The translations under genes and the position numbers were made by a program. Under the pieces are notes generated by a model. That model ran no database searches, was not told the origin of the DNA, and saw only the letters and a program-made list of their open reading frames with translations. A stretch of DNA of 64,000 bases, taken from positions 6,634,001-6,698,000 of the forward strand of contig NZ_CP055153.1 of assembly GCF_014075995.1 (NCBI RefSeq). The letters run 5' to 3'. Positions 1 to 64,000 of the stretch are shown one piece after another. Positions within the stretch are counted from its first letter, which is position 1; each line of letters opens with the position of its first letter. The DNA is from Adhaeribacter radiodurans. Lineage in GTDB: Bacteria; Bacteroidota; Bacteroidia; Cytophagales; Hymenobacteraceae.

Positions 1-585
1 GGGGCAGCTCAGAGTTGCCTGGAAGCAGTGCAAGTAGCGAATAAACTAGGAATTACTGTTTCGGCAGATATTAATTACCGTAAAAATTTGTGGCAATACG
101 GCAAAAAAGCCTACGAAGTAATGCCTGAATTGGTAGCCGGCTGCGACTTAATCGTATCAAGTATTGGCGATGCGGCAGATATTCTGCAAATAAAACCTGC
201 CGCCGAAGCAGCTGACCCATTCGTTTCGGTGGGCCAACAAATAATGCAGCAGTACCCGCGCATTAAAAAAATTGTAAATACCAACCGGGGTTCCATAAGC
301 GCATCGCATAATACGTTAGCGGGGATGATGTGGAACGGCCAGCAATTACTACAAACGCCTACCCACGATATGGTGCCTATTGTGGATCGTATTGGCGGCG
401 GCGATGCTTTTATGGCCGGTTTAATTTATGGCTTACTCACCTATCAAAATGATCAGCAAGCTTTAGATTTCGCGGTAGCCGCTTCGGCTTTAAAACATAC
501 TATTGAAGGCGATGCAAATTTAGTAACCGTTGCCGAAGTAGAACCGGTTATGCAAGGAGATAGCTCCGGACGTTTAAAAAGATAA
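1..585 (+). CDS. kdgK: 2-keto-3-deoxygluconate kinase, PfkB family (3' part)
   Basis: The reading frame is open from base 1, so the gene begins upstream; a GTG at 28 is internal and not a real start. The visible ~194 residues are the C-terminal part of a ribokinase/PfkB fold. ADINYRKNLW is the usual motif before the central helices. DRIGGGDAF is the second PfkB signature, with the anion hole and the catalytic Asp at codon 403-405. The tail GDSSGRLKR is the usual end of bacteroidal 2-dehydro-3-deoxygluconokinases. Such kinases phosphorylate KDG to KDPG in the cytoplasm. The next gene is the aldolase that cleaves KDPG and the third is a hexuronate-type carrier, which fits KDG kinase better than fructokinase or ribokinase. 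Substrate specificity is inferred from this context. Confidence 0.85.
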   Translation, partial: GAAQSCLEAVQVANKLGITVSADINYRKNLWQYGKKAYEVMPELVAGCDLIVSSIGDAADILQIKPAAEAADPFVSVGQQIMQQYPRIKKIVNTNRGSISASHNTLAGMMWNGQQLLQTPTHDMVPIVDRIGGGDAFMAGLIYGLLTYQNDQQALDFAVAASALKHTIEGDANLVTVAEVEPVMQGDSSGRLKR

Positions 586-588
586 ATT

Positions 589-735
589 AGTCAATAGACC
601 ATAGACTATAGTCTAATAGAAAAAACTAACCTAAGTGGTAATTAACCGGTTTATTACTAGTTTATTAAAAAATTAAATTTCTTTTTTATAATATGTGGAC
701 TATGGTCTATCGACTATGAACCATGGACTATCAAC
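589..735. repeat. Dispersed inverted-repeat element between kdgK and eda
   Basis: The word AGTCAATAGACCATAG (589-604) recurs inverted with one mismatch as CTATGGTCTATCGACT (700-715). Further degenerate pieces of the same word (ACTATAGTCT, ACTATGAACC, ATGGACTATCAACT) lie beside both arms. The centre is AT-rich and non-coding. It looks like a small REP/MITE-like intergenic element, and it creates two spurious ATGs upstream of the aldolase gene. Confidence 0.6.
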
Positions 736-742
736 TAAAAAT

Positions 743-1417
743 ATGGCTCGTTTTACCCGATTGCAAACTTACGCCAAAATGGCGGAAACTGGTTTAGTAC
801 CAGTATTTTATCATTCAAATATAGAAGTATGCCAGCAGGTTTTGGCGGCTTCGTACCGGGCCGGCGTGCGGGTTTTTGAATTTACCAACCGGGGCGATTT
901 CGCCCACGAAATTTTTGGTGAACTCAACAAGTTCGCGGCGCAGCATTGTCCCGAAATGATTATGGGTGCCGGAACTATTTTTGATACTGGTACGGCTGCC
1001 TTATACATGCAATTAGGAGCTTGCTTTATTGTATCTCCGGTTTTAAAAGAAGATGTAGCCATTACGTGTAACCGCCGCAAAGTAGGCTGGATTCCGGGGT
1101 GCGCTACCATGGGCGAAGTTTCCCGGGCCGAAGAATTAGGCGCCGAAGTAGTAAAGATTTTTCCGGGCGATGTGGTAGGTCCGGCTTTTGTAAAAAGCTT
1201 GTTAGCGCCCATGCCTTGGTCTACGGTAATGGTTACCGGTGGCGTGAAGCCCGAAGCAGATAATTTAAAATCCTGGTTTCAGGCAGGAGTAACTTGTGTA
1301 GGTTTAGGCTCGCAATTAGTACCCACCGAATTACTCAATAGCCAAGATTATGCTGGTATCGAGAACCACATGAAAACTACCATGGATTTAGTAAAACAAG
1401 CCCGGAATAAAAAATAA
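743..1417 (+). CDS. eda: 2-dehydro-3-deoxyphosphogluconate (KDPG) aldolase
   Basis: This is a class I aldolase of the KDPG/KHG family, which cleaves KDPG to pyruvate and glyceraldehyde 3-phosphate in the cytoplasm. Counting from the ATG at 743 it has 224 residues, normal for the family. Glu46 in VFEFTNRGD matches the catalytic Glu, and Lys138 in EVVKIFPG is the expected Schiff-base lysine. GAGTIFD and the glycine-rich phosphate-binding strand MVTGGVKPE are also present. The frame is open upstream to an ATG at 695, but those 16 codons (MDYGLSTMNHGLSTKN) are translated repeat DNA, so I reject that start. The gene lies between a KDG kinase and a hexuronate-type transporter, consistent with one catabolic operon. 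Confidence 0.9.
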   Translation: MARFTRLQTYAKMAETGLVPVFYHSNIEVCQQVLAASYRAGVRVFEFTNRGDFAHEIFGELNKFAAQHCPEMIMGAGTIFDTGTAALYMQLGACFIVSPVLKEDVAITCNRRKVGWIPGCATMGEVSRAEELGAEVVKIFPGDVVGPAFVKSLLAPMPWSTVMVTGGVKPEADNLKSWFQAGVTCVGLGSQLVPTELLNSQDYAGIENHMKTTMDLVKQARNKK

Positions 1418-1445
1418 AATCATCGTGTAATGTAATAAATAGTCT

Positions 1446-2762
1446 ATGCAAACTATAACTAAAACTGTTGCTACCGGAGTTGGTTCTTATCGCTGGACTA
1501 TTTGTTCGCTTGTATTCTTTGCTACTACCATTAATTACCTCGACCGGGCGGTAATTAGTTTATTAAAATCTAACCTGGAAACAGAGTTCCGGTGGACCGA
1601 AACGGATTACTCTAACATTGTAATTGCTTTTCAGTTGTCGTATGCCTTGGGTATGCTGGGAGTAGGCCGATTAATTGATAAACTGGGAACCAAGTTGGGT
1701 TATGCTTTATCCATTACTTTGTGGAGTGTGGCGGCTATTGGTCATGCTTTAGTAAAAAGTACTTTTGGTTTTGTTATTGCCCGTTCAGCCTTGGGTATTA
1801 CCGAAGCCGGTAATTTCCCGGCCGCGATTAAAACTGTGGCCGAGTGGTTCCCCAAAAAAGAGCGGGCTTTAGCCACCGGTATTTTTAACTCGGGTACGAA
1901 CATCGGGGCTATTATTGCACCTCTAACGGTACCGTTTATTGCGGCACAATGGGGTTGGCAATGGGCATTTATTTTAACTGGCATTATTGGATTTATCTGG
2001 CTGGTTGCCTGGTTTTTTATTTACGAAGTACCGGCTAAGCATGCCAAGCTATCCCGCACTGAATTTGATTACATTCATAGCGATGTTGATACGACCACTG
2101 ATACCGAGAATGCCGGAAAACCGGTTTCTTGGGTAAAGTTGCTGGGGTTCCGGCAAACCTGGGCCTTTGCTTTAGGTAAGTTTTTAACCGACCCGGTGTG
2201 GTGGTTTTATTTGTTCTGGCTACCCGCTTTTTTAAAAGCCGAATATGGCGTAGAAGGTACCGCTATGGCGTTGCCGGTTGCTTTGGTGTATACTTTATCT
2301 ACTTTTGGCAGCATTGGCGGCGGTTGGTTACCTTTAAAATTTATCCGGGGAGGCATGCCGGTATTTAAAGCCCGCAAAACTTCTATGCTGATTTATGCTT
2401 TTTGTGCGCTGCCGGTTTTGTTTTCGCAGTATTTAGGGTCGTTTAACATGTGGTTAGCCGTTTTTATAATTGGCTTTGCGGCCTCAGCGCACCAGGCCTG
2501 GAGCGCGAACATTTTTACTACAGTTTCAGATATGTTTCCCAAAAAGGCCATTGGCTCGGTTACGGGTATTGGTGGCATGTTTGGCGGCTTAGGCGGCATG
2601 CTGATTGCTAAATTAGCTGGCCTGTTATTCGATCATTACAAAGCATTGGGTACTATCGAGATTGGCTACTACATTATGTTCTTAGTTTGCGGTAGTGCTT
2701 ATCTGTTAGCTTGGTTAGTTATGCACGTATTAGCACCTAGAATGAAGCAAGTAGAATTATAA
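1446..2762 (+). CDS. MFS transporter, hexuronate (ExuT/ACS family)-like
   Basis: This is a 438-residue inner-membrane carrier with about 12 hydrophobic segments. NYLDRAVISLL in the first membrane segment and GRLIDKLGTKLGY in the first cytoplasmic loop are typical of the anion:cation symporter branch of the MFS, which includes ExuT (glucuronate/galacturonate) and related sugar-acid carriers. It starts 28 bases after the KDPG aldolase, so co-transcription is likely. The operon order kinase-aldolase-carrier suggests uptake of a hexuronate or 2-keto-3-deoxygluconate. The exact substrate cannot be read from the sequence. No clear terminator follows. Confidence 0.85.
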   Translation: MQTITKTVATGVGSYRWTICSLVFFATTINYLDRAVISLLKSNLETEFRWTETDYSNIVIAFQLSYALGMLGVGRLIDKLGTKLGYALSITLWSVAAIGHALVKSTFGFVIARSALGITEAGNFPAAIKTVAEWFPKKERALATGIFNSGTNIGAIIAPLTVPFIAAQWGWQWAFILTGIIGFIWLVAWFFIYEVPAKHAKLSRTEFDYIHSDVDTTTDTENAGKPVSWVKLLGFRQTWAFALGKFLTDPVWWFYLFWLPAFLKAEYGVEGTAMALPVALVYTLSTFGSIGGGWLPLKFIRGGMPVFKARKTSMLIYAFCALPVLFSQYLGSFNMWLAVFIIGFAASAHQAWSANIFTTVSDMFPKKAIGSVTGIGGMFGGLGGMLIAKLAGLLFDHYKALGTIEIGYYIMFLVCGSAYLLAWLVMHVLAPRMKQVEL

Positions 2763-3439
2763 TTTGCCTTCAATTATTTTATTTAGGTTGATATAACACC
2801 TATCCTCCTTATCGCGCTTAATAATGGACATTATCCGACTTAGAAACTTAAGCCGATACTTAAATTGGTTTCAGGCACATCATTTAAAAAGTTAAGAATA
2901 AAATTTCCAATCAAATCTAAATCAACTATAGGCAGCTTTTGGGAGAAATTTACTCTCTAAAACATTAATCCTGCTTGTCAATTCTTTAAGTTAGTTGTTT
3001 AGGAATTACAACTCATAATTTTTGTACACCAACGTATTGTAGCCATCCCTACTTTAAAATGCAATGCTAAACAATAGTTAGGGTATTAGTACCAATTAAT
3101 GAAAGCACTACTAGGCTGGTAAAATGTAAAAAGTACAATAAGTTTGGAATGGAATTTTGTTACATTGTATTTATAATTAAATTAATAAGTTGTTTTGCAA
3201 ACGTTACCGGTTTTTTACTAATTTTAAATTTTAAGTAGTTAAATTGAATTTAATCTAACTTTATTTACAAATTATTGATGTATCAATTAATTTGTTTGAA
3301 AATTTGACAACAAATTAATTATTTTATTAGATGTCTTATAATTTATAAAAAATATCTAATACGCTATGCCCCACAACAATCTGTTCCTCGTATATTTATA
3401 ATACATTTACGGTTTCTTAACAAAAACAAGTTTGCTCGT
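2763..3439. other. AT-rich spacer upstream of susC
   Basis: This is 677 bases with no credible gene. A TAAGTTTG at 3139-3146 matches the Bacteroidota -7 consensus TAnnTTTG, but no TTG lies at the right distance upstream, and it would leave a ~290-base leader. TATATTTA at 3391 is a weaker candidate closer to the start. I see no convincing hairpin terminator for the hexuronate operon. Confidence 0.4.
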
Positions 3440-6400
3440 ATGAAAAAAGTTACCCATCATTGGCAACGGAAAAGTTGCTTACTTTTACTGTTGACTGCTT
3501 TAGGAAGTCCGGGGTTTACCCGTCCTCTTCCGAATCCACTCTATTCTTCCGTAACAACTATTGATTGGCAAATAACCGGCAAAGTTACAGATGCCACAGG
3601 TGGTCCAGTGCCGGGTGCTACGGTAGTTTTAAAAGGTTCTGCTTCAGTAGGTACTACCACGGGAGCCGATGGAAGCTTTAGCTTATCTGTGCCGGAACAG
3701 GCCGGAACTTTAGTAATTTCTTTTATTGGCTATACTACCCAAGAAAAAGCTTTTACCGGTCCTGGAGCAATAAACATTACTATTTCCGAGGACGCAAAAG
3801 CTTTAGAAGAAGTTGTAGTAGTTGGTTACGGGGTGCAGAAAAAAGCCGACGTTACCGGAGCTACTGCTACAATTAATGCCAAAGATTTAAATGCCGGTGT
3901 AATTAATAACCCATTGCAATCGGTACAAGGTAAAGTTGCTGGGTTAAATATTGTAGCTGGCGGCGGTGACCCTACGAGTAACCGACCGGCTATTCGTTTG
4001 CGGGGTACTTCTTCTTTAAGCGCGAACAGCGAACCTTTAGTAGTAATCGATGGAGTAGCCGGAGCCGATTTAAACTCCGTAGCCCCCGAAGATATTGAAG
4101 CAGTGGACGTACTGAAAGACGCGTCGGCAGCAGCTATTTACGGTTCCCGGGCAGCGAACGGGGTAATTCAGATTACCACCAAACGTGGTAAAGCTGGTAA
4201 AACTACCGTAGAATTGAACAGCTATGTAGGTATGGAGCAAGTATCGAACATGCTGGATTTTCTGGGTCCAGATGAGTACGTAGCAAAATTACGAGAACTT
4301 AACTTAGATGTGGCAGCTAACGATTATGGTGCCCGCACCAATTGGTTCGACGAAATTACCCGTACCGCTATTAGCCATAACCAAAGTGTAGCCGTTTCCG
4401 GGGGGACCGATAAATTTAATTACCGGGGTTCAGTGGTGTATTTAGATCAGCCTGGTATTGCTTTAAATTCCGGCTTCGATCGTTTAAACTCACGCCTGAA
4501 CTTGACCCAGAAAGCGCTCGACGATAAATTAGAAATTCAGTTATTATTATCGCAGCAAAGAAGTAAGAAAAACTACGTTGATTATTTTTCTTATCTGTTG
4601 GCAGGTCGTATTAATCCTACAATACCGGTTTATAACGATAATGGTACTTACATGCAGCCTGGTGTATCTGGAGTAGATGTATTTAACGGGAACCGCATTC
4701 CGGGTGGTTTCGAAATTGAAAACCCAGTTGCCCGGATGCAGCAACGTACCAACGAATCAAACGAAAAGCAAACACTGGCTAATTTAAAGGTTTTCTTAAC
4801 TCCGGTAGAAGGCTTGCGTTTGGGTGTAAACACCTCTATTAATAATTTTAATACCAGCTATAGTTTTTTCCGACCCAGCAACTGGCGGGGTAGCGGTAAT
4901 AGTTTAGCTTTTGGTAGCCGTTCGCAGCGCGAAGTGTTAGACCGCTTAACCGAGCTTACTGCTAATTACAGCCGTACCACTGGTAAGCACAATTACAGCG
5001 CTTTAGTAGGGTATACTTATCAGAAATTAAGTAACGAAGGTTTTGGTGCTGAAAACAGCAGCTTCCCCGATATTTTTAACTCAAATAACTTAGAAGCTGG
5101 TAACCCAGGCAGCGATGGTTCTACCAACCGAGTAGTAAGATCTTACAAATCAGAAGCCGTCTTAATTGGTTTCATTGGTCGTTTAACCTACTCTTACAAC
5201 GATAAATATCTGTTTACCGGTAATATCCGGCGCGATGGTTCGTCTCGTTTCGGGCAAAACAATCAATGGGGTTGGTTCCCGGCATTTTCCGTGGGCTGGC
5301 GTTTAAAGCAGGAAAACTTTATGCAAGGTGTTGGTTTCCTGAATGATTTAAAACTACGTTTTGGTTACGGTGTAACCGGTAACCAGGAAGGTATTTACGA
5401 TTACGGTTCCCGTTTATTATTTGGACCGGCTAACTCTTACTATACCAATGGTGGTTTCCAAACAGCTTACCAATACAGCCAGAATTCTAACCCAGATTTA
5501 AAATGGGAAACTTCGGCCATGACCAATTTCGGGGTAGACTTTGCTCTCTTTAATAATCGATTGACTGGTTCGATTGAATTTTACAATAAAGATACCCGCG
5601 ATTTATTATTTGATTACCCTATTGCTATTGGTACCCGCTACGGTGGCGAACAACTTACTGCGGTAACAGGTAGCTTATTAGCTAACGTGGGTGAAATAAA
5701 TAATAAAGGTATTGAATTAGCTTTGGATTATATTGCTATTGATAACGGCGATTTCCAGTGGCGTACCAACGTTAACTTAGCGCATAACAAAAACAAAATT
5801 GTTTCCTTAAGCTCTGGTATCTTCCAATATAATCCGGCCAGCCCTAGAACATATGGTACTTTTGGTAGCGGTCAGGGAGGTATTGCCCAGCCAGTAGTGT
5901 TACAAGAAGGTCGTCCAGTTGGTCAGTTCTACGGTCCTGTTTTCCAAGGTTTCACGCAGAACAGCGATGGCTCTTACTCTTATAAATTCCAGGATATCGA
6001 CGGCGATGGAACGGTTGATCCATTTGGTAAAGACCGTACTTATTTAGGCGATGCTAACCCTGATTTAGTGTTTGCCTGGGGGAACACGTTTACTTATAAG
6101 AACTTTGATTTAAGCTTCTTGCTGCGCGGAGCTGTTGGTCACCAAATTGTAAATGGACCTTACATCTACTCCGCTAACCCTAACCGCTTCCCTGGTAACA
6201 ACGTTATTTCCGATGCCTTTTCTACCGGCATTCCGGCCGGTTTGTCGCCTGCTTTCTCTAGCTTGTGGGTAGAAGATGGCGATTTTGTTCGTCTGGATAA
6301 CTTCCGGTTCTCTTACCGTTTGCCTAACTTCTGGAAGTATTTAACGAATGCATCCGTATTCGTGGCCGGAAATAATACCTTTGTTATTACCAAATACCGG

Positions 6401-6586
6401 GGTATTGATCCGGAGCCAAGATTAGGTGCATCGCGTGATGTGTACGGTGGCTTAAATACCAATGTGGGCGGTACTACTATATCAGCAGCCGATGCTAATG
6501 CGCTAAATCTTTCTCCCGGTATCGAACCAGTTACATACTATCCTAAGACTCGTTCGTTCTCTTTAGGCGTATCATTAACTTTTTAA
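3440..6586 (+). CDS. SusC/RagA-type TonB-dependent outer-membrane transporter
   Basis: This is a 1048-residue TonB-dependent receptor, the normal size for SusC proteins. Order: signal peptide (about 1-27), a carboxypeptidase-regulatory-like domain from about residue 44 (ITGKVTDATGGPVPGAT), the linker ALEEVVVVGYGVQKK near residues 122-137, then the plug (RGTSSLSANSEPLVVIDG, DASAAAIYGSRAANGVI) and a long beta-barrel ending in phenylalanine (SFSLGVSLTF). It is a nutrient channel energised by TonB-ExbBD that works with the SusD lipoprotein 64 bases downstream. There is no anti-sigma-interacting N-terminal extension. Neighbours include no polysaccharide-degrading enzymes, so the cargo is unknown. 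The downstream FG-GAP and haloperoxidase genes hint at an unusual substrate. Confidence 0.93.
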   Translation: MKKVTHHWQRKSCLLLLLTALGSPGFTRPLPNPLYSSVTTIDWQITGKVTDATGGPVPGATVVLKGSASVGTTTGADGSFSLSVPEQAGTLVISFIGYTTQEKAFTGPGAINITISEDAKALEEVVVVGYGVQKKADVTGATATINAKDLNAGVINNPLQSVQGKVAGLNIVAGGGDPTSNRPAIRLRGTSSLSANSEPLVVIDGVAGADLNSVAPEDIEAVDVLKDASAAAIYGSRAANGVIQITTKRGKAGKTTVELNSYVGMEQVSNMLDFLGPDEYVAKLRELNLDVAANDYGARTNWFDEITRTAISHNQSVAVSGGTDKFNYRGSVVYLDQPGIALNSGFDRLNSRLNLTQKALDDKLEIQLLLSQQRSKKNYVDYFSYLLAGRINPTIPVYNDNGTYMQPGVSGVDVFNGNRIPGGFEIENPVARMQQRTNESNEKQTLANLKVFLTPVEGLRLGVNTSINNFNTSYSFFRPSNWRGSGNSLAFGSRSQREVLDRLTELTANYSRTTGKHNYSALVGYTYQKLSNEGFGAENSSFPDIFNSNNLEAGNPGSDGSTNRVVRSYKSEAVLIGFIGRLTYSYNDKYLFTGNIRRDGSSRFGQNNQWGWFPAFSVGWRLKQENFMQGVGFLNDLKLRFGYGVTGNQEGIYDYGSRLLFGPANSYYTNGGFQTAYQYSQNSNPDLKWETSAMTNFGVDFALFNNRLTGSIEFYNKDTRDLLFDYPIAIGTRYGGEQLTAVTGSLLANVGEINNKGIELALDYIAIDNGDFQWRTNVNLAHNKNKIVSLSSGIFQYNPASPRTYGTFGSGQGGIAQPVVLQEGRPVGQFYGPVFQGFTQNSDGSYSYKFQDIDGDGTVDPFGKDRTYLGDANPDLVFAWGNTFTYKNFDLSFLLRGAVGHQIVNGPYIYSANPNRFPGNNVISDAFSTGIPAGLSPAFSSLWVEDGDFVRLDNFRFSYRLPNFWKYLTNASVFVAGNNTFVITKYRGIDPEPRLGASRDVYGGLNTNVGGTTISAADANALNLSPGIEPVTYYPKTRSFSLGVSLTF

Positions 6587-6650
6587 ATAATGATGATCCT
6601 AATTATTTGCCTTTTACACTTTTAAATAAGTGCTTTAATTTAAATATGAT

Positions 6651-8186
6651 ATGAAAATACATCCTTATAAAAAGATTATTGCTGCAGCCTCTATTACCTC
6701 TTTGCTCCTGGGTGCGCCGGCCTGTACCGATCTGGATACTGAAATTTATGACCGGGCCGATGCGAATGAATTCCCGACTAGCGTACAGGAATTGCGATCT
6801 ATTATCGGGTCTACCTATGCCGAGTTGCGTGGTTTTTATGACCCGGTGAGTGTATTAAATGAGGCCACCTCCGACGAGATGGTGGTACCTACCCGCGGAC
6901 CAGACTGGTACGATAATGCTTCGTGGCAGCAAATGGCCCGTCACGAATGGACCCCCGTTTCACCGGGGCAGATAAATGGGTCCTGGGAGTGGGCTTATCG
7001 GGTAATTGCCAAAGCTAACATTAACTTGGTAGCACTTAATACTACCCAGTTAGATATTTCTGATGCCGATAGAGCAACCTTGGCCGCCGAACTAAAAACC
7101 GCCCGCGCGTATGCGTACTTCTGGCTAATAGACATGTTTGGCAGTGTTCCCCTTATTACCGAAGATACTCCGCCAGGCAACCCTAGCCAGAGTCCTCGCT
7201 CCGAGGTATTTGCTTTTATTGAAAAAGATTTAAAAGATGCATTACCAAATTTGTCAGAAGGGAAAGGCACGGAGTTTTATGGTCGGTTCACGAAAGGGGC
7301 AGCCAATACCTTATTGGCTAAATTGTACTTAAATGCGGAAGTTTATACCGGTACTGCTCGTTGGCAAGATGCTATTGCCGCTACGGATGCCGTTATTAAT
7401 TCCTCAACGGGATATTCTTTAAACCCGGATTTCTTATCTAACTTTGCTGTAAATAATGCGGCTAACCCAGCTACTTACAACGAGAATATTTTTACTATTC
7501 CGTATGATAAAATTCTGGCTACCGGTATGAACTGGCAAATGCGGACACTTCACTATGCGCAAGGTGGAGCGTATGGATTAAGTGGTAACCCCTGGAACGG
7601 ATTTGCTACCCGGGCAGATTTTTACAATACCTTTCCGGAAAACGATAAACGTCGGGCTATATGGTTAGTAGGGCCGCAAAAAGATAATCAAGGCAATATA
7701 ATCCAGTTTACCGATGCAGTGGATAACAAAAGTAAACAGTTAATATTTACGCCTGAAATTTCTTCGCTGGAGAAAGCTTTTGGTAACGAAGGGGTTCGAA
7801 ACGTGAAGTACGAGGTACAGAAAAACAATAACCGAACCGACCAGGACAACGACTTTGTAGCTTTCCGTTTTTCGGATGTACTTTTAATGAAAGCCGAAGC
7901 CTTGGTTCGTTCAGGTAACAGTGGCGATGCCATAGATTTAGTAAATCAGGTTCGGCAGCGGGCTGGTGTTGCTAATTTGGGTGCGGTTACGCTGGATGAT
8001 ATTTTAGCCGAACGTGGCCGGGAATTAACCTGGGAAGGCTGGCGCCGCAACGATTTGATTCGTTTTGGCAAATGGGAAGATGCCTGGCAGTTTAAGAACA
8101 ACAGCGATGTAAATAGAAGATTATTCCCTATTCCGGCAACGCAACTTTCCAGTAACCCTAACTTAAAACAAAACCCGGGTTACTAA
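6651..8186 (+). CDS. SusD/RagB family outer-membrane lipoprotein
   Basis: This 511-residue protein is the surface-exposed substrate-binding partner of the SusC transporter just upstream. The signal peptide ends in a lipobox with Cys25 (GAPAC), followed by TDLDTE. The N-terminal half contains the helical TPR-like part of the family (WAYRVIAKANINLVALN, ARAYAYFWLIDMFGSVPLI). The C-terminal half shows the RagB/SusD hallmark ILAERGRELTWEGWRRNDLI and ends RLFPIP...NPNLKQNPGY, which is diagnostic. It shares a transcript with susC (64-base gap) and is closed by a strong terminator at 8226-8258. The ligand cannot be inferred. Confidence 0.94.
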   Translation: MKIHPYKKIIAAASITSLLLGAPACTDLDTEIYDRADANEFPTSVQELRSIIGSTYAELRGFYDPVSVLNEATSDEMVVPTRGPDWYDNASWQQMARHEWTPVSPGQINGSWEWAYRVIAKANINLVALNTTQLDISDADRATLAAELKTARAYAYFWLIDMFGSVPLITEDTPPGNPSQSPRSEVFAFIEKDLKDALPNLSEGKGTEFYGRFTKGAANTLLAKLYLNAEVYTGTARWQDAIAATDAVINSSTGYSLNPDFLSNFAVNNAANPATYNENIFTIPYDKILATGMNWQMRTLHYAQGGAYGLSGNPWNGFATRADFYNTFPENDKRRAIWLVGPQKDNQGNIIQFTDAVDNKSKQLIFTPEISSLEKAFGNEGVRNVKYEVQKNNNRTDQDNDFVAFRFSDVLLMKAEALVRSGNSGDAIDLVNQVRQRAGVANLGAVTLDDILAERGRELTWEGWRRNDLIRFGKWEDAWQFKNNSDVNRRLFPIPATQLSSNPNLKQNPGY

Positions 8187-8225
8187 TATTTGGCCTTATC
8201 TAATTACCACTAAATACCAACCAAT

Positions 8226-8258
8226 AAAAAAAGCAAGTTGCTTCAACTTGCTTTTTTT
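8226..8258 (+). terminator. Rho-independent terminator after the SusCD pair
   Basis: The arms AAGCAAGTTG and CAACTTGCTT (8231-8240, 8244-8253) form a perfect 10-bp stem with a 3-base loop. An A-run flanks it upstream and a T-run downstream, extending the pairing to 15 bp. It separates susCD from the FG-GAP genes, which therefore probably have their own promoter or depend on read-through. Confidence 0.9.
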
Positions 8259-8301
8259 ATTATATTAGAGAAGCCTTTAAAGCGCTTTTTGTAGTTTACC
8301 G

Positions 8302-11300
8302 ATGATATCTAAATTAATTCGGGCCTTAACGGCCGTTGTTATTTGTTGCACCTGTTTTGCCTGCCAAAAAAAAGAACTCACTACAGATACTTTATTTGAA
8401 GAACTATCCACTTCTCAAACCAATATTACTTTTATTAATAAAGTAGAGGTAACGCCAGAAATGAACATTTTCAGTTACCGCAACTTCTACAACGGGGGTG
8501 GAGTAGCTATTGGCGATGTAAACAACGATGGCTTGCCGGATATTTACTTTTCGGCTAATACTGCTAAAAACCAACTTTACCTGAACAAAGGTAATCTGCA
8601 ATTTCAGAATATAACCGACTTAGCCCAGGTAGCAGGTAAACAAGCCTGGAGTACCGGCGTAACTATGGCCGATGTAAACGGCGATGGTTTACTGGATATT
8701 TACGTGTGCAATTCCGGTGATGTAACCGGCGATAATCGTAAAAACGAACTTTTTATTAATAACGGTAAAAATTCTCAAGGCATTCCTACTTTTACCGAAA
8801 AGGCCAGCGAGTATGGGCTGGATGATGAAGGGTATGGCACCCACGCCGCTTTTTTTGATTACGACCGCGATGGCGATTTAGATGTATATTTACTAAATAA
8901 TAGTTCTTACCCGGCCAATAGGCTAGGCTATACTAACGTCCGAAATCAGCGCGATAAATTAGCCGGTCAGAAATTATTCCGGAACGATAACCAGAAATTT
9001 ACCGATGTAAGCGAAACGGCCGGCATTTATGGTAGCTTAATTGGTTTTGGCTTAGGCATTACTGTTGGCGATGTAAACAACGATAATTGGTTAGATATTT
9101 TTATTTCTAACGACTTCTACGAGCGCGATTATCTGTATATCAATAATCAAAACGGTACTTTTACCGAAGCTTCTAAAGACTGGATGCGGCACGAAAGTTT
9201 ATCTTCCATGGGCGCCGATATTGCCGATATCAACAACGATGGCCACCTGGATATTTTTGTAACCGATATGCTGCCCAGTAACGATACGCGGCTAAAAAGA
9301 ACTTCCCAGTTCGAAGGTTACGATTTAGAACAACTAAAACTCTCCCGCGATTTTCATTACCAATACATGCAGAATATGCTGCATTTAAATAACGGTAATA
9401 ATTCGTTTAGTGAAGTAGCGCGGTTGGCGGGGGTACAAGCTACCGACTGGAGCTGGGGCGCTTTATTATTCGACATGGATAACGATGGCCTAAAAGATAT
9501 TTTTGTAGCTAATGGTATTTATAACGATATAACCGATCAGGATTTTGCTAATTTTTTGGGTAACGAAGAAACCATGCGGCGGGCCGTAGAAGGGGGCGGT
9601 TATAATTACAATAAAGAACTTATCTCTAAAATGACTTCTACGCCTATTCCGAATTATGCCTTTCAGAATAAGGGTAATCTGCAATTTGTGAATAAAGCAG
9701 AAAGCTGGGGTTTAGGAAAGCCCGGCTTTTCTAACGGGGCGGCTTACGGAGATTTGGATAACGATGGCGATTTAGATTTAGTAATTAATAATGAAAATTC
9801 TCCCGCTACAGTCTATAAAAATAAAGCTACTGAAAAACTTAAGAATAACTTTTTACGGGTAAAACTGCAGGGTACCGCAAAAAACCTCGATGGCATTGGA
9901 GCTAAAGTATACGTGCATCAACCAAACCAGACTTTGTACCTGCAGCAAATGCCCAACCGGGGTTTTGAATCATCCGTCGACTTAAACTTAACTTTTGGCT
10001 TAGGTAAAGAAACTCGCATTGATTCGGTAAAGATCATCTGGCCGGACGACAAAATGCAAGTAGTAAAAACAGTAAAAGTCAATCAACAACTAGTTTTAAA
10101 TTACCAAAATGCCGATAAAACATTAAAACCGGTAAAAGTTAAAGCTACAGGACCTTTTTACGATGCTACTCAGCAAGTAAAATTAAATTATGTTCACCGC
10201 GAAAGTAACTTTGTGGACTATAACCGCGATGCACTCTTAAAGCAAATGCTTTCCACTCAAGGTCCGGCCTTAGCTACCGGTGATGTGAATGGAGATGGCC
10301 GCGAAGATGTGTACGTAGGCGGAGCAGTGGGTAACCCTAAAAAACTTTTCTTGCAACAGGCAAATGGTACTTTCCTGGAAAAACCAACCACCACGTTCCA
10401 GGATGGTTTGCAATCAGAAGATGTAGATGCCATATTTTTTGATGCCGATAAAGATCAGGATTTAGATTTGTACGTTGTAACAGGTAGCAACGAGTTTTTG
10501 CCTAATGCTCCGGAGTTGCTGGACCGGCTTTACTTAAACGACGGAAAAGGAAACTTTACCCGCGATAATCGCTTACCCAACTTGGCCGAGAATGGTTCCT
10601 GCGTGGCCGCGGCCGATTTCGACCAGGATGGCGACATAGACTTATTTGTCGGGGGTCGCATGGTTTCTGGCAGCTATGGTTACGATCCACCGAGTTATTT
10701 ATATGTTAACGATGGCACGGGTAATTTTAAAAACTATACCAAGCGCTATTTACCTAAAAATGAATTAGGCATGATTACAGATGCCGCCTGGGCGGATGTA
10801 AATGGCGATAAATATCCCGAATTAATAATTGTAGGTGATTGGATGCCAATAATGGTATTTAAAAATAATAATGGCCGTCAGTTGGTGAGCAGCCATTCAG
10901 CGGGTATCCCTAATTCAGAAGGTTGGTGGAATGCCATAAAACCGGCTGACGTAGACGGCGATGGCGATCTGGATTTTATTTTGGGTAATCTTGGTAAAAA
11001 CACACGTATTGTGGCCAATACTAAACAACCCGCCGAGTTATACACCGCCGATTTCGACGACAACGGTACAGTAGAACAAATTATCTCTTGTTATACCGAA
11101 GATGGTAAAGCCTACCCCATGGTGCTGAAACAGGATTTACAAAAACAAGTACCCAGCATTAAGAAAAATTTTATTAAATACACCGATTACGCGGGTAAAC
11201 AAATTCAGGAGATATTTCCGGAAGAAGTTTTAAAAACAGCAATAGTTAAAAAAGTAACTAACCCCAATACTTCTATTTTGCTCAATCAAGGTAATTTTAA

Positions 11301-11634
11301 ATTTACTTTGCAGGCGCTACCGCTCGAAGCGCAGTTTTCCCCCGTTTTTGGTATTGAAACCTTCGATTACAACCACGATGGCAAACTGGATATGCTACTA
11401 ACCGGTAACTTCTTTGATGTTTTGCCGGAAATTGGGCGTTACGACGCCAATTATGGTTTACTTTTGCAAGGGAAAGGCCAGGGTAAATTTGCCGTTATTA
11501 AATCCCAAGATTCGGGTTTGCAAGTAAACGGGCAAGTACGCAAAAGCCGACAAGTTATTGGTTCTGCTAACCAGCCGCTATTCATTTTAGCTAAAAACAA
11601 TGACACTTTACAAGTTATCAGTTATAAAAAATAA
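8302..11634 (+). CDS. FG-GAP/VCBS and ASPIC-UnbV (CRTAC1-like) lipoprotein 1
   Basis: This 1110-residue exported lipoprotein has its lipobox cysteine at residue 21 (TCFAC). I count about 14 calcium-binding loops of the form DxNxDGxxD, for example GDVNNDGLPDIYF, ADVNGDGLLDIYV, FDYDRDGDLDVYL and ADVDGDGDLDFIL. They fall into two beta-propeller blocks (about 45-510 and 640-1090) separated by an ASPIC/UnbV domain near 530-600 (GIGAKVYV...FGLGKE...IIWPDD). This is the CRTAC1-type architecture, common beside SusCD pairs in Bacteroidota and usually annotated 'VCBS repeat' or 'RNA-binding' protein without a proven role. A surface-located ligand- or Ca-binding scaffold is inferred. Its last 35 bases overlap the start of a paralogue, so the two are probably co-translated. 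Confidence 0.88.
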   Translation: MISKLIRALTAVVICCTCFACQKKELTTDTLFEELSTSQTNITFINKVEVTPEMNIFSYRNFYNGGGVAIGDVNNDGLPDIYFSANTAKNQLYLNKGNLQFQNITDLAQVAGKQAWSTGVTMADVNGDGLLDIYVCNSGDVTGDNRKNELFINNGKNSQGIPTFTEKASEYGLDDEGYGTHAAFFDYDRDGDLDVYLLNNSSYPANRLGYTNVRNQRDKLAGQKLFRNDNQKFTDVSETAGIYGSLIGFGLGITVGDVNNDNWLDIFISNDFYERDYLYINNQNGTFTEASKDWMRHESLSSMGADIADINNDGHLDIFVTDMLPSNDTRLKRTSQFEGYDLEQLKLSRDFHYQYMQNMLHLNNGNNSFSEVARLAGVQATDWSWGALLFDMDNDGLKDIFVANGIYNDITDQDFANFLGNEETMRRAVEGGGYNYNKELISKMTSTPIPNYAFQNKGNLQFVNKAESWGLGKPGFSNGAAYGDLDNDGDLDLVINNENSPATVYKNKATEKLKNNFLRVKLQGTAKNLDGIGAKVYVHQPNQTLYLQQMPNRGFESSVDLNLTFGLGKETRIDSVKIIWPDDKMQVVKTVKVNQQLVLNYQNADKTLKPVKVKATGPFYDATQQVKLNYVHRESNFVDYNRDALLKQMLSTQGPALATGDVNGDGREDVYVGGAVGNPKKLFLQQANGTFLEKPTTTFQDGLQSEDVDAIFFDADKDQDLDLYVVTGSNEFLPNAPELLDRLYLNDGKGNFTRDNRLPNLAENGSCVAAADFDQDGDIDLFVGGRMVSGSYGYDPPSYLYVNDGTGNFKNYTKRYLPKNELGMITDAAWADVNGDKYPELIIVGDWMPIMVFKNNNGRQLVSSHSAGIPNSEGWWNAIKPADVDGDGDLDFILGNLGKNTRIVANTKQPAELYTADFDDNGTVEQIISCYTEDGKAYPMVLKQDLQKQVPSIKKNFIKYTDYAGKQIQEIFPEEVLKTAIVKKVTNPNTSILLNQGNFKFTLQALPLEAQFSPVFGIETFDYNHDGKLDMLLTGNFFDVLPEIGRYDANYGLLLQGKGQGKFAVIKSQDSGLQVNGQVRKSRQVIGSANQPLFILAKNNDTLQVISYKK

Positions 11635-14600
11635 ATCTGCTTTTTGTTACAGCATCTTCCTGCTTCTAACCTGTTTCATTTCCTGCACGGGCAAAAAAAC
11701 AACTACGACGGTAGTTAAAAATCCACTTTTTGAACTAACAGATAGTAGTAAAACCGGCATAACGTTTAGTAATAACCTGCAGGATACCAAAGATTTCAAT
11801 ATCTTAAGTTACTTGTATTATTACAACGGAGCCGGAGTAGCCGCTGGCGATGTAAACCAGGATGGGTTAACCGACTTGTTTTTCGTATCTAATCAGGGTA
11901 AAAACAAACTCTACTTAAATAAAGGAAATTTCCGCTTCCAGGATATTTCAGAAAATGCCGGTATTAGCGGGTATGCCGATTGGAAAACCGGCGTAACTAT
12001 GGCCGATGTAAACGGCGATGGCTGGCTAGATATTTACGTGTGCGCGGTAGGCAATTACAAAGGCTTGGAAGGCGCCAATGAACTGTACATAAATAATGGA
12101 GTTGGACCGGATGGCCAGGTAAGCTTTACAGAAAAAGCAGCGGATTACGGCTTAGATTTTTCGGGTTTTTCCACGCAGGCTGCTTTTTTTGATTACGACC
12201 GCGACGGCGACCTGGATGTGTATTTACTTAACCACGCCGTGCATACTGCCCGCAGTTACGACCGGGTAACTGCCCGAAACCTGCGCGATAACGAAGCCGG
12301 TGATTACCTCTTCGAGAATCAGTTAATTACCACTAAAGGCCAGGTACCAAAAGGAACCGCCGTAAAATTTAAAGACGTGAGCCAAGCGGCCGGCATTTAC
12401 GGCGCAGCTATGGGCTACGGCTTAGGAATAGCGGTAGCCGATTTTAATAATGATGGTTGGGTCGATATTTACGTTTCTAACGACTTTCACGAAGATGATT
12501 ATTATTACCTGAACAATGGGAATGGCACCTTTACCGAAAGCGTGAAAGACCATTTTCGCCACTTAAGCCGCTTTTCGATGGGCAATGATGCCGCCGATAT
12601 GAACAACGACGGTTATCCGGATTTAATGACGCTGGACATGTATCCGGAAGATGAAAAAATTGAGAAAGAATCGATGGGCGAAGACCCCATGGATATTTAC
12701 CTCTACAAACTACAGTTCGGTTATTTTAACCAGTACAGCCGCAATTGCTTGCAATTAAATTTAGGAGGGCAAAAATTTTCGGATATTGGTTTAATGGCCG
12801 GAGTAGCCGCTACTGATTGGAGTTGGAGCCCTTTGTTGGCTGATTACGATAACGATGGGCACAAAGATATTTTTATTACCAATGGCATTGTGCGCCGGCC
12901 CAATAATTTGGATTATATAAAATTTGCTTCGGCCGATTCCATGCAATTTGCTAAAAGTATCTCGAAGCAGATGGATCAAAAAGCCATAAGTATGATGCCG
13001 GAAGGCAAAGTACATAATTATATGTACCGCGGCACCACTAGTTTGCGCTTTCAGGATGAATCTACGAATTGGGGATTTGCTGAACCAACTATTTCGAATG
13101 GAGCTGCTTACGCCGATTTAGATAATGATGGCGATTTAGATTTGATTACCAATAATATTAACGCTCCGGCAGGTGTCTACCAAAATCAAAGCAATAAATT
13201 AGTAAAGCACCATTACTTAAAAGTTAAACTGCAAGGCGAAAATCTAAATACCTATGGAGTAGGAGCCAAGGTGTTTGTGAAACAGGCTGGGAAACTCCAG
13301 TTTCAGCAACTAATGGCTACCCGTGGTTTTTTATCGGCGGTAGAACCCGTTTTAAATTTTGGTTTAGGTAAAGCCCCGCAGGCCGATACTTTACTTATTA
13401 TTTGGCCTAACCAGAAAGCTCAGGTAAAAACCAACATTCCGGCAAATAGTACTTTGGTTTTAAAACAAGCCGACGCTCAAGAAGAAGCAAAGGCATATTA
13501 TGCTCATTTATTTCCTAAAACGCCGCCTTTATTCGAAGAAATTACTAAAACTACCAACGTAGATTTTAAGCACCAGGAAAATAGTTACCTCGATTTTTAC
13601 CGAGAAAGTTTAATGCCGTTCCAGGTATCTACCGAAGGCCCAAAACTGGCAGTAGGTGATGTAAACAACGATGGCTTAGATGATTTTTACGTAGGTGGTG
13701 CCAAATGGCAACCCGGTAAATTGTTCGTACAACAGAAAAACGGTAAATTTTTAACTACTAACCAAGCGCTTTTTCAAGCTGATTCTACTTACGAAGATGT
13801 GGATGCCGCTTTGTTTGATGCGGATAAGGATGGGGATTTAGATTTATACGTGGTAAGCGGCGGTAACGAATTTTACGGCAAAATGCCCGAGCAGTTCGAC
13901 CGTTTATACTTGAACGATGGGCAAGGTACGTTTACGAAAAGCAATAACCTGCCCCCGATGTACGATAATAAAAGCTGCGTAAAAGTTGCGGATTACGATA
14001 AAGATGGCGACTTGGATCTTTTTGTCGGTGGGCGGGTAGTAGGCTATCAATACGGCAATTCGCCTAATTCTTACTTACTCATTAACAATGGGCAAGGTAA
14101 ATACAGCGATCAAACGGCTCAACTGGCTCCGGCTTTGCGGCAAGCGGGTATGGTTACTGATGCTTCCTGGGCGGATTATGACCAGGATGGCGATTTAGAT
14201 TTAATTGTGGTAGGCGATTGGATGCCGATCCGGATTTTCGAAAATCAAAAAAATCGTTTAATCGAAACTACCGAACCGAGCGGTTTAGCTGCTTCTCAAG
14301 GATTATGGCAAACCATTCAAGCCGCGGATTTTGATAAAGACGGTGACCAGGATTTTGTAGTTGGGAACCTCGGCACTAATACCAAATTACGGAAACATCC
14401 AGATACTAAGTTAAAGTTATACGTGAAAGATATTGATGGCAACCAAACGGTTGATCATATTTTAGCTTACAGTTTAGGCAATAAGTGGTACCCGGTAGCT
14501 ACCAAAGACGAGCTAGGCAAGCAAATGCCCCTTATCAATAAGAAATTTACTAATTACAAGGAGTTTCCGGGTAAAGCCATCGACGAAATTTTTAATAATA

Positions 14601-15034
14601 ATGAATTAAAAGATGCCAGAGTACTGGAGGTAAACCACTTTGAATCAATTTATTTAGAAAATGACGGCAAAAAGCATTTTAAAGTAGTGCCTTTGCCTAA
14701 GGAGGCTCAGATTTCTAAAATATTTACTTTTTACCCTACCGATATTAATCAGGACGGTAATTTAGATGTTTTATTGGGCGGTAATTTTTATGGCGTAAGC
14801 ATGTACCAGGGGCGCTACGATGCTAGTTACGGGTTATTATTGCAAGGTAATGGCAAAGGGGCCTTTAAACCCATCCTGCCTACAACCAGTGGTTTTTTAC
14901 TCGAAGGCGAAATCCGGGATATTAAGCCGCTAAAAACTGCATCCGGTCTTATTTATCTGGTTGCCCGCAACAATGCTCCTCTTCAGGTATTCCGGCCCAA
15001 GAAGACCGGTGCTACCGCTTTAGCTACTAAATAG
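11600..15034 (+). CDS. FG-GAP/VCBS and ASPIC-UnbV (CRTAC1-like) lipoprotein 2
   Basis: This 1144-residue paralogue of the preceding protein has the same layout: signal peptide with lipobox cysteine 29 (CFISC), a first FG-GAP block, an ASPIC/UnbV domain near residues 550-615 (GVGAKVFV, NFGLGKAP, IIWPNQK), then a second block. About 14 Ca-binding loops are visible, such as ADVNGDGWLDIYV, ADFNNDGWVDIYV and ADYDQDGDLDLIV. The ATG at 11600 lies inside the upstream gene. It is needed to encode the signal peptide, so a real 35-base overlap in another frame is likely. Function is unknown. The tandem pair and the conserved order suggest a duplicated surface module serving the SusCD system. Confidence 0.87.
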   Translation: MTLYKLSVIKNKSAFCYSIFLLLTCFISCTGKKTTTTVVKNPLFELTDSSKTGITFSNNLQDTKDFNILSYLYYYNGAGVAAGDVNQDGLTDLFFVSNQGKNKLYLNKGNFRFQDISENAGISGYADWKTGVTMADVNGDGWLDIYVCAVGNYKGLEGANELYINNGVGPDGQVSFTEKAADYGLDFSGFSTQAAFFDYDRDGDLDVYLLNHAVHTARSYDRVTARNLRDNEAGDYLFENQLITTKGQVPKGTAVKFKDVSQAAGIYGAAMGYGLGIAVADFNNDGWVDIYVSNDFHEDDYYYLNNGNGTFTESVKDHFRHLSRFSMGNDAADMNNDGYPDLMTLDMYPEDEKIEKESMGEDPMDIYLYKLQFGYFNQYSRNCLQLNLGGQKFSDIGLMAGVAATDWSWSPLLADYDNDGHKDIFITNGIVRRPNNLDYIKFASADSMQFAKSISKQMDQKAISMMPEGKVHNYMYRGTTSLRFQDESTNWGFAEPTISNGAAYADLDNDGDLDLITNNINAPAGVYQNQSNKLVKHHYLKVKLQGENLNTYGVGAKVFVKQAGKLQFQQLMATRGFLSAVEPVLNFGLGKAPQADTLLIIWPNQKAQVKTNIPANSTLVLKQADAQEEAKAYYAHLFPKTPPLFEEITKTTNVDFKHQENSYLDFYRESLMPFQVSTEGPKLAVGDVNNDGLDDFYVGGAKWQPGKLFVQQKNGKFLTTNQALFQADSTYEDVDAALFDADKDGDLDLYVVSGGNEFYGKMPEQFDRLYLNDGQGTFTKSNNLPPMYDNKSCVKVADYDKDGDLDLFVGGRVVGYQYGNSPNSYLLINNGQGKYSDQTAQLAPALRQAGMVTDASWADYDQDGDLDLIVVGDWMPIRIFENQKNRLIETTEPSGLAASQGLWQTIQAADFDKDGDQDFVVGNLGTNTKLRKHPDTKLKLYVKDIDGNQTVDHILAYSLGNKWYPVATKDELGKQMPLINKKFTNYKEFPGKAIDEIFNNNELKDARVLEVNHFESIYLENDGKKHFKVVPLPKEAQISKIFTFYPTDINQDGNLDVLLGGNFYGVSMYQGRYDASYGLLLQGNGKGAFKPILPTTSGFLLEGEIRDIKPLKTASGLIYLVARNNAPLQVFRPKKTGATALATK

Positions 15035-15370
15035 TTGTACGTTTTAGATGGTAAATTTTCTTTTTAGAGTGCTAACTGTTAATGATAGAACTTTTTATTG
15101 ATTGAGAGCTATTAGGTAGTAAGCTACAAAATGCATAATAGTTTTAATGAGAACAAAAAACTATAAGCGTATTTACTTAAAATGACACTTTATAGGATTA
15201 TAATAGTGTTTTTTATTAAAAGTTTAGCAAATTTTTCAGTAACCGAAACACTTATCTAAATTTTAGGTCAGTTTAGTCTTTGCTATTTTATTTATTATCT
15301 TTAAGTAAAAATAACGATGTTGCTTTTACAGGTTATGGAGTAATTACCTGTAAAAAAGCGTTGGTTCTTT
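15035..15370. other. Spacer upstream of the haloperoxidase-like gene
   Basis: This is 336 bases of AT-rich DNA with no open frame of note. Its only clear structure is the inverted repeat at 15322-15359, just before the next start codon. No U-tailed terminator is seen after the FG-GAP pair. Confidence 0.5.
15322..15359 (+). promoter_or_regulatory. Hairpin directly upstream of the haloperoxidase-like start
   Basis: The arms TTTTACAGGT and ACCTGTAAAA pair perfectly around a 12-base loop. The pairing extends outward to GC at both ends, with two extra A in the right arm. It ends 11 bases before the ATG at 15371. It lacks a downstream T-run, so an mRNA leader hairpin or a protein-binding operator is more likely than a terminator. 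The function is inferred. Confidence 0.45.
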
Positions 15371-16735
15371 ATGAAGGTTGAGTTTTTTTCTTTTTTAATT
15401 GCTATTGTAATGCTGGTGGGGGTGAGTTGTCAGAAAAGAACAGCTGATCAAACTACCTTAGCCAATCCGGATGTGATGCATACTTCCGTTCGGAAGTTAA
15501 CCGATGTAATGGTGCACGATATATTTTCGCCGCCCGTTGCCAGCCGAGTATACGCTTATTCTACTATTGCGGCTTATGAAGCCTTGTTGCCAGGCTATCC
15601 TAATTACCAATCCTTAGCCGGGCAGTTAAAAAATTTAAAAGATATACCTAAGCCTACTCCAGGGCAGGAATATTGCTATCCATTGGCAAGTTTACGGGCT
15701 TTTTTAACGGTAGGTCGTACCCTTACCTTTTCCGGCGACAAAATAGATGAATTTGAACCATTAGTTTACCAAAAATACAAAGATGCCGGCTTAGACGAAG
15801 AAGTATATGACCGCTCGATGGCTTATGGAGAAGCCATTGGTAAAAAAATACTGGAATGGGCCAATCAGGATGGTTATCGCGAAATCCGCGGCCACCGTTA
15901 TACTGTGGTAACTACCGAACCCGGAAAATGGCAACCAACCCCACCGGCTTATATGGATGCTATAGAACCCTATTGGTATAAAATACGGCCGTTTGCTTTA
16001 GATTCGTGTAGCCAGTTTAAACCGGCTGTGCCTAGCAAATTTGATGTAAGTAAGGGAAGCGATTTTTACAAGGAAACGATGCAGGTGTACGATGCCGGTA
16101 AAAACCTGACGACTGAACAAAAAACTATTGCCTCTTTCTGGGATTGTAATCCGTTTGTGATGCACAACACGGGGCACGTAATGTACGCTACCAAAAAAAT
16201 AAGTCCGGGTGGTCACTGGATTAATATTGCTGCCGTTGCATCTAAAAAAGCGAATGCCGACTTTATGAAATCAGTAGAAACGTATGCTTTAGTTTCTATT
16301 GCGGTAGCTGATGGATTTATCTCGTGTTGGGACGAAAAGTATCGGAGCGGTCGTATCCGGCCCGAAACGGTAATTAATACCTACATTGATAAAGATTGGG
16401 TGCCGTTGCTGCAAACGCCGCCTTTTCCGGAATACCCGAGTGGCCATAGTGTTATCTCTACAGCAGCAGCGGTTACGCTTACCTCTTTATTCGGCGAAAA
16501 CTTTGCTTATACCGATTCAACGGAAGTAGTTTTTGGCTTATTGCCCCGTAAATTTACTTCTTTCCACCAGGCTGCCGAAGAAGCATCTATTAGCCGATTG
16601 TACGGGGGAATTCATTACATGCCCGCAATAACTAATGGACAAACAGAAGGCCGTTTAGTAGGCGAGTTGGTGGTAAGTAAAATTAAAACTCGGAAAGCAG
16701 ATACAAAAGCAGAGCAAGTGGCGGTTGCAAAATAA
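15371..16735 (+). CDS. Vanadium-dependent haloperoxidase / PAP2 family lipoprotein
   Basis: This 454-residue exported protein has a lipobox cysteine at residue 20 (GVSC). The three PAP2/vanadium-haloperoxidase motifs are present with standard spacing: Lys323-x6-Arg330-Pro, Pro356-Ser-Gly-His359 and Ser408-Arg409-x5-His415. In vanadium chloroperoxidase the equivalent Lys, Arg, Ser-Gly, His, Arg and His hold vanadate; in acid phosphatases the same residues hold phosphate. The protein could therefore be either a halide-oxidising enzyme or a phosphatase. The overall length and N-terminal helical region resemble bacterial haloperoxidase-like proteins rather than short PAP2 phosphatases. It follows two FG-GAP lipoproteins and precedes a Dabb-domain gene, and is probably anchored facing the periplasm or cell surface. 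Confidence 0.85.
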   Translation: MKVEFFSFLIAIVMLVGVSCQKRTADQTTLANPDVMHTSVRKLTDVMVHDIFSPPVASRVYAYSTIAAYEALLPGYPNYQSLAGQLKNLKDIPKPTPGQEYCYPLASLRAFLTVGRTLTFSGDKIDEFEPLVYQKYKDAGLDEEVYDRSMAYGEAIGKKILEWANQDGYREIRGHRYTVVTTEPGKWQPTPPAYMDAIEPYWYKIRPFALDSCSQFKPAVPSKFDVSKGSDFYKETMQVYDAGKNLTTEQKTIASFWDCNPFVMHNTGHVMYATKKISPGGHWINIAAVASKKANADFMKSVETYALVSIAVADGFISCWDEKYRSGRIRPETVINTYIDKDWVPLLQTPPFPEYPSGHSVISTAAAVTLTSLFGENFAYTDSTEVVFGLLPRKFTSFHQAAEEASISRLYGGIHYMPAITNGQTEGRLVGELVVSKIKTRKADTKAEQVAVAK

Positions 16736-16947
16736 GCCTCATTCATTACCATTACATCATTGTCCGCAAACCAGTAAAAATTCACTAAATGCTTATGGAG
16801 AAGTCAGGCGTATAGTTTTATTAAAGTTTGTTTTAAGTTCCCGATTACCAGCAACTACGAGAGCATAAGAAATAGTTGTTACTTTCTGATTACCTTACTA
16901 GCTTTACTCGTTACATAGCAAAACCATTAAATTAAATTAAATTAAAC

Positions 16948-17346
16948 ATGAATAAATTATTTGGTACCGGTTTAACCGTTTTAGCGTTTAGCGCGTTCTT
17001 TTTTCTTTCAACTGCTCTTATCGCTAAAAAAGAACAAGTTCGCCACGTAGTAGTTTTTAAGTTTAAACCTACTGCTACGCCAGCGCAAATTGCCCAAGTA
17101 ACTCAAGAATTGGGCGCTTTAAAAAGTAAAATACCGGGTATTATCTCCTTCGAACACGGCGTAAACGATAGCCCGGAAAAGAAAAACTTAGGTTTTACAC
17201 ACGTTTATTTAATCACTTTTGAAAATGCAGCTGCCCGCGATACGTATTTGCCACATCCGGAACATAAAAAGTTCGGCCAATTGCTCGGGAAACTGGGTAT
17301 TATGGAAGATGTGTTTGTTGTAGATTATGCGCCGGAGGCTAAATAG
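16948..17346 (+). CDS. Exported Dabb (stress-responsive alpha/beta barrel) domain protein
   Basis: This 132-residue protein has an N-terminal hydrophobic segment (residues about 6-26, likely a signal peptide or anchor), followed by a Dabb domain. The conserved strand RHVVVFKFK, the GALKSKIPGIISFEHG turn and the HPEHKKFG segment are typical of this dimeric ferredoxin-like barrel. Family members bind small aromatic or polyketide-like ligands, and some are enzymes; the role here is unknown. It lies 212 bases downstream of the haloperoxidase-like gene on the same strand and ends at a strong terminator, so it may close that transcription unit. Export of a Dabb protein is somewhat unusual and may relate to the oxidised product of its neighbour. 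Confidence 0.8.
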   Translation: MNKLFGTGLTVLAFSAFFFLSTALIAKKEQVRHVVVFKFKPTATPAQIAQVTQELGALKSKIPGIISFEHGVNDSPEKKNLGFTHVYLITFENAAARDTYLPHPEHKKFGQLLGKLGIMEDVFVVDYAPEAK

Positions 17347-17374
17347 AATTTAGAAGAACAACGATTTCCTTAGT

Positions 17375-17414
17375 AAAAAAGAGCCTGCTGTATAAGTACA
17401 AGCAGGCTCTTTTT
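17375..17414 (+). terminator. Rho-independent terminator after the Dabb gene
   Basis: GAGCCTGCT (17381-17389) pairs with AGCAGGCTC (17401-17409) around an 11-base loop. A-run and T-run flanks lengthen the stem. Confidence 0.9.
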
Positions 17415-17479
17415 ATTATTTAACGTGCGTTTGAGATAAAGATTAGTATAGAATGAATAGGAACCTCCTGCTCTTTATT

Positions 17480-17905
17480 TGGTCATTCTGAAAGAATTTA
17501 ATCAGTTACTTACTAGTAATACCTGGTAGTATTTACTAATTCCCATAAGAGTATATTAGAAAGAAGTCAATCCGGTAGGTATTGAAAATAGGAATGTCGG
17601 AAACCTGCCGGAGCTGTAGTCTGATGATAGTTATTCCACTTCCGTCATCCTGGAAGGAACTAACCGGCAGAAAAGAAGAACGGATGATTGAAAGTAAAGG
17701 AGATTACCTGCTATAACTTTCTAGAAAACAGAAAACACTATGGCAGTCACTCTAAATTGGTTAGATCCTTCCAGGATGACGGAAGTAAGAATAAAAGTCG
17801 TTTTAAACTTCTATTTTCGACAATCCTATTTTAAAAATCTGTCGGGTTTGAACCATCCAAGATTCTTTTTACTATTGGGTATTAGCTCCTGCCAGGATGA
17901 CCGAA
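17480..17905. repeat. Cluster of REP-like words around CCAGGATGACGGA
   Basis: Four degenerate copies of a ~25-base word lie in this gene-free stretch. CTTCCGTCATCCTGGAAGG starts near 17639, and its inverted copy CCTTCCAGGATGACGGAAG starts near 17767 with one or two mismatches over 25 bases. A third, TGCCAGGATGACCGAAA, is near 17890, and a weak fourth, GGTCATTCTGAAAGAA, is near 17480. The two orientations alternate in pairs, as in bacterial REP/BIME elements. The remainder of 17415-17990 holds nothing I recognise. Confidence 0.6.
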
Positions 17906-17990
17906 ATAGAAAGCAAGTAACTTTAAAATAGAATTTTATCTTTCTTGCTAGTACTATGTTGTATGGATCAATGCTTCTCTCGAACGCACA

Positions 17991-19238
17991 TTATTTACGC
18001 ACTTGTTTAAAAACAAATACCCCTTTTTTATTAGCAACAATTATATCGGTTAGCTTGTCTTGGGTAATATCTTGGGTTACCACGTGTACGCCTACACCGG
18101 AGCTATCATCTATCAGGTGCGGAATCCAAGTGGGGGTTTTGCCTGGCTTCAACTCAAACCAGTACAATACGGGCGGTTCAAACTCTCCTGGATCTTTGCC
18201 CATATGAGCAAAATAGCGTTTGCCTGTTACTAAATCGGGGTGCCCATCGGAGTTGATATCGGTAAAGGACAGGCCGTGCGTTTGGGTAAATTTATCGGAA
18301 ATTAAATGGCGGTTCCATTGAATAGTGCCCTGTTCGTTGCGTACTTGTTCGTACCACCAAATTCCTAAGGCATGTGCCGAAGCAGAAACAACATCCTGGT
18401 CGCCATCTTCATCGAAGTCATACGTGTACATCTGTGAACAAGCTTCCCCTAAGTTTGCCGGGTGGAAGGTCCAATCTGTTTGCGTAGGATTGGCAGGTGC
18501 TTCCCACCAGCCTTCTTTTATCAATACATCCTGACGACCATCTTTATTGATATCACCTACTCCCAATCCATGCGAGAATGGCTCGGAACCAGGGCTTTTT
18601 TCCTTACTAATAGCTATTGGTTGCCAGGTTACATTTAAAGCAGAAACCGAAGGTTTAAACCAGGTCATCTGGCCCGTGGTAGAGTTCCCGCCTAATAAAT
18701 CTAGTTTCCCATCGCCATCAACGTCGAAGAAACCAGCCGACTCATTACCTAGCGTGTTATGAATAATGTGGGCTGTCCAGTGGCCTTCTTTTTTCTTGGG
18801 ATTTTCGAACCACATAACTTCTTTACCCGGAAAACCAACACGTACAAAATCCAGCCAGCCATCCTGGTTTACATCCATGGTGTGGCTCACAAAAGCATTG
18901 CTATATCCTTTGTCATAATAAAATTTTTCGGGCTGCGTTATTTCGTGCTTTTTCCAAATGGGTGCTTCAAACCAATAAGCACCAGCTAAAACATCTATTT
19001 TCCCGTCTTTATTTACATCACCTACTGCTACGCCTTCGGCAATAAACTCATCTGTTAGTACTTCTTTCGTAAAGGAAATCGTGCCCGCTTTTTTAGTTTT
19101 ACTTACTTTTTGAGCAAGTAATGTAAAAGGCGATACACTCAAAAAAGTTAAAAGCAGGAGGTAAATAAAAGAATGACAAGGTTTAGGGTAATACATTCCT
19201 GGAATTTGTTTAATAACAGTTGCAAAACGATTTTTCAT
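17991..19238 (-). CDS. Secreted FG-GAP/VCBS seven-bladed propeller protein
   Basis: This 415-residue protein has a signal peptide ending near TLLAQ. There are seven Ca-binding loops at regular spacing: GDVNKDGKIDVL, MDVNQDGWLDFV, FDVDGDGKLDLL, GDINKDGRQDVL, YDFDEDGDQDVV, TDINSDGHPDLV and the looser QDITQDKLTDII. That number predicts a complete seven-bladed integrin-alpha-like propeller. No ASPIC/UnbV domain and no T9SS tail are present, unlike the lipoprotein pair at 8302-15034. Met15 gives a more ordinary signal peptide than Met1, so the true start may be 19196. The partner or ligand is unknown. It reads in the opposite direction to the SusCD locus. Confidence 0.85.
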   Translation of the reverse strand: MKNRFATVIKQIPGMYYPKPCHSFIYLLLLTFLSVSPFTLLAQKVSKTKKAGTISFTKEVLTDEFIAEGVAVGDVNKDGKIDVLAGAYWFEAPIWKKHEITQPEKFYYDKGYSNAFVSHTMDVNQDGWLDFVRVGFPGKEVMWFENPKKKEGHWTAHIIHNTLGNESAGFFDVDGDGKLDLLGGNSTTGQMTWFKPSVSALNVTWQPIAISKEKSPGSEPFSHGLGVGDINKDGRQDVLIKEGWWEAPANPTQTDWTFHPANLGEACSQMYTYDFDEDGDQDVVSASAHALGIWWYEQVRNEQGTIQWNRHLISDKFTQTHGLSFTDINSDGHPDLVTGKRYFAHMGKDPGEFEPPVLYWFELKPGKTPTWIPHLIDDSSGVGVHVVTQDITQDKLTDIIVANKKGVFVFKQVRK

Positions 19239-19353
19239 ATATGGTAAAATTATACTACTAATCTGCCGGCTTAATAAAAGCTTTGTATGTAAATGAACTG
19301 GTTGGGGAAAGTATTACTATAAATTTAGAAATAAAAACATTCTTTTGGTAAAT

Positions 19354-19386
19354 GAAAAAGCCCACTTCATTCGGGTGAGCTTTTTC
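19354..19386 (-). terminator. Terminator of the 1869-residue protein gene
   Basis: GAAAAAGC-CCAC and GGTG-a-GCTTTTTC form a 12-bp stem with one bulge, ending in a T-run when read on the minus strand. It lies 150 bases beyond the stop codon of the gene ending at 19536. The other bases of 19239-19535 are AT-rich and unremarkable. Confidence 0.75.
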
Positions 19387-19535
19387 AGATAAAAGTTAGT
19401 AAATAAACTTATTGGTTTAAATGTTAAGTATCTATGATTGAAGTTTGCATGAACAAGATAAAATCATAAGCCAAATAATTTTTTTATTAGGCTACATACA
19501 TTATTGTTATAAGCCCTTTTACCAACCAGCAAAAT

Positions 19536-22500
19536 TTACTGGCGCATTATTTTAATTTGTTCGTGTAGCTTGCTGCCTTGCAACTGTAGATAATATACAC
19601 CGGGTTGCCGCATGGAACCCGAAAAATTAAAACTTAGAACAGTACTTGCCTGTTTAAGAGTACGTTTTCCATGGGCCAGCATAGCCCCTGTAGCAGAAAT
19701 AAGTTTGTAAGAAACTTCTCCGGACGCAGCTTCTCTGAGGACTACTTTTACCCGACCATTAGGGCTTGGGTTAGGATACACGCGCAAAGAAGAACCTATA
19801 GAAGAAAACTCTTTACCAACAGTTGCCACGCGAGCTACCTGGTTTACCACTGTAAAGTTTATAGTGAGCGGTGATCCCGCTGTTCCGGTACCATTAGTAC
19901 CTGAATAAGGGGTAGCTTTTAAGGTGTACGAGCCTGCCGCTGGTGTCCAACTGTTATAATTACCGTTATTATCTCCAAAAAGGGCATAAGGCACAGCTGT
20001 TTCAGTTGCTTGCTTCGCTTGTTTACCGCTTAAGCTAAACACAACACTGCCTATCTTTGCCGGATTAGTTATCGCCTGAATATTTAAAGCTTTGGTAGGT
20101 AGAGCACCTAAATTTAATACACTACCATTCGTTAAAGGCTGAATTGCTTGTTCAGTAGTGGCATTTATCAGAACAAAACCGGTTACCTGTTGATTAGTAC
20201 CCGTTGTTGAATTTACAGTAACAACAATTTGATCAGCAGCGCTGCTTGTACCAAAATTATCCTTTACTACCAAGCTAAATACATAGCTGCCAGCTACTAA
20301 GCCACTCACGGTTGGGCTAGCAACTGTTTTATTGTTAAAGGTAGCTGTGTTTGGGCCACTTACCTGGCTCCAACTGTAAGCTTGAATGGTGCCGTCTGGG
20401 TCGGTACCGGAACCATTTAGCCCAACACTATTGGTGGGCAAGGTAATAGCCTTGTCCGTTCCGGCATTCGCAATGGGTGCCTGATTTGGGTTATTGGTTC
20501 CTTCGCCGGTTAAGCTAATTGTAAGCGGCGTTGTACTGCCACTGTAAGTCACACTTAACTGAGCTACTTTGGTACCCAATGAAGCTGGTTTAAAAGATAC
20601 CGCCACAATAGCAGATGCATTGGCGCTCAAGCTTACTGCATTCGAGAAGTTATGCGTGAATTCAGCACTATTAGCTCCTGTTAGAGTTACGGTATTTATT
20701 TGTTGAGTTGTAGAACTCGTATTAGTAAGCGTTATTGTTTGCGCTTGAGAAATAGTACCGGCTTGCTGGCTAAAAAAATGCAGGGAAGTCGGGTTTGCTG
20801 TGATTTGTCCGTTAGCTGGATTAGTAAGTGGAAGGATCTCAATGGCTGATATTTTAGGCTGATCTACTTTTACAGAGAAATCAATATTAAGCACACCATC
20901 TGTTACTGTTACATCAAACGTTTTTACTAGAACTTTCATGGCACCGGCTTCGGCGTAGATGTCGAAATTAGCTAATTCTACTGTGCCTCCTTCTAAATTA
21001 ACCCCGAATATCCGTTTGCCCACTCCTGCAGCTCCACCACCAGTAGCTCCCCAGTATATTTCCGCGAAATGTAAGTTTACTCTGTACGTTCCGGCAGCCA
21101 CCGGAAAAGCGTAACCAAATGGAGTGGCCGAGCTTCGTTCGGTTTTGTATAACTGATCAGAGTTTGTGTTCGCAATATCCGCAATTTGATTATTGGTATA
21201 AATTTTACCACCCGTAAAGTATTTATCAGCTTCCCAGCTTTTATTCTCTAGCGTAAGGGCCGGCCCACCACCGTTTATCAGATATAAGGGCGAAACAGAA
21301 CTGCCACCCGCCTGACCGTTCAATCCAATTGTAGTTGTTCCTCCAGTTCCGGAATGATTAATAAGCACACTCCCGGTTTTAGTACCACTAGTAGTAGGGC
21401 TAAAGGAAATGCTTAAGGTTACACTTCCGCCTGCCGGAATGACAAATGGTAGAGAAAACGAAGTATTATGGGAGAAAGCAGCATCGCCGGTTTTAGTAAT
21501 GCCTGTAACTACAATAGCCTGATTGCCTGTAGTATTGCTTAAAATAAGTGTTTTACTCGTAGTAGAAGCAGTAGCAACCTGCCCGAAATCTAAAGTGCCT
21601 GGGGCCGTTATCTTACTCTGACTTAATGCTGTTCCAGCAGGAATGGTAGAACCAGAAACATAATAGGCTTCCTGTGAAGTAAGTAAGGGACTTCCTCCCT
21701 GGTTACCTGCTCCCGTAACAATGTAAATACCGTTATTACTTTCAATAGCTTGGGTGCCATGGCGGCCTTGTTGCAGATCGGCTAACCGACGCCACGTGTT
21801 GGTTGTAACATTCAGGGCTTCCGTTTCTTTGTGGCCGGCTGGTTGCGTGCTTTCGCCTCCAATAACCAATAGTTCGTTGCCTAAAACAACTGTGCCGGCT
21901 CCAGCCCGTTGAGTAGGAATATTACTGCTACTAGGTAAAGTTGACCAACTACTGGTTGTAAAGTCATAAACATCCACTTCTGGTACCGTAAAAGTAAAGG
22001 TTTGCCCGGTACTGGCAGAGGAACGCCTTCCACCAGCCACATACAATTTACTATTTACAATCGCCGCATGAAAATGATCCCGGGCTCGGGGAGCATTTGG
22101 CAAAGTCTTCCAGGTATTGGTAGCCGGATCATATTCATCGAACCAGTTTACCCAACCACTCCAATGGCCATCTAAGATTCCACTTATCAGGTATATTTTA
22201 TTATTGTACACCACTACCCCTGCCGAGCCCCGCCGGCGTGCCTGCGGTATAGATGGTCCGTTTATCCATTTATCGGTAACCGGATTATAAATATAAATTT
22301 GCGCTACAGGTGTTTCGCGGGGGTAAGAACCCGTAAAAGCACCCACTACATAAATTAATCCATTTAAAGTAACCGCTTGAAAATGGTGTAGCTCCATGGG
22401 TACATTGCTCTTGTTTACCCAGGTTTTATTAATCGGATCGTATTCCTGTACGGCTTTAATGCCCCGGCCACCAATTAAGTAAAATTTATTGCCTGCTTGC

Positions 22501-25145
22501 ACATACGCATTCTCTTCGCGGCCAATTATAGCGCCGGAATTTGCAGTAAGGGTTTGCCAAGTACCTAAAGCAGTAGCCTGATTGGAGGTAACATTAATAA
22601 AATCCCAGGTTGCAGTAAAAGGCGAAGCATTTCGGGAAGTAGCCATAATACCAACTGCCAAAGCCGGGCTTCCCTGAAGAGCAGTTAATAAGGCGCCGCT
22701 TATCTGAATAGGCGTTCCTAAACTAAATACAGTACCGCCATCACGACTATATTTGGGCTGTACGGTTCCTGTTACCGGATTTACAGCTAAAAATAAATCC
22801 AGAGTAGAGGCTGGTATTCCGCCATTTATATCAAACTGATAAGAAACAGGTGTTCCGGCATTTTCAAAAACTACTTCTATACCGCTTTTGCCCCCATTGG
22901 CATTCAGTACTATTTTTAAATAATTATCCTGGTCGCCGGTTCCAATAAAAATACCTTGAGATTGATTTCCTTGCGGAGGTTTGTTATCAAAAAAGTTACC
23001 TAAAATCCGGGCTTGAATTGTAAAAGGACCTGTGTTGGAAGTTACATTTAAGCCAAATTGAAAAGCATTTTCCTGAGTGTTTAAAGCACCCAAAGCATCG
23101 CCTGCCGAAACCGCTACTACCGAAAAAGCACCTACTGCTCCGCCAGCAATTAAATTATCTTCATTATATAATTTAGAATAATCATTAGTGGCTATTTTAT
23201 TACTCATTAAACCGGTAAAACCTAATCCAAAAAATCCCGTGCCCGGATAGTTGTTAAATAAATCGTACTTAATAGGAAGTGAGGTGGTCAAACCATTTTG
23301 AGCATCTTGGGCAAAATAATCTACATTGTCCGCAATTTGATCGTTATCATCATCAGTATCCTTTAAATCTGAAACTTTATCCCCATCAAAATCAGCTGGC
23401 TTACTGGAGGCAGAACATGGATTGGTTTGGTTGTCTATTTCATCCGCATTCGTGTAGCCATCTCCATCTTCATCTAAAGTGCTACTATACTGACTGCTGC
23501 AAGATATAAAATCGCCTGGCTCGAATATAGTAATGGCATTTGCTCCATAAGTAGCGGCCCATACTGAACCCGGAAAAACATCATTATCGCCCTGAGCAAT
23601 TATATCAAGTGGCTGTGAACCAAAATTAGCGGCAAAAGGTGCATCCGTTATTAGTTTTTTGCCGCCTTTACTATTTAAGACTTGGTCGCCGGTACTATTT
23701 AAGGAAATCTTATAAATGTTGCCATTGTAGCAGGCGGCCAGTAAACTTCCTTTTAAAGCATTATTAAAATTGGAAGCGGTGTATTCGGTTAATCCATTGG
23801 TAGAAGTGGGAAAAGTTAATAAAGAATTATCTGCTTCGCCGGGGCTTTGGTAATCGCCTTCTATGGGGTGGGCCAGATTTACGGGTACAGGCGGCCAATC
23901 TGCCGGTAATGGATCGCTCCCGGTTTTGCTTGTACGCCAGACACCAGTCGACCCGGAACGAGTGTATAAGCCTGCTCCCGCCGGGTTTGCCCGGATAGGA
24001 TTAGGATGACCTGCATAATAGCTGCCCGGTTCGTAGGTATCTAAATTGCCGATATAATGAAAACCATCCAGGTTATTTACCTGCGGATCATTTACACCCG
24101 GACCACTGGAGCCCGGTTCACCAACAACATAATTATTAGTAACCTTACCCGTCGCTCCTTCATTTGCCGGTCCGCCTCCCCATCCTTGGTTAGGTCCGTT
24201 ATCTACCGTATACATTCTTCCTGCTTTACCTGGCGTTTTTGTAATAACTAAATCATAAGCATTACGATAGCCGGTAGAATGAACTTTTACCGGACCTCCT
24301 ATAACAATTTTGGCCTGGTTCAATCCATCGTTTCCACCGAAAGGATCGCCTGCATCTGTTCCATCAGGGTTATTGCTCCGGGTAGGATCGTCTACAGTTG
24401 GCAAATCATATTTATATTTGGTGTTACCACTGCCCTTCATCGGAAGGGCTTCTACTTGCGATAAATCTATGGCCACAATGGAGGCAGATAAGGCATATTC
24501 GCAGATATAAGCAAAGTTGGCCGAAGGAGAACCAGCATTTGTAAATCCGCCGATAGTTAAGTAGAGCGTATTGGTTTTAGGATCCAACTGCATGCCATTA
24601 GTTGAATGATTTTCTTCGGAGCGAGGGAATCCACGGATTAAATCTACCTTATCCCAACTACTGGCTGTTTTGGTAAGCTTGGAAAGAATCCCCGAATTAG
24701 TATCTAAGTTTAGATCTCCTGATGGGCCACCAATGCGGCTATCGCTGGAGGTTACGTACATAATCGGGTTGGCTGCAGTACCACTTAGCAGCAATGAAGT
24801 TACCTGTCGGGTAGTGACACCCGTATTAACGGTGCCATTATCATTATGATTTGGAATTTGATTTATCAAGCTTACAGTTTCGGTAGCTGTAGCTGAATAA
24901 TTATTAGCGCCATTTCTTACAATGGTGAAAATTTTAATAAGACCGTTTTGTTGGGCAATGTATAAACGGCCATCTGGGCCAAATTGTAAAGAGGTAGGAT
25001 TTGTAATCGAAACTCCTTTTAAACTGCTAGTATTAAAGTTTTGCCCCCAAACGGGATCAATCCTTATAAATTGGGTTAGTAGTAATAAACTTAAAAATAA
25101 AAGTTTATTACTACTAACCCAATGGATAGTAATTAGTAGGTTCAT
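19536..25145 (-). CDS. Large multidomain T9SS-secreted protein (propeller, kelch, malectin, PKD)
   Basis: This 1869-residue protein is predicted to leave the cell by the type IX system. Order (approximate residues): signal peptide 1-34; a sugar-dehydrogenase/NHL-like propeller 36-540 (ITNPTSLQFGPDGRLYIAQQ); Asp-rich Ca-binding stretch 550-612 (DEDGDGYTNADE, DTDDDNDQIADN); LamG-like 619-862; kelch repeats 866-1156 (YVVGAFTGSYPRE, KLYVAGGRR); HYDIN/choice-of-anchor-D-like 1169-1279 and 1444-1549; malectin 1287-1439; PKD/REJ-like 1556-1646 (ANAGTDKAITLP); a module I cannot name 1652-1766; T9SS type A sorting domain from about 1782 (LRVYPNPSPNGRVKV). Carbohydrate binding or adhesion is inferred from the modules. 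Its signal-peptide codons contain a 23-bp inverted repeat. No Shine-Dalgarno is seen, and the only Met before the signal peptide is the one chosen. Confidence 0.85.
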   Translation of the reverse strand: MNLLITIHWVSSNKLLFLSLLLLTQFIRIDPVWGQNFNTSSLKGVSITNPTSLQFGPDGRLYIAQQNGLIKIFTIVRNGANNYSATATETVSLINQIPNHNDNGTVNTGVTTRQVTSLLLSGTAANPIMYVTSSDSRIGGPSGDLNLDTNSGILSKLTKTASSWDKVDLIRGFPRSEENHSTNGMQLDPKTNTLYLTIGGFTNAGSPSANFAYICEYALSASIVAIDLSQVEALPMKGSGNTKYKYDLPTVDDPTRSNNPDGTDAGDPFGGNDGLNQAKIVIGGPVKVHSTGYRNAYDLVITKTPGKAGRMYTVDNGPNQGWGGGPANEGATGKVTNNYVVGEPGSSGPGVNDPQVNNLDGFHYIGNLDTYEPGSYYAGHPNPIRANPAGAGLYTRSGSTGVWRTSKTGSDPLPADWPPVPVNLAHPIEGDYQSPGEADNSLLTFPTSTNGLTEYTASNFNNALKGSLLAACYNGNIYKISLNSTGDQVLNSKGGKKLITDAPFAANFGSQPLDIIAQGDNDVFPGSVWAATYGANAITIFEPGDFISCSSQYSSTLDEDGDGYTNADEIDNQTNPCSASSKPADFDGDKVSDLKDTDDDNDQIADNVDYFAQDAQNGLTTSLPIKYDLFNNYPGTGFFGLGFTGLMSNKIATNDYSKLYNEDNLIAGGAVGAFSVVAVSAGDALGALNTQENAFQFGLNVTSNTGPFTIQARILGNFFDNKPPQGNQSQGIFIGTGDQDNYLKIVLNANGGKSGIEVVFENAGTPVSYQFDINGGIPASTLDLFLAVNPVTGTVQPKYSRDGGTVFSLGTPIQISGALLTALQGSPALAVGIMATSRNASPFTATWDFINVTSNQATALGTWQTLTANSGAIIGREENAYVQAGNKFYLIGGRGIKAVQEYDPINKTWVNKSNVPMELHHFQAVTLNGLIYVVGAFTGSYPRETPVAQIYIYNPVTDKWINGPSIPQARRRGSAGVVVYNNKIYLISGILDGHWSGWVNWFDEYDPATNTWKTLPNAPRARDHFHAAIVNSKLYVAGGRRSSASTGQTFTFTVPEVDVYDFTTSSWSTLPSSSNIPTQRAGAGTVVLGNELLVIGGESTQPAGHKETEALNVTTNTWRRLADLQQGRHGTQAIESNNGIYIVTGAGNQGGSPLLTSQEAYYVSGSTIPAGTALSQSKITAPGTLDFGQVATASTTSKTLILSNTTGNQAIVVTGITKTGDAAFSHNTSFSLPFVIPAGGSVTLSISFSPTTSGTKTGSVLINHSGTGGTTTIGLNGQAGGSSVSPLYLINGGGPALTLENKSWEADKYFTGGKIYTNNQIADIANTNSDQLYKTERSSATPFGYAFPVAAGTYRVNLHFAEIYWGATGGGAAGVGKRIFGVNLEGGTVELANFDIYAEAGAMKVLVKTFDVTVTDGVLNIDFSVKVDQPKISAIEILPLTNPANGQITANPTSLHFFSQQAGTISQAQTITLTNTSSTTQQINTVTLTGANSAEFTHNFSNAVSLSANASAIVAVSFKPASLGTKVAQLSVTYSGSTTPLTISLTGEGTNNPNQAPIANAGTDKAITLPTNSVGLNGSGTDPDGTIQAYSWSQVSGPNTATFNNKTVASPTVSGLVAGSYVFSLVVKDNFGTSSAADQIVVTVNSTTGTNQQVTGFVLINATTEQAIQPLTNGSVLNLGALPTKALNIQAITNPAKIGSVVFSLSGKQAKQATETAVPYALFGDNNGNYNSWTPAAGSYTLKATPYSGTNGTGTAGSPLTINFTVVNQVARVATVGKEFSSIGSSLRVYPNPSPNGRVKVVLREAASGEVSYKLISATGAMLAHGKRTLKQASTVLSFNFSGSMRQPGVYYLQLQGSKLHEQIKIMRQ
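25070..25123. repeat. Perfect 23-bp inverted repeat in signal-peptide codons
   Basis: The arms 25070-25092 and 25101-25123 are perfect reverse complements of 23 bp (outer end ATTGGGTTAGTAG..., inner end ...AAACTT) around the 8-base spacer AAAAATAA. They encode about residues 8-26 of the 1869-residue protein, from HWVSSNKLL through LLLLTQF. Neither strand has a terminator-like T-run after the stem. As RNA it would form a very stable hairpin about 20 bases after the start codon. Confidence 0.9.
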
Positions 25146-25296
25146 AGCGGCTAGAAAATGGCTGTTAAAAATTTATAAAATGTTTAGAGAAAATGAGGAG
25201 GGTTAGCTAAAGACTCCAGGTTTTTGGAGGCTCCGGAAGCAGAGCTTGCTATTTTTGATTTAGATGCGTTTTTATTAATCTTTTTTAGGAAGTAAT

Positions 25297-25326
25297 AAAA
25301 AGAGCTACCAATTGGTAGCTCTTTTT
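25297..25326 (-). terminator. Terminator of the 5441-residue protein gene
   Basis: A perfect 30-base palindrome, AAAAAGAGCTACCA followed by its complement, has A and T runs at its ends. It can terminate transcription in either direction. It lies 18 bases beyond the stop codon of the giant gene ending at 25344. Confidence 0.88.
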
Positions 25327-25343
25327 AAAATGTCAGATAAATT

Positions 25344-28300
25344 TTACCGAACGATTAGTCGGGTGGTTACTTTAGTGGTTTTAGAACTTACCACTATCAT
25401 ATATACTCCCGAGCTAAACCTATTGGTAAAGGCCAGGTTAGTATGTAGGATACCGTTGGTATTCGTAACAGCTAATCCAGACTGAATAACGCTTCCTTGT
25501 GCATCGTACACTTGAATAGTTACCTCTTCGTTTGCTTTGAATTGGCTTGCTTCCAGGGTTACTTTATCACCAAGGTTCGGATTCGGATAAGCGGTAAGAG
25601 TAGTTTTAACCTCTTCGGCCACACCATTTTCACTCAAGGAACCAACCCCGATTCTAGCTGCAGTAGTGATTTGCGGTAGTACTTCGATAGCTGATACTTT
25701 CGGCATATCTGCAGCACCAGAAGTGAAGTTGATGTTCAGTACTCCATCCGTTACAGTTACCGGAATAGTTTCCAACACTGGACGCATCGCTCCACCTGCT
25801 CTGGCGTAGATGTCGTAATTGGTCAGTTTGCGACCGTTTTCTACATCTACGTTAAACTGACGGCGACCAGCAGCAGTATGGTAAACTTCAGCAAAGTGTA
25901 ACACTACGTTCACTTGACCATTCTGTACTGGAATGCTGTACGTGAAGGCTGCCGCTGAACGCTCGGTACGGTACATCACATCATCAGTGGTATTTAGAAT
26001 ATCACCACTAGCAATCGAGTAAGTCCGGTTCGTGCCTCCAAAGTATTGATCGGCGCTGAACTGACGGTTGTTAGATGCTAAGAAAGCAGTTCCACCGGCA
26101 TTGATGCGAATCGCGTTGGCAGTAACCACATTGTTTACTGTTACCGTAATCTGCTCGTCATCCATCATTACTGGTGAGCCGTTGTCTGTTACCCGTACCG
26201 TGAAGGTATAAGTGCCCGCCGTAGTTGGTGTCCAGGTGAATACCCCCGTCGAAGCATTAATTACCGCTCCGGTTGGGGCACTTACTAAAGAGTAAGCTTT
26301 TGTCTGGTTAGTATTCGCATCGGTGGCAGTAGCAGTGAAGGTCAGAGCCTGGTTCACCGTTACAGTTTTGTTGCCAATAGCCGCTAATACTGGAGCTACG
26401 TTGGTCACGGTTTGTGGAATCACTTCGATGGCAGATACTTTCGGCAGGTTAGCCGCTCCGCTAGTGAAGTTGATGTTCAACACACCATCTGTTACCGTTA
26501 CTGGAATGGTTTCCTGAATAGCGCGTAATGAACCACCGGCTTTAGCGAAGATGTCGTAGTTAGTCAGCTTGCGGCTACCTTCTACATCTACGTTAAACTG
26601 ACGACTACCGGCTCCACCTGTTCCTCTACCAGAAATTCCGAACCAAATTTCAGCAAAGTGTAACACTACGTTCACTTGACCATTCTGTACTGGAATGCTG
26701 TACGTGAAGGCTGCCGAAGAACGCTCGGTACGGTACATCACGTCATCGGTGGTATTCAGAATATCACCACTGGCGATAGATGAAGTACCAGCCGTGCCTC
26801 CGAAATACTGGTCAGCGCTGAACTGACGGTTGTTAGATGCTAAGAAAGCAGTTCCACCGGCATTGATGCGAATCGCGTTGGCAGTAACCACATTGTTTAC
26901 TGTTACCGTAATCTGCTCGTCATCCATCATTACTGGTGAGCCGTTGTCTGTTACCCGTACCGTGAAGGTATAAGTGCCCGCCGTAGTTGGTGTCCAGGTG
27001 AATACCCCCGTCGAAGCATTAATTACCGCTCCGGTTGGGGCACTTACTAAAGAGTAAGCTTTTGTCTGGTTAGTATTCGCATCGGTGGCAGTAGCAGTGA
27101 AGGTCAGAGCCTGGTTCACCGTTACAGTTTTGTTGCCAATAGCCGCTAATACTGGAGCTACGTTGGTCACGGTTTGTGGAATCACTTCGATGGCAGATAC
27201 TTTCGGCAGGTTAGCCGCTCCGCTAGTGAAGTTGATGTTCAACACACCATCTGTTACCGTTACTGGAATGGTTTCCTGAATAGCGCGTAATGAACCACCG
27301 GCTTTAGCGAAGATGTCGTAGTTAGTCAGCTTGCGGCTACCTTCTACATCTACGTTAAACTGACGACTACCGGCTCCACCTGTTCCTCTACCAGAAATTC
27401 CGAACCAAATTTCAGCAAAGTGTAACACTACGTTCACTTGACCATTCTGTACTGGAATGCTGTACGTGAAGGCTGCCGAAGAACGCTCGGTACGGTACAT
27501 CACGTCATCGGTGGTATTCAGAATATCACCACTGGCGATAGATGAAGTACCAGCCGTGCCTCCGAAATACTGGTCAGCAATGAACTGACGGTTGTTAGAT
27601 GCTAAGAAAGCTGCTCCACCCGCGTTGATGCGGATACCACTAACCACCGGACAGTTCTGATCCTTAGTAATAGTTACCTGTTGCGTTTTGCTGCAGCCAG
27701 AGGCATCTAATAGAGTTACAGTGTAAACACCAGGCTGTAAGTTGGTAGCCGTTGCGCCGGTTTGTACCGGAGTAGTGCTCCAGGTAATGGTGTAATTACC
27801 AGTACCGCCCGTGATGTTACTTACTGTGGCAGTTCCAGTTGTTGCGGTACACGCAATAACCGGGGCAGTAACATTAAAGGCTAAATTGTTGCGTTCCGGG
27901 ATAGTAAATACTTTCGCAGTTTCGCATCCACCTGTTACATTTTCTTTTACATAGAATGTATAAGAGCCTGCAGCCATATTAGCAAATACCGGCGAGGTTT
28001 GGTAGCTACCGTTTGGTCCTAGTTTGTACAAGTAAGAACCAGCAGTAGAGTTAGCCACTCCGAAGGTAATGGAACCATTCGTTAAACCACATTCTGAGCC
28101 TAACACAGCTTGTTGCGTTAGAGTAACTGCGTTCGGGTTGGCAGAGGCGGCGAAGATTTCCATACCAGCTAATGCTACCCGGTTAACGGCTGGGTTAAAC
28201 TTAACATCCAGTTTTCCGTCGGTTATATTTACTGCGAAATCTTTTACCAGGGCGGCTTTATAGCCCACTTCCCGGAAGATATCGAAGTTCGACAGACGGG

Positions 28301-31300
28301 TTTGGTTTTCCAGGTTGATACTAAATACCCGGGAACCTTCGGCAGTAAATGCGTTCTCTACAAAGTGCATCCGTACCATATAGTTACCATTAGCTACTGG
28401 TACAGAGTAGCGGGTTTCCGCTAAATCTGCCGCTGCTGACAGGTACGTTTGATACAGGGCGTCCTCATCGGTGCCAGCAATTGGCGTAGCTGCCGGTTTG
28501 TCTAACTGTATCGAACCTTGGCGGTAAGCTTTGTCTGCTTCCCAAACTTTACCATTTATGGTAACATTGGCATCAGCACCACCTTTTATGCGTTTTACCG
28601 CAGTAATCACGTTACAGTTATCATCGGCAATGCCGTACAGCGGAATCCGGAGTGGCGACAAGCTGTTATTATAATGTACCAGCAAGGCAGCATTCTTAAT
28701 TCCTTGGCTATTTGACCGGAAGGTTACGGTTACAGTAGAAGTAGCCTGAGGAGCTATAGTAGTAACTGCAGGAGTAGCTACGCTAAATTCATTCAGGTTA
28801 GTACCTACTATTTCCAGGTTCTTAATGGTAATAGCCGGATCAGCAGTTCCATTGGTATAGGTTTGACCCAGGTTTTTCAAATCAACCGTACGGGTAAGGG
28901 CTACACCAATTTGACGAGAGCCAAAGTCGACAGCAGAAGTTACAGCTGCTAACTCAGAGTAATTTAAGGAACCAGCTTCTGGTTTAATATTACTCACGTA
29001 GAAAACATTGTCCTGATAATCGTAATTGGTAACCGTTGGCTGTCCAATATAATCATGGCCAATGATGTAAGTGTTCGGGATAATGTTACCGTTTGCATCT
29101 ACCGCTTTCCATACACGCATACCAATTTTACCTTCGGAGTTCCGGGTACGGTCAGAGTAAGAACCGCTTACTTTAAATCCAAAGCTGCTGGTAGGGTTAA
29201 AGGTGCCTTCAGCTAATGTACCGGAGGTGCCATTTTTCAAAGGCAGCAAGCTTTGTCCATCCAGCGGATTATGCGTAAACACGGTAGAATTACTAGTAGA
29301 ACCTTTCACGTAATACTGGAAGCTTTCGGTAGCTGCACAGCAACCGTGGTAAGCACCCATTTGTACTACATATACCGGTTTGCTGGCGTCGGCTCTGGTA
29401 AAGAAAGAAGATAAGATCTCATCTGTATTCAGTACCAGGCTGTTCCCTTCGTTGGTGCCATCGTTGGTGTTAAAGCCAACTTTAGTTTTGAAACCAAATG
29501 CCTGAATTATTTCCTGAGCGTGCGGTTCATTGCTGCCTTCACCTCTTGCTTGCCACATACCGTGCAAAACAATTTTCTTTTTCGGGTTCAGGTCATCATT
29601 CGACGCAAGCTGGAGCGTATCATTCAGAATTCTAATCCGGCCGCTGGTAAACTGGGCAATAAACTGGATACTTACTTCCACGGAGCTGCCCGGATTTACT
29701 GTAATCGGAGCGGCGGAGGTGGCATCGTAGTCTACGTTGTTTACTTTAGCTAATTTCCAACCAGTTGGATTAGAAAGAGTCATACTATTAATAGTAAGGG
29801 CTCCGGTTCCTTTGTTACTGATTCTCATTCTAACTACATCGTGGTTCCGGTTATAAGGAGTAAACGTGCCATCGTCATTGCTTCTCCGCCAAGGTAATTG
29901 GATGAGAGAAGCTACCAGGCGATCATTAGCCGGGAATTTATCTAAATTCTCTACTAACATATTGGCATTGCTCAGTTCTGGCTGCACGATGGTAAAGGAA
30001 ACCGGATTCGTAATGGTTTCATTCTTATTACCATCAATTGCTTTGGTCCGCAGGCTGTAAGTTCCGGCAGTATTTACTAAAATTGGGGCAAAGTATTCTT
30101 TAAATGGCTCATTGTTGAGACTATAAAGTATCTGCGCTAATTCTGAGCCACCTGCGTCGGAGGCACTTACAGTAGCAATAACCTGGTTCCGGTAAACGCC
30201 CGCTGTTTGCAAGGTGCCTTTTAATTGTACGGCAACAACTGGTGGCATAAAGTCACCTTCGGCCGTTGCAGGATCTACGATTACAAAAGCAATTTTTGTG
30301 TTCGTGCCTCCAGTGGCGTCAATGGTGAGTTTACCATCGGTTACATTTATGGTAGTGGTAACAATTCGGTTAGGCACCTGAGCAGTAGGTACGAAGTTGG
30401 TGATAACCGGTACTCCTTCTACGTTAATCTGGTGATTGCTATCAAAGAAGTCAGGGTCACCTACGCCAACTGTTACGTTATACTGACCTGGGTTTACTTT
30501 CATTTCCCAGGTACCTGGAGTTTGACCGGTTGCTGTTCCTTGCATTAAAGCTAAGGTTCTTAAGCGGGCTTCTACCGTGGTGGAAGTACGTTCGCGCATG
30601 TTGGCGGTATGATCCTTCGGTTCTTTCGTTGTTGGGTTTACCCAACCATAGCCGCGGGTGTCATTGTAAGCTAAACCGACATCTGCCACGTAACCAGTAG
30701 GTGTAGCAGAAGTAGCTAGCTGGAAGTTTACCTTAATCGCATTCGGGCTTAGATCGCCTATCCGTAGGTTAATTGTTAAAACAGCATTTGTAAATCCGGT
30801 AGCGGCAGCAGTAACCGTAGCGGTGTACACGCCGGCGGTTAAGCCGTTTGTATTTACTCCGAAAGACACATCTCCTAAAGCTGCTGATGGCAGTACTAAC
30901 CAGTTGCTGTTAGCCGATTTAGTAAATGTAAGAGCTGTTGGAGTACCGTTTTTAGCTTCTAAAGTAAGCGTTTTAGCTCCAACTGTACCGTTTACCGGTG
31001 CAGTAAAGTTAAGATTGCTAGCATTGAAAGCTAAGGATTTACGAGTTCCGGCAGGAATTACGTTCCGCAGTACGAAAACGTAATCTTGATAATCGCCATT
31101 CGAGGCATCTTCAAAACAAACCAGGTAGCTGTTAGGTACCAATTCGCCTTGGCGGTTTTTCAAAGGATAAGTACGTACAGCGTGTAAGGCCGGCCCACCT
31201 GCATTTAACTGATCTTCGGTGTAAGAAAGGCGGTTTTCTAAACCAACCACGTAAATACCGAAGGTAGCAGTTGCTGGATTGAACTGATCGGAACCAGCTA

Positions 31301-34300
31301 CAATCTGTGGGAATAAAGCATTATGCTGCCCAAATATACCGGATAAGGTGCCAACAGATGAACGAACCGGAGTATTATTATTCTTAGTGTAATACCCAAA
31401 CGGTAATTCTTGGTTTGGCGAATAACGGGCTACCGGAGTGATCGTTACCTGGCCTTCACCGGCTTTCTCAAATTGCTGAACGGCCACTTCTTCTCCCTTC
31501 AAGGTAGTTTGGATGCCGCCTGCTAAACTAGTCCAGCCAACGTTAATGTTGTATCCTAAGGTATTTACCACTGTTTGTAGTGGGGGCTCGTTATTGCCTT
31601 CGTAACCATTCAACGACATGGCATATAAGCCAACGTTAAGGGCCGGAGAGTTAACGGCATTGCTGTTAATCGTTAACGCTGCATTAAAAGTACTCACTAC
31701 ACTTAAGTTGCCGGGAGCAAATGCTACTTGCAAGGTTTTCGTCTCATCCGGTGCCAAGGAGTTGCCGGTTGGTTCGTTTTCCATTGTCAAGGTCTGCACC
31801 GTAAAATTGCTCGCATTTACACCACCAATAGCAATAGTACCCAGGTTAAGGGTGTTAGTGCCGGTATTGGTAATAGTAAGGCGTTTTGTAACAGTGGTAT
31901 TTTTAAGCGCATCGAACACCAGTTCTTCGTTGCTTACCGCAATAGTAGCGGAGGCAGCCGGGCTATTTACCTGTAAAGTAACGGGTAGAGTAGCACTGGT
32001 ATAACCTTCGGCAGATACAGTAACAGTAGCATTGTACGTGCCAGGTAATAACCCAGCTTCGTTAATACCAAAAGTTAAGGAACCTAGAGCAGCGGTTGGT
32101 AAAGTTAACCAAGGGCTGTTTGCCGATTTGGTTATGGTTAAAACCGGAGTACCGTTGCTGGCAGAAAGGGTCACTGTTTGCGGAACAGTAGTAGAACCTG
32201 GCGTATACGTAAACGCTAAAGATTGGCTGGAGAAAGTAAGTTGTTTTGCCACGGTTGCCCCATGAGGTTTCACGTTGCGTACAATTACTACAATATCCTG
32301 ATAATCAAAGCCGCTTACATGTTCTTCGGTAGCTACAATGTAGGCATTCTCTATTACGGTTCCTTCGTCATCTTTCAACGGATAAACCCGAACGTGATGT
32401 GGTACTGCTCCGGTAAAGTTGTTTAGCGCATCTTCGCTGTACAAGTGCCGGTTAGCGAAGTAAGGCCAGCGTGAATAGAATCCAAAGGAGGCAATACCTG
32501 GGTCGAAAGAAAGCGTACCGTTGGTTTGCACGTCTACTGTCTGATAATTATTGTTATCAACGGTAAACAATTCGTTCTTTGCATTGGCATCGCCGGTAGT
32601 ATACCAGCCGAAACCAGCTACAATACCACCTGCATCCTGCGGACCAAACACGGATAAAGGTTCTACAGTTACCGGACCATCTACCGCCCGTTGGAAGGCC
32701 TGAATAGCTACTTCTTCTCCTAATAAAGGCGCTTTAAAGTTGGTGCTGTGAATGATGTTGGTAGATTTATTATCGTCTCCTACGTTCACATGAATACCAT
32801 GTACATCCAAAACAGCCTGAAGTGAAGGTTCATTAGAGCCTGATAAACCAATTGTTCCTAATCCGCTTAGTTTTACCTCTTTTACCGGGTTATTGGTGCT
32901 GCTTACTAATAAGCTGGCTGTTTTTACTCCGGTAGTAGTAGGGTTAAAGGCTACGTTAAAAGTAATAGCGCTGCCACGAGCAATAGTTACCGGAGAAGTA
33001 ACACTTGGGGCTGGTGCTCCTATTAACTGGAACTGACCTTTGTCTACGCCGTCGAGGGTAATTCCCGTAACGGTTAAGTTGCTGTTACCTGTGTTGGCAA
33101 TGGTAATGGTATGGTTTTTACCAGCCGCACCACCAACTACGTCGTTGTCTACTACTTCAGATGGGCTTACGTTAGCAATTCCTACCTGAGCTGAAGGAGC
33201 AGTTGCTTTCAATAACACTATTTGTGCGGTTTTACCACTAATGTTATTCCAGTTATACTCAATTACGTACAGGTTACCGGTTTCTACATCTTCGGTAATA
33301 TCCAGCGGGTTAGTAAAGCCAGATAATCCAGTGATACCGTCTGTACCGGAACCAGTTTGCGCACCGATAATGTCATAAATTTTATCGTCACTATCAGCTG
33401 AGCTAACGGCTGGGTCTTTCGCCATAGAACCCGGTTCTAACACGATGATATCGCTACCACCGCTGAAACGGCACACTAGTAATCTGCCTTTCAGAGCACC
33501 ATTAAAGGCATTGCTCTTGTATTCAATGGCTCCGTTAGGTGATTTGTTCAACTCAAAGTTGTACGCCGCACCGCGGTAATTAGCATCCGGTACTTGCGTT
33601 GTAGCATACTTTGGATTATCCAGATAGCCTCGGTTAGCTACATACTCGCCCCGAAGTGGGTTAGGATGGCCATAGAAGCCTACTGGTTTCAGTGGGTTAA
33701 TGCGGAATAACCAGTCGTTCTGTACTTTAATTCCGGTAGTGGCTGGTACAATTGGCCCATTATAGAAGGTTCCGTTTGGCCGGCGAGTACCCGCTACAGA
33801 AGCAGGTGAGTTACCACCAGCGGCCGAACCGTTCGCAGGAACATATAACTGGCCATTTGAATGCCATACTAAGTCAACCGCATTACGAACGCCAGAAGCA
33901 TAAATAGTTAAAGGCGAATTAGTGGCATATGGGTTGTAGGTGCCATCAGAGAAACGAATATTATCTGTAGGAGCATTATTAATTAAAGCTTGGTTAGAAG
34001 TTGTCCGTACATCCAGTGGCAATGGTAAGCCAGCTAATTTATTTAAGTCTAAACGCAATACAGTAGCCGCTAATAAACTCTCGTCCCGCTGCCAGGTACC
34101 GTCGTAGCTTCCCATAGAGCTTAAGCTGCCTTGATTAAAATACAAAGCACCATCTGGACCAAAAGCAATACTGTTTACCAGGTGATCTGCTTTGGAACGC
34201 GGTAACTTAGTTAAAATCAGTTCTTCGGTTCCTAAATCCGGACCGCTCAGGCGAGAAATGTTACCATCGAACTCCGGAGCATTAGTAAGTCCGGCGCTGC

Positions 34301-37300
34301 AATGCGACACGTAAGCAATCAGGTTAGTAGCTGTTGCATTAGGAGCAAAAGTTAAACCTACTGAAGAACGTAAGCCGTACTTGTTGGTTAACGATTTAAT
34401 TTCTACAACTCCGGACAGCATGCCGGTTGTATGATCTACAGTAAAGCGCTCAATAACACCATCTAAACGTAAAGCATAGAATTTACCATCCGGACCAAAC
34501 GTTAAGCAGGTGTATTTTTTACCCACTGTTCCCGGAATTACCTGTTTCGGCGCAAATTCTGCCGCAACTGGGTTCGGAGTGCCAGTGGTGGTGTTGCCGG
34601 TAGTAAAGTTTGCTTCGTAAGGCAAGAAGGCTGCACCACTGTAAGATTTTACCTGATTTGTGATTACAAACCGATACTTGGTATTTGGTTCCAAGGCAAA
34701 AGCTGGGGAGAAGCTAATCGCATCACCACCACCCGTTCCTTGTACTACGCCTTGTATTTCGGTAGTGGTAGTACCGCTTACTTTTAACAGCTTAACTGTA
34801 TTTACAGTTAAAGTAGAATTATCTACCCCACCCTTAAAGCCCGTTACTTCTGGTACGTATAAACTGTTTGCAGCAATGCTGGCAGTATTTACACTTACAT
34901 TAGTAGCACCATTAGCAGGAGTTGAAGAAATAACATAAGGCTGATTACTGCCGGGCGCTAACACGGTAATTTGAATTAACGTACTGGCGGTTGTATATCC
35001 CGTAGCAGAAGCTGTAATAGTAGCGGTGTAGGTTCCTACTGCCAGCGACTTAGCTGCTGTGTAATCGAAGGTTACGTTAGGTTCACTGCTGTTATGAGTG
35101 GCATCGAAGCTTAACCAATTAGTTGCTCCGGCGCTATAAGTAGCAGTTAAAGATATTGGTAAATTATCCAGGTCAGCGGAGTTACCTAAATCCAGGGAGA
35201 AGGTTTTGTTTGTCTCCGTAGTTCCTCTTTCAATTACCAGGCTATGATCACTAGCTGACCAAATCAAATAAGGCGCTACATTTATCGGTGTAATAAGCGC
35301 CGAATTGATTTTGGTATTTATACCGCCATCGGCATTAATGGTCAGGAAGCCATCGGTTACGTTTACCCGCACTTTTGCTGATTTAAAGCGAGTGGCTGTT
35401 CCAGCTGTTCCACTAGGCACAAAATTGGAGATCGCATTTACGCCTTCTATGTTCAAAGTGTGGCTTTCAGGCACCGTTCCTGGATCAGAATCACCAGCCG
35501 AAACGGTAACATCGTACGAACCATTAGGTACTTTTATTTCCCAGTATCCTTCCGTTTTTGTACCGTTAAATGTGCCTTCAATAGTATTGGCCTGCATGTG
35601 CATGAGGGTAGCCTGCAACACATCGGCTGGGGTAGTACGCTTGCGTCCATTACCCGGAGTAGTTCCACCTACCGATAAATCCAGCAGGGCTCCAGTTGAA
35701 CGATTTTTCCAGCCATATTCTAGATTAGTGCCTTGATTCAGGCCAGTTTTTAAACCAAATGGCTGTCCATAATCTTTAACCCAACCTGTTGGTGGTACCG
35801 TAGCCGGATCCTGGAAGTTTACTTTAATTTCCTGAGCCGTAACCGGAGAATTGATGGTTAAGTTAATTAACAAGGTAGCCGGTTCGTATCCTTCGGCAGT
35901 AGCGGTAACAGTTGCTTCGTAAATACCAGGAGCCAGAGCAGAGCTAAAGTTATTGGCACCAAAAGCCACATTACCTAAGCTGGCAGTTGGTAAAGTAAGC
36001 CAACTAGCCGGAGTACTGCTGAAAGTAACCGCAGGGGTACCTTGGCTAGCAGATAAAACGGTTAATTTAGAGGTAACTGATTGACCTTGTGTAGCCGTAA
36101 AATCCAGCGCGTTTGGCGCAAAAGCTAGTACTTTACCTCCTGTATTCTCTTTAGTTAATGAGAAGTTTTCGAAGGTGAAAGTAACCGGGCTAGTAGCATT
36201 GCGATGCGTGGCAAAAATACCAGCATATGCTGCTTTGCCAGATAAAGCTAAATTAGCAATATCTAAAGCTGCCGTAGCATAACGGGCACCTACGTTCAGG
36301 TAAGTAATGCCGTCGGTAGAATAGAAACCTTCTAATTTGTTGTTTACCAGGTCTACTACTAAACGCAGGCGTACTGTTTGGTTGTTCAACCCGGTAATCG
36401 CATTCAATAATATCCGTTGATCGGGGTTATTTAAACCATTATTTACAGCATCAGTAGAAGAAACATCATTCAATTCCTGACGCATCTCTATTTTATTACC
36501 GGAAACAGCCAGTTTTACAAATGTTTTATCGTTCAAACCTAACCATAAACCAGCTTGTTCAGATAGAGTGCCATTGAAAGGATTTATAATGGTTGTTTCA
36601 AGAGTAAGTTTACCATTAGCTAAAACCCCTACGCCTAAAGTATTTACCTGGTTATTATTAGCTAAGAAGGAAATACCTTTATTGGTCAGAACGTTTAATT
36701 TACCATTGGCTATAGTTAATCTGGAAGGTTCATAACCTGTTACAGCGGTAGTGGAGGTGCCATCTGCTGTTAAGCGGGTACCTGTATGCGCATCTACCAT
36801 TGTAAAGCCGGTAGCTAGGTTATTCTTATCAGATAAACCACCTTCGTTGCCGTCAAAATTAAGTACAAATGGTAATGGTACATTAATTTGTTCGCAAGGC
36901 AAAGTGCTGATAGGCGAGCAAGGTACTACAACCGGAGCGGCTTCTACGTTAACAGTAAAGGAAACACTGGTAGCGGCAAGCGCTTTATCGGTAGCTGTAA
37001 TTTTAACTGCTATACTTGTTGCACTGGCTGGAGCCGTACCACTAAAGGTTTGCGTATTAGCATTAAACTGTAACCAAGTAGGTAAAACGCTGCCGTTAGC
37101 TAAAGAAGCACTATACGTCAGCACATCTCCAGCATTCGGATCTGAGAAAGAGCCGGTTATAAAGGAGAAAATTTGACCCGCCGTAATGGTTTGGGTTTCC
37201 GGAGCCGAAACTACGATTGGTGCTACGTTTACTGCCTGTACGGTAAGTGTAAACTCGGTACTTATTGTTGCCTGACCATCGGTAGCGCTAACTTTTATCG

Positions 37301-40300
37301 GATAAATAGCTGCACTTGTGGGAGTACCACTAAACGTTTTAGTAGCCGCATTGAAAGTTAACCAGGCAGGTAAAGCATTGCCATTGGTTAAGCTAGCAGT
37401 TAAAGTCAGCGGGTTGTTATCTGCATCGGAGAAAGTATTGGCAGGTACCTCAAAATTGAAGTTGGTGCCAGTAGTAATGGTTTTATCGCCGATAAGAGTA
37501 GCCACAACCGGTGCCTGATTGGCTGGTGTAGTTTGCGGGGTAATGCTGAAATTATCGAAGCTATATGTAACTGGGGTAGTTCCGTTGCGGTGGGTGCCGA
37601 AAATACCAGCGTACACTTTATTTCCGGTAAGCCCCATGCCTGCAATACTCAACCCTTTTTGTGGATAACCATCTCCTACATTCACGTAGGTTGTTCCGTC
37701 AACGGAGTAAAATCCTTCTACAGTATTGGCTGTTGGATCTACGATTAAACGTAAACGTACAGTTTGTTTGTCCAAACTACTAATAGCAGAGGTATTACGA
37801 CGGCTAGGATCAGTAAGGTCCGAAGTTATTGGCGATTGGTCGTTTAATTCCTTCCGCAATACAACCCGGTTATTATTAATTGCTAACCGAACAAAAGTTT
37901 TATCATTTAAACCGTACCATAAGCCCGCTTGCTCATCGTTACTACCCCGGAAAGGATTAATAATAGTAGTTTCCAGAGTAAACCGACTGTTGCTGGCGTT
38001 AAATTCAACACCTAAGCCGTTAATCTGGTTGTTATTGCCTACAATGGAAATACCTTTATTGGTTACAATAGCTAGTCTGCTATTGGCCACGGTTAATTTG
38101 GATGGTTCATATCCTCTGATTTCAGAAGTTGCAGAGCCATCGGCAGTTACCCGGAAACTGGTATAAGCATCAGCCATTGTAAATCCAGTTCCTTTTCCGT
38201 CTTTATCAAGCAATCCACCTTCGCTGCCGTTAAAATTTAAATTGAAAGGCAAGGTTGCGGCAATTTGATTACACGGTAAAGTACTGTTTGGCGGGCATCC
38301 TACTGCTGGAACCGCTTCTACGGATAAATTAAATTCGGTACTTACTGAGGCTTTTCCATCATTGGCAGTTACTCTAATTACGTAATTTGCCGCACTAGTG
38401 GGTGTGCCGCTGAAGGTTTTATTGGTAGTATTGAATACTAACCAAGCAGGTAGCGCATTACCATCCGCTAAAGTAGCCGTTAAAGTTAAGTTATCCTGAT
38501 CGGCATCGGAGAAAGTAGTAGCCGGCACTTCAAAAGCGAAAGCCGAACCCACCGTAGTGGTTTTGCTGCTAATGGCATTGGCTACTATTGGAGCAGTATT
38601 CGCCGGTATTACATCGTTCACCGAAATGGTTACCTGCGTAGTAGCCGATTGTACGGGCGAACCGTTATCGGTTGCTAGTACGGTTAAGGTGTAAGTGGGC
38701 GTAGTTGCATAATCTAACCCCTCGGCCAGCGTAATTACTCCAGTACCCGCGTTAATAGCAAATTTACCAGCTTGGTTGCCGGCAGTAATGCTGTAGGTTA
38801 ACGCATTGTTTTCCGCATCTGTGGCAGATACGCTACCAATCTCAGCCCCAATACTGGCATTCTCATCTTTATTGAAAGAATAACTCGTGCTGGCAAATAC
38901 CGGTGCCTGATTAACGGGAGTAGCTGCTTCTACCGCTAGGCTAAATATAGTACTTACAGATGCTTTGCCATCGGTAGCAGTTACTTTAATAGAATATGTA
39001 GCCGCACTTTCGGGAGTACCGCTAAATAAATTGCCATTAAAGTTTAACCAAGTTGGTAAGGCACTGCCATCAGATAAAGAAGCTGTTAAGGTTAAGTCAT
39101 CCTGATCGGCATCGGTAAAAGTGTTACCCGGAACTTCCAGCGAGAAAGCTGTACCTGTGGTAGCCGTTTTGTTGCCTATATTATTAGCAACGATTGGAGC
39201 AGCATTACCAGGTACTTGCTCAGTAACGTTAATAGTTACCTGAGTGGTAGTTGAAAGAACCGGTGAGCCATTATCCGTAGCTTGCACCGTTAAGGTGTAG
39301 GTAAGCGCAGAAGCGTCCTGTAAACTAGCGGCCAGCGTTAATTCTCCGCTAACGGCATCAATCGCAAATTTAGCAGCTTCATTCCCTGCTACAATGCTAT
39401 AAGAAATAGTTTGATCTAGGGCATCAGCAGCTTTAACTGATCCGATTATAGTATTGATGGGTGCGCTCTTATCTTGATTAAAGGAATAAGCGGAACTTGC
39501 AAATACCGGGATCTGGTTTGCCACAGCAGCAGCGTCTACAGACAAATTAAATTCAGTATCAATGGAAGTTTTTCCGTCGGTAGCCGTTACTTTGATAGTG
39601 TAATTGGCTGCACTTTCGGGAGTACCGGTAAAAGTAGTACCGTTAAAACTTAACCAAGCTGGCAAGGCATTGCCATCCGCTAAAGTAGCCGTTAAAGTTA
39701 AGTTATCCTGATCCGCATCGGAGAAAGTGCTAGCCGGCACTTCAAAAGAGAAAGCCGAACCCACAGTAGCGGTTTTGCTGCTAATGGTATTGGCTACTAT
39801 GGGAGCAGTATTCGCTGGTATTACATCGTTCACTGAAATGGTTACCTGCGTAGTAGCCGATTGTACGGGCGAACCGTTATCGGTTGCTTGTACAGTTAAG
39901 GTGTAAGTGGGCGTAGTTGCATAATCTAACCCCTCGGCCAACGTAATTACTCCAGTACCCGGGTTAATAGCAAATTTACCGGCTTGGTTGCCGGCAGTAA
40001 TGCTGTAAGTTAACGCATTGTTTTCCGCATCCGTGGCAGAAACGCTACCAATCTCAGCCCCAATACTGGCATTCTCATCTTTATTGAAAGAATAACTCGT
40101 GCTGGCAAATACCGGTGCCGTGTTTACCGCGGTGGGTAAAATTTCAATGGCGTTAATGATGGCTTTATCCTTTGAAGCCACAAAATCAATGTTTAACGCA
40201 TCGTCCAATACGTCTACATCAAAAGTGCGGGTAACAAGTACTTTGTTCTTATTGCCGCCAGCAACGTACAAATCCAAATCATCTATAACAGTGTTCCCTT

Positions 40301-41669
40301 CTAAGGCTACATCAAATATCCGGCTATTGGCTGCTGTATGAAAATTTTCTACCATGTGTAATTTCACGGTGTATTTACCAGCAGTAATCGGAATTTTGTA
40401 ACCTAAATTAACGCCAAATCGCCGTTCGTGATATAAATCAGGAACAGCAACACCAGTCATTCCAAAACTTACTGCACTAACTTCTCCAGGTATAAGGGCA
40501 TAGTAGGTATCAGCATTGAAAACATCCGTGCCTACTGTCCGCTGAATACCTCCAGCATTAATCCGGTAGGGAGCAGTTACTAATGGAAGCTGAATGGGCT
40601 CTCTGCTAACAGAAAAGTTATCGAAAGTAAAAACGGGTGGAGTGGCAGTAGTAGCATTCCGGTAAGTACTATAAACTCCCCCATAAGTTGCTTTGCCGGA
40701 GAACTCCATGCTGGCAATGTTTATGTACGAGGGGTAAGTAGTGGTAGTATAACGCGCACCTGCGTTCAGGTAAGTAATGCCATCCGTTGAATAAAATCCT
40801 TCTAACTTACCATTTAGTAAGTCCACTACCATCCGTAACCGTACAGTTTGGGTATTAAATCCGGATATAACAGTAGTTACCCGTAAATCCGGGTTCGATA
40901 AATCAGAGGTTGCAGAGGTATTAGAAACATCACCGACTTCCCGGCGCATTTCTACTTTGTTACCGGTAACAGCCAGTTTAAAGAAGTTTTTATCGTTCAA
41001 CCCGAACCACAAACCTCCTTGTTCTGAGTTTGTTCCATTATAAGGATTAATCAGGGTTGTTTCTAAAGTAAGCTTTCCCATTGAGGGAATAGGTACCCCT
41101 AAGGCATTGATCTGATTATTATTGGTAATAAAAGCAATCCCTTTATTAGTAACAATGCTCAACTTGCCATCAGCTACTGTTAATTTAGAAGGCTCATAAC
41201 TTGGTCGGGTAAGATCGCTTGGCGTACCATCAGCTGCATTTCTGGTACCCGAATAAGGATCCACCATAGTGAAACCCGTGCCAGCAATACCGGTTTTATC
41301 CGCTAAGCCACCTTCCGTACCGTCGAATGTCAGGTTAAAAGGCAAGGCCACTTCATCAGCCAACGCTGTTTCTTGGGCGTACAAAGGTATCAGATTGTTG
41401 CTGCCTCGTTTCCGGGCAGGCTTTGCCTGTAGCTTCGAATCTTTTTCGACCTGCTTCAGAACCGGAGGCAAAATATCGACCGGTGGGGTTAAAGTAAATA
41501 GGTCGCTTTTAAAAAGATCTTTCCTGAGCCAGGTTGATAATCCGGTATCCTGGAAATAATTAAACGCATAAGTTTGTAGACTTACTGCCAGGCCTATTAG
41601 AATTAATATAGGCCACGACCGGGCTAGTAAGCTACCTTGCCAATAAGGGGAGTTGTATTTCTTCTCCAT
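25344..41669 (-). CDS. Giant 5441-residue modular T9SS-secreted protein
   Basis: One uninterrupted frame of 16.3 kb. Approximate order: membrane/signal segment 15-38; LamG-like domains 104-354, 1131-1377 and 1589-1841; malectin 364-514; cadherin-like plus He_PIG-like Ig repeats 517-1127 and 1380-1584; BACON-like and malectin-like 1844-2237; Big_5/SbsA-like Ig 2240-2360; sugar-dehydrogenase-like propeller 2364-2824; HYDIN-like 2827-2934; three ~190-residue modules near 2942-3136, 3356-3543 and 4042-4224, with BACON-, malectin- and Ig-like domains between; malectin 4357-4510; SprB-like repeats 4517-4674; three malectins with two Ig domains 4679-5340; T9SS type A sorting domain about 5357-5441 (LTAYPNPNLGDKV). 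A surface adhesin or matrix glycan-binding protein is inferred. No catalytic domain is evident unless the propeller is active. Near-identical internal repeats make assembly collapse a risk. Confidence 0.85.
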   Translation of the reverse strand: MEKKYNSPYWQGSLLARSWPILILIGLAVSLQTYAFNYFQDTGLSTWLRKDLFKSDLFTLTPPVDILPPVLKQVEKDSKLQAKPARKRGSNNLIPLYAQETALADEVALPFNLTFDGTEGGLADKTGIAGTGFTMVDPYSGTRNAADGTPSDLTRPSYEPSKLTVADGKLSIVTNKGIAFITNNNQINALGVPIPSMGKLTLETTLINPYNGTNSEQGGLWFGLNDKNFFKLAVTGNKVEMRREVGDVSNTSATSDLSNPDLRVTTVISGFNTQTVRLRMVVDLLNGKLEGFYSTDGITYLNAGARYTTTTYPSYINIASMEFSGKATYGGVYSTYRNATTATPPVFTFDNFSVSREPIQLPLVTAPYRINAGGIQRTVGTDVFNADTYYALIPGEVSAVSFGMTGVAVPDLYHERRFGVNLGYKIPITAGKYTVKLHMVENFHTAANSRIFDVALEGNTVIDDLDLYVAGGNKNKVLVTRTFDVDVLDDALNIDFVASKDKAIINAIEILPTAVNTAPVFASTSYSFNKDENASIGAEIGSVSATDAENNALTYSITAGNQAGKFAINPGTGVITLAEGLDYATTPTYTLTVQATDNGSPVQSATTQVTISVNDVIPANTAPIVANTISSKTATVGSAFSFEVPASTFSDADQDNLTLTATLADGNALPAWLSFNGTTFTGTPESAANYTIKVTATDGKTSIDTEFNLSVDAAAVANQIPVFASSAYSFNQDKSAPINTIIGSVKAADALDQTISYSIVAGNEAAKFAIDAVSGELTLAASLQDASALTYTLTVQATDNGSPVLSTTTQVTINVTEQVPGNAAPIVANNIGNKTATTGTAFSLEVPGNTFTDADQDDLTLTASLSDGSALPTWLNFNGNLFSGTPESAATYSIKVTATDGKASVSTIFSLAVEAATPVNQAPVFASTSYSFNKDENASIGAEIGSVSATDAENNALTYSITAGNQAGKFAINAGTGVITLAEGLDYATTPTYTLTVLATDNGSPVQSATTQVTISVNDVIPANTAPIVANAISSKTTTVGSAFAFEVPATTFSDADQDNLTLTATLADGNALPAWLVFNTTNKTFSGTPTSAANYVIRVTANDGKASVSTEFNLSVEAVPAVGCPPNSTLPCNQIAATLPFNLNFNGSEGGLLDKDGKGTGFTMADAYTSFRVTADGSATSEIRGYEPSKLTVANSRLAIVTNKGISIVGNNNQINGLGVEFNASNSRFTLETTIINPFRGSNDEQAGLWYGLNDKTFVRLAINNNRVVLRKELNDQSPITSDLTDPSRRNTSAISSLDKQTVRLRLIVDPTANTVEGFYSVDGTTYVNVGDGYPQKGLSIAGMGLTGNKVYAGIFGTHRNGTTPVTYSFDNFSITPQTTPANQAPVVATLIGDKTITTGTNFNFEVPANTFSDADNNPLTLTASLTNGNALPAWLTFNAATKTFSGTPTSAAIYPIKVSATDGQATISTEFTLTVQAVNVAPIVVSAPETQTITAGQIFSFITGSFSDPNAGDVLTYSASLANGSVLPTWLQFNANTQTFSGTAPASATSIAVKITATDKALAATSVSFTVNVEAAPVVVPCSPISTLPCEQINVPLPFVLNFDGNEGGLSDKNNLATGFTMVDAHTGTRLTADGTSTTAVTGYEPSRLTIANGKLNVLTNKGISFLANNNQVNTLGVGVLANGKLTLETTIINPFNGTLSEQAGLWLGLNDKTFVKLAVSGNKIEMRQELNDVSSTDAVNNGLNNPDQRILLNAITGLNNQTVRLRLVVDLVNNKLEGFYSTDGITYLNVGARYATAALDIANLALSGKAAYAGIFATHRNATSPVTFTFENFSLTKENTGGKVLAFAPNALDFTATQGQSVTSKLTVLSASQGTPAVTFSSTPASWLTLPTASLGNVAFGANNFSSALAPGIYEATVTATAEGYEPATLLINLTINSPVTAQEIKVNFQDPATVPPTGWVKDYGQPFGLKTGLNQGTNLEYGWKNRSTGALLDLSVGGTTPGNGRKRTTPADVLQATLMHMQANTIEGTFNGTKTEGYWEIKVPNGSYDVTVSAGDSDPGTVPESHTLNIEGVNAISNFVPSGTAGTATRFKSAKVRVNVTDGFLTINADGGINTKINSALITPINVAPYLIWSASDHSLVIERGTTETNKTFSLDLGNSADLDNLPISLTATYSAGATNWLSFDATHNSSEPNVTFDYTAAKSLAVGTYTATITASATGYTTASTLIQITVLAPGSNQPYVISSTPANGATNVSVNTASIAANSLYVPEVTGFKGGVDNSTLTVNTVKLLKVSGTTTTEIQGVVQGTGGGDAISFSPAFALEPNTKYRFVITNQVKSYSGAAFLPYEANFTTGNTTTGTPNPVAAEFAPKQVIPGTVGKKYTCLTFGPDGKFYALRLDGVIERFTVDHTTGMLSGVVEIKSLTNKYGLRSSVGLTFAPNATATNLIAYVSHCSAGLTNAPEFDGNISRLSGPDLGTEELILTKLPRSKADHLVNSIAFGPDGALYFNQGSLSSMGSYDGTWQRDESLLAATVLRLDLNKLAGLPLPLDVRTTSNQALINNAPTDNIRFSDGTYNPYATNSPLTIYASGVRNAVDLVWHSNGQLYVPANGSAAGGNSPASVAGTRRPNGTFYNGPIVPATTGIKVQNDWLFRINPLKPVGFYGHPNPLRGEYVANRGYLDNPKYATTQVPDANYRGAAYNFELNKSPNGAIEYKSNAFNGALKGRLLVCRFSGGSDIIVLEPGSMAKDPAVSSADSDDKIYDIIGAQTGSGTDGITGLSGFTNPLDITEDVETGNLYVIEYNWNNISGKTAQIVLLKATAPSAQVGIANVSPSEVVDNDVVGGAAGKNHTITIANTGNSNLTVTGITLDGVDKGQFQLIGAPAPSVTSPVTIARGSAITFNVAFNPTTTGVKTASLLVSSTNNPVKEVKLSGLGTIGLSGSNEPSLQAVLDVHGIHVNVGDDNKSTNIIHSTNFKAPLLGEEVAIQAFQRAVDGPVTVEPLSVFGPQDAGGIVAGFGWYTTGDANAKNELFTVDNNNYQTVDVQTNGTLSFDPGIASFGFYSRWPYFANRHLYSEDALNNFTGAVPHHVRVYPLKDDEGTVIENAYIVATEEHVSGFDYQDIVVIVRNVKPHGATVAKQLTFSSQSLAFTYTPGSTTVPQTVTLSASNGTPVLTITKSANSPWLTLPTAALGSLTFGINEAGLLPGTYNATVTVSAEGYTSATLPVTLQVNSPAASATIAVSNEELVFDALKNTTVTKRLTITNTGTNTLNLGTIAIGGVNASNFTVQTLTMENEPTGNSLAPDETKTLQVAFAPGNLSVVSTFNAALTINSNAVNSPALNVGLYAMSLNGYEGNNEPPLQTVVNTLGYNINVGWTSLAGGIQTTLKGEEVAVQQFEKAGEGQVTITPVARYSPNQELPFGYYTKNNNTPVRSSVGTLSGIFGQHNALFPQIVAGSDQFNPATATFGIYVVGLENRLSYTEDQLNAGGPALHAVRTYPLKNRQGELVPNSYLVCFEDASNGDYQDYVFVLRNVIPAGTRKSLAFNASNLNFTAPVNGTVGAKTLTLEAKNGTPTALTFTKSANSNWLVLPSAALGDVSFGVNTNGLTAGVYTATVTAAATGFTNAVLTINLRIGDLSPNAIKVNFQLATSATPTGYVADVGLAYNDTRGYGWVNPTTKEPKDHTANMRERTSTTVEARLRTLALMQGTATGQTPGTWEMKVNPGQYNVTVGVGDPDFFDSNHQINVEGVPVITNFVPTAQVPNRIVTTTINVTDGKLTIDATGGTNTKIAFVIVDPATAEGDFMPPVVAVQLKGTLQTAGVYRNQVIATVSASDAGGSELAQILYSLNNEPFKEYFAPILVNTAGTYSLRTKAIDGNKNETITNPVSFTIVQPELSNANMLVENLDKFPANDRLVASLIQLPWRRSNDDGTFTPYNRNHDVVRMRISNKGTGALTINSMTLSNPTGWKLAKVNNVDYDATSAAPITVNPGSSVEVSIQFIAQFTSGRIRILNDTLQLASNDDLNPKKKIVLHGMWQARGEGSNEPHAQEIIQAFGFKTKVGFNTNDGTNEGNSLVLNTDEILSSFFTRADASKPVYVVQMGAYHGCCAATESFQYYVKGSTSNSTVFTHNPLDGQSLLPLKNGTSGTLAEGTFNPTSSFGFKVSGSYSDRTRNSEGKIGMRVWKAVDANGNIIPNTYIIGHDYIGQPTVTNYDYQDNVFYVSNIKPEAGSLNYSELAAVTSAVDFGSRQIGVALTRTVDLKNLGQTYTNGTADPAITIKNLEIVGTNLNEFSVATPAVTTIAPQATSTVTVTFRSNSQGIKNAALLVHYNNSLSPLRIPLYGIADDNCNVITAVKRIKGGADANVTINGKVWEADKAYRQGSIQLDKPAATPIAGTDEDALYQTYLSAAADLAETRYSVPVANGNYMVRMHFVENAFTAEGSRVFSINLENQTRLSNFDIFREVGYKAALVKDFAVNITDGKLDVKFNPAVNRVALAGMEIFAASANPNAVTLTQQAVLGSECGLTNGSITFGVANSTAGSYLYKLGPNGSYQTSPVFANMAAGSYTFYVKENVTGGCETAKVFTIPERNNLAFNVTAPVIACTATTGTATVSNITGGTGNYTITWSTTPVQTGATATNLQPGVYTVTLLDASGCSKTQQVTITKDQNCPVVSGIRINAGGAAFLASNNRQFIADQYFGGTAGTSSIASGDILNTTDDVMYRTERSSAAFTYSIPVQNGQVNVVLHFAEIWFGISGRGTGGAGSRQFNVDVEGSRKLTNYDIFAKAGGSLRAIQETIPVTVTDGVLNINFTSGAANLPKVSAIEVIPQTVTNVAPVLAAIGNKTVTVNQALTFTATATDANTNQTKAYSLVSAPTGAVINASTGVFTWTPTTAGTYTFTVRVTDNGSPVMMDDEQITVTVNNVVTANAIRINAGGTAFLASNNRQFSADQYFGGTAGTSSIASGDILNTTDDVMYRTERSSAAFTYSIPVQNGQVNVVLHFAEIWFGISGRGTGGAGSRQFNVDVEGSRKLTNYDIFAKAGGSLRAIQETIPVTVTDGVLNINFTSGAANLPKVSAIEVIPQTVTNVAPVLAAIGNKTVTVNQALTFTATATDANTNQTKAYSLVSAPTGAVINASTGVFTWTPTTAGTYTFTVRVTDNGSPVMMDDEQITVTVNNVVTANAIRINAGGTAFLASNNRQFSADQYFGGTNRTYSIASGDILNTTDDVMYRTERSAAAFTYSIPVQNGQVNVVLHFAEVYHTAAGRRQFNVDVENGRKLTNYDIYARAGGAMRPVLETIPVTVTDGVLNINFTSGAADMPKVSAIEVLPQITTAARIGVGSLSENGVAEEVKTTLTAYPNPNLGDKVTLEASQFKANEEVTIQVYDAQGSVIQSGLAVTNTNGILHTNLAFTNRFSSGVYMIVVSSKTTKVTTRLIVR
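26053..27576 (-). repeat. 762-bp tandem duplication (malectin plus Ig) in the giant gene
   Basis: Bases 26053-26814 and 26815-27576 are two head-to-tail copies with a period of exactly 762 bases (254 codons). On reading line by line I found no mismatch within them; only the flanks differ (GCGCTG versus GCAATG at the joints). Each encodes one malectin domain and one Ig-like domain (NKTVTVNQALTFTATATD). A third, clearly diverged malectin follows toward the C-terminus (about 25680-26052). Confidence 0.92.
28965..32845 (-). repeat. Three copies of a ~190-residue module (NEPxxQ ... DYQD)
   Basis: Copies lie at about 32262-32845, 31040-31605 and 28965-29545. Each opens with G-x-NEP-x-x-Q followed by a G-(I/Y/F)-x(4)-VG pattern. 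Each then has an FGxY/FGF strand and closes with DYQD-x-V-F-V-x-(R/S)N-(V/I)-x-P. The closing FED...DYQDYVF pattern resembles DUF4114-type domains, but I cannot confirm that. Confidence 0.6.
38330..40122 (-). repeat. Cadherin/He_PIG repeat units, offset 1212 bp
   Basis: The stretch 38330-38910 closely matches 39542-40122 (offset 1212 bases, 404 codons), for example at ACCGTTATCGGTTGCT and CTCGTGCTGGCAAATACC. The unit between them is a more diverged member. Encoded units carry NGSPVQSATTQVTISVND and DADQDNLTLTATLADGNAL. They represent an older and a newer round of domain duplication in the giant gene. Confidence 0.8.
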
Positions 41670-42489
41670 TTTTTAATTTTATTAGTGGTAGATGTTAATG
41701 GTTGGTTTAAGGTGTTATAAAGGCTTTTAGTAATTATTCTTTCTTCTCGAATAGAAGCTATATGAGATAGAACTAGGATTGTGAATTTTGTTTTGGAAGA
41801 TTAAGGCAAAAAGATCTCGGGTAAGTACCAAATTAGCTTGGCTTACTAGGTAGTTTGTTGAATAAGAATAGCTTTTAGCTAATTGGAGGTATATGTCTTT
41901 ATCTGAATAATATAAGTATTTGTTTAATGGTTAATATTTTATTTAAGTTTAAGCAATAGAATCTCCTTTACCTTTATTACAAAGGCATTAACAATCAACC
42001 ATTAGATATTTTTGGAGCGGGTTTATAAAGTGAGAGCATCTAAGAGATACTCTTATTATTAAAGATTTTGTTAAATCTTATTATTATGTTTCCCTTTTTA
42101 AGGAAGTATATTTTATTCTTTGTTCATTTAATTATTACACCTGTTCTAAAGATGAATTTAAACTAATTCCTTGCTTAGTTACATTCTATCTCTTAATACG
42201 TAAATTTAGTGTCAATTTTATATATAAAGCAAATAATATATATAAATATTTACTTTTATTTTAATTTATGTAATAGTGGTATATAATTTCTAAGCCAAAG
42301 TCTTTGAAAATGATTAAATGCTTCTTGTAATAATTAGAAAGAAAGTTTATTTGGATATGGAACACAATCAGATGCCTTTAACTATCTTCGTTTAGTTAAG
42401 AGGGATATTTATAGTTTTATGACAAACAGTTATACTTCCACGCTAATTGGTAAGAAGTAATTTTATAAATTAGGCCTTATTTTATAGCT
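41670..42489. other. 820-base AT-rich divergent spacer
   Basis: This lies between the giant T9SS gene (minus) and a small membrane-protein gene (plus), so it should hold both promoters. I found no full match to TTG-N19/20-TAnnTTTG on either strand. The best plus-strand candidate is TTG at 42447 with TAAATTAG at 42466, but its 16-base spacing is short. A small hairpin AAGATTT-tgtt-AAATCTT is near 42062. No gene is visible. Confidence 0.4.
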
Positions 42490-42819
42490 ATGCTACTCTT
42501 CCTGATACTTGTAATTTCCTTTGCTTTACAGTTTTTTTTACCTTGGTGGATTGTGGCTCCGGTGAGTTTTGGCTTGGCTGCCTGGCATGGACGTACAGGT
42601 AGTAATGCTTTTTGGGCAGGTTTTGCCGGGGTTGGATTAGGCTGGCTGCTACTAAGTACTTTTATTCATGTTCGTACCGAAGGCATTTTAACGGAAAAAG
42701 TAATAAAGCTTTTTAGTTTACCGCATCCAACGTTATTGTTACTCATAACTGCTTTAATCGGCGGTTTAGTGGGTGGAGTGTGCGCTTGGTCTGGGTACTG
42801 TTGCCGCCAACTAACATAA
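42490..42819 (+). CDS. Small integral membrane protein, function unknown
   Basis: This 109-residue protein has about four hydrophobic segments (residues about 2-22, 24-36, 42-58, 75-95) and almost no charged residues outside the 60-75 loop (HVRTEGILTEKVIK). I do not recognise a named family; small proteins of this kind are scattered through Cytophagia. It is a normal-looking gene with an ATG start, and the frame is bounded by stops. It precedes an exported S9 peptidase by 72 bases on the same strand, so co-transcription is possible, but no functional link can be inferred. Confidence 0.65.
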   Translation: MLLFLILVISFALQFFLPWWIVAPVSFGLAAWHGRTGSNAFWAGFAGVGLGWLLLSTFIHVRTEGILTEKVIKLFSLPHPTLLLLITALIGGLVGGVCAWSGYCCRQLT

Positions 42820-42891
42820 GTTTATTTATGCTTTGATAGCTCTTATTAGTTAATAGTATTACTTATTTATCCTGTCCGTTTACTGCGTCAA

Positions 42892-45270
42892 ATGCTTTTC
42901 TTCCATACTGTTAGTACCCCGTTACAAAAAGTAAGTTTAATTTTTGTTCTGATACTAGTCTTTGCTTTGCCGATTAACAGCTTTGCCCAGAATGGTACAT
43001 CTAAACTTACTATTGAAAAAATTATGCAGGGAACTGGTTTTACTGGCACCCCGCCAAGTAATATTTCATGGTCCGAAGATGGTAGCCGCATTTATTTCAA
43101 CTGGAATCCGGAAAAAGCAAAAAAAGATTCACTCTATGTAGTGGATGCAGCGGGTAAAGGCATCCGCAAGGTTAGCCGCCCGGAAAGAGAAAACTTATCC
43201 ACTCAGAATGGCCAGTATAACCGGGCATTTACCCGAAAAGTGTACGAAAAAGATGGCGATATTTACCTGTACGAAAGTAAAACCAATAAAAACCGGCAAC
43301 TTACCAAAACTCTGGAATTAGAAACCAATCCGGTTTTTAGCGGTGATGAACAGCAGGTAATTTTTACGCAAAATTCAAATTTGTTTGCGTTGCATCTAAC
43401 TACAGGTCAACTCGCGCAAATAACTCATTTTATAAAAGGCACAAAAAAAGCAGAAGATAAAAATAGCCAGGAAAAATGGCTGGAGCAGCAGCAGTTGGCT
43501 TTATTTGATATTGTAAAAAAACGTACCGAAGAGAAGAAAAGTCAAGAGCTGGAAAAACAAAAGATTCTAAGAAAACAGCCAAAAGAAATATTTACCGGCG
43601 AAAAATGGGTAGATAATGCTGTTCTCAGCCCTAATGGAAAATTCGTAACGTATAATTTAGTGCTTCGCCCAACCAATGCCGAAAAAACGAATGTTCCTAA
43701 TTACGTTACCAGTTCCGGCTTTACCGAAGATATTCCTTCCCGAACCAAAGTGGGAGCACCATTAGCTGCTTCGGAGATGGGTTTGTACGATATAGAAAAA
43801 GATACCACCTACCAGATTTATTTTAAAGATATAAAAGGTATAACGGATCAGCCTGCTTTTCTTAAAAAAACAGATAAATCTCAGCCTCCCCGGCCGGTAG
43901 TATTTTACGGGCCATTTTGTTCGGATAACGGGAAAAATGCAGTACTGGTGCTTCGTTCGTTGGATAATAAAGATCGCTGGTTGGTACAGTTTAACCCAAT
44001 TACCCGTAACCTGAAAGTTTTGGAACGCCAGCACGACGAAGCCTGGATTAACGGTCCCGGAATCGGCTATGAGGCCGGAGATTTAGGCTGGTTACCGGAT
44101 AATGAAACTATCTGGTTTCAGTCGGAAGAAACAGGTTACTCGCACTTATATACTATTAATACCCGCACCAATCAGAAAAAAGCCTTAACGAAGGGTAAAT
44201 ACGAGGTTTCGGCCGTTCGGCTTGCCCGAGATAAAAAAAGCTGGTATTTCCAGGCAAATAAAGTACATCCGGGCGAATTGCATTTTTATCGATTACCCTT
44301 AAACGGGGGCGACCCCGAGCAGCTAACTTCTGGAGTTGGTAACCACGAGGTCACGCTTTCGCCGGACGAAAAAACCTTGGCTATCCGGTATTCTTACACG
44401 AACAAACCCTGGGAGTTATATGTAATGCCCAATCGTAAAGGAGCCAAACCGTTTCAAATAACCCATTCTTTAACCGAAGAATTTAAGGCTTATCCGTGGC
44501 GTGATCCGGAAGTTACCAGTTTTAAGGCCCGTGATGGGGCTGAAGTTTTTGCCCGTATTTACCGCCCGGCAGCAGCTATTTCAAACGGACCAGCCGTGGT
44601 ATTTGTACACGGAGCTGGTTACCTGCAAAATGCGCATAAATGGTGGAGTCAGTATTTTCGGGAGTATATGTTTCATAACTTTCTGGCAGACCAGGGTTAT
44701 ACGGTAATGGACATTGATTACCGGGGTAGTGCTGGTTACGGCCGCGACGTGCGCACGGGTATTTACCAGTTTATGGGCGGTAAAGATCTTACTGACCAGG
44801 TGGATGGGGCTGGTTATCTGATAGAGAAGTACGGGGTAAATCCTAAAAAGATAGGAATTTACGGCGGCTCGTACGGCGGTTTTATTACCCTTATGGCCCT
44901 GTTTACGCAACCCGATGTATTTGCAGCCGGAGCGGCTCTCCGTTCCGTAACTGATTGGGCGCATTATAACCATGAGTATACTTCTAATATTCTGAATGAG
45001 CCTTTTACCGATTCTATAGCATACGTTAAAAGTTCGCCTATTTACCACGCGGCCGGTCTAAAAGGTGCGTTGCTCATGTGCCATGGTTTAGTAGATACCA
45101 ATGTGCATTTTCAGGACATAATCCGCCTGACTCAGCGATTAATTGAGCTTAAAAAAGAAAATTGGGAATTGGCCGTTTACCCCGTCGAAGATCATGCCTT
45201 TACCGAACCTAGCAGTTGGACCGATGAGTACAAACGCATCTTTAAACTATTCGAAGCCAATTTAAAATAA
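42892..45270 (+). CDS. Exported S9 family (prolyl oligopeptidase/DPP-like) serine peptidase
   Basis: This 792-residue protein has a signal peptide ending near SFAQ (residue about 33), an N-terminal beta-propeller (about 50-540) and a C-terminal alpha/beta hydrolase domain. The catalytic triad is visible: Ser660 in GGSYGG, Asp735 in HGLVDTNVHFQD and His768 in PVEDHAF. The oxyanion-region motif FVHGAGYLQNAH and the DYRGSAGYGRD strand match S9 peptidases. The role is cleavage of short peptides, often after proline, in the periplasm or outside the cell. Whether it is a dipeptidyl peptidase or an acylaminoacyl type cannot be told here. A Lys/Glu-rich stretch (residues about 185-225) forms a charged insertion in the propeller. 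Confidence 0.9.
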   Translation: MLFFHTVSTPLQKVSLIFVLILVFALPINSFAQNGTSKLTIEKIMQGTGFTGTPPSNISWSEDGSRIYFNWNPEKAKKDSLYVVDAAGKGIRKVSRPERENLSTQNGQYNRAFTRKVYEKDGDIYLYESKTNKNRQLTKTLELETNPVFSGDEQQVIFTQNSNLFALHLTTGQLAQITHFIKGTKKAEDKNSQEKWLEQQQLALFDIVKKRTEEKKSQELEKQKILRKQPKEIFTGEKWVDNAVLSPNGKFVTYNLVLRPTNAEKTNVPNYVTSSGFTEDIPSRTKVGAPLAASEMGLYDIEKDTTYQIYFKDIKGITDQPAFLKKTDKSQPPRPVVFYGPFCSDNGKNAVLVLRSLDNKDRWLVQFNPITRNLKVLERQHDEAWINGPGIGYEAGDLGWLPDNETIWFQSEETGYSHLYTINTRTNQKKALTKGKYEVSAVRLARDKKSWYFQANKVHPGELHFYRLPLNGGDPEQLTSGVGNHEVTLSPDEKTLAIRYSYTNKPWELYVMPNRKGAKPFQITHSLTEEFKAYPWRDPEVTSFKARDGAEVFARIYRPAAAISNGPAVVFVHGAGYLQNAHKWWSQYFREYMFHNFLADQGYTVMDIDYRGSAGYGRDVRTGIYQFMGGKDLTDQVDGAGYLIEKYGVNPKKIGIYGGSYGGFITLMALFTQPDVFAAGAALRSVTDWAHYNHEYTSNILNEPFTDSIAYVKSSPIYHAAGLKGALLMCHGLVDTNVHFQDIIRLTQRLIELKKENWELAVYPVEDHAFTEPSSWTDEYKRIFKLFEANLK

Positions 45271-45377
45271 GGGAAACATGTGCAGCGGGTTGATTTAGTA
45301 AATTTTATTTTTCTAACCGCCACAATTCTAAGAAAGTACTTATTATCAAAACAAATTAGTAAATTAAATCTAAAATA

Positions 45378-45821
45378 ATGCACGACGAATACGTTCAGGG
45401 TGCTTTTACCATTTCCACGAACCCTGCTAAACTACAAGTAGAAGTTATTCATCGGTATTTAACGGAGGATTCTTACTGGGCACAGAATATTTCACGAGCA
45501 CTCGTGGAAAAATCTATCCAGCACTCTTTTAATTTCGGCGTATACTATCACCAAGAGCAAGTAGGTTTTGCCCGGGTAGTTACGGATTACGCTACATTTG
45601 CCTTGCTTTGCGATGTATTTATTTTGCCGGCTTACCGTGGTAAAGGTTTATCGAAATGGTTAGTTAGTGTAATTGTAGCACACCCGGAACTACAGGGCTT
45701 GCGGCGTTTTTCGTTGTATACCAAAGATGCCCATTCTTTATACGCAACTTACGGTTTTCAGCAAATTGCTGATCCAACCCGCGCCATGGAAATTAAGAAT
45801 TCTAATCCTTACCAAAGTTAA
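45378..45821 (+). CDS. GNAT family N-acetyltransferase
   Basis: This 147-residue cytoplasmic protein shows the Gcn5-related acetyltransferase core. VGFARVVTDY is strand 4. The strand-loop CDVFILPAYRGKGLSKWLV contains the RGKG acetyl-CoA pyrophosphate-binding turn. FSLYTKDAHSLYATYGFQ is the usual C-terminal helix ending in YxxxGF. The substrate is not predictable. It lies 107 bases after the S9 peptidase on the same strand and converges with a PAP2 gene whose stop is only 24 bases away. No hairpin terminator separates the two. Confidence 0.88.
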   Translation: MHDEYVQGAFTISTNPAKLQVEVIHRYLTEDSYWAQNISRALVEKSIQHSFNFGVYYHQEQVGFARVVTDYATFALLCDVFILPAYRGKGLSKWLVSVIVAHPELQGLRRFSLYTKDAHSLYATYGFQQIADPTRAMEIKNSNPYQS

Positions 45822-45845
45822 ATTACTTTTAATTAATAATCTGTT

Positions 45846-46655
45846 CTATTTAAAAGTATACGATAGGGCTACTCCGTTCCCCTCCAGGCGATTGTAAGTA
45901 GGCGTAATAGAAAAGCCTGACTGGTTGTTCTTTTTGTGCAGATGAGGTACTAGTATGCCCACCGTGGTGCCAATCCCATAACCTAAGAGTACATCACTTA
46001 AAAAATGCTTCCCAGCTTTTAGCCGTAAATAACTTACCGATGCAGGTAAAGCAGCCGCTACTCCCCAAACTACTGGGCGTAAACGAGAATCCGGATTAAA
46101 ATCGCTAAATACCTTGGCAACAAAAAAAGTAGCGCTAGCTGTAGCGGCGACGTGGCCAGCAAAAAAAGAATTGTTCGCGTTTTTGGTGGTTCGGGTACGT
46201 AAAGGGGCTTCCGTGCCATAAACTAAAGGACGTTTCCGATAAACCAGACCAGCCGTCATGGCATAAATAGAACCGGTAACGGCCATTGTTTCGGTATATA
46301 ATAAAAGTATTTGCGGCCCATTCTGAAAGGCTTTCTTATCGATGATCAAAGCTAAAGGCAATGCAAAAGAAGTGTAAAGGGGAACATCACTGAAATTATT
46401 GGCGCTTTCTGAATAATTTCCGGCGGTAAATCGATCAAAAGCGTTTACATCGGCTTTGGTTAAGTTAGCTATCTCATTCGGTTCTAAACCATGTTTGTTG
46501 CTTATTAAATACAAACCCAAGCCGCTTATCGCAACTCCGCCACCAACAATGGGCGCATCTACTTTAAAAGAAGTTTTATACGGCGATTGCGCCTGACTAA
46601 AGCCCGCCAGCGAAATTTGAAAGAATACAATTACAAGTAAAAATTGATTTTTCAT
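45846..46655 (-). CDS. PAP2 family phosphatase, exported or membrane-linked
   Basis: This 269-residue protein has a signal peptide (FFQISLAGFSQAQ). The phosphatase motifs are recognisable but modified: YRKRPLVYG for motif 1, FFAGH (Phe-Ala replacing Pro-Ser of PSGH) with its His for motif 2, and Arg-x5-His-x3-Asp in LRLKAGKHFLSDV for motif 3. Several hydrophobic segments suggest membrane association. Family members dephosphorylate phosphatidate or undecaprenyl pyrophosphate, or act on small phosphoesters; the actual substrate is unknown. It differs clearly from the haloperoxidase-like protein at 15371, which keeps PSGH. Confidence 0.83.
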   Translation of the reverse strand: MKNQFLLVIVFFQISLAGFSQAQSPYKTSFKVDAPIVGGGVAISGLGLYLISNKHGLEPNEIANLTKADVNAFDRFTAGNYSESANNFSDVPLYTSFALPLALIIDKKAFQNGPQILLLYTETMAVTGSIYAMTAGLVYRKRPLVYGTEAPLRTRTTKNANNSFFAGHVAATASATFFVAKVFSDFNPDSRLRPVVWGVAAALPASVSYLRLKAGKHFLSDVLLGYGIGTTVGILVPHLHKKNNQSGFSITPTYNRLEGNGVALSYTFK

Positions 46656-47070
46656 ACTAAATTTATAACCACTAATAGCCTCTCAGCACTTTACTTAATA
46701 AACACGGTTTTCAAACGCTAATCTCCAGTAAAAGTTATTCTGCCATTAATCTGGCGCCTTTTCTAAATCAATTAAGTTTTTAACTAAAGGCAAATTTGCC
46801 TGGCTATAAACTGATTTAATTTGATGCTAAAAGCTTCCTAAACTTTTCCCTTCTATTTTATGCAGTAAAGATTAAATGAGGAGGTTGGTATCTTTGGCAG
46901 GAATGAACCGGGTGATTAAATGCATTAGACTGAAGAGAAAAATGGTAAAAGAGAGGTACTATATTGTTATAGTTGAAAGGTATGAACTAGGCCTGCTTTT
47001 AAAATATTGGGCTTAGGTATTATAGAATACTGCCGGAGGTAAGTATCTTTAGCCGCGCAAATTATTTTAA
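46656..47070. other. Divergent spacer with a 14-bp palindrome
   Basis: No gene is seen in these 415 bases. AGGCAAATTTGCCT (46788-46801) is a perfect palindrome and could be a regulator site. TATCTTTG at 46889-46896 and TATCTTTA at 47044-47051 resemble the -7 element, but neither has a well-placed TTG upstream. Confidence 0.35.
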
Positions 47071-47748
47071 ATGAGCCAAACACCCTTCACCAAGGTAGAA
47101 ATTTTTGTTATATACCTGATTCTCGGTCTAATCATTTTCGGTATTGTGCTATCACGTACCGATCCGTACTGGTTTGAATTTACTTATGCCGTAGAAGATG
47201 GATTTATCGAATGGATGACCGTATTACCTTTACTGGCATCTATGATAATATCCTTAAAAAGGTTGTTAAAACTTTATAAAACCCGAAATTGGTTGTTTTC
47301 TTTAACCTTGTTGGGAATAGCGGTGTTCTCCTTTTTTGCTGCCGGCGAAGAGTTAAGTTGGGGACAACGCCTGTTTCATCTGGAAAGCTCTACTTTTTTT
47401 GAAAAAAATAATGCGCAGCATGAAACCAATATTCATAACTTAATTATTGGGGGGCAAAGCATTAATATTCTTGTTTTTTCCCGGTTACTTATTATAGTGG
47501 CGGCCTTATATTTACTAGGGCTTCCCATTCTTTATCAACGCTCAGTTGTTGTTTCTTCTTTTGTTAACCGGGCGGGTATACCTGTAGCCCGCGGTTATCA
47601 AATAATAGCTTTTTTAACCGTTTTTATTCTTATATCGCTGTGTCCTTTAGGTAAACGGGCCGAATTACTCGAATTTGGGGGTTGTTATTTATATTTTCTG
47701 ATCGTACAGTTCCCCAAAAACAGAAATATTTATGCCTTACCGCATTAA
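47071..47748 (+). CDS. Conserved membrane protein with GEELSWGQR motif, function unknown
   Basis: This 225-residue protein has about five or six membrane segments (for example residues 10-28, 46-60, 78-95, 135-158, 182-200). Between the third and fourth lies a striking polar stretch: AAGEELSWGQRLF followed by QHETNIHNL. I recall this E-E-x-S-W-G-Q-R ... N-x-H-N pattern from a widespread uncharacterised membrane family found in cyanobacteria and Bacteroidota. The invariant Glu, Trp, Gln, Arg and His residues look catalytic or metal-binding. No function can be assigned. It lies upstream of metK but is probably transcribed separately, because metK has its own promoter. Confidence 0.7.
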   Translation: MSQTPFTKVEIFVIYLILGLIIFGIVLSRTDPYWFEFTYAVEDGFIEWMTVLPLLASMIISLKRLLKLYKTRNWLFSLTLLGIAVFSFFAAGEELSWGQRLFHLESSTFFEKNNAQHETNIHNLIIGGQSINILVFSRLLIIVAALYLLGLPILYQRSVVVSSFVNRAGIPVARGYQIIAFLTVFILISLCPLGKRAELLEFGGCYLYFLIVQFPKNRNIYALPH

Positions 47749-47775
47749 CTCTATCTGTCAGCAGAATAATATTTT

Positions 47776-47832
47776 TTCCATTCCGTTAAATTTATTTTAG
47801 CTTTGCACCGGTTTTGCTAACCGGTAAAAGCT
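47776..47832 (+). promoter_or_regulatory. metK promoter with overlapping palindrome
   Basis: TAGCTTTG (47798-47805) is a full match to the Bacteroidota -7 box; the -33 position holds TTT rather than TTG. ACCGGTT-ttgct-AACCGGT (47807-47825) lies at the expected transcription start. The pairing extends outward as AGCTTT/AAAGCT (47799-47804, 47827-47832), so the outer arm covers the -7 box itself. It may be an operator or a 5' mRNA hairpin. The leader to the ATG would be ~53 bases. Confidence 0.55.
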
Positions 47833-47864
47833 ATTTCTAACAAGATAACTAATTAGTAAAAAAT

Positions 47865-49133
47865 ATGGCTTATTTATTTACTTCGGAGTCTGTTTCAGAA
47901 GGACATCCTGATAAAGTTGCCGATCAAATTTCCGATGCCCTGCTCGACGAATTCTTAAAACAAGATCCGCAGTCGAAAGTAGCTTGCGAAACTTTGGTAA
48001 CAACGGGTTTAGTAGTATTAAGCGGCGAGGTGAAAACCCGGGCGTACGTAGACGTGCAAAAAGTAGCCCGCGACGTTATCAAGAACATTGGATACACCAA
48101 ATCTGAATATAAATTTGATTCCGAAGCTTGCGGTGTTATTTCTGCCATTCACGAGCAATCCGGAGATATAAACCAGGGCGTAGAACGGGCTAACCCGGAA
48201 GATCAGGGTGCCGGCGACCAGGGAATGATGTTTGGATATGCTACCAACGAAACGGACACTTATATGCCGTTAGCGCTGGAACTATCGCATTTACTTTTAA
48301 AAGAACTATCGGCCATCCGGAAAGAAGGAAAAGAGATGACTTACCTTCGGCCAGATGCTAAATCGCAGGTAACTATCAAATACAGCGATAATCATACGCC
48401 GGAAAAAATTGACACTATTGTTATTTCAACGCAGCACGACGATTTTGCCAGCGAAGAAGAAATGTTGCAGACTATTAAAAAGGATGTGCTGAATATTTTA
48501 ATTCCTCGGGTTAAATCTATTTTACCAACTCGTACAGCGGATCTGTTCGTAGAAGATATTACCTACCATATTAACCCAACCGGTAAATTCGTAATTGGTG
48601 GCCCGCATGGCGATACCGGTCTAACCGGCCGTAAAATTATAGTAGATACGTACGGAGGCAAAGGCGCCCACGGAGGCGGGGCTTTCTCGGGTAAAGATTC
48701 GTCTAAAGTGGATCGTTCGGCAGCTTATGCTACCCGGCATATTGCTAAAAACTTGGTTGCTGCGGGTGTGGCTGACCAAGTATTGGTACAGGTGGCGTAT
48801 GCAATTGGAGTAGCCGAACCCGTTGGCGTTTATGTAACTACTTACGGTTCTACTAAAGTAAAAGACGCCCAGGGGAATACTATGAGTGACGGTGAGATTT
48901 CTGAAAAGGTGAGCCAATTATTTGATATGCGGCCTTACGGTATTGTAAAACGATTTGGTCTGCAAAACCCTATTTTCTCTGAAACCGCTGCTTACGGCCA
49001 CATGGGCCGGCCTTCCGGTACTAAAAAAGTAGAAGTTCAGGTTAATGGTAAAGTAGAAGTACGCGAGTTTGAAACATTTACCTGGGAAAAGCTTGATTAC
49101 GTAGATCAAATAAAGGCTGCCTTCAGCCTCTAA
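47865..49133 (+). CDS. metK: S-adenosylmethionine synthase
   Basis: This 422-residue cytoplasmic enzyme makes S-adenosylmethionine from methionine and ATP. The three-domain MetK sequence is complete: N-terminal [19 protein letters not shown] (ATP and Mg binding), the central [12 protein letters not shown] signature, and the second signature [18 protein letters not shown] (phosphate and K+ binding). The length is slightly above that of E. coli MetK (384), as is usual in Bacteroidota. It has its own promoter, with no match to SAM riboswitch classes in the short leader. It ends at a bidirectional terminator shared with the convergent hpf operon. Confidence 0.97.
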
Positions 49134-49146
49134 AATTTATTTACAT

Positions 49147-49193
49147 AAACAAAAAAGCGAAGCTGGTACCGTACCAGCCTCGCTTTTTTGTTT
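49147..49193. terminator. Bidirectional terminator between metK and hpf
   Basis: AAAAAAGCGAAGCTGGTAC and GTACCAGCCTCGCTTTTTT form a long stem with one mismatch, and A/T runs lie at both ends. It serves metK on the plus strand and hpf on the minus strand. Confidence 0.9.
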
Positions 49194-49205
49194 ATGAGTG
49201 ATAGC

Positions 49206-49505
49206 TTAATGAGTGGTTATTTTGTCTTTATATTTTTTTAGCTGTCGGGTCATTGAGTCCAATGCTTTATCGGTAGCCGTTTCAAAAGAATCGGCTTCTT
49301 CTTTAGTAAATAAAGTGCTGCCCGGCACAAAAAGTTTTATCTCTACAATCTTATTCGCAATCTGGTTATTATTATCTAACTTCAGAAAAACTTCGCCTTC
49401 AATGATGCGGTCGTAGAATGTTTCTAATTTATTTACTTTCTGTTGAACAAAGTCTTGTAATTGCGTACGTGCATCAAAATTGACAGCATTGATTTGTAAT
49501 TTCAT
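49206..49505 (-). CDS. hpf: Ribosome hibernation promoting factor / RaiA family
   Basis: This ~99-residue protein binds the 30S decoding region in stationary phase and blocks translation. The sequence from MKLQINAVNFDART through FETATDKALDSMTRQLKKYKDK matches short HPF/YfiA proteins. The frame is open to an ATG at 49556 inside xerC, but the family starts at the second Met, so I place the start at 49505, 25 bases after the xerC stop. It is the last gene of a rpsU-xerC-hpf unit. It ends at a bidirectional terminator, with no long-form C-terminal dimerisation domain. Confidence 0.93.
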   Translation of the reverse strand: MKLQINAVNFDARTQLQDFVQQKVNKLETFYDRIIEGEVFLKLDNNNQIANKIVEIKLFVPGSTLFTKEEADSFETATDKALDSMTRQLKKYKDKITTH

Positions 49506-49530
49506 AGTCGATAAATAGTTAAAGTGAAAC

Positions 49531-50409
49531 TTAAGCTTTAGGGTGAGCCTTATCAAAAATTGATTTCAGTTTTTCGATGCTAGTATGGGTATACACCTGC
49601 GTAGCGGCTAAACTGGCATGACCTAATAAATCTTTAATGGCATTTAAATCGGCTCCTTTATTTAGCAAATGCGTTGCAAAAGAATGTCGTAGCACATGCG
49701 GATGCGTATGGCCGGAAGTTGTAATCATGCCAATATAATTTTTTACGGTTCTATACACAAATTTTGGATAAAGCGGCAACAGTTTATTAGTAACGAGCAG
49801 CCTGTTGGTAGGGTTATCCGGGAACTCAATTTTTTTCTTTTCCAGGTAGGTTGTCAGGCAAGCTAGCAAAGAATCATTCAGGGGTATTAACCGTTCTTTA
49901 TTGCCTTTACCCAAAACTTTTACAGTTCGGGCGGGTAGGTTTAAATCAGAATGAGTAATCCCAATTAATTCGGCCAAGCGCATGCCCGTACCGTACAGAA
50001 ACTCCAGAATTAACTTATCGCGATAGCCGGCAAAAGAATCTTCGAACGAAAAAGAATCTAACAAAGCGTTAAAAGCTTCTTCTGGTACAAAAGCCGGCAA
50101 TTTTTTTGCTGTTTTAGGCGGTTTAATCCGTAGGGTTGGATTTTTAGTAATTCGCTCTTCGCGGAGTAGAAATTTGTAATAAGAGCGCAAACAGGCAATT
50201 TTACGGTTAATGGTGCGGGAGTCGAGGTCTTTCTGAACCAAGCTCACCAACCAGGAACGGATAATATGAAAATCTGCCTCAGCGGCATCCGTAATTTGGT
50301 AGGTAGCTTGCAAATAATCGGCAAACTGACCTAAATCTGTTTTATAAGAAAGAAGGGTATGCGGGCTGTACCGCTTCTCGTACTCAAGGTATTTAAAAAA
50401 TAATTCCAT
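49531..50409 (-). CDS. xerC: Tyrosine recombinase XerC/XerD-like
   Basis: This 292-residue site-specific recombinase should resolve chromosome dimers at dif. It has an N-terminal SAM-like core-binding domain (1-85). The catalytic domain holds the expected residues: Arg in GTGMRLAEL, Lys in VLGKGNKERLIPL, His-x-x-Arg in HVLRHSFATH, His in LLGHASL and the nucleophilic Tyr in VYTH. Its place between rpsU and hpf is a conserved bacteroidal arrangement, so this is the housekeeping recombinase, not a mobile-element integrase. I found no dif-like site in the window. Confidence 0.92.
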   Translation of the reverse strand: MELFFKYLEYEKRYSPHTLLSYKTDLGQFADYLQATYQITDAAEADFHIIRSWLVSLVQKDLDSRTINRKIACLRSYYKFLLREERITKNPTLRIKPPKTAKKLPAFVPEEAFNALLDSFSFEDSFAGYRDKLILEFLYGTGMRLAELIGITHSDLNLPARTVKVLGKGNKERLIPLNDSLLACLTTYLEKKKIEFPDNPTNRLLVTNKLLPLYPKFVYRTVKNYIGMITTSGHTHPHVLRHSFATHLLNKGADLNAIKDLLGHASLAATQVYTHTSIEKLKSIFDKAHPKA

Positions 50410-50484
50410 AAATTAATACCAGGTTAGTTTGGCTAACTAACGGTAGTACTAATTTATGGAAGAAATATATCGGATACGAATGTA

Positions 50485-50679
50485 TTAGTAATTTTCGTTC
50501 ACAAAAAGTTGTTGTTTGTAAACAGCTCTTTCTTTTTGTCTCTTTTTGCTAACAGAAGGTTTTTCGAAATAGGTTCTAGCCCGTAATTCTTTTAATACTC
50601 CGGTTTTCTCAAATTTCTTTTTAAATCTTTTAAGAGCTCTGTCTACTGATTCGTTATCTTTTACGTTTACAATGATCAT
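50485..50679 (-). CDS. rpsU: 30S ribosomal protein bS21
   Basis: This 64-residue basic protein matches bS21: MIIVNVKDNESVDRALKRFK, then KKRQKERAVYKQQ. bS21 lies near the anti-Shine-Dalgarno end of 16S rRNA. The gene heads the rpsU-xerC-hpf unit, 75 bases before xerC, and has a near-ideal promoter directly upstream. Confidence 0.97.
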   Translation of the reverse strand: MIIVNVKDNESVDRALKRFKKKFEKTGVLKELRARTYFEKPSVSKKRQKERAVYKQQLFVNENY

Positions 50680-50708
50680 GTTTTATATTACTGATTTTTA
50701 AAGAATGG

Positions 50709-50739
50709 CAAATTTAGATACAACATTACTGAAAATCAA
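50709..50739 (-). promoter_or_regulatory. Bacteroidota-type promoter for rpsU
   Basis: Read on the minus strand, TTG (50739-50737), a 20-base spacer and TAAATTTG (50716-50709) match the TTG-N19/20-TAnnTTTG consensus fully. The start would fall near 50702, giving a leader of about 20-25 bases to the rpsU ATG. The rest of 50740-50983 contains no gene, tRNA or hairpin that I recognise. Confidence 0.75.
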
Positions 50740-50983
50740 GAAAAAGGTTTCTTTTTTAATGTAAGTTTCACCTAAAGCTCCTGCATGTAGTGAATTGATA
50801 AAAAAGATAGGAACAAACAGCGAAATAATTAAAAATCAAGCAGCTAATAAAGCTTTTTCAATATTATATTCCTCTCGCACCTTTGTTCATTCTTAACTTT
50901 TACTATTTTCTTCGGGGAGCGTTACAAATTAAGGGTAAGTTATAAGCCGTTTAATTTACTACTTTATTATAGTTTGTGACGTT

Positions 50984-52123
50984 TTACCGCAGTACTTCCC
51001 GCGAAATAACTAATTTTTGGATTTCGGAAGTTCCTTCGCCAATGGTGCACAATTTAGCATCGCGGTAATATTTTTCGGCGGGATAATCTTTAGTAAATCC
51101 GTAACCGCCGAATATTTGAACGGCTTCGTTTGCAATTTGCACGCAAATTTCAGAAGCATAATACTTAGCCATCGCCGATTCTTTAGTTACATTTTCGCCT
51201 CTATCTTTTAAATCGGCCGCTCGGTAAGTAAGCAGAGACGCAGCCGCAACTTGAGTGGCCATGTCGGCTAATTTAAAAGAAATAGCTTGAAAACCAGTGA
51301 GCGGTTGATTAAACTGTTGTCGCTCCTGGGCATAGTTTAAAGCGGCTTCGTAGGCGCCTTGCGCAATACCTAAACTAAGAGCTGCAATAGATATCCGGCC
51401 ACCATCCAGCACTTTCATGGATTGAATAAAACCATCGCCTACCTGGCCCAGAATATTATCTTTGTGAACCCGGCAATCGGTTAAAATGAGTTCCGTTGTT
51501 TCAGAAGCACGCATGCCTAGTTTATTTTCTTTGCGGCCGTGGGTAAAGCCTTCGTGGGGTTTAGGAATAACAAAAGCTGTCATGCCATGCGAATCGCCTA
51601 CTTCACCGGTTCGGGCAATAACTACGGCAATATTGCTTGATTTACCATGCGTTATAAAATTTTTCGTTCCATTCAGAATATAGTAATCTCCGTCGGGTAC
51701 GGCCACGGTACGCATATTGCCGGCATCAGAGCCGGTATTAGGTTCGGTTAAACCCCAGGCACCAATCCACTCGCCGGTAGCTAATTTAGGGAGCCATTTT
51801 TGCTTTTGTTCTTCGTTGCCAAATTGCAGAATATGACCGGTGCATAAAGAATTATGGGCAGCTACAGATAAACCAATAGAACCATCTATTTTAGAAAGTT
51901 CGGCAATAGCCGTTACATATTCTTTGTAACCAAAACCAGAACCGCCGTATGCTTCGGGTACTAAAACACCCATTAATCCTAGTTCCCCTAATTTCTTAAA
52001 AACTTCTACTGGAAACTCCTGGCTTTCGTCCCAGTCCATCATAAAGGGTTTAATGTTTTTCGCGCCAAACTCCCGAATCATTTGCGTGATAAATTGCTGG
52101 TTTTCAGTTAAAGTTACCTGCAT
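50984..52123 (-). CDS. Acyl-CoA dehydrogenase
   Basis: This 379-residue FAD flavoenzyme carries out alpha,beta-dehydrogenation of acyl-CoA. Recognisable parts: an N-terminal helical domain; the FAD-binding GAWGLTEPNTGSDAGNMRT strand; FITHGKSSNIAVVIART; the signature DGGRISIAALSLGIAQGAYE; and KLCTIGEGTSEIQ near the C-terminus, with the catalytic-base Glu of the short/medium-chain class. The length is standard. Electrons would pass to an ETF, not encoded here. It stands alone on the minus strand, with no other beta-oxidation genes nearby; chain-length preference is not predictable. Confidence 0.93.
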   Translation of the reverse strand: MQVTLTENQQFITQMIREFGAKNIKPFMMDWDESQEFPVEVFKKLGELGLMGVLVPEAYGGSGFGYKEYVTAIAELSKIDGSIGLSVAAHNSLCTGHILQFGNEEQKQKWLPKLATGEWIGAWGLTEPNTGSDAGNMRTVAVPDGDYYILNGTKNFITHGKSSNIAVVIARTGEVGDSHGMTAFVIPKPHEGFTHGRKENKLGMRASETTELILTDCRVHKDNILGQVGDGFIQSMKVLDGGRISIAALSLGIAQGAYEAALNYAQERQQFNQPLTGFQAISFKLADMATQVAAASLLTYRAADLKDRGENVTKESAMAKYYASEICVQIANEAVQIFGGYGFTKDYPAEKYYRDAKLCTIGEGTSEIQKLVISREVLR

Positions 52124-52292
52124 TGTATTTTTGCCTCTTTAATTTAAATTAAAATTCTGCTGTGTTCCAGCTACTAACTAGGTTGGAAGTAGTTTTTTAG
52201 ACTAGTTGCTGCCTACCTAAATATCCTGGTTTTTGAAGTATATTTAACCGGAAAATACTATTCATATAGCATCAGCCCGGAATCATTACTCT

Positions 52293-52322
52293 TTGAAACC
52301 TTATTAAATTTAACTTACTTTG
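52293..52322 (+). promoter_or_regulatory. Promoter candidate for the exopolysaccharide operon
   Basis: TTG (52293-52295), 19 bases, then TTACTTTG (52315-52322) matches the Bacteroidota consensus with one mismatch in the -7 box. A start near 52329 leaves a ~70-base leader. Confidence 0.5.
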
Positions 52323-52400
52323 TGAGATTTAGGTTAAATAAAATAAGTTTTTACCCGTTACAATTAACGAAAAAGTACAGCTTTCATTATCTATAAATTA

Positions 52401-53258
52401 ATGCTAATTAACCTCAGGTTTCGGTTTAGTTTTTATCTTCTTTTTGTCTTTGCCTTTTCTTTTTATTCGTGCCGCACCACCTATAATCAAAACATTATGT
52501 TTAAAACCAGTGGCGACATTAATGTTGAAAAGTTGAAGCAATCTTTAGCCACCGTTGAAAGGAACTATATCATTCAGCCGAACGATTATATAGATGTACG
52601 CGTGTACACAAATAGAGGTGAACGTATTTTTGACCCTAACGGAGAATTGCCTTTTGGCGCTCCGGGTGGCTTAAATAATCAGGGAGCGAATCGCGGTTCT
52701 GGCCGAACACAAAGAGGAGGTCAGGGAGGCCAGAATAATCAAAATTATAATAATACGGAGTTTCTGGTACAATACGATGGTACGGTAAAATTACCCATGG
52801 TAGATTATGTAAAAGTTACCGGACTTACTTTGTTGCAAACCGACTCTTTACTACAAACGTTATATGCTAAGTATTATGTAGAACCGTTTGTATCTACGCG
52901 CACTACCAATAACCGCGTTTTTGTATTAGGTGCAAACGGGGGAACCGTAATTCAGATGATAAACGACAACATGAATCTTTTTGAAGCATTAGCGCAATCA
53001 GGTGGGATAACCCGCGAAGGGAAAGCGCATAATATTCGTATTATACGCGATTATCTGGATCATGATCCTATAGTGCAAGTGGTAGATTTAAGCACGATTG
53101 AGGGAATGAAGAGAGCTAGTCTTTACGTTGAACCTAACGATGTTATATACATTGAACCAAACCAACGGCCTTTCTTTGCACTGCTACGCGATATAACGCC
53201 AGTGATAAACACTTTTATAAGTGTAGCTACTACTTATTTGTTAATTAGAAGATTTTAA
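52401..53258 (+). CDS. Polysaccharide export outer-membrane lipoprotein (Wza/BexD-like)
   Basis: This 285-residue exported lipoprotein has its lipobox Cys at residue 24 (FYSC). After YIIQPNDYIDVRVYT, the usual polysaccharide-export motif, comes a Gly/Asn/Gln-rich insertion (about residues 85-118). The domain resumes at LVQYDGTVKLPMVDYVKVTG, followed by an SLBB-like part (VFVLGANGGTV, LFEALAQSGGI). The C-terminus ends in a hydrophobic helix, as expected for the outer-membrane pore. It starts the export operon, 37 bases before the Wzc-like kinase that would complete the trans-envelope channel. Confidence 0.88.
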   Translation: MLINLRFRFSFYLLFVFAFSFYSCRTTYNQNIMFKTSGDINVEKLKQSLATVERNYIIQPNDYIDVRVYTNRGERIFDPNGELPFGAPGGLNNQGANRGSGRTQRGGQGGQNNQNYNNTEFLVQYDGTVKLPMVDYVKVTGLTLLQTDSLLQTLYAKYYVEPFVSTRTTNNRVFVLGANGGTVIQMINDNMNLFEALAQSGGITREGKAHNIRIIRDYLDHDPIVQVVDLSTIEGMKRASLYVEPNDVIYIEPNQRPFFALLRDITPVINTFISVATTYLLIRRF

Positions 53259-53295
53259 AGAACATATTAAAATCGACCCAGTCGAGTACAAATAA

Positions 53296-55728
53296 ATGGC
53301 GAACAAAGAAAGCATTGTGCTGGAGGATCTAGAAAACAATTACACTACTGCCGTAGAAGTAGAGGATGATAACGGCGGTAGTGATATTGATTTTATTATG
53401 CTGCTTAGCCTTATCCGGAAAAGCTTAATCTGGGTAGGGCTGTTAATTGTAGTAGGCTTAATTGGTGCTTTTTTGTTTTTGCGCTATACCAAACCTTTGT
53501 TTAAATCTTCTTCTACCTTAAAGATTGATGAGCAATCAGAAGCAGGACGTTTAGGTTTAGGCGGGACCATTGAAAATCAGCAAACCCTTTCTAATTTATC
53601 CGGCGAAATTGAAATTATTAAATCTAATTTTACTTACGAAAGGCTGCAAGAAAAACTTCCGCTGGATATAAGTTATTACTCCATTGGCAATGTTTTAAAC
53701 GAAGAGTTGTACAAAAATTCGCCATTTAAAATTACTTATCAGTTAACCAACGAAGCTTATTACGATAGAAAATACAATATAACTTTGCTGGATGTTAACC
53801 GGTTTAATTTATCGTACCTGGAAGGGGAAGAAGAAATAACCGAAGAACATACCATTGGCCAACCCGTAATAAAGCCTGGCTTTTCTTTTACTTTAACCTT
53901 GCGGGTTCCCTTAAGCGCCGATGTTCTTTCGCAGCAATATTTTTTTACTATTAACAGTAATTCGGCCATTCGTCAATATTTAACTTCTAATGTAGCCGTT
54001 AATATTGTTAACCTGGATGCCAGTACCGTCGAAATCTCTTTTACTGACCATAATCCTTATAAGGCACACGAAATAGTAAATTCTATTGATTCGGTTTATT
54101 TAGAGCAAAAAATTGCTTTAAAAGATTTAGCAACCCGCCAAACACTTTCTTTTCTGGATGAACAATTGAAAGAAACCAACGAGAATTTAGGAGAATCCGA
54201 AATTCAGATGGAAAACTTCGTGAAAGAAAACAAAACGTACGATGTGCGGGCGGATGTTAGTAACCGGATGAGTAAACTGGAGGTATTAAATAAGCGGCGG
54301 ATTGATTTGCGCTTGCAAATCTCTTTATTAAACGAAGTAGAACAACTGCTAAATAAAAATTCGAATTTAGACCAGATGATTCCGTCGTTGAAAGAGTTAG
54401 ACGATGCGCAACTACTTAAACAAATTTCCCAGCTAAGCGATCTGCAACTCGACCGTAATTTAATGGTGCAGTCTTATAAAACTACTACTAAAGCGTATCA
54501 ATTACTGGAAGAAGAAATTAAGTTTGTAGAAGAATCGGTTCGAAAGCTACTGGCCCAGAATGCAATATTACTGCAGAAAGAAGTATCTATTATAAACTCG
54601 AACATTCGCGACATTCAACAGGAATTACTACAAATGCCCGGTAAAGAAACAAAGCGGGCGCGTTTGCAAAGGCTTTTCGACCTGCACGAGAAATTTTATC
54701 TGAGGTTAATGGATAAAAAGGTGGAATTTGGTATTGCCCGGGCCGGTACTGTGCCGGATTTTCAAATTCTGGCTCCTGCTTCACGGCCAACTGCACCTAT
54801 TTATCCGAACAAATTATTAGTGTATGGTATTGGCTTAGCGGGTGGTTTATTTTTAGGTTTAGGTTTAATAGCGGGGCGTTATTTATTACATAATACTATA
54901 ACCAGCCTGCCCGAATTAGAACGAAGCTCTCAGGCGGCCATATTGGGCGTAGTTCCCCGCTACAAAAGAGAAAAAATGCCGGTTTCTAAATTAATTATAG
55001 ATAAAAATCCCCGGTCAGCCATAAGCGAATCCATTCGTTCTATTAGAACCAACCTGGAGTTTATTAGTTCTTCGAAAAGTAAACGGTTAATTTCTATTAC
55101 TTCTACCGTAAGCGGCGAAGGTAAAACGTTTGTGGCCGTTAACTTGGGAGGTATTATTTCGCAGTCGAATCAACGCGTGATTATTTTAGATATGGACTTA
55201 CGCAAACCTAAAATTCACTTGGCGTTTGATGCTGAAAATACCAAAGGAATCAGTACTATTTTAATTGAGCGGCACAGCGTAGCCGAATGTATCCGGCATA
55301 CTACCTTACCCAATCTGGATTTTATTTCCGCCGGACCTACTCCACCTAATCCGTCGGAACTTATTTTAAATCCCAGCTTCGACGAAATGATAGAAGAATT
55401 ATATCATTCGTACGATGTTATAATTGTAGATACCCCGCCGGTGGGTCTGGTAACGGATGGGGTTTTGGTAATGCGTAAAGCCGATATTCCGATTTATATT
55501 ATCCGGGCTGGTTTTTCGAAAAAAACATTTTTGAAAAACATGAATAAAATTATGCGCCTGAACAACTTTACCAAAATGTGTACTATTCTGAATGATGCCG
55601 ATGGATTAGGGACTTACGGATATGGTTACGGCTATAGTTATGGATACGGTTACGGTTATGCCAACTCTTATTACGAAGAAGAAAAACCCGATACCTTTTT
55701 TACCCGTCTTAAAAAGAAGTTTACCTAA
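53296..55728 (+). CDS. Wzc-like bacterial tyrosine kinase / polysaccharide co-polymerase
   Basis: This 810-residue inner-membrane protein has a membrane segment at about 44-64, a Wzz-type periplasmic domain with long coiled-coil helices (about 270-470), a second membrane segment at about 506-530, and a cytoplasmic BY-kinase domain. In the kinase, Walker A is SGEGKTFVA (near 602-612), Walker A' is VIILDMDLRKPK (near 630-640) and Walker B is VIIVDTPP (near 709). The tail GYGYGYSYGYGYGY is the tyrosine cluster that is autophosphorylated in such kinases. It controls chain length and export together with the upstream Wza-like protein. The phosphatase that likely dephosphorylates it starts three bases downstream. 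Confidence 0.94.
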   Translation: MANKESIVLEDLENNYTTAVEVEDDNGGSDIDFIMLLSLIRKSLIWVGLLIVVGLIGAFLFLRYTKPLFKSSSTLKIDEQSEAGRLGLGGTIENQQTLSNLSGEIEIIKSNFTYERLQEKLPLDISYYSIGNVLNEELYKNSPFKITYQLTNEAYYDRKYNITLLDVNRFNLSYLEGEEEITEEHTIGQPVIKPGFSFTLTLRVPLSADVLSQQYFFTINSNSAIRQYLTSNVAVNIVNLDASTVEISFTDHNPYKAHEIVNSIDSVYLEQKIALKDLATRQTLSFLDEQLKETNENLGESEIQMENFVKENKTYDVRADVSNRMSKLEVLNKRRIDLRLQISLLNEVEQLLNKNSNLDQMIPSLKELDDAQLLKQISQLSDLQLDRNLMVQSYKTTTKAYQLLEEEIKFVEESVRKLLAQNAILLQKEVSIINSNIRDIQQELLQMPGKETKRARLQRLFDLHEKFYLRLMDKKVEFGIARAGTVPDFQILAPASRPTAPIYPNKLLVYGIGLAGGLFLGLGLIAGRYLLHNTITSLPELERSSQAAILGVVPRYKREKMPVSKLIIDKNPRSAISESIRSIRTNLEFISSSKSKRLISITSTVSGEGKTFVAVNLGGIISQSNQRVIILDMDLRKPKIHLAFDAENTKGISTILIERHSVAECIRHTTLPNLDFISAGPTPPNPSELILNPSFDEMIEELYHSYDVIIVDTPPVGLVTDGVLVMRKADIPIYIIRAGFSKKTFLKNMNKIMRLNNFTKMCTILNDADGLGTYGYGYGYSYGYGYGYANSYYEEEKPDTFFTRLKKKFT

Positions 55729-55731
55729 GTT

Positions 55732-56484
55732 ATGGCTTCTTTCCTAAAAAAGTGGTTTGGAGAGGAAACGCCACCACCGGTTACTAATTTCTTAGAATTT
55801 CTAGGTACGGATATGCATGCCCACGTACTGCCCGGCTTAGATGATGGAGCAGATTCGATGACGCAGGCTTTGGCGATGGTTCAGGAAATGCAGCAGTTAG
55901 GCTACCGGAAACTAATCTTAACGCCCCATATAATGGGCGACTTCTATAAAAATACGCCGGATGGAATTAAGGCAAAGCTGGCCGAGTTAAAGCAGGTAGT
56001 ACAGCAACAAGGGATATTGATAGAGCTAGGGTGTGCGGCCGAATATTACCTGGATGAGTGGTTCGTGCAAAGGTTGGAAGATAAGGAGCCTTTGCTAACT
56101 TTTGGTGATAACTATGTGCTCTTCGAAACCTCCTTTATTAATGAGCCCATGCGTTTTCAGGAAATTATTTTTAAAATTAAAAGTAATGGCTACACTCCTG
56201 TACTGGCGCATCCGGAACGTTACTCTTACCTGTACAATCGTTGGAATAGTCTGGTAGAATGGCACGAAAATGAGGTTTTGTTTCAGATAAATTTAAATTC
56301 GCTGGTGGGTTACTATGGACCCGAAGCCAAACGAATGGCAGAAAAGCTACTGCATCATAAATTTATTGATTTTGTGGGTACCGATGCCCACAGCGAAAAA
56401 CATGTCCGCGTTTTGCAAAAATTAGCGGGCTCATCCACTTTTGAAAAGCTCCGGCAATTACCTTTGCGTAACCAAGCTTTATAA
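55732..56484 (+). CDS. PHP-family tyrosine phosphatase (CpsB/YwqE-like)
   Basis: This 250-residue cytoplasmic metal-dependent phosphatase has the PHP metal ligands in DMHAHVLPGLDDGA (residues about 28-41), ILTPH, ELGCAAEYY, LAHPERY and GTDAHSEKH. This is the CpsB/YwqE class that dephosphorylates the tyrosine tail of Wzc-type kinases. Only three bases separate it from the kinase gene, so translational coupling is likely. Low-molecular-weight Wzb phosphatases serve the same purpose in proteobacteria; none is seen here. Confidence 0.92.
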   Translation: MASFLKKWFGEETPPPVTNFLEFLGTDMHAHVLPGLDDGADSMTQALAMVQEMQQLGYRKLILTPHIMGDFYKNTPDGIKAKLAELKQVVQQQGILIELGCAAEYYLDEWFVQRLEDKEPLLTFGDNYVLFETSFINEPMRFQEIIFKIKSNGYTPVLAHPERYSYLYNRWNSLVEWHENEVLFQINLNSLVGYYGPEAKRMAEKLLHHKFIDFVGTDAHSEKHVRVLQKLAGSSTFEKLRQLPLRNQAL

Positions 56485-56504
56485 TTTCATCTAATTACTT
56501 TTAA

Positions 56505-57485
56505 ATGGTATTTGTTACGGGTAGTAGAGGGTTAATTGGTTCTTATCTGCTCAGGCAATTACTAGCAGAAGGCCACCAGGTAAAAGCTTTAATCCGTACT
56601 GAACCCACTCCAGACGATTTTCAGCACCCGAACCTAAAATATATTGTAGGCGATATTTTAGATGTAAGTGCATTGCAACTGGCTATTGAAAATAACGATT
56701 ATATCTTCCATTGTGCCGGCTTGGTGTCGTATGCCCCACAGGATGCTGATTTGTTAAAACAGATAAACGTAGAAGGCACCGCTAATATCGTAAATACGTG
56801 TTTGGCCCGGCAAAACGTGAAATTATGTCACGTGAGTTCGATAGCAGCTATTGGGCAGCAAAAAAATACCAATATCCTCAACGAGAATGCTAAATGGGAC
56901 CCGCAGGCCGATGTTTCGGTATATGCCAGTTCTAAATATTTTGGGGAATTAGAAGTATGGCGGGGCGTAGCCGAAGGTTTAGCTGCCGTTATTGTGAACC
57001 CATCGGTAGTACTTGGGCCCTCTGACTGGACACGCAGCAGCACCCAGCTTTTTAAATATGTATTTAACCAAAATTCTTTTTATACCGGCGGATACCTTAA
57101 TTTTGTAGACGTACGGGATGTAGTGAGCAGTATGCTGGCTTTAACTTTTTCGGATGTTACCGGGGAGAGATTTATCCTGAACGCGGGACAGGTTTTGTAT
57201 AAGGAATTTTTTACTAATATAGCTATTAATTTAAATCGAAAAGCACCCGGAGTTAAAGTGCCAAGTGCCTTGGCAGAAGTTATCTGGCGGCTGGAAAGTT
57301 TACGATCTTTTTTTACCGGCAAGCGTCCGCTTATCACCAAAGATACGGCTCGTATTACCAAAAGAAATTACTTTTTTACCAGCGAAAAGTTAAAAAAACA
57401 ACTAGCTTTTTCCTTTAAATCCCTCGAAGAAACCTTAAATTGGAGTTGTCGGGAATTGCGGCTAAAATACCAATTACCCGTATAA
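56505..57485 (+). CDS. Extended SDR NAD(P)-dependent epimerase/reductase
   Basis: This 326-residue extended short-chain dehydrogenase has the nucleotide-binding motif TGSRGLIGSYLL at the N-terminus, the acidic strand GDILDVSAL, Ser in HVSSIAAIG and the catalytic pair Tyr-x3-Lys in YASSKYFGE. The C-terminal part resembles dihydroflavonol reductase/3-beta-HSD-like members more than UDP-glucose epimerases. It follows the phosphatase by 20 bases, which suggests a role in nucleotide-sugar supply or wall metabolism. The substrate is not determined. Confidence 0.85.
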   Translation: MVFVTGSRGLIGSYLLRQLLAEGHQVKALIRTEPTPDDFQHPNLKYIVGDILDVSALQLAIENNDYIFHCAGLVSYAPQDADLLKQINVEGTANIVNTCLARQNVKLCHVSSIAAIGQQKNTNILNENAKWDPQADVSVYASSKYFGELEVWRGVAEGLAAVIVNPSVVLGPSDWTRSSTQLFKYVFNQNSFYTGGYLNFVDVRDVVSSMLALTFSDVTGERFILNAGQVLYKEFFTNIAINLNRKAPGVKVPSALAEVIWRLESLRSFFTGKRPLITKDTARITKRNYFFTSEKLKKQLAFSFKSLEETLNWSCRELRLKYQLPV

Positions 57486-57568
57486 TACTTTTACTATTCT
57501 TAAACTATTTAAGCGTATAAATTGTCGTATAAGATGCATTTAAAATGCAGGTAAACCTATACTAGTAA

Positions 57569-58966
57569 ATGAACGAAAATTCTGAAGAAAGAAACGAAGA
57601 GTTGGGTATAATAAAAAAATTTGAAGCCATGGTTTCCCGTAATGAAACTGTGTTTTTCGATTTATCTGATTTTGAATTTATTATTGATCATTATACCACC
57701 AGCTTTAATTATACCAAAGCCTTACAGGCCTGTGAAGCCGCTTTAAACCAATACCCGTTTTCCACGGAATTATTAATAGATAAATCGCAATTGCTGGCCA
57801 TGTCGGGTAATTTTGCCGAAGCCATTGACATGATTGAACAGGTAGCCCTATTGGATCCGGATAATGCGGATGTGCTGGTAACCCGGGGAGTTATTCATAC
57901 TCAGAAAGGAGAGTACCAGGCCGCAGTTGATTATTTTAAGCAAGTAGTAGAGCTACACCCCGACCGTGATGATGTATTGTTTAATATTGGTTTAACTTAC
58001 CAAACCTGGGGCAAATTTAAATCGGCCGCTAAATATTATAAAAAGTGCCTCGAAATTAATCCGGAGAATGAAATGGCGATTCAGGAAATTTTGTATTGCC
58101 TGGATATTGCCGGTAGCCTGGAAAGTTGTTTGCCTTTTTTGCAGGAGTTTATCGATAAAGATCCGTATTCGCATACAGCCTGGTTTAACATGGGTTTGTT
58201 GCAATACAAACTTGCCGATTACGATAAAGCGTTGGCGGCTTTTGAGTACGCTACTATTATCAAACCCGAGTTTACCGAAGCCTTTGAGCATTTAGGGAAT
58301 ACCTATGTTGGCTTAGGCGAGTTTGCAAAAGCTATTGAGGCCTTTACAACGGCCGCCAACCTCAATCCGCAATCTGCCGAAATGATGTGCAACATTGGGG
58401 AGTGCTACGAAAAACTGCGCCAATGGGACTTATCGCGGCGCTACTACCAAAAAGCCATCGACCTGAATCCTGAAATGGACGAAGCCTGGTTTGGGATAGG
58501 AATTATTTTAAATGCCCAGGATAAGTGGTTTGAAGCACTGCATTTTTTTAGAAAAGCAGCCACCTTATACCCCGATAGTGCGGATTATTGGATTGCCTTG
58601 GCCGCCGCCGAGTTTAATGTAGGGAATATTGTTTCGAGCCTGGAGTGTTACGAAAAAGCGAGCATCCTGGCGCCCTCTAATAAAGATATCTGGTTAAACT
58701 GGTCTATAATTTTATACGATCAGGGAAATTTTGAAGGAGCTATCGATCTCATACATAATGCCCTGGAACTGCAACCTGATGCGGCCGAACTGCATTATCG
58801 GTTGTGCGCGTACTTGCTTTCCGCAGGAAAATATAAAGAAGCATATAATTATTTAGAAAATGCATTAATTTTGGACTTCGATAAGCATTATTTGCTTTTT
58901 GAATATTTTCCTGAGTTAGAATCGCAGCGCGCTCTGGCCAGGTTAATTGATCAATATCGCAAATAA
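57569..58966 (+). CDS. Tetratricopeptide-repeat protein
   Basis: This 465-residue protein is made almost wholly of TPR units (about residues 45-440), recognised by W/Y/L-G-A/Y-F/A-P spacing, such as GEYQAAVDYFKQVVELHPD, GKFKSAAKYYKKCLEINPE and GEFAKAIEAFTTAANLNPQ. About 11 units are present. There is no signal peptide, so it is cytoplasmic. TPR arrays are protein-binding scaffolds; the partner is unknown. It is 83 bases after the SDR gene, on the same strand as the export operon. I recall similar TPR proteins beside phosphosulfolactate synthase genes in other Bacteroidota. Confidence 0.88.
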   Translation: MNENSEERNEELGIIKKFEAMVSRNETVFFDLSDFEFIIDHYTTSFNYTKALQACEAALNQYPFSTELLIDKSQLLAMSGNFAEAIDMIEQVALLDPDNADVLVTRGVIHTQKGEYQAAVDYFKQVVELHPDRDDVLFNIGLTYQTWGKFKSAAKYYKKCLEINPENEMAIQEILYCLDIAGSLESCLPFLQEFIDKDPYSHTAWFNMGLLQYKLADYDKALAAFEYATIIKPEFTEAFEHLGNTYVGLGEFAKAIEAFTTAANLNPQSAEMMCNIGECYEKLRQWDLSRRYYQKAIDLNPEMDEAWFGIGIILNAQDKWFEALHFFRKAATLYPDSADYWIALAAAEFNVGNIVSSLECYEKASILAPSNKDIWLNWSIILYDQGNFEGAIDLIHNALELQPDAAELHYRLCAYLLSAGKYKEAYNYLENALILDFDKHYLLFEYFPELESQRALARLIDQYRK

Positions 58967-59099
58967 AGTATTAGATTGTCGAAGTGTTGAATTGCTAAAT
59001 TGTTGCTTGATTAGATGGCTGGCTGTTTTTTTTTACTAAAAGGTGTAACAACGGTTTTGCAGGAGCAAGTTTGTTTATCCGCATTTTTTAGGGTAGGCA

Positions 59100-59160
59100 A
59101 ACAATTTAACCACTCAGTACTAAGTCAGTCTAACCATCCGACCATTCAACCATTCAACTT
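59100..59160. repeat. Short low-complexity direct repeat before comA
   Basis: ACCATCCGACCATTCAACCATTCAAC (about 59133-59158) is made of repeated ACCATT/CAACC words ending just before the start codon at 59163. A related complementary word (GTTGAATTGCTAAATTGTTG) lies at about 58986-59005, so the two could pair. It resembles intergenic simple repeats rather than a gene. Confidence 0.4.
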
Positions 59161-59162
59161 TA

Positions 59163-59939
59163 ATGAACTATCATCTTAGTCATTTGCCCGAGAGGGATGC
59201 TAAACCCCGCGAGAAAGGCTGCACCATGGCCATGGATAAAGGTCTGAGTATCCGAGAGGTAGAAGATTTTATCGAAGTAGCCGGGGAGTACGTGGATCTG
59301 GTAAAACTAGGTTGGGCAACCTCCTATGTAGTGCCAAATTTAAAACGGAAACTGGAAGTGTACCGATCGGCAGGATTGCCGGTTTATTTTGGCGGTACCC
59401 TTTTCGAAGCTTTTATTATCCGCAATCAGTTTGATGAATACCGCCGGCTGTTGGATTCTTTTCAAATGGATATTGCCGAAGTATCAGACGGCTCTATCGA
59501 ACTGAATCACGAGCAGAAATGCGAGTACATCCGGCTTTTATCCGATCAGGTTACTGTTTTATCCGAAGTAGGATCTAAGGATGATCAAAAGATTATTCCA
59601 CCGTATAAATGGATTAGCTTAATGCAGGCCGAACTGGATGCTGGTTCCTGGAAAGTAATTGGCGAGGCTCGGGAAGGTGGTACAGTAGGCTTATTCCGGT
59701 CGACGGGCGAAGTACGTAGCGGTTTGGTAGAAGAAATTTTGACTAAGATCCCGTTCGAAAAAATTATTTGGGAAGCTCCACAAAAAGAACAGCAAGTTTG
59801 GTTTATAAAATTATTAGGAGCCAACGTAAACTTAGGTAATATTGCTCCCAACGAAGTAGTACCTTTAGAGACCATCCGATTAGGTATTCGGGGCGATACC
59901 TTCATGGACTTTTTAAATTTAGAACAGAACAAGAAGTAA
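59163..59939 (+). CDS. comA: Phosphosulfolactate synthase (ComA-like)
   Basis: This 258-residue TIM-barrel protein matches phosphosulfolactate synthase, which adds sulfite to phosphoenolpyruvate to give (R)-2-phospho-3-sulfolactate. Key stretches: the N-terminal TMAMDKGLSIREVEDF, DLVKLGWATSYV with the catalytic Lys, PVYFGGTLFEAF, IAEVSDGSIEL, and the C-terminal LGANVNLGNIAPNEVVPLETIRLG, which is highly typical. In methanogens the reaction begins coenzyme M synthesis. In Bacteroidota no coenzyme M is made, so the product probably feeds another sulfonate such as a sulfonolipid precursor; that is inference. No ComB/ComC homologues are present in the window. It ends at a strong terminator. Confidence 0.9.
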   Translation: MNYHLSHLPERDAKPREKGCTMAMDKGLSIREVEDFIEVAGEYVDLVKLGWATSYVVPNLKRKLEVYRSAGLPVYFGGTLFEAFIIRNQFDEYRRLLDSFQMDIAEVSDGSIELNHEQKCEYIRLLSDQVTVLSEVGSKDDQKIIPPYKWISLMQAELDAGSWKVIGEAREGGTVGLFRSTGEVRSGLVEEILTKIPFEKIIWEAPQKEQQVWFIKLLGANVNLGNIAPNEVVPLETIRLGIRGDTFMDFLNLEQNKK

Positions 59940-59946
59940 GTACCAT

Positions 59947-59975
59947 AAAAGAGTTACCTGGCTGGTAACTCTTTT
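59947..59975 (+). terminator. Terminator after comA
   Basis: AAAAGAGTTACC (59947-59958) pairs perfectly with GGTAACTCTTTT (59964-59975) around a 5-base loop, and a T-run follows. Confidence 0.9.
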
Positions 59976-60204
59976 TTATTGATCTTTTTTAAGTGCAGAC
60001 TTATTAAGAGCTAATATTATTTACTAAACATCAAGAATATAATACCTGCTTGCCATTGCCTCATTTAGGATAATGAAGTTAATAATGGGAACCTAAAGTA
60101 AACCTAAAAACTTATTCTTGCATTCAGTATCCAAAATAAACGAATCCAAAACTTTCTCCTTACTTCATTATAGTTTTTAAACCACGTTGCCTTACTTTGT
60201 ACTT

Positions 60205-60882
60205 ATGGAACTGTTGCATAACTTTATTGACTTCTTTTTACACCTGGATGTTCATTTGTCGGAAATTATCCGCGATTACGGGGTTTGGGCATATCTGATT
60301 TTATTTCTGATTATATTCGTAGAAACCGGTTTGGTTGTAATGCCTTTTTTACCCGGCGATTCGCTGTTATTTGCCGCCGGTGCCTTTGCTGCTCCGCAAA
60401 TACTCAATAATGGCCAAACAATAGATGGTCCTTTTAATATTCTTTATTTGATTGTTTTGCTTTTTATTGCTGCCTTTCTCGGCGACATGCTAAATTTTCA
60501 TATTGGGGATTACCTGGGGCCAAAAGTATTCCGGCGCGATTACAAATTACTAAAACGGGAGCATTTGCTTAAAACGCAAAATTTTTACGAAAAGCATGGG
60601 GCTAAAACCATTATTATTGCCCGTTTTATTCCTATTATTCGCACGTTTGCCCCATTTATAGCCGGAGTAGGTACCATGAAATACGCCCGTTTTATGGCGT
60701 ACAATATTATAGGAGGCTTTTTATGGGTGGTTGGCTTTTTGCTGGCTGGTTATTTATTCGGCAATATTCCGGCGGTTAAAAAGAATTTTACTTTAGTAGT
60801 TTTTGCCATTATTGTCGTTTCCATTATCCCGCCTTTATACGGATTTCTTAAGCAGAAGCTCGCTACCAAAAAGGTTGCTTAA
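60205..60882 (+). CDS. DedA/VTT-domain membrane protein
   Basis: This 225-residue inner-membrane protein is of the DedA family. FVETGLVVMPFLPGDSLLFAAGAFA carries the conserved Glu and PGDS loop. IARFIPIIRTFAPFIAGVGTM has the Arg-F-x-P-x-x-Arg-T motif of the second re-entrant loop. Recent work on family members (for example UptA) shows flipping of undecaprenyl phosphate, so recycling of the lipid carrier for wall or exopolysaccharide synthesis is plausible here. The frame is open to a TTG at 60187, but ATG 60205 starts directly before the family's N-terminus. A TTACTTTG just upstream could be its own -7 box. Confidence 0.88.
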   Translation: MELLHNFIDFFLHLDVHLSEIIRDYGVWAYLILFLIIFVETGLVVMPFLPGDSLLFAAGAFAAPQILNNGQTIDGPFNILYLIVLLFIAAFLGDMLNFHIGDYLGPKVFRRDYKLLKREHLLKTQNFYEKHGAKTIIIARFIPIIRTFAPFIAGVGTMKYARFMAYNIIGGFLWVVGFLLAGYLFGNIPAVKKNFTLVVFAIIVVSIIPPLYGFLKQKLATKKVA

Positions 60883-60945
60883 CAGATAATCAGAAAAGAT
60901 TAAAAATTAGCTTTAAACCGGAACGAGGCAGTTGCAAACTTGCTC

Positions 60946-61677
60946 ATGAAAGAATACGGACTTATTGGCTTTCCCTTGAGCCATTCTTTTTCACAGAAAT
61001 ATTTTACCGAAAAATTCTTAACCGAAAACATTCAGGATAGCCGCTATGAGCTATTTGAATTAACCAATATTCAGCAATTTCCGGATCTTATTCGTAGTAG
61101 GCAGTTGTGCGGGCTTAATGTTACTATCCCGTATAAACAAGCCATTATTCCTTTTTTAGATGAACTGGAACCAGTAGCGGCTAGCATAGGAGCCATTAAT
61201 GTTATTAAATTCGAAAAAGGTAAATTAAAAGGCTTTAACTCTGATTACCAGGGATTTTTGCAATCGCTGCAGAATTTTTATCCAAACTATGCGCAAGCCC
61301 AGGCGTTAGTTTTAGGGAATGGTGGCGCCGCTAAAGCAGTAATGGCCGCCCTCAACCACTTAAAAGTAACCTACAAACTAGTTTCCCGCAATCCCACAAC
61401 GGAGCAGTTAAGTTACGAGCAGCTAACGGCTGATGTACTCCAGGCTTTTCCTCTGATTATTAATACCACGCCCCTGGGTACGTATCCTAAGGTGGATACC
61501 TGTCCGCCTATTTTGTACGAAGCCCTTTCTATTAATCATTATTTATACGATTTAGTTTATAATCCTGCCGAAACCATATTTTTGAAGCGGGGAAAGGAAG
61601 CGGGCGCTAAAACTAAAAACGGCTACGAAATGCTTTGCCTGCAAGCCGAAGTTGCCTGGCAAATCTGGAATAGTTAA
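60946..61677 (+). CDS. aroE: Shikimate dehydrogenase
   Basis: This 243-residue cytoplasmic enzyme reduces 3-dehydroshikimate with NADPH. SHSFSQKYF (substrate Ser residues), NVTIPYKQAIIPFLDEL (catalytic Lys) and FNSDYQGF (catalytic Asp) form the active site. VLGNGGAAKAV is the dinucleotide loop, and the C-terminal DLVYNPAETIFL and NGYEMLCLQAEVAW are typical. It is shorter than E. coli AroE (272), as is common in Bacteroidota. The ATG at 60946 is preferred over an in-frame TTG six bases upstream. It lies 63 bases after the DedA gene. Confidence 0.93.
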   Translation: MKEYGLIGFPLSHSFSQKYFTEKFLTENIQDSRYELFELTNIQQFPDLIRSRQLCGLNVTIPYKQAIIPFLDELEPVAASIGAINVIKFEKGKLKGFNSDYQGFLQSLQNFYPNYAQAQALVLGNGGAAKAVMAALNHLKVTYKLVSRNPTTEQLSYEQLTADVLQAFPLIINTTPLGTYPKVDTCPPILYEALSINHYLYDLVYNPAETIFLKRGKEAGAKTKNGYEMLCLQAEVAWQIWNS

Positions 61678-62041
61678 GTGAAGATAAATGAGGTTAGTTG
61701 TTTTGGATGCCGCATTAATGGCGCAGAAATAAGTACTCAGTTTAGGTTATAAAGAAACTTCTGGAATTTCAATTTGCAGTTTTTCTTAGCTTTACTGAGA
61801 GAAGTGAAGTTTGCTATTCCTGTTTTAATTTTAGAAAAAGAATTAAGCATAAACGGCCTTACTAGTGGTAACTGATTCAGTTTGAGAAATCAACCTCAGT
61901 CAAATGAATTGTTATTTTTTATTAATCCTTTCTAACTTTCAGGCTGATACTTAATTATTTATAAAAATATTTTTCCCCTTGCAACCAATTGCGGGTGCAC
62001 TGGGTCATGGTAGTGTTGCAGCCTTTAGGATCCTATTTGAT
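61678..62041. other. AT-rich spacer before the sigma-factor gene
   Basis: I see no gene or RNA in this stretch. The frame of the sigma factor remains open back to a TTG at 61979, but the residues it adds are not sigma-like. No clear terminator follows aroE. Confidence 0.4.
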
Positions 62042-62617
62042 TTGAAACTTTTTACGCGCCATTTATCTGAAGATGATGAACTGATCGCAGGGTGTATTGC
62101 CGGTAAGCGGGATATGCAGCGTCGGTTATACGACAAATACGCTGCCCGAATGATGGCGGTATGTCTGCGGTATTCTAAAACCAGTTTTGAAGCGGAAGAT
62201 GTGTTGCAGGAAGGGTTTGTGAAAGTGTTTGGGAATATTCAAAATTTTAAACGCGATTGTCCGGTAGAGTTTTGGATTCGCAAGATTATGGTGAATACCG
62301 CTTTAAAACAGCACCGGCAAAAAATGCACGTGAGCTCAGTGGCAGAAGTGGAACAGGTAGAAAAACATCCGGAAGAAGAATTTATATTTTCGAATTACGC
62401 CTTCGAAGAGCTGCTGGATATGGTGCAGCAATTAGCGCCCCGTTACCAGTTAGTTTTTAACTTATACGCCATCGAAGGTTATTCCCATAAAGAAATTGCG
62501 GCTCAATTGGATATTTCGGAAGGTACTTCCAAATCTCAGTATTCGCGGGCGCGGGCAATTTTAAAAGAAATGATTGAAAGAAAAGAAAAAAAATACAATG
62601 AAAGAATCATCAGATAA
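62042..62617 (+). CDS. ECF-type RNA polymerase sigma factor
   Basis: This ~191-residue sigma-70 family protein has region 2 running from ELIAGCIAGKRDMQRRLYDKYAARMM through AEDVLQEGFVKVFGN to FWIRKIMVNTALKQHR. Region 4 is APRYQLVFNLYAIEGYSHKEIAAQLDISEGTSKSQYSRAR. Only the -35 and -10 binding regions are present, hence the ECF group. No ATG lies before the conserved part. The TTG at 62042 has an AGGA 10 bases upstream and gives the normal N-terminus LKLFTRHLSEDDEL; an earlier TTG at 61979 is possible. The gene overlaps by 20 bases a membrane-anchored protein that may act as its regulator or target. Confidence 0.88.
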   Translation: MKLFTRHLSEDDELIAGCIAGKRDMQRRLYDKYAARMMAVCLRYSKTSFEAEDVLQEGFVKVFGNIQNFKRDCPVEFWIRKIMVNTALKQHRQKMHVSSVAEVEQVEKHPEEEFIFSNYAFEELLDMVQQLAPRYQLVFNLYAIEGYSHKEIAAQLDISEGTSKSQYSRARAILKEMIERKEKKYNERIIR

Positions 62618-64000
62618 CTCGAACCGGCCCCGGAAGCTGGAAGAGGTTTTTCGGGATGGTTTTGAATCGGCAGAGGTAAATCCACGGACTAGTATCTGGC
62701 ACCGGATTGAGCAAGACCTGGAAGTTCAGCAAGCTGGGTATTATAAAAAACGCTTGGTTTGGTACCGCAGTGTAGCCGCCGCCAGTATTACCTTATTAAT
62801 GCTGGCAATGGGGTACTTCTGGTACGATACCCAGACTGGCCACCATCTAAATGTCCCGAATGCCAGCTCTCCTAATCTGGCTGTAGAAAATAGTAAAACA
62901 ATAGCACCTGCTAAAGGAACAGAATCAAACAAATTAACCTCTCCAGATCAATCGTCTGTTACTATTAATAATACTGCGGATGATAAATCTGTTAAAATAG
63001 CTTCAACGGAAGTTGAGCCTGCTTCGCAGGCTTATATGTCAAAAGAAAGAAGATTAGCCACTATAACCCGGCGCGGAGTAAAACCAGGAGCAACAACGAT
63101 AGCAGAAGTAAATAATTCGGTAAGCTTTACCAGACAAGCTGATGTAACTAATAATCATCAACCTGACAAAGGCATAGCAATTAATAAGAATCCTAACTTG
63201 CAACCGGATTCTCTTCGCAGCACTCTTGCACTTGGAGCAGCTAAATTAGAGTCGCCCTTAAATAGGCAAGCTGATTCCGTACAGATTGCTGCCGTAGATA
63301 AGCCTTCTTTATTTAAGACGGATAGTACAGCTTTTGACTTAGCGGCAACAAACTCAACGGAGACAAAAAAGCGGGTTCAAGCAAATCGTTGGGCAGTGGG
63401 TGGCGGAACTGGTTCGCAATATTTCGAGCAGAATATTAGATTTGCTGATGCTGGTAGTCAATCATTTGCAGCAGCGCCATTAGGAAATTACGCGAATGCT
63501 ATTGTTGCTAAAAATCAGCCAGGTAATTCTATAGAAGCGGCCAGCGAAGAATTTAATCAGAATACCCGATCGGCTTTCTCGTACCGGGCGGCTGTTGCCG
63601 CTACTTATCGCTTAAATGACAAATGGAGTATAGAAACCGGCTTCAGTTTTGCCGAAAATAAAGCCCAAACTACAACTTCGTACATTATCTATAAGCGGCC
63701 GGTAACTTTAAATAATATTCCGGGAGTAAATATAGGAAATGTAAATTATGGTAATAACGACAACTTAATGGGGCAGAACGTTACTATTCCGGTAACTATA
63801 TTTTTAGCCAGATTAACGGATGATTATCTAACCAATGCCAATGTTTCGGTAGAAAAAGTAGATCCGTTTACCATGTATTACCGTTACCGGCAGATGAGTT
63901 TACCCATAAAATTGCGGTATCAGCAAGGCCGGGGTAAGTGGTTTAATTTTGTACAAGCCGGTGGGGCTGTAAATGTATTGCTGCAAACCAGCGTTTTATC
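62598..64000 (+). CDS. Membrane-anchored protein with outer-membrane-barrel-like C-terminus (cut by window end)
   Basis: The frame from ATG 62598 is open to the last base (467 codons) and is a real gene. It starts MKESSDNSNRPRKLEEVF, overlaps the sigma factor by 20 bases, and carries one membrane segment near residues 56-75 (VAAASITLLMLAMGYFWY). A long Asn/Ser/Ala-rich linker follows (about 80-255). From about residue 258 (RWAVGGGTGSQYFE) come alternating strands such as YRAAVAATYRLNDKWSIETG and SLPIKLRYQQGRGKWFNF, typical of bacteroidal eight-stranded outer-membrane barrels. This cytoplasmic head-TM-linker-barrel design next to an ECF sigma gene recurs in Bacteroidota and suggests an anti-sigma or envelope-spanning sensor role, which is inferred. 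The C-terminus is not visible. Confidence 0.82.
   Translation, partial: MKESSDNSNRPRKLEEVFRDGFESAEVNPRTSIWHRIEQDLEVQQAGYYKKRLVWYRSVAAASITLLMLAMGYFWYDTQTGHHLNVPNASSPNLAVENSKTIAPAKGTESNKLTSPDQSSVTINNTADDKSVKIASTEVEPASQAYMSKERRLATITRRGVKPGATTIAEVNNSVSFTRQADVTNNHQPDKGIAINKNPNLQPDSLRSTLALGAAKLESPLNRQADSVQIAAVDKPSLFKTDSTAFDLAATNSTETKKRVQANRWAVGGGTGSQYFEQNIRFADAGSQSFAAAPLGNYANAIVAKNQPGNSIEAASEEFNQNTRSAFSYRAAVAATYRLNDKWSIETGFSFAENKAQTTTSYIIYKRPVTLNNIPGVNIGNVNYGNNDNLMGQNVTIPVTIFLARLTDDYLTNANVSVEKVDPFTMYYRYRQMSLPIKLRYQQGRGKWFNFVQAGGAVNVLLQTSVL

Follow-up and report, generated by a model that had tools for sequence, protein, structure and literature searches.

The 64,000-nucleotide stretch of the Adhaeribacter radiodurans genome analysed here (the window) carries a SusCD uptake locus in which two UnbV/FG-GAP lipoproteins (U1 and U2) precede a lipoprotein of the vanadium-iodoperoxidase type (V). 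UnbV proteins and close V homologues very probably form a conserved module. The module itself is solid, whereas the chemistry, the cargo of this copy and the benefit to the cell are what we infer. As an overall reading we somewhat favour a carbohydrate SusCD locus equipped with this UnbV-haloperoxidase module, which would probably work at the outer membrane with peroxide and iodide.

Gene content of the locus

Six open reading frames, all on the plus strand, were found where the initial annotation had placed them, and Pfam and NCBIfam profiles confirmed them as SusC, SusD, two FG-GAP/UnbV lipoproteins, a PAP2 protein and a Dabb protein (Table 1). By the same profiles, the adjoining SusC/RagA channel and SusD lipoprotein make this a SusCD uptake locus. 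The U1 and U2 genes overlap by 35 bases, and the SusD translation has acidic residues directly after the lipobox Cys. None of the six proteins in 3440-17346 matched a CAZyme family in the Pfam/NCBIfam profiles, in agreement with the earlier view that the locus lacks a glycoside hydrolase or lyase. In the strict sense of SusCD plus a linked glycoside hydrolase or lyase, 3440-17346 is not a polysaccharide utilisation locus, though its relatives have such enzymes.

Table 1 Features of the SusCD-UnbV-haloperoxidase locus and its upstream neighbours (window positions).
Feature	Positions	Strand	Evidence
SusC/RagA TonB-dependent outer-membrane channel (C)	3440..6586	+	TIGR04056, 790 bits (cut-off 368)
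SusD/RagB lipoprotein lid (D)	6651..8186	+	PF07980, PF14322
U1, UnbV/FG-GAP lipoprotein	8302..11634	+	PF13517 in 10 stretches, PF07593
U2, second UnbV/FG-GAP lipoprotein	11600..15034	+	PF13517 in 10 stretches, PF07593
V, vanadium-iodoperoxidase-type lipoprotein, PAP2 fold	15371..16735	+	PAP2 domain, 4cit match
Exported Dabb protein, neighbour of V	16948..17346	+	PF07876
End of KDG-type kinase, KDPG aldolase, MFS carrier (uronate-type block)	28..2762	+	Domain profiles

The nearest catabolic genes are those of the uronate-type block. It lies upstream of SusC in four of 13 upstream stretches (A. radiodurans, G014, G009 and G003), with extra genes in between in G009 and G003; the other nine stretches, including two from this genus, lack it. 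The block is probably a separate unit. A uronate cargo, which it suggested, was rejected, because among these stretches only the four closest genus members have the block upstream. The Bacteroidota-type promoter TTTG..TAnnTTTG matched four times in the window, a chance number, with none before SusC or V, and sigma-70-like sites were also at chance level in the window.

The haloperoxidase-like lipoprotein V

V matched the vanadium iodoperoxidase VIPO1 of Zobellia galactanivorans (4cit) with an E value of 7e-142. Its predicted model (pLDDT 83) had TM scores of 0.84/0.91 to 4usz, at 48% identity, and shows the fold and all seven anion ligands of a Zobellia-type vanadium iodoperoxidase (K323, R330, S357, G358, H359, R409 and H415), each conserved in 126 or more of the 127 homologues. 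The description of V as haloperoxidase-like with a full ligand set was thus borne out. V and VIPO1, compared as proteins only, also have a neighbouring Trp in common. V sits in a SusCD-UnbV-UnbV setting. V is probably a peroxidase; vanadate loading and peroxidase chemistry would be expected from its identity to the iodoperoxidase. Even if a PAP2-fold protein oxidises iodide in vitro, its cellular role is not thereby established.

The fold and ligands of V are common to acid phosphatases, which appeared from rank 18 of the structure search onward. V could therefore be a PAP2 phosphatase that strips phosphate off phosphorylated sugars or off glycerol headgroups prior to import, with peroxidase activity as a side reaction, and glycerol facilitator, kinase and dehydrogenase genes do follow V in several relatives. 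We consider this unlikely, as ranks 1-17 were haloperoxidases or haloperoxidase homologues throughout and no phosphate-uptake family was among the 25 neighbour families listed. The classical PAP2 acid-phosphatase motif has an Asp at H+4, four residues past the catalytic His; V has Ala there, and Asp was present in one of 127 homologues. As an argument from sequence, this speaks only weakly against the dephosphorylation suggested earlier.

The UnbV lipoproteins and cell location

The UnbV domains of U1 and U2 scored 78 and 71 bits (Pfam cut-off 23.4), and both proteins carry FG-GAP repeats. The best PDB match of the U1 model (pLDDT 87, pTM 0.88) was murine CRTAC1 (9etn, TMt 0.71), a protein that the U profile also matched with an E value of 1.9e-29. 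U1 is CRTAC1-like and probably consists of two beta-propellers around the UnbV domain. Unlike CRTAC1, the U proteins are bacterial lipoproteins of about twice the length, and the two are only 19% identical. To our knowledge, no function has been assigned to UnbV proteins in bacteria.

Surface export of Bacteroidota lipoproteins involves an acidic signal after the lipidated Cys (PMC5080379). At least two acidic residues at positions +2 to +6 were found in 74% of 42 SusD and 43% of seven second-type SusD proteins, versus 17% of 96 U and 19% of 91 V proteins having a lipobox, SusD being the only comparison set. The SusD-like signature is mostly missing from U and V, which lends the proposed surface location no support, though as evidence it is suggestive only. 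Both proteins would sit in the cell envelope.

Carbohydrate setting of the relatives

A second locus in the same genome reads SusC-SusD-SGBP_B-GH9-U-V-GH43-HTCS. In a SusC-SusD-U-U-V locus of the relative genome G116, a kojibiose hydrolase gene directly follows V, and kojibiose hydrolase, trehalase, fucosidase and 3-keto-disaccharide hydrolase genes lie beside U-V in other relatives. The same five-gene arrangement in another order of the class is accompanied by sucrose-phosphorylase-like, PfkB, MFS and trehalase-like genes. Scanning 108 of 178 same-strand neighbours recovered GH65 domains (10), SSF symporters (8), trehalases (6), fucosidases (2) and 3-keto-disaccharide hydrolases (2), while no glycoside hydrolase was among the 25 families listed of 139 in 108 control genes (of 210). 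Both scans left out eight near-identical Mucilaginibacter loci, short loci and L167-L217, stretches that had been chosen for their kojibiose hydrolase or served as upstream or control regions.

The initial annotation had proposed a dedicated system for taking up a ligand that is no glycan or is halogenated or phosphorylated, and that would be oxidised or dephosphorylated on the cell surface. The stretch 3440-17346, which is without a CAZyme, and the haloperoxidase type of V fit this proposal, which we nevertheless regard as improbable. The U-V relatives sit with sugar-degrading genes (glycoside hydrolases, sugar kinases and transporters, including the GH9/GH43 locus of the same genome), which contradicts a non-glycan cargo. 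The locus therefore looks like sugar uptake to which a peroxidase has been added, and not like a system for non-sugars. Among the 25 families listed of 110 in the 108 neighbours sulfatases were absent, and nothing dehalogenase-like was listed apart from the HAD-type families PF13419 and PF00702, each with two matches; a beta-phosphoglucomutase found with relatives of the module belongs to this class too. The mostly missing acidic signature of U and V may also speak against the proposal.

A carbohydrate is thus the likely cargo, a reading that for the A. radiodurans copy is drawn from its relatives. We did not adopt kojibiose or trehalose as this cargo, because no kojibiose hydrolase of the A. 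radiodurans genome passes the cut-off, its sole full trehalase lies ~2.8 Mb from the locus on the record, and the catabolic theme around V varies between clades. In the order sample, only seven of 35 kojibiose hydrolase genes over the cut-off had V within one gene, and the remaining 28 lay in stretches where V was not called. The dextran locus FjDexUL of Flavobacterium johnsoniae (PMC10316084) likewise has a SusC-SusD pair with lipoprotein partners, and its GH65 kojibiose hydrolase is of the same family as the GH65 enzymes near relatives of the module. The A. radiodurans locus differs in having UnbV proteins replacing SusE/F, a peroxidase-type gene and no hydrolase.

Alternatively, V might act directly on a cargo presented by U, through a rearrangement or oxidation that is free of halide or uses it transiently. 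The haloperoxidase homologue NapH3 (8cxl), whose activity is given in its PDB entry title, is among the nearest folds, and the pairing of close V homologues with UnbV would fit a U-V enzyme complex. A single cargo reaction would not fit the variety of carbohydrate themes around V, and NapH3 is only 18% identical, which makes this very unlikely.

Conservation of the UnbV-haloperoxidase module

In the family set, 11 of 34 V loci show the SusC-SusD-U-U-V order, which also occurs in other families and orders. Where two U genes preceded V, the U1-type, U2-type order was kept in 42 of 45 loci. These counts are lowered by our greedy ORF caller, which failed to pick up V in a few stretches (no V is shown for L055, L164 and L247). 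V loci with no U in the stretch numbered 24 of 79 (GTDB), three of 34 (family) and seven of 19 (phylum), some of them contig-end cuts or ORF-caller misses. Of the order proposed initially, which ended in Dabb, the part SusCD-U-U-V recurs in Bacteroidota. Dabb follows V in two of the four closest loci; of all the loci examined, this one and that of G014 alone have it next to V, and its orthologue (75-77%) lies far from V in G009 and G003. On the same grounds, a product-binding role of the Dabb protein in the locus was rejected.

No paper on the pairing was found in the open-access literature, which covers few subscription journals, with searches for UnbV plus haloperoxidase, ASPIC/UnbV plus SusD and haloperoxidase-bearing Bacteroidota loci; the parts consulted of PMC11871015 and PMC12871659 do not mention it. 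The support is for SusCD-U-U-V as a recurring and, as far as searchable, undescribed arrangement, as the initial annotation had supposed.

Genomes with close V homologues almost always encoded UnbV: 39 of 39 in the family sample (V match E 3e-107 or better, 120 searched), 74 of 76 in the order sample (E up to 1e-30, 194 searched) and 58 of 58 in the phylum sample (E up to 1e-60, 296 searched), kinship between genomes being ignored in all three. The background frequency of UnbV in the phylum sample was 141 of 296 genomes. In the 120 family genomes, 67 of 80 V genes lay within 5 kb of an UnbV domain, versus 0.83 expected at random, and 13 lay farther away; this count took only family V matches of at least 359 bits. 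UnbV was missing in 16 of the 17 family genomes having only weaker V matches (best E 4e-73 or worse), so the rule is limited to the close subfamily. That V and U simply turn up together often in the large SusCD loci that big genomes carry, with no joint function, is highly improbable given this proximity and the fixed gene order, even though UnbV occurs without V in 83 of the 141 UnbV genomes, divergent V homologues occur without UnbV, and bigger genomes may carry more of both.

Proposed mechanism

In the reading we favour, SusC and SusD would import a small carbohydrate, with U1 and U2 as large propeller-type lipoproteins in place of the usual SusE/F-type partners. V would be an outer-membrane-anchored vanadate peroxidase that converts hydrogen peroxide and iodide (perhaps bromide) to hypohalous acid, a reaction that would consume peroxide and arm the cell envelope during sugar uptake. 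A peroxide/halide shield as the benefit is a tentative suggestion.

No peroxide source, halide transporter or hydrolase was found linked to the A. radiodurans copy. A FAD protein near V in some relatives scored 481 bits on a glycerol-3-phosphate oxidase model (cut-off 840) and 340 bits on a dehydrogenase model (cut-off 360). As it is under both cut-offs, glycerol-3-phosphate oxidase was not adopted as the peroxide source. GMC oxidoreductase genes occur near V in L145, L158 and L159, and on the opposite strand in L261; judged by sequence, these enzymes are possible peroxide sources.

Iodine uptake by Arenibacter C-21 requires glucose, oxygen and calcium, a peroxide-generating system can substitute for glucose, and the strain has five or more homologues of the Zobellia enzyme (PMC5064120). 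With its need for glucose and oxygen and its Zobellia-type PAP2 homologues, this iodine-accumulating Bacteroidota strain offers a parallel that is physiological only, no gene context or genetic link being given there.

Relatives close to the Zobellia iodoperoxidase occur widely in Bacteroidota, with 58 of the 296 phylum-sample genomes encoding one. In the samples searched, genomes that have one but no UnbV are very rare, and within the family the two usually adjoin. This tie gives both protein families a testable partner, and it may connect feeding on sugars with the biological cycling of iodine or with a chemical defence of the envelope. We can imagine, with some doubt, that UnbV lipoproteins and close iodoperoxidase relatives form an obligate halogen-oxidising complex on SusCD sugar importers, coupling sugar uptake with peroxide and iodide chemistry in the envelope phylum-wide. 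If true, this would account for the glucose and calcium need of iodine accumulation in Arenibacter.

Gene content and order of the locus

All six open reading frames that the initial annotation had placed on one strand were present, with their families firm by domain models: SusC, SusD, two UnbV/FG-GAP lipoproteins (U1, U2), a PAP2-fold lipoprotein (V) and an exported Dabb protein. The U1 and U2 genes share 35 bases, and 336 bases separate U2 from the start of V. Among the loci examined, the Dabb gene adjoined V only in the window and in genome G014, and its orthologue was unlinked to V in G009 and G003, which argues against the Dabb protein as part of the system. The KDG/KDPG/MFS block upstream of SusC was also found upstream in G014; G009 and G003 had it too, there separated from SusC by inserted genes. 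Since it was not found in nine other same-family upstream stretches examined, we treated it as a separate unit. To its left (stretch L134) there was an ORF with a short-chain dehydrogenase-like start, judged from the N terminus alone.

The 415-aa exported FG-GAP protein was next to the Dabb gene in G014 too, and before SusC in G024. Two giant ORFs of the window, the longer with a type IX secretion sorting domain at its end, look like secreted giant adhesins.

Features of the window and of the comparison stretches (L numbers; L127 is from the same genome)
Feature	Position	Strand	Length	Remark
KDG-type kinase (3' end), KDPG aldolase, MFS carrier	28-2762			upstream of SusC
SusC-SusD-U1-U2-V	3440-16735	+
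SusC	within 3440-16735	+	1048 aa
SusD	within 3440-16735	+	511 aa
U1	within 3440-16735	+	1110 aa	UnbV/FG-GAP
U2	within 3440-16735	+	1144 aa	UnbV/FG-GAP
V	within 3440-16735	+	454 aa	PAP2-fold
Exported Dabb protein	16948-17346	+	132 aa	after V
Exported FG-GAP protein	17991-19238	-	415 aa
Giant ORF	19536-25145	-	1869 aa	malectin, Ig-like, kelch domains
Giant ORF	25344-41669	-	5441 aa	malectin, Ig-like, cadherin domains
Transposase-like ORFs	L127:16235-17679			IS3-type, C2 ~5.774-5.776 Mb
c18 protein	L046:902-1486		190 aa	between two U genes
~300-aa protein	L261:10649-11557		~300 aa	beside U or V
~300-aa protein	L253:8388-9308		~300 aa	beside U or V
~300-aa protein	L254:8045-8944		~300 aa	beside U or V
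~300-aa protein	L170:8026-8916		~300 aa	beside U or V
~300-aa protein	L181:4689-5585		~300 aa	beside U or V

Recurrence of the gene order

Locus stretches were fetched around V hits and are therefore not a random sample. The order SusC-SusD-U-U-V recurred in 11 of 34 V loci of the family set, 4 of 79 of the GTDB set and 2 of 19 of the phylum sample; SusC-SusD-U-V was found in 5, 1 and 4, respectively. Six further GTDB loci ran off the stretch past SusD, and all six phylum loci belonged to other orders of the same class. For loci with at least 9 kb of upstream sequence, a same-strand U lay within 9 kb upstream of V in 28/30 (family), 32/56 (GTDB) and 10/17 (phylum). Where two U genes were upstream, a U1-type preceded a U2-type in 25/28, 11/11 and 6/6 loci. 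Some clades retained U-V alone. In Mucilaginibacter, U was on the opposite strand to V, with a hybrid two-component regulator and SusCD behind.

Co-occurrence of V and UnbV

In the family sample (120 genomes), all 39 genomes with a V of E 3e-107 or better had UnbV; 2 had UnbV without such a V, and 79 had neither. In another 17 genomes all V homologues were weaker, and UnbV was absent from 16 of them, so the rule belongs to the close subfamily. In the order sample (194 genomes), V (E up to 1e-30) was found in 76, UnbV in 98 and both in 74, the exceptions being G040 (V at E 1e-46) and G265, an 89% complete draft with its V near a contig end. In the phylum sample (296 genomes), all 58 genomes with V (E up to 1e-60) were among the 141 with UnbV (hypergeometric P 9e-23, relatedness ignored).

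The genes were also close together: in the family sample, 67 of 80 V genes had a UnbV domain no more than 5 kb away, against a random expectation of 0.83, and 13 did not; for 59 of the 67 the nearest was on the same strand. Conversely, V was within 5 kb of 72 of 146 UnbV domains, UnbV being the broader family. Of the six V homologues in the window's own genome, the two that diverge most had no U in the 20 kb surrounding them, and a third was 10 kb from UnbV. In a paralogous locus (L127), ORFs resembling transposases by sequence appearance separate a SusC-SusD-U operon from a V gene, ~10 kb apart.

V and U proteins

V matched the Zobellia vanadium iodoperoxidase (4cit) at E 7e-142 (phmmer), the next solved relative only at E 6e-4. 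Its AlphaFold model (pLDDT 83, pTM 0.85) aligned with 4usz at TM 0.84/0.91 and 48% identity. Fold matches ranked 1-17 were without exception haloperoxidases or their homologues, NapH3 among them, with acid phosphatases from rank 18 on. The K, R, S, R and H ligands were invariant in 127/127 V homologues; the G and the H of the SGH motif, and a Trp three residues before the ligand Lys, were each kept in 126/127. Position +4 after the last His was Ala or Ser in 124/127 and Asp in one. Fournier et al. in 2014 reportedly described a strict iodide preference of the Zobellia enzyme, and are said to be the source of its residue numbering. In PMC13198595 the representative from Zobellia is classed as an iodoperoxidase, with the caution that halide use is not fixed by group membership.

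In the PDB, a profile of 38 U proteins matched murine CRTAC1 (9etn, E 1.9e-29) as well as integrin alpha-6. The U1 model (pLDDT 87, pTM 0.88), with CRTAC1 as best fold match (TMt 0.71), is beta-rich on either side of the UnbV domain and can be read as two propellers flanking it. Many Asp/Asn positions were invariant among U proteins, and family membership points to calcium binding.

A simple lipobox rule called a lipidation Cys in 42/49 SusD, 7/8 second-type SusD, 96/127 U and 91/127 V proteins. At least two acidic residues at +2 to +6 were found in 74%, 43%, 17% and 19%, and a basic residue in 29%, 86%, 79% and 82%, respectively. According to PMC5080379, an acidic export signal marks Bacteroidota surface lipoproteins. 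The few acidic residues are thus suggestive of U and V facing the periplasm or using another signal, with SusD as the only comparator and its second type intermediate.

Carbohydrate genes around V

The initial annotation had proposed a non-glycan cargo, a reading contradicted by the gene content of related loci. A paralogous U-V pair in the same genome (L125) lies in a typical glycan locus, SusC-SusD-SGBP_B-GH9-U-V-GH43-regulator. Many Cyclobacteriaceae-type loci carry, before or after V, part of one set of genes: a kojibiose hydrolase (NF053734, over cut-off), a trehalase, a TreS-like GH13, an SSF symporter, a glycerol facilitator, kinase and dehydrogenase, a ROK kinase and a beta-phosphoglucomutase. 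L253 comes from another order of the class; downstream of its C-D-U-U-V genes are an MFS carrier, a PfkB kinase, a GH13 resembling sucrose phosphorylase (323 bits, cut-off 334) and a trehalase-like gene. An alpha-L-fucosidase and a GH3 follow V in L262, and two V loci of the window's genus (L140, L147) have a 3-keto-disaccharide hydrolase.

Stretches picked for kojibiose hydrolase were excluded from the neighbour and control sets. Among 108 same-strand neighbours scanned (of 178 drawn from 124 loci) there were 10 GH65 domains, 8 SSF, 6 trehalases, 3 FGGY kinases and 2 fucosidases. Among 108 control genes scanned (of 210), 2 matched FGGY kinases and none of the 25 families listed, of 139, was a glycoside hydrolase; low-count families lay outside these 25 and might conceal a few hydrolases among the controls. 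As counter-evidence, V was within one gene of only 7 of the 35 over-cut-off kojibiose hydrolases of the order.

Other recurrent neighbours were an exported-looking amidase directly 5' of V or one gene off (L046, L052, L061, L070, L084, Roseivirga-type), and an exported or lipoprotein-like protein (c18; L046 plus seven loci), whose single scanned member had no Pfam match. In several clades, a ~300-aa protein with a membrane-anchor-like start may be a further module part; that of L261 matches a GyrI-like small-molecule-binding domain, and the others resemble it at the N terminus.

Possible function

What holds of the proposed new system is narrower: a recurrent module of UnbV proteins and a haloperoxidase-type enzyme in SusCD loci, undescribed in the open-access literature searched, without the non-glycan cargo and the Dabb protein. 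In the proposed working, a small carbohydrate would be imported via SusCD with the U proteins as partners, and V, anchored at the outer membrane beside them, would convert peroxide and iodide to hypohalous acid. The nearest physiology is iodine uptake by Arenibacter C-21, which requires glucose, oxygen and calcium, and in which a peroxide-generating system can substitute for glucose; the strain carries at least five Zobellia-type homologues (PMC5064120). PMC9296495 reports the Zobellia iodoperoxidase vIPO3 as upregulated on brown alga compared with alginate. The module may benefit its carriers by removing peroxide, by defending the feeding site chemically or by capturing iodine; a shield role seems possible, if rather doubtful.
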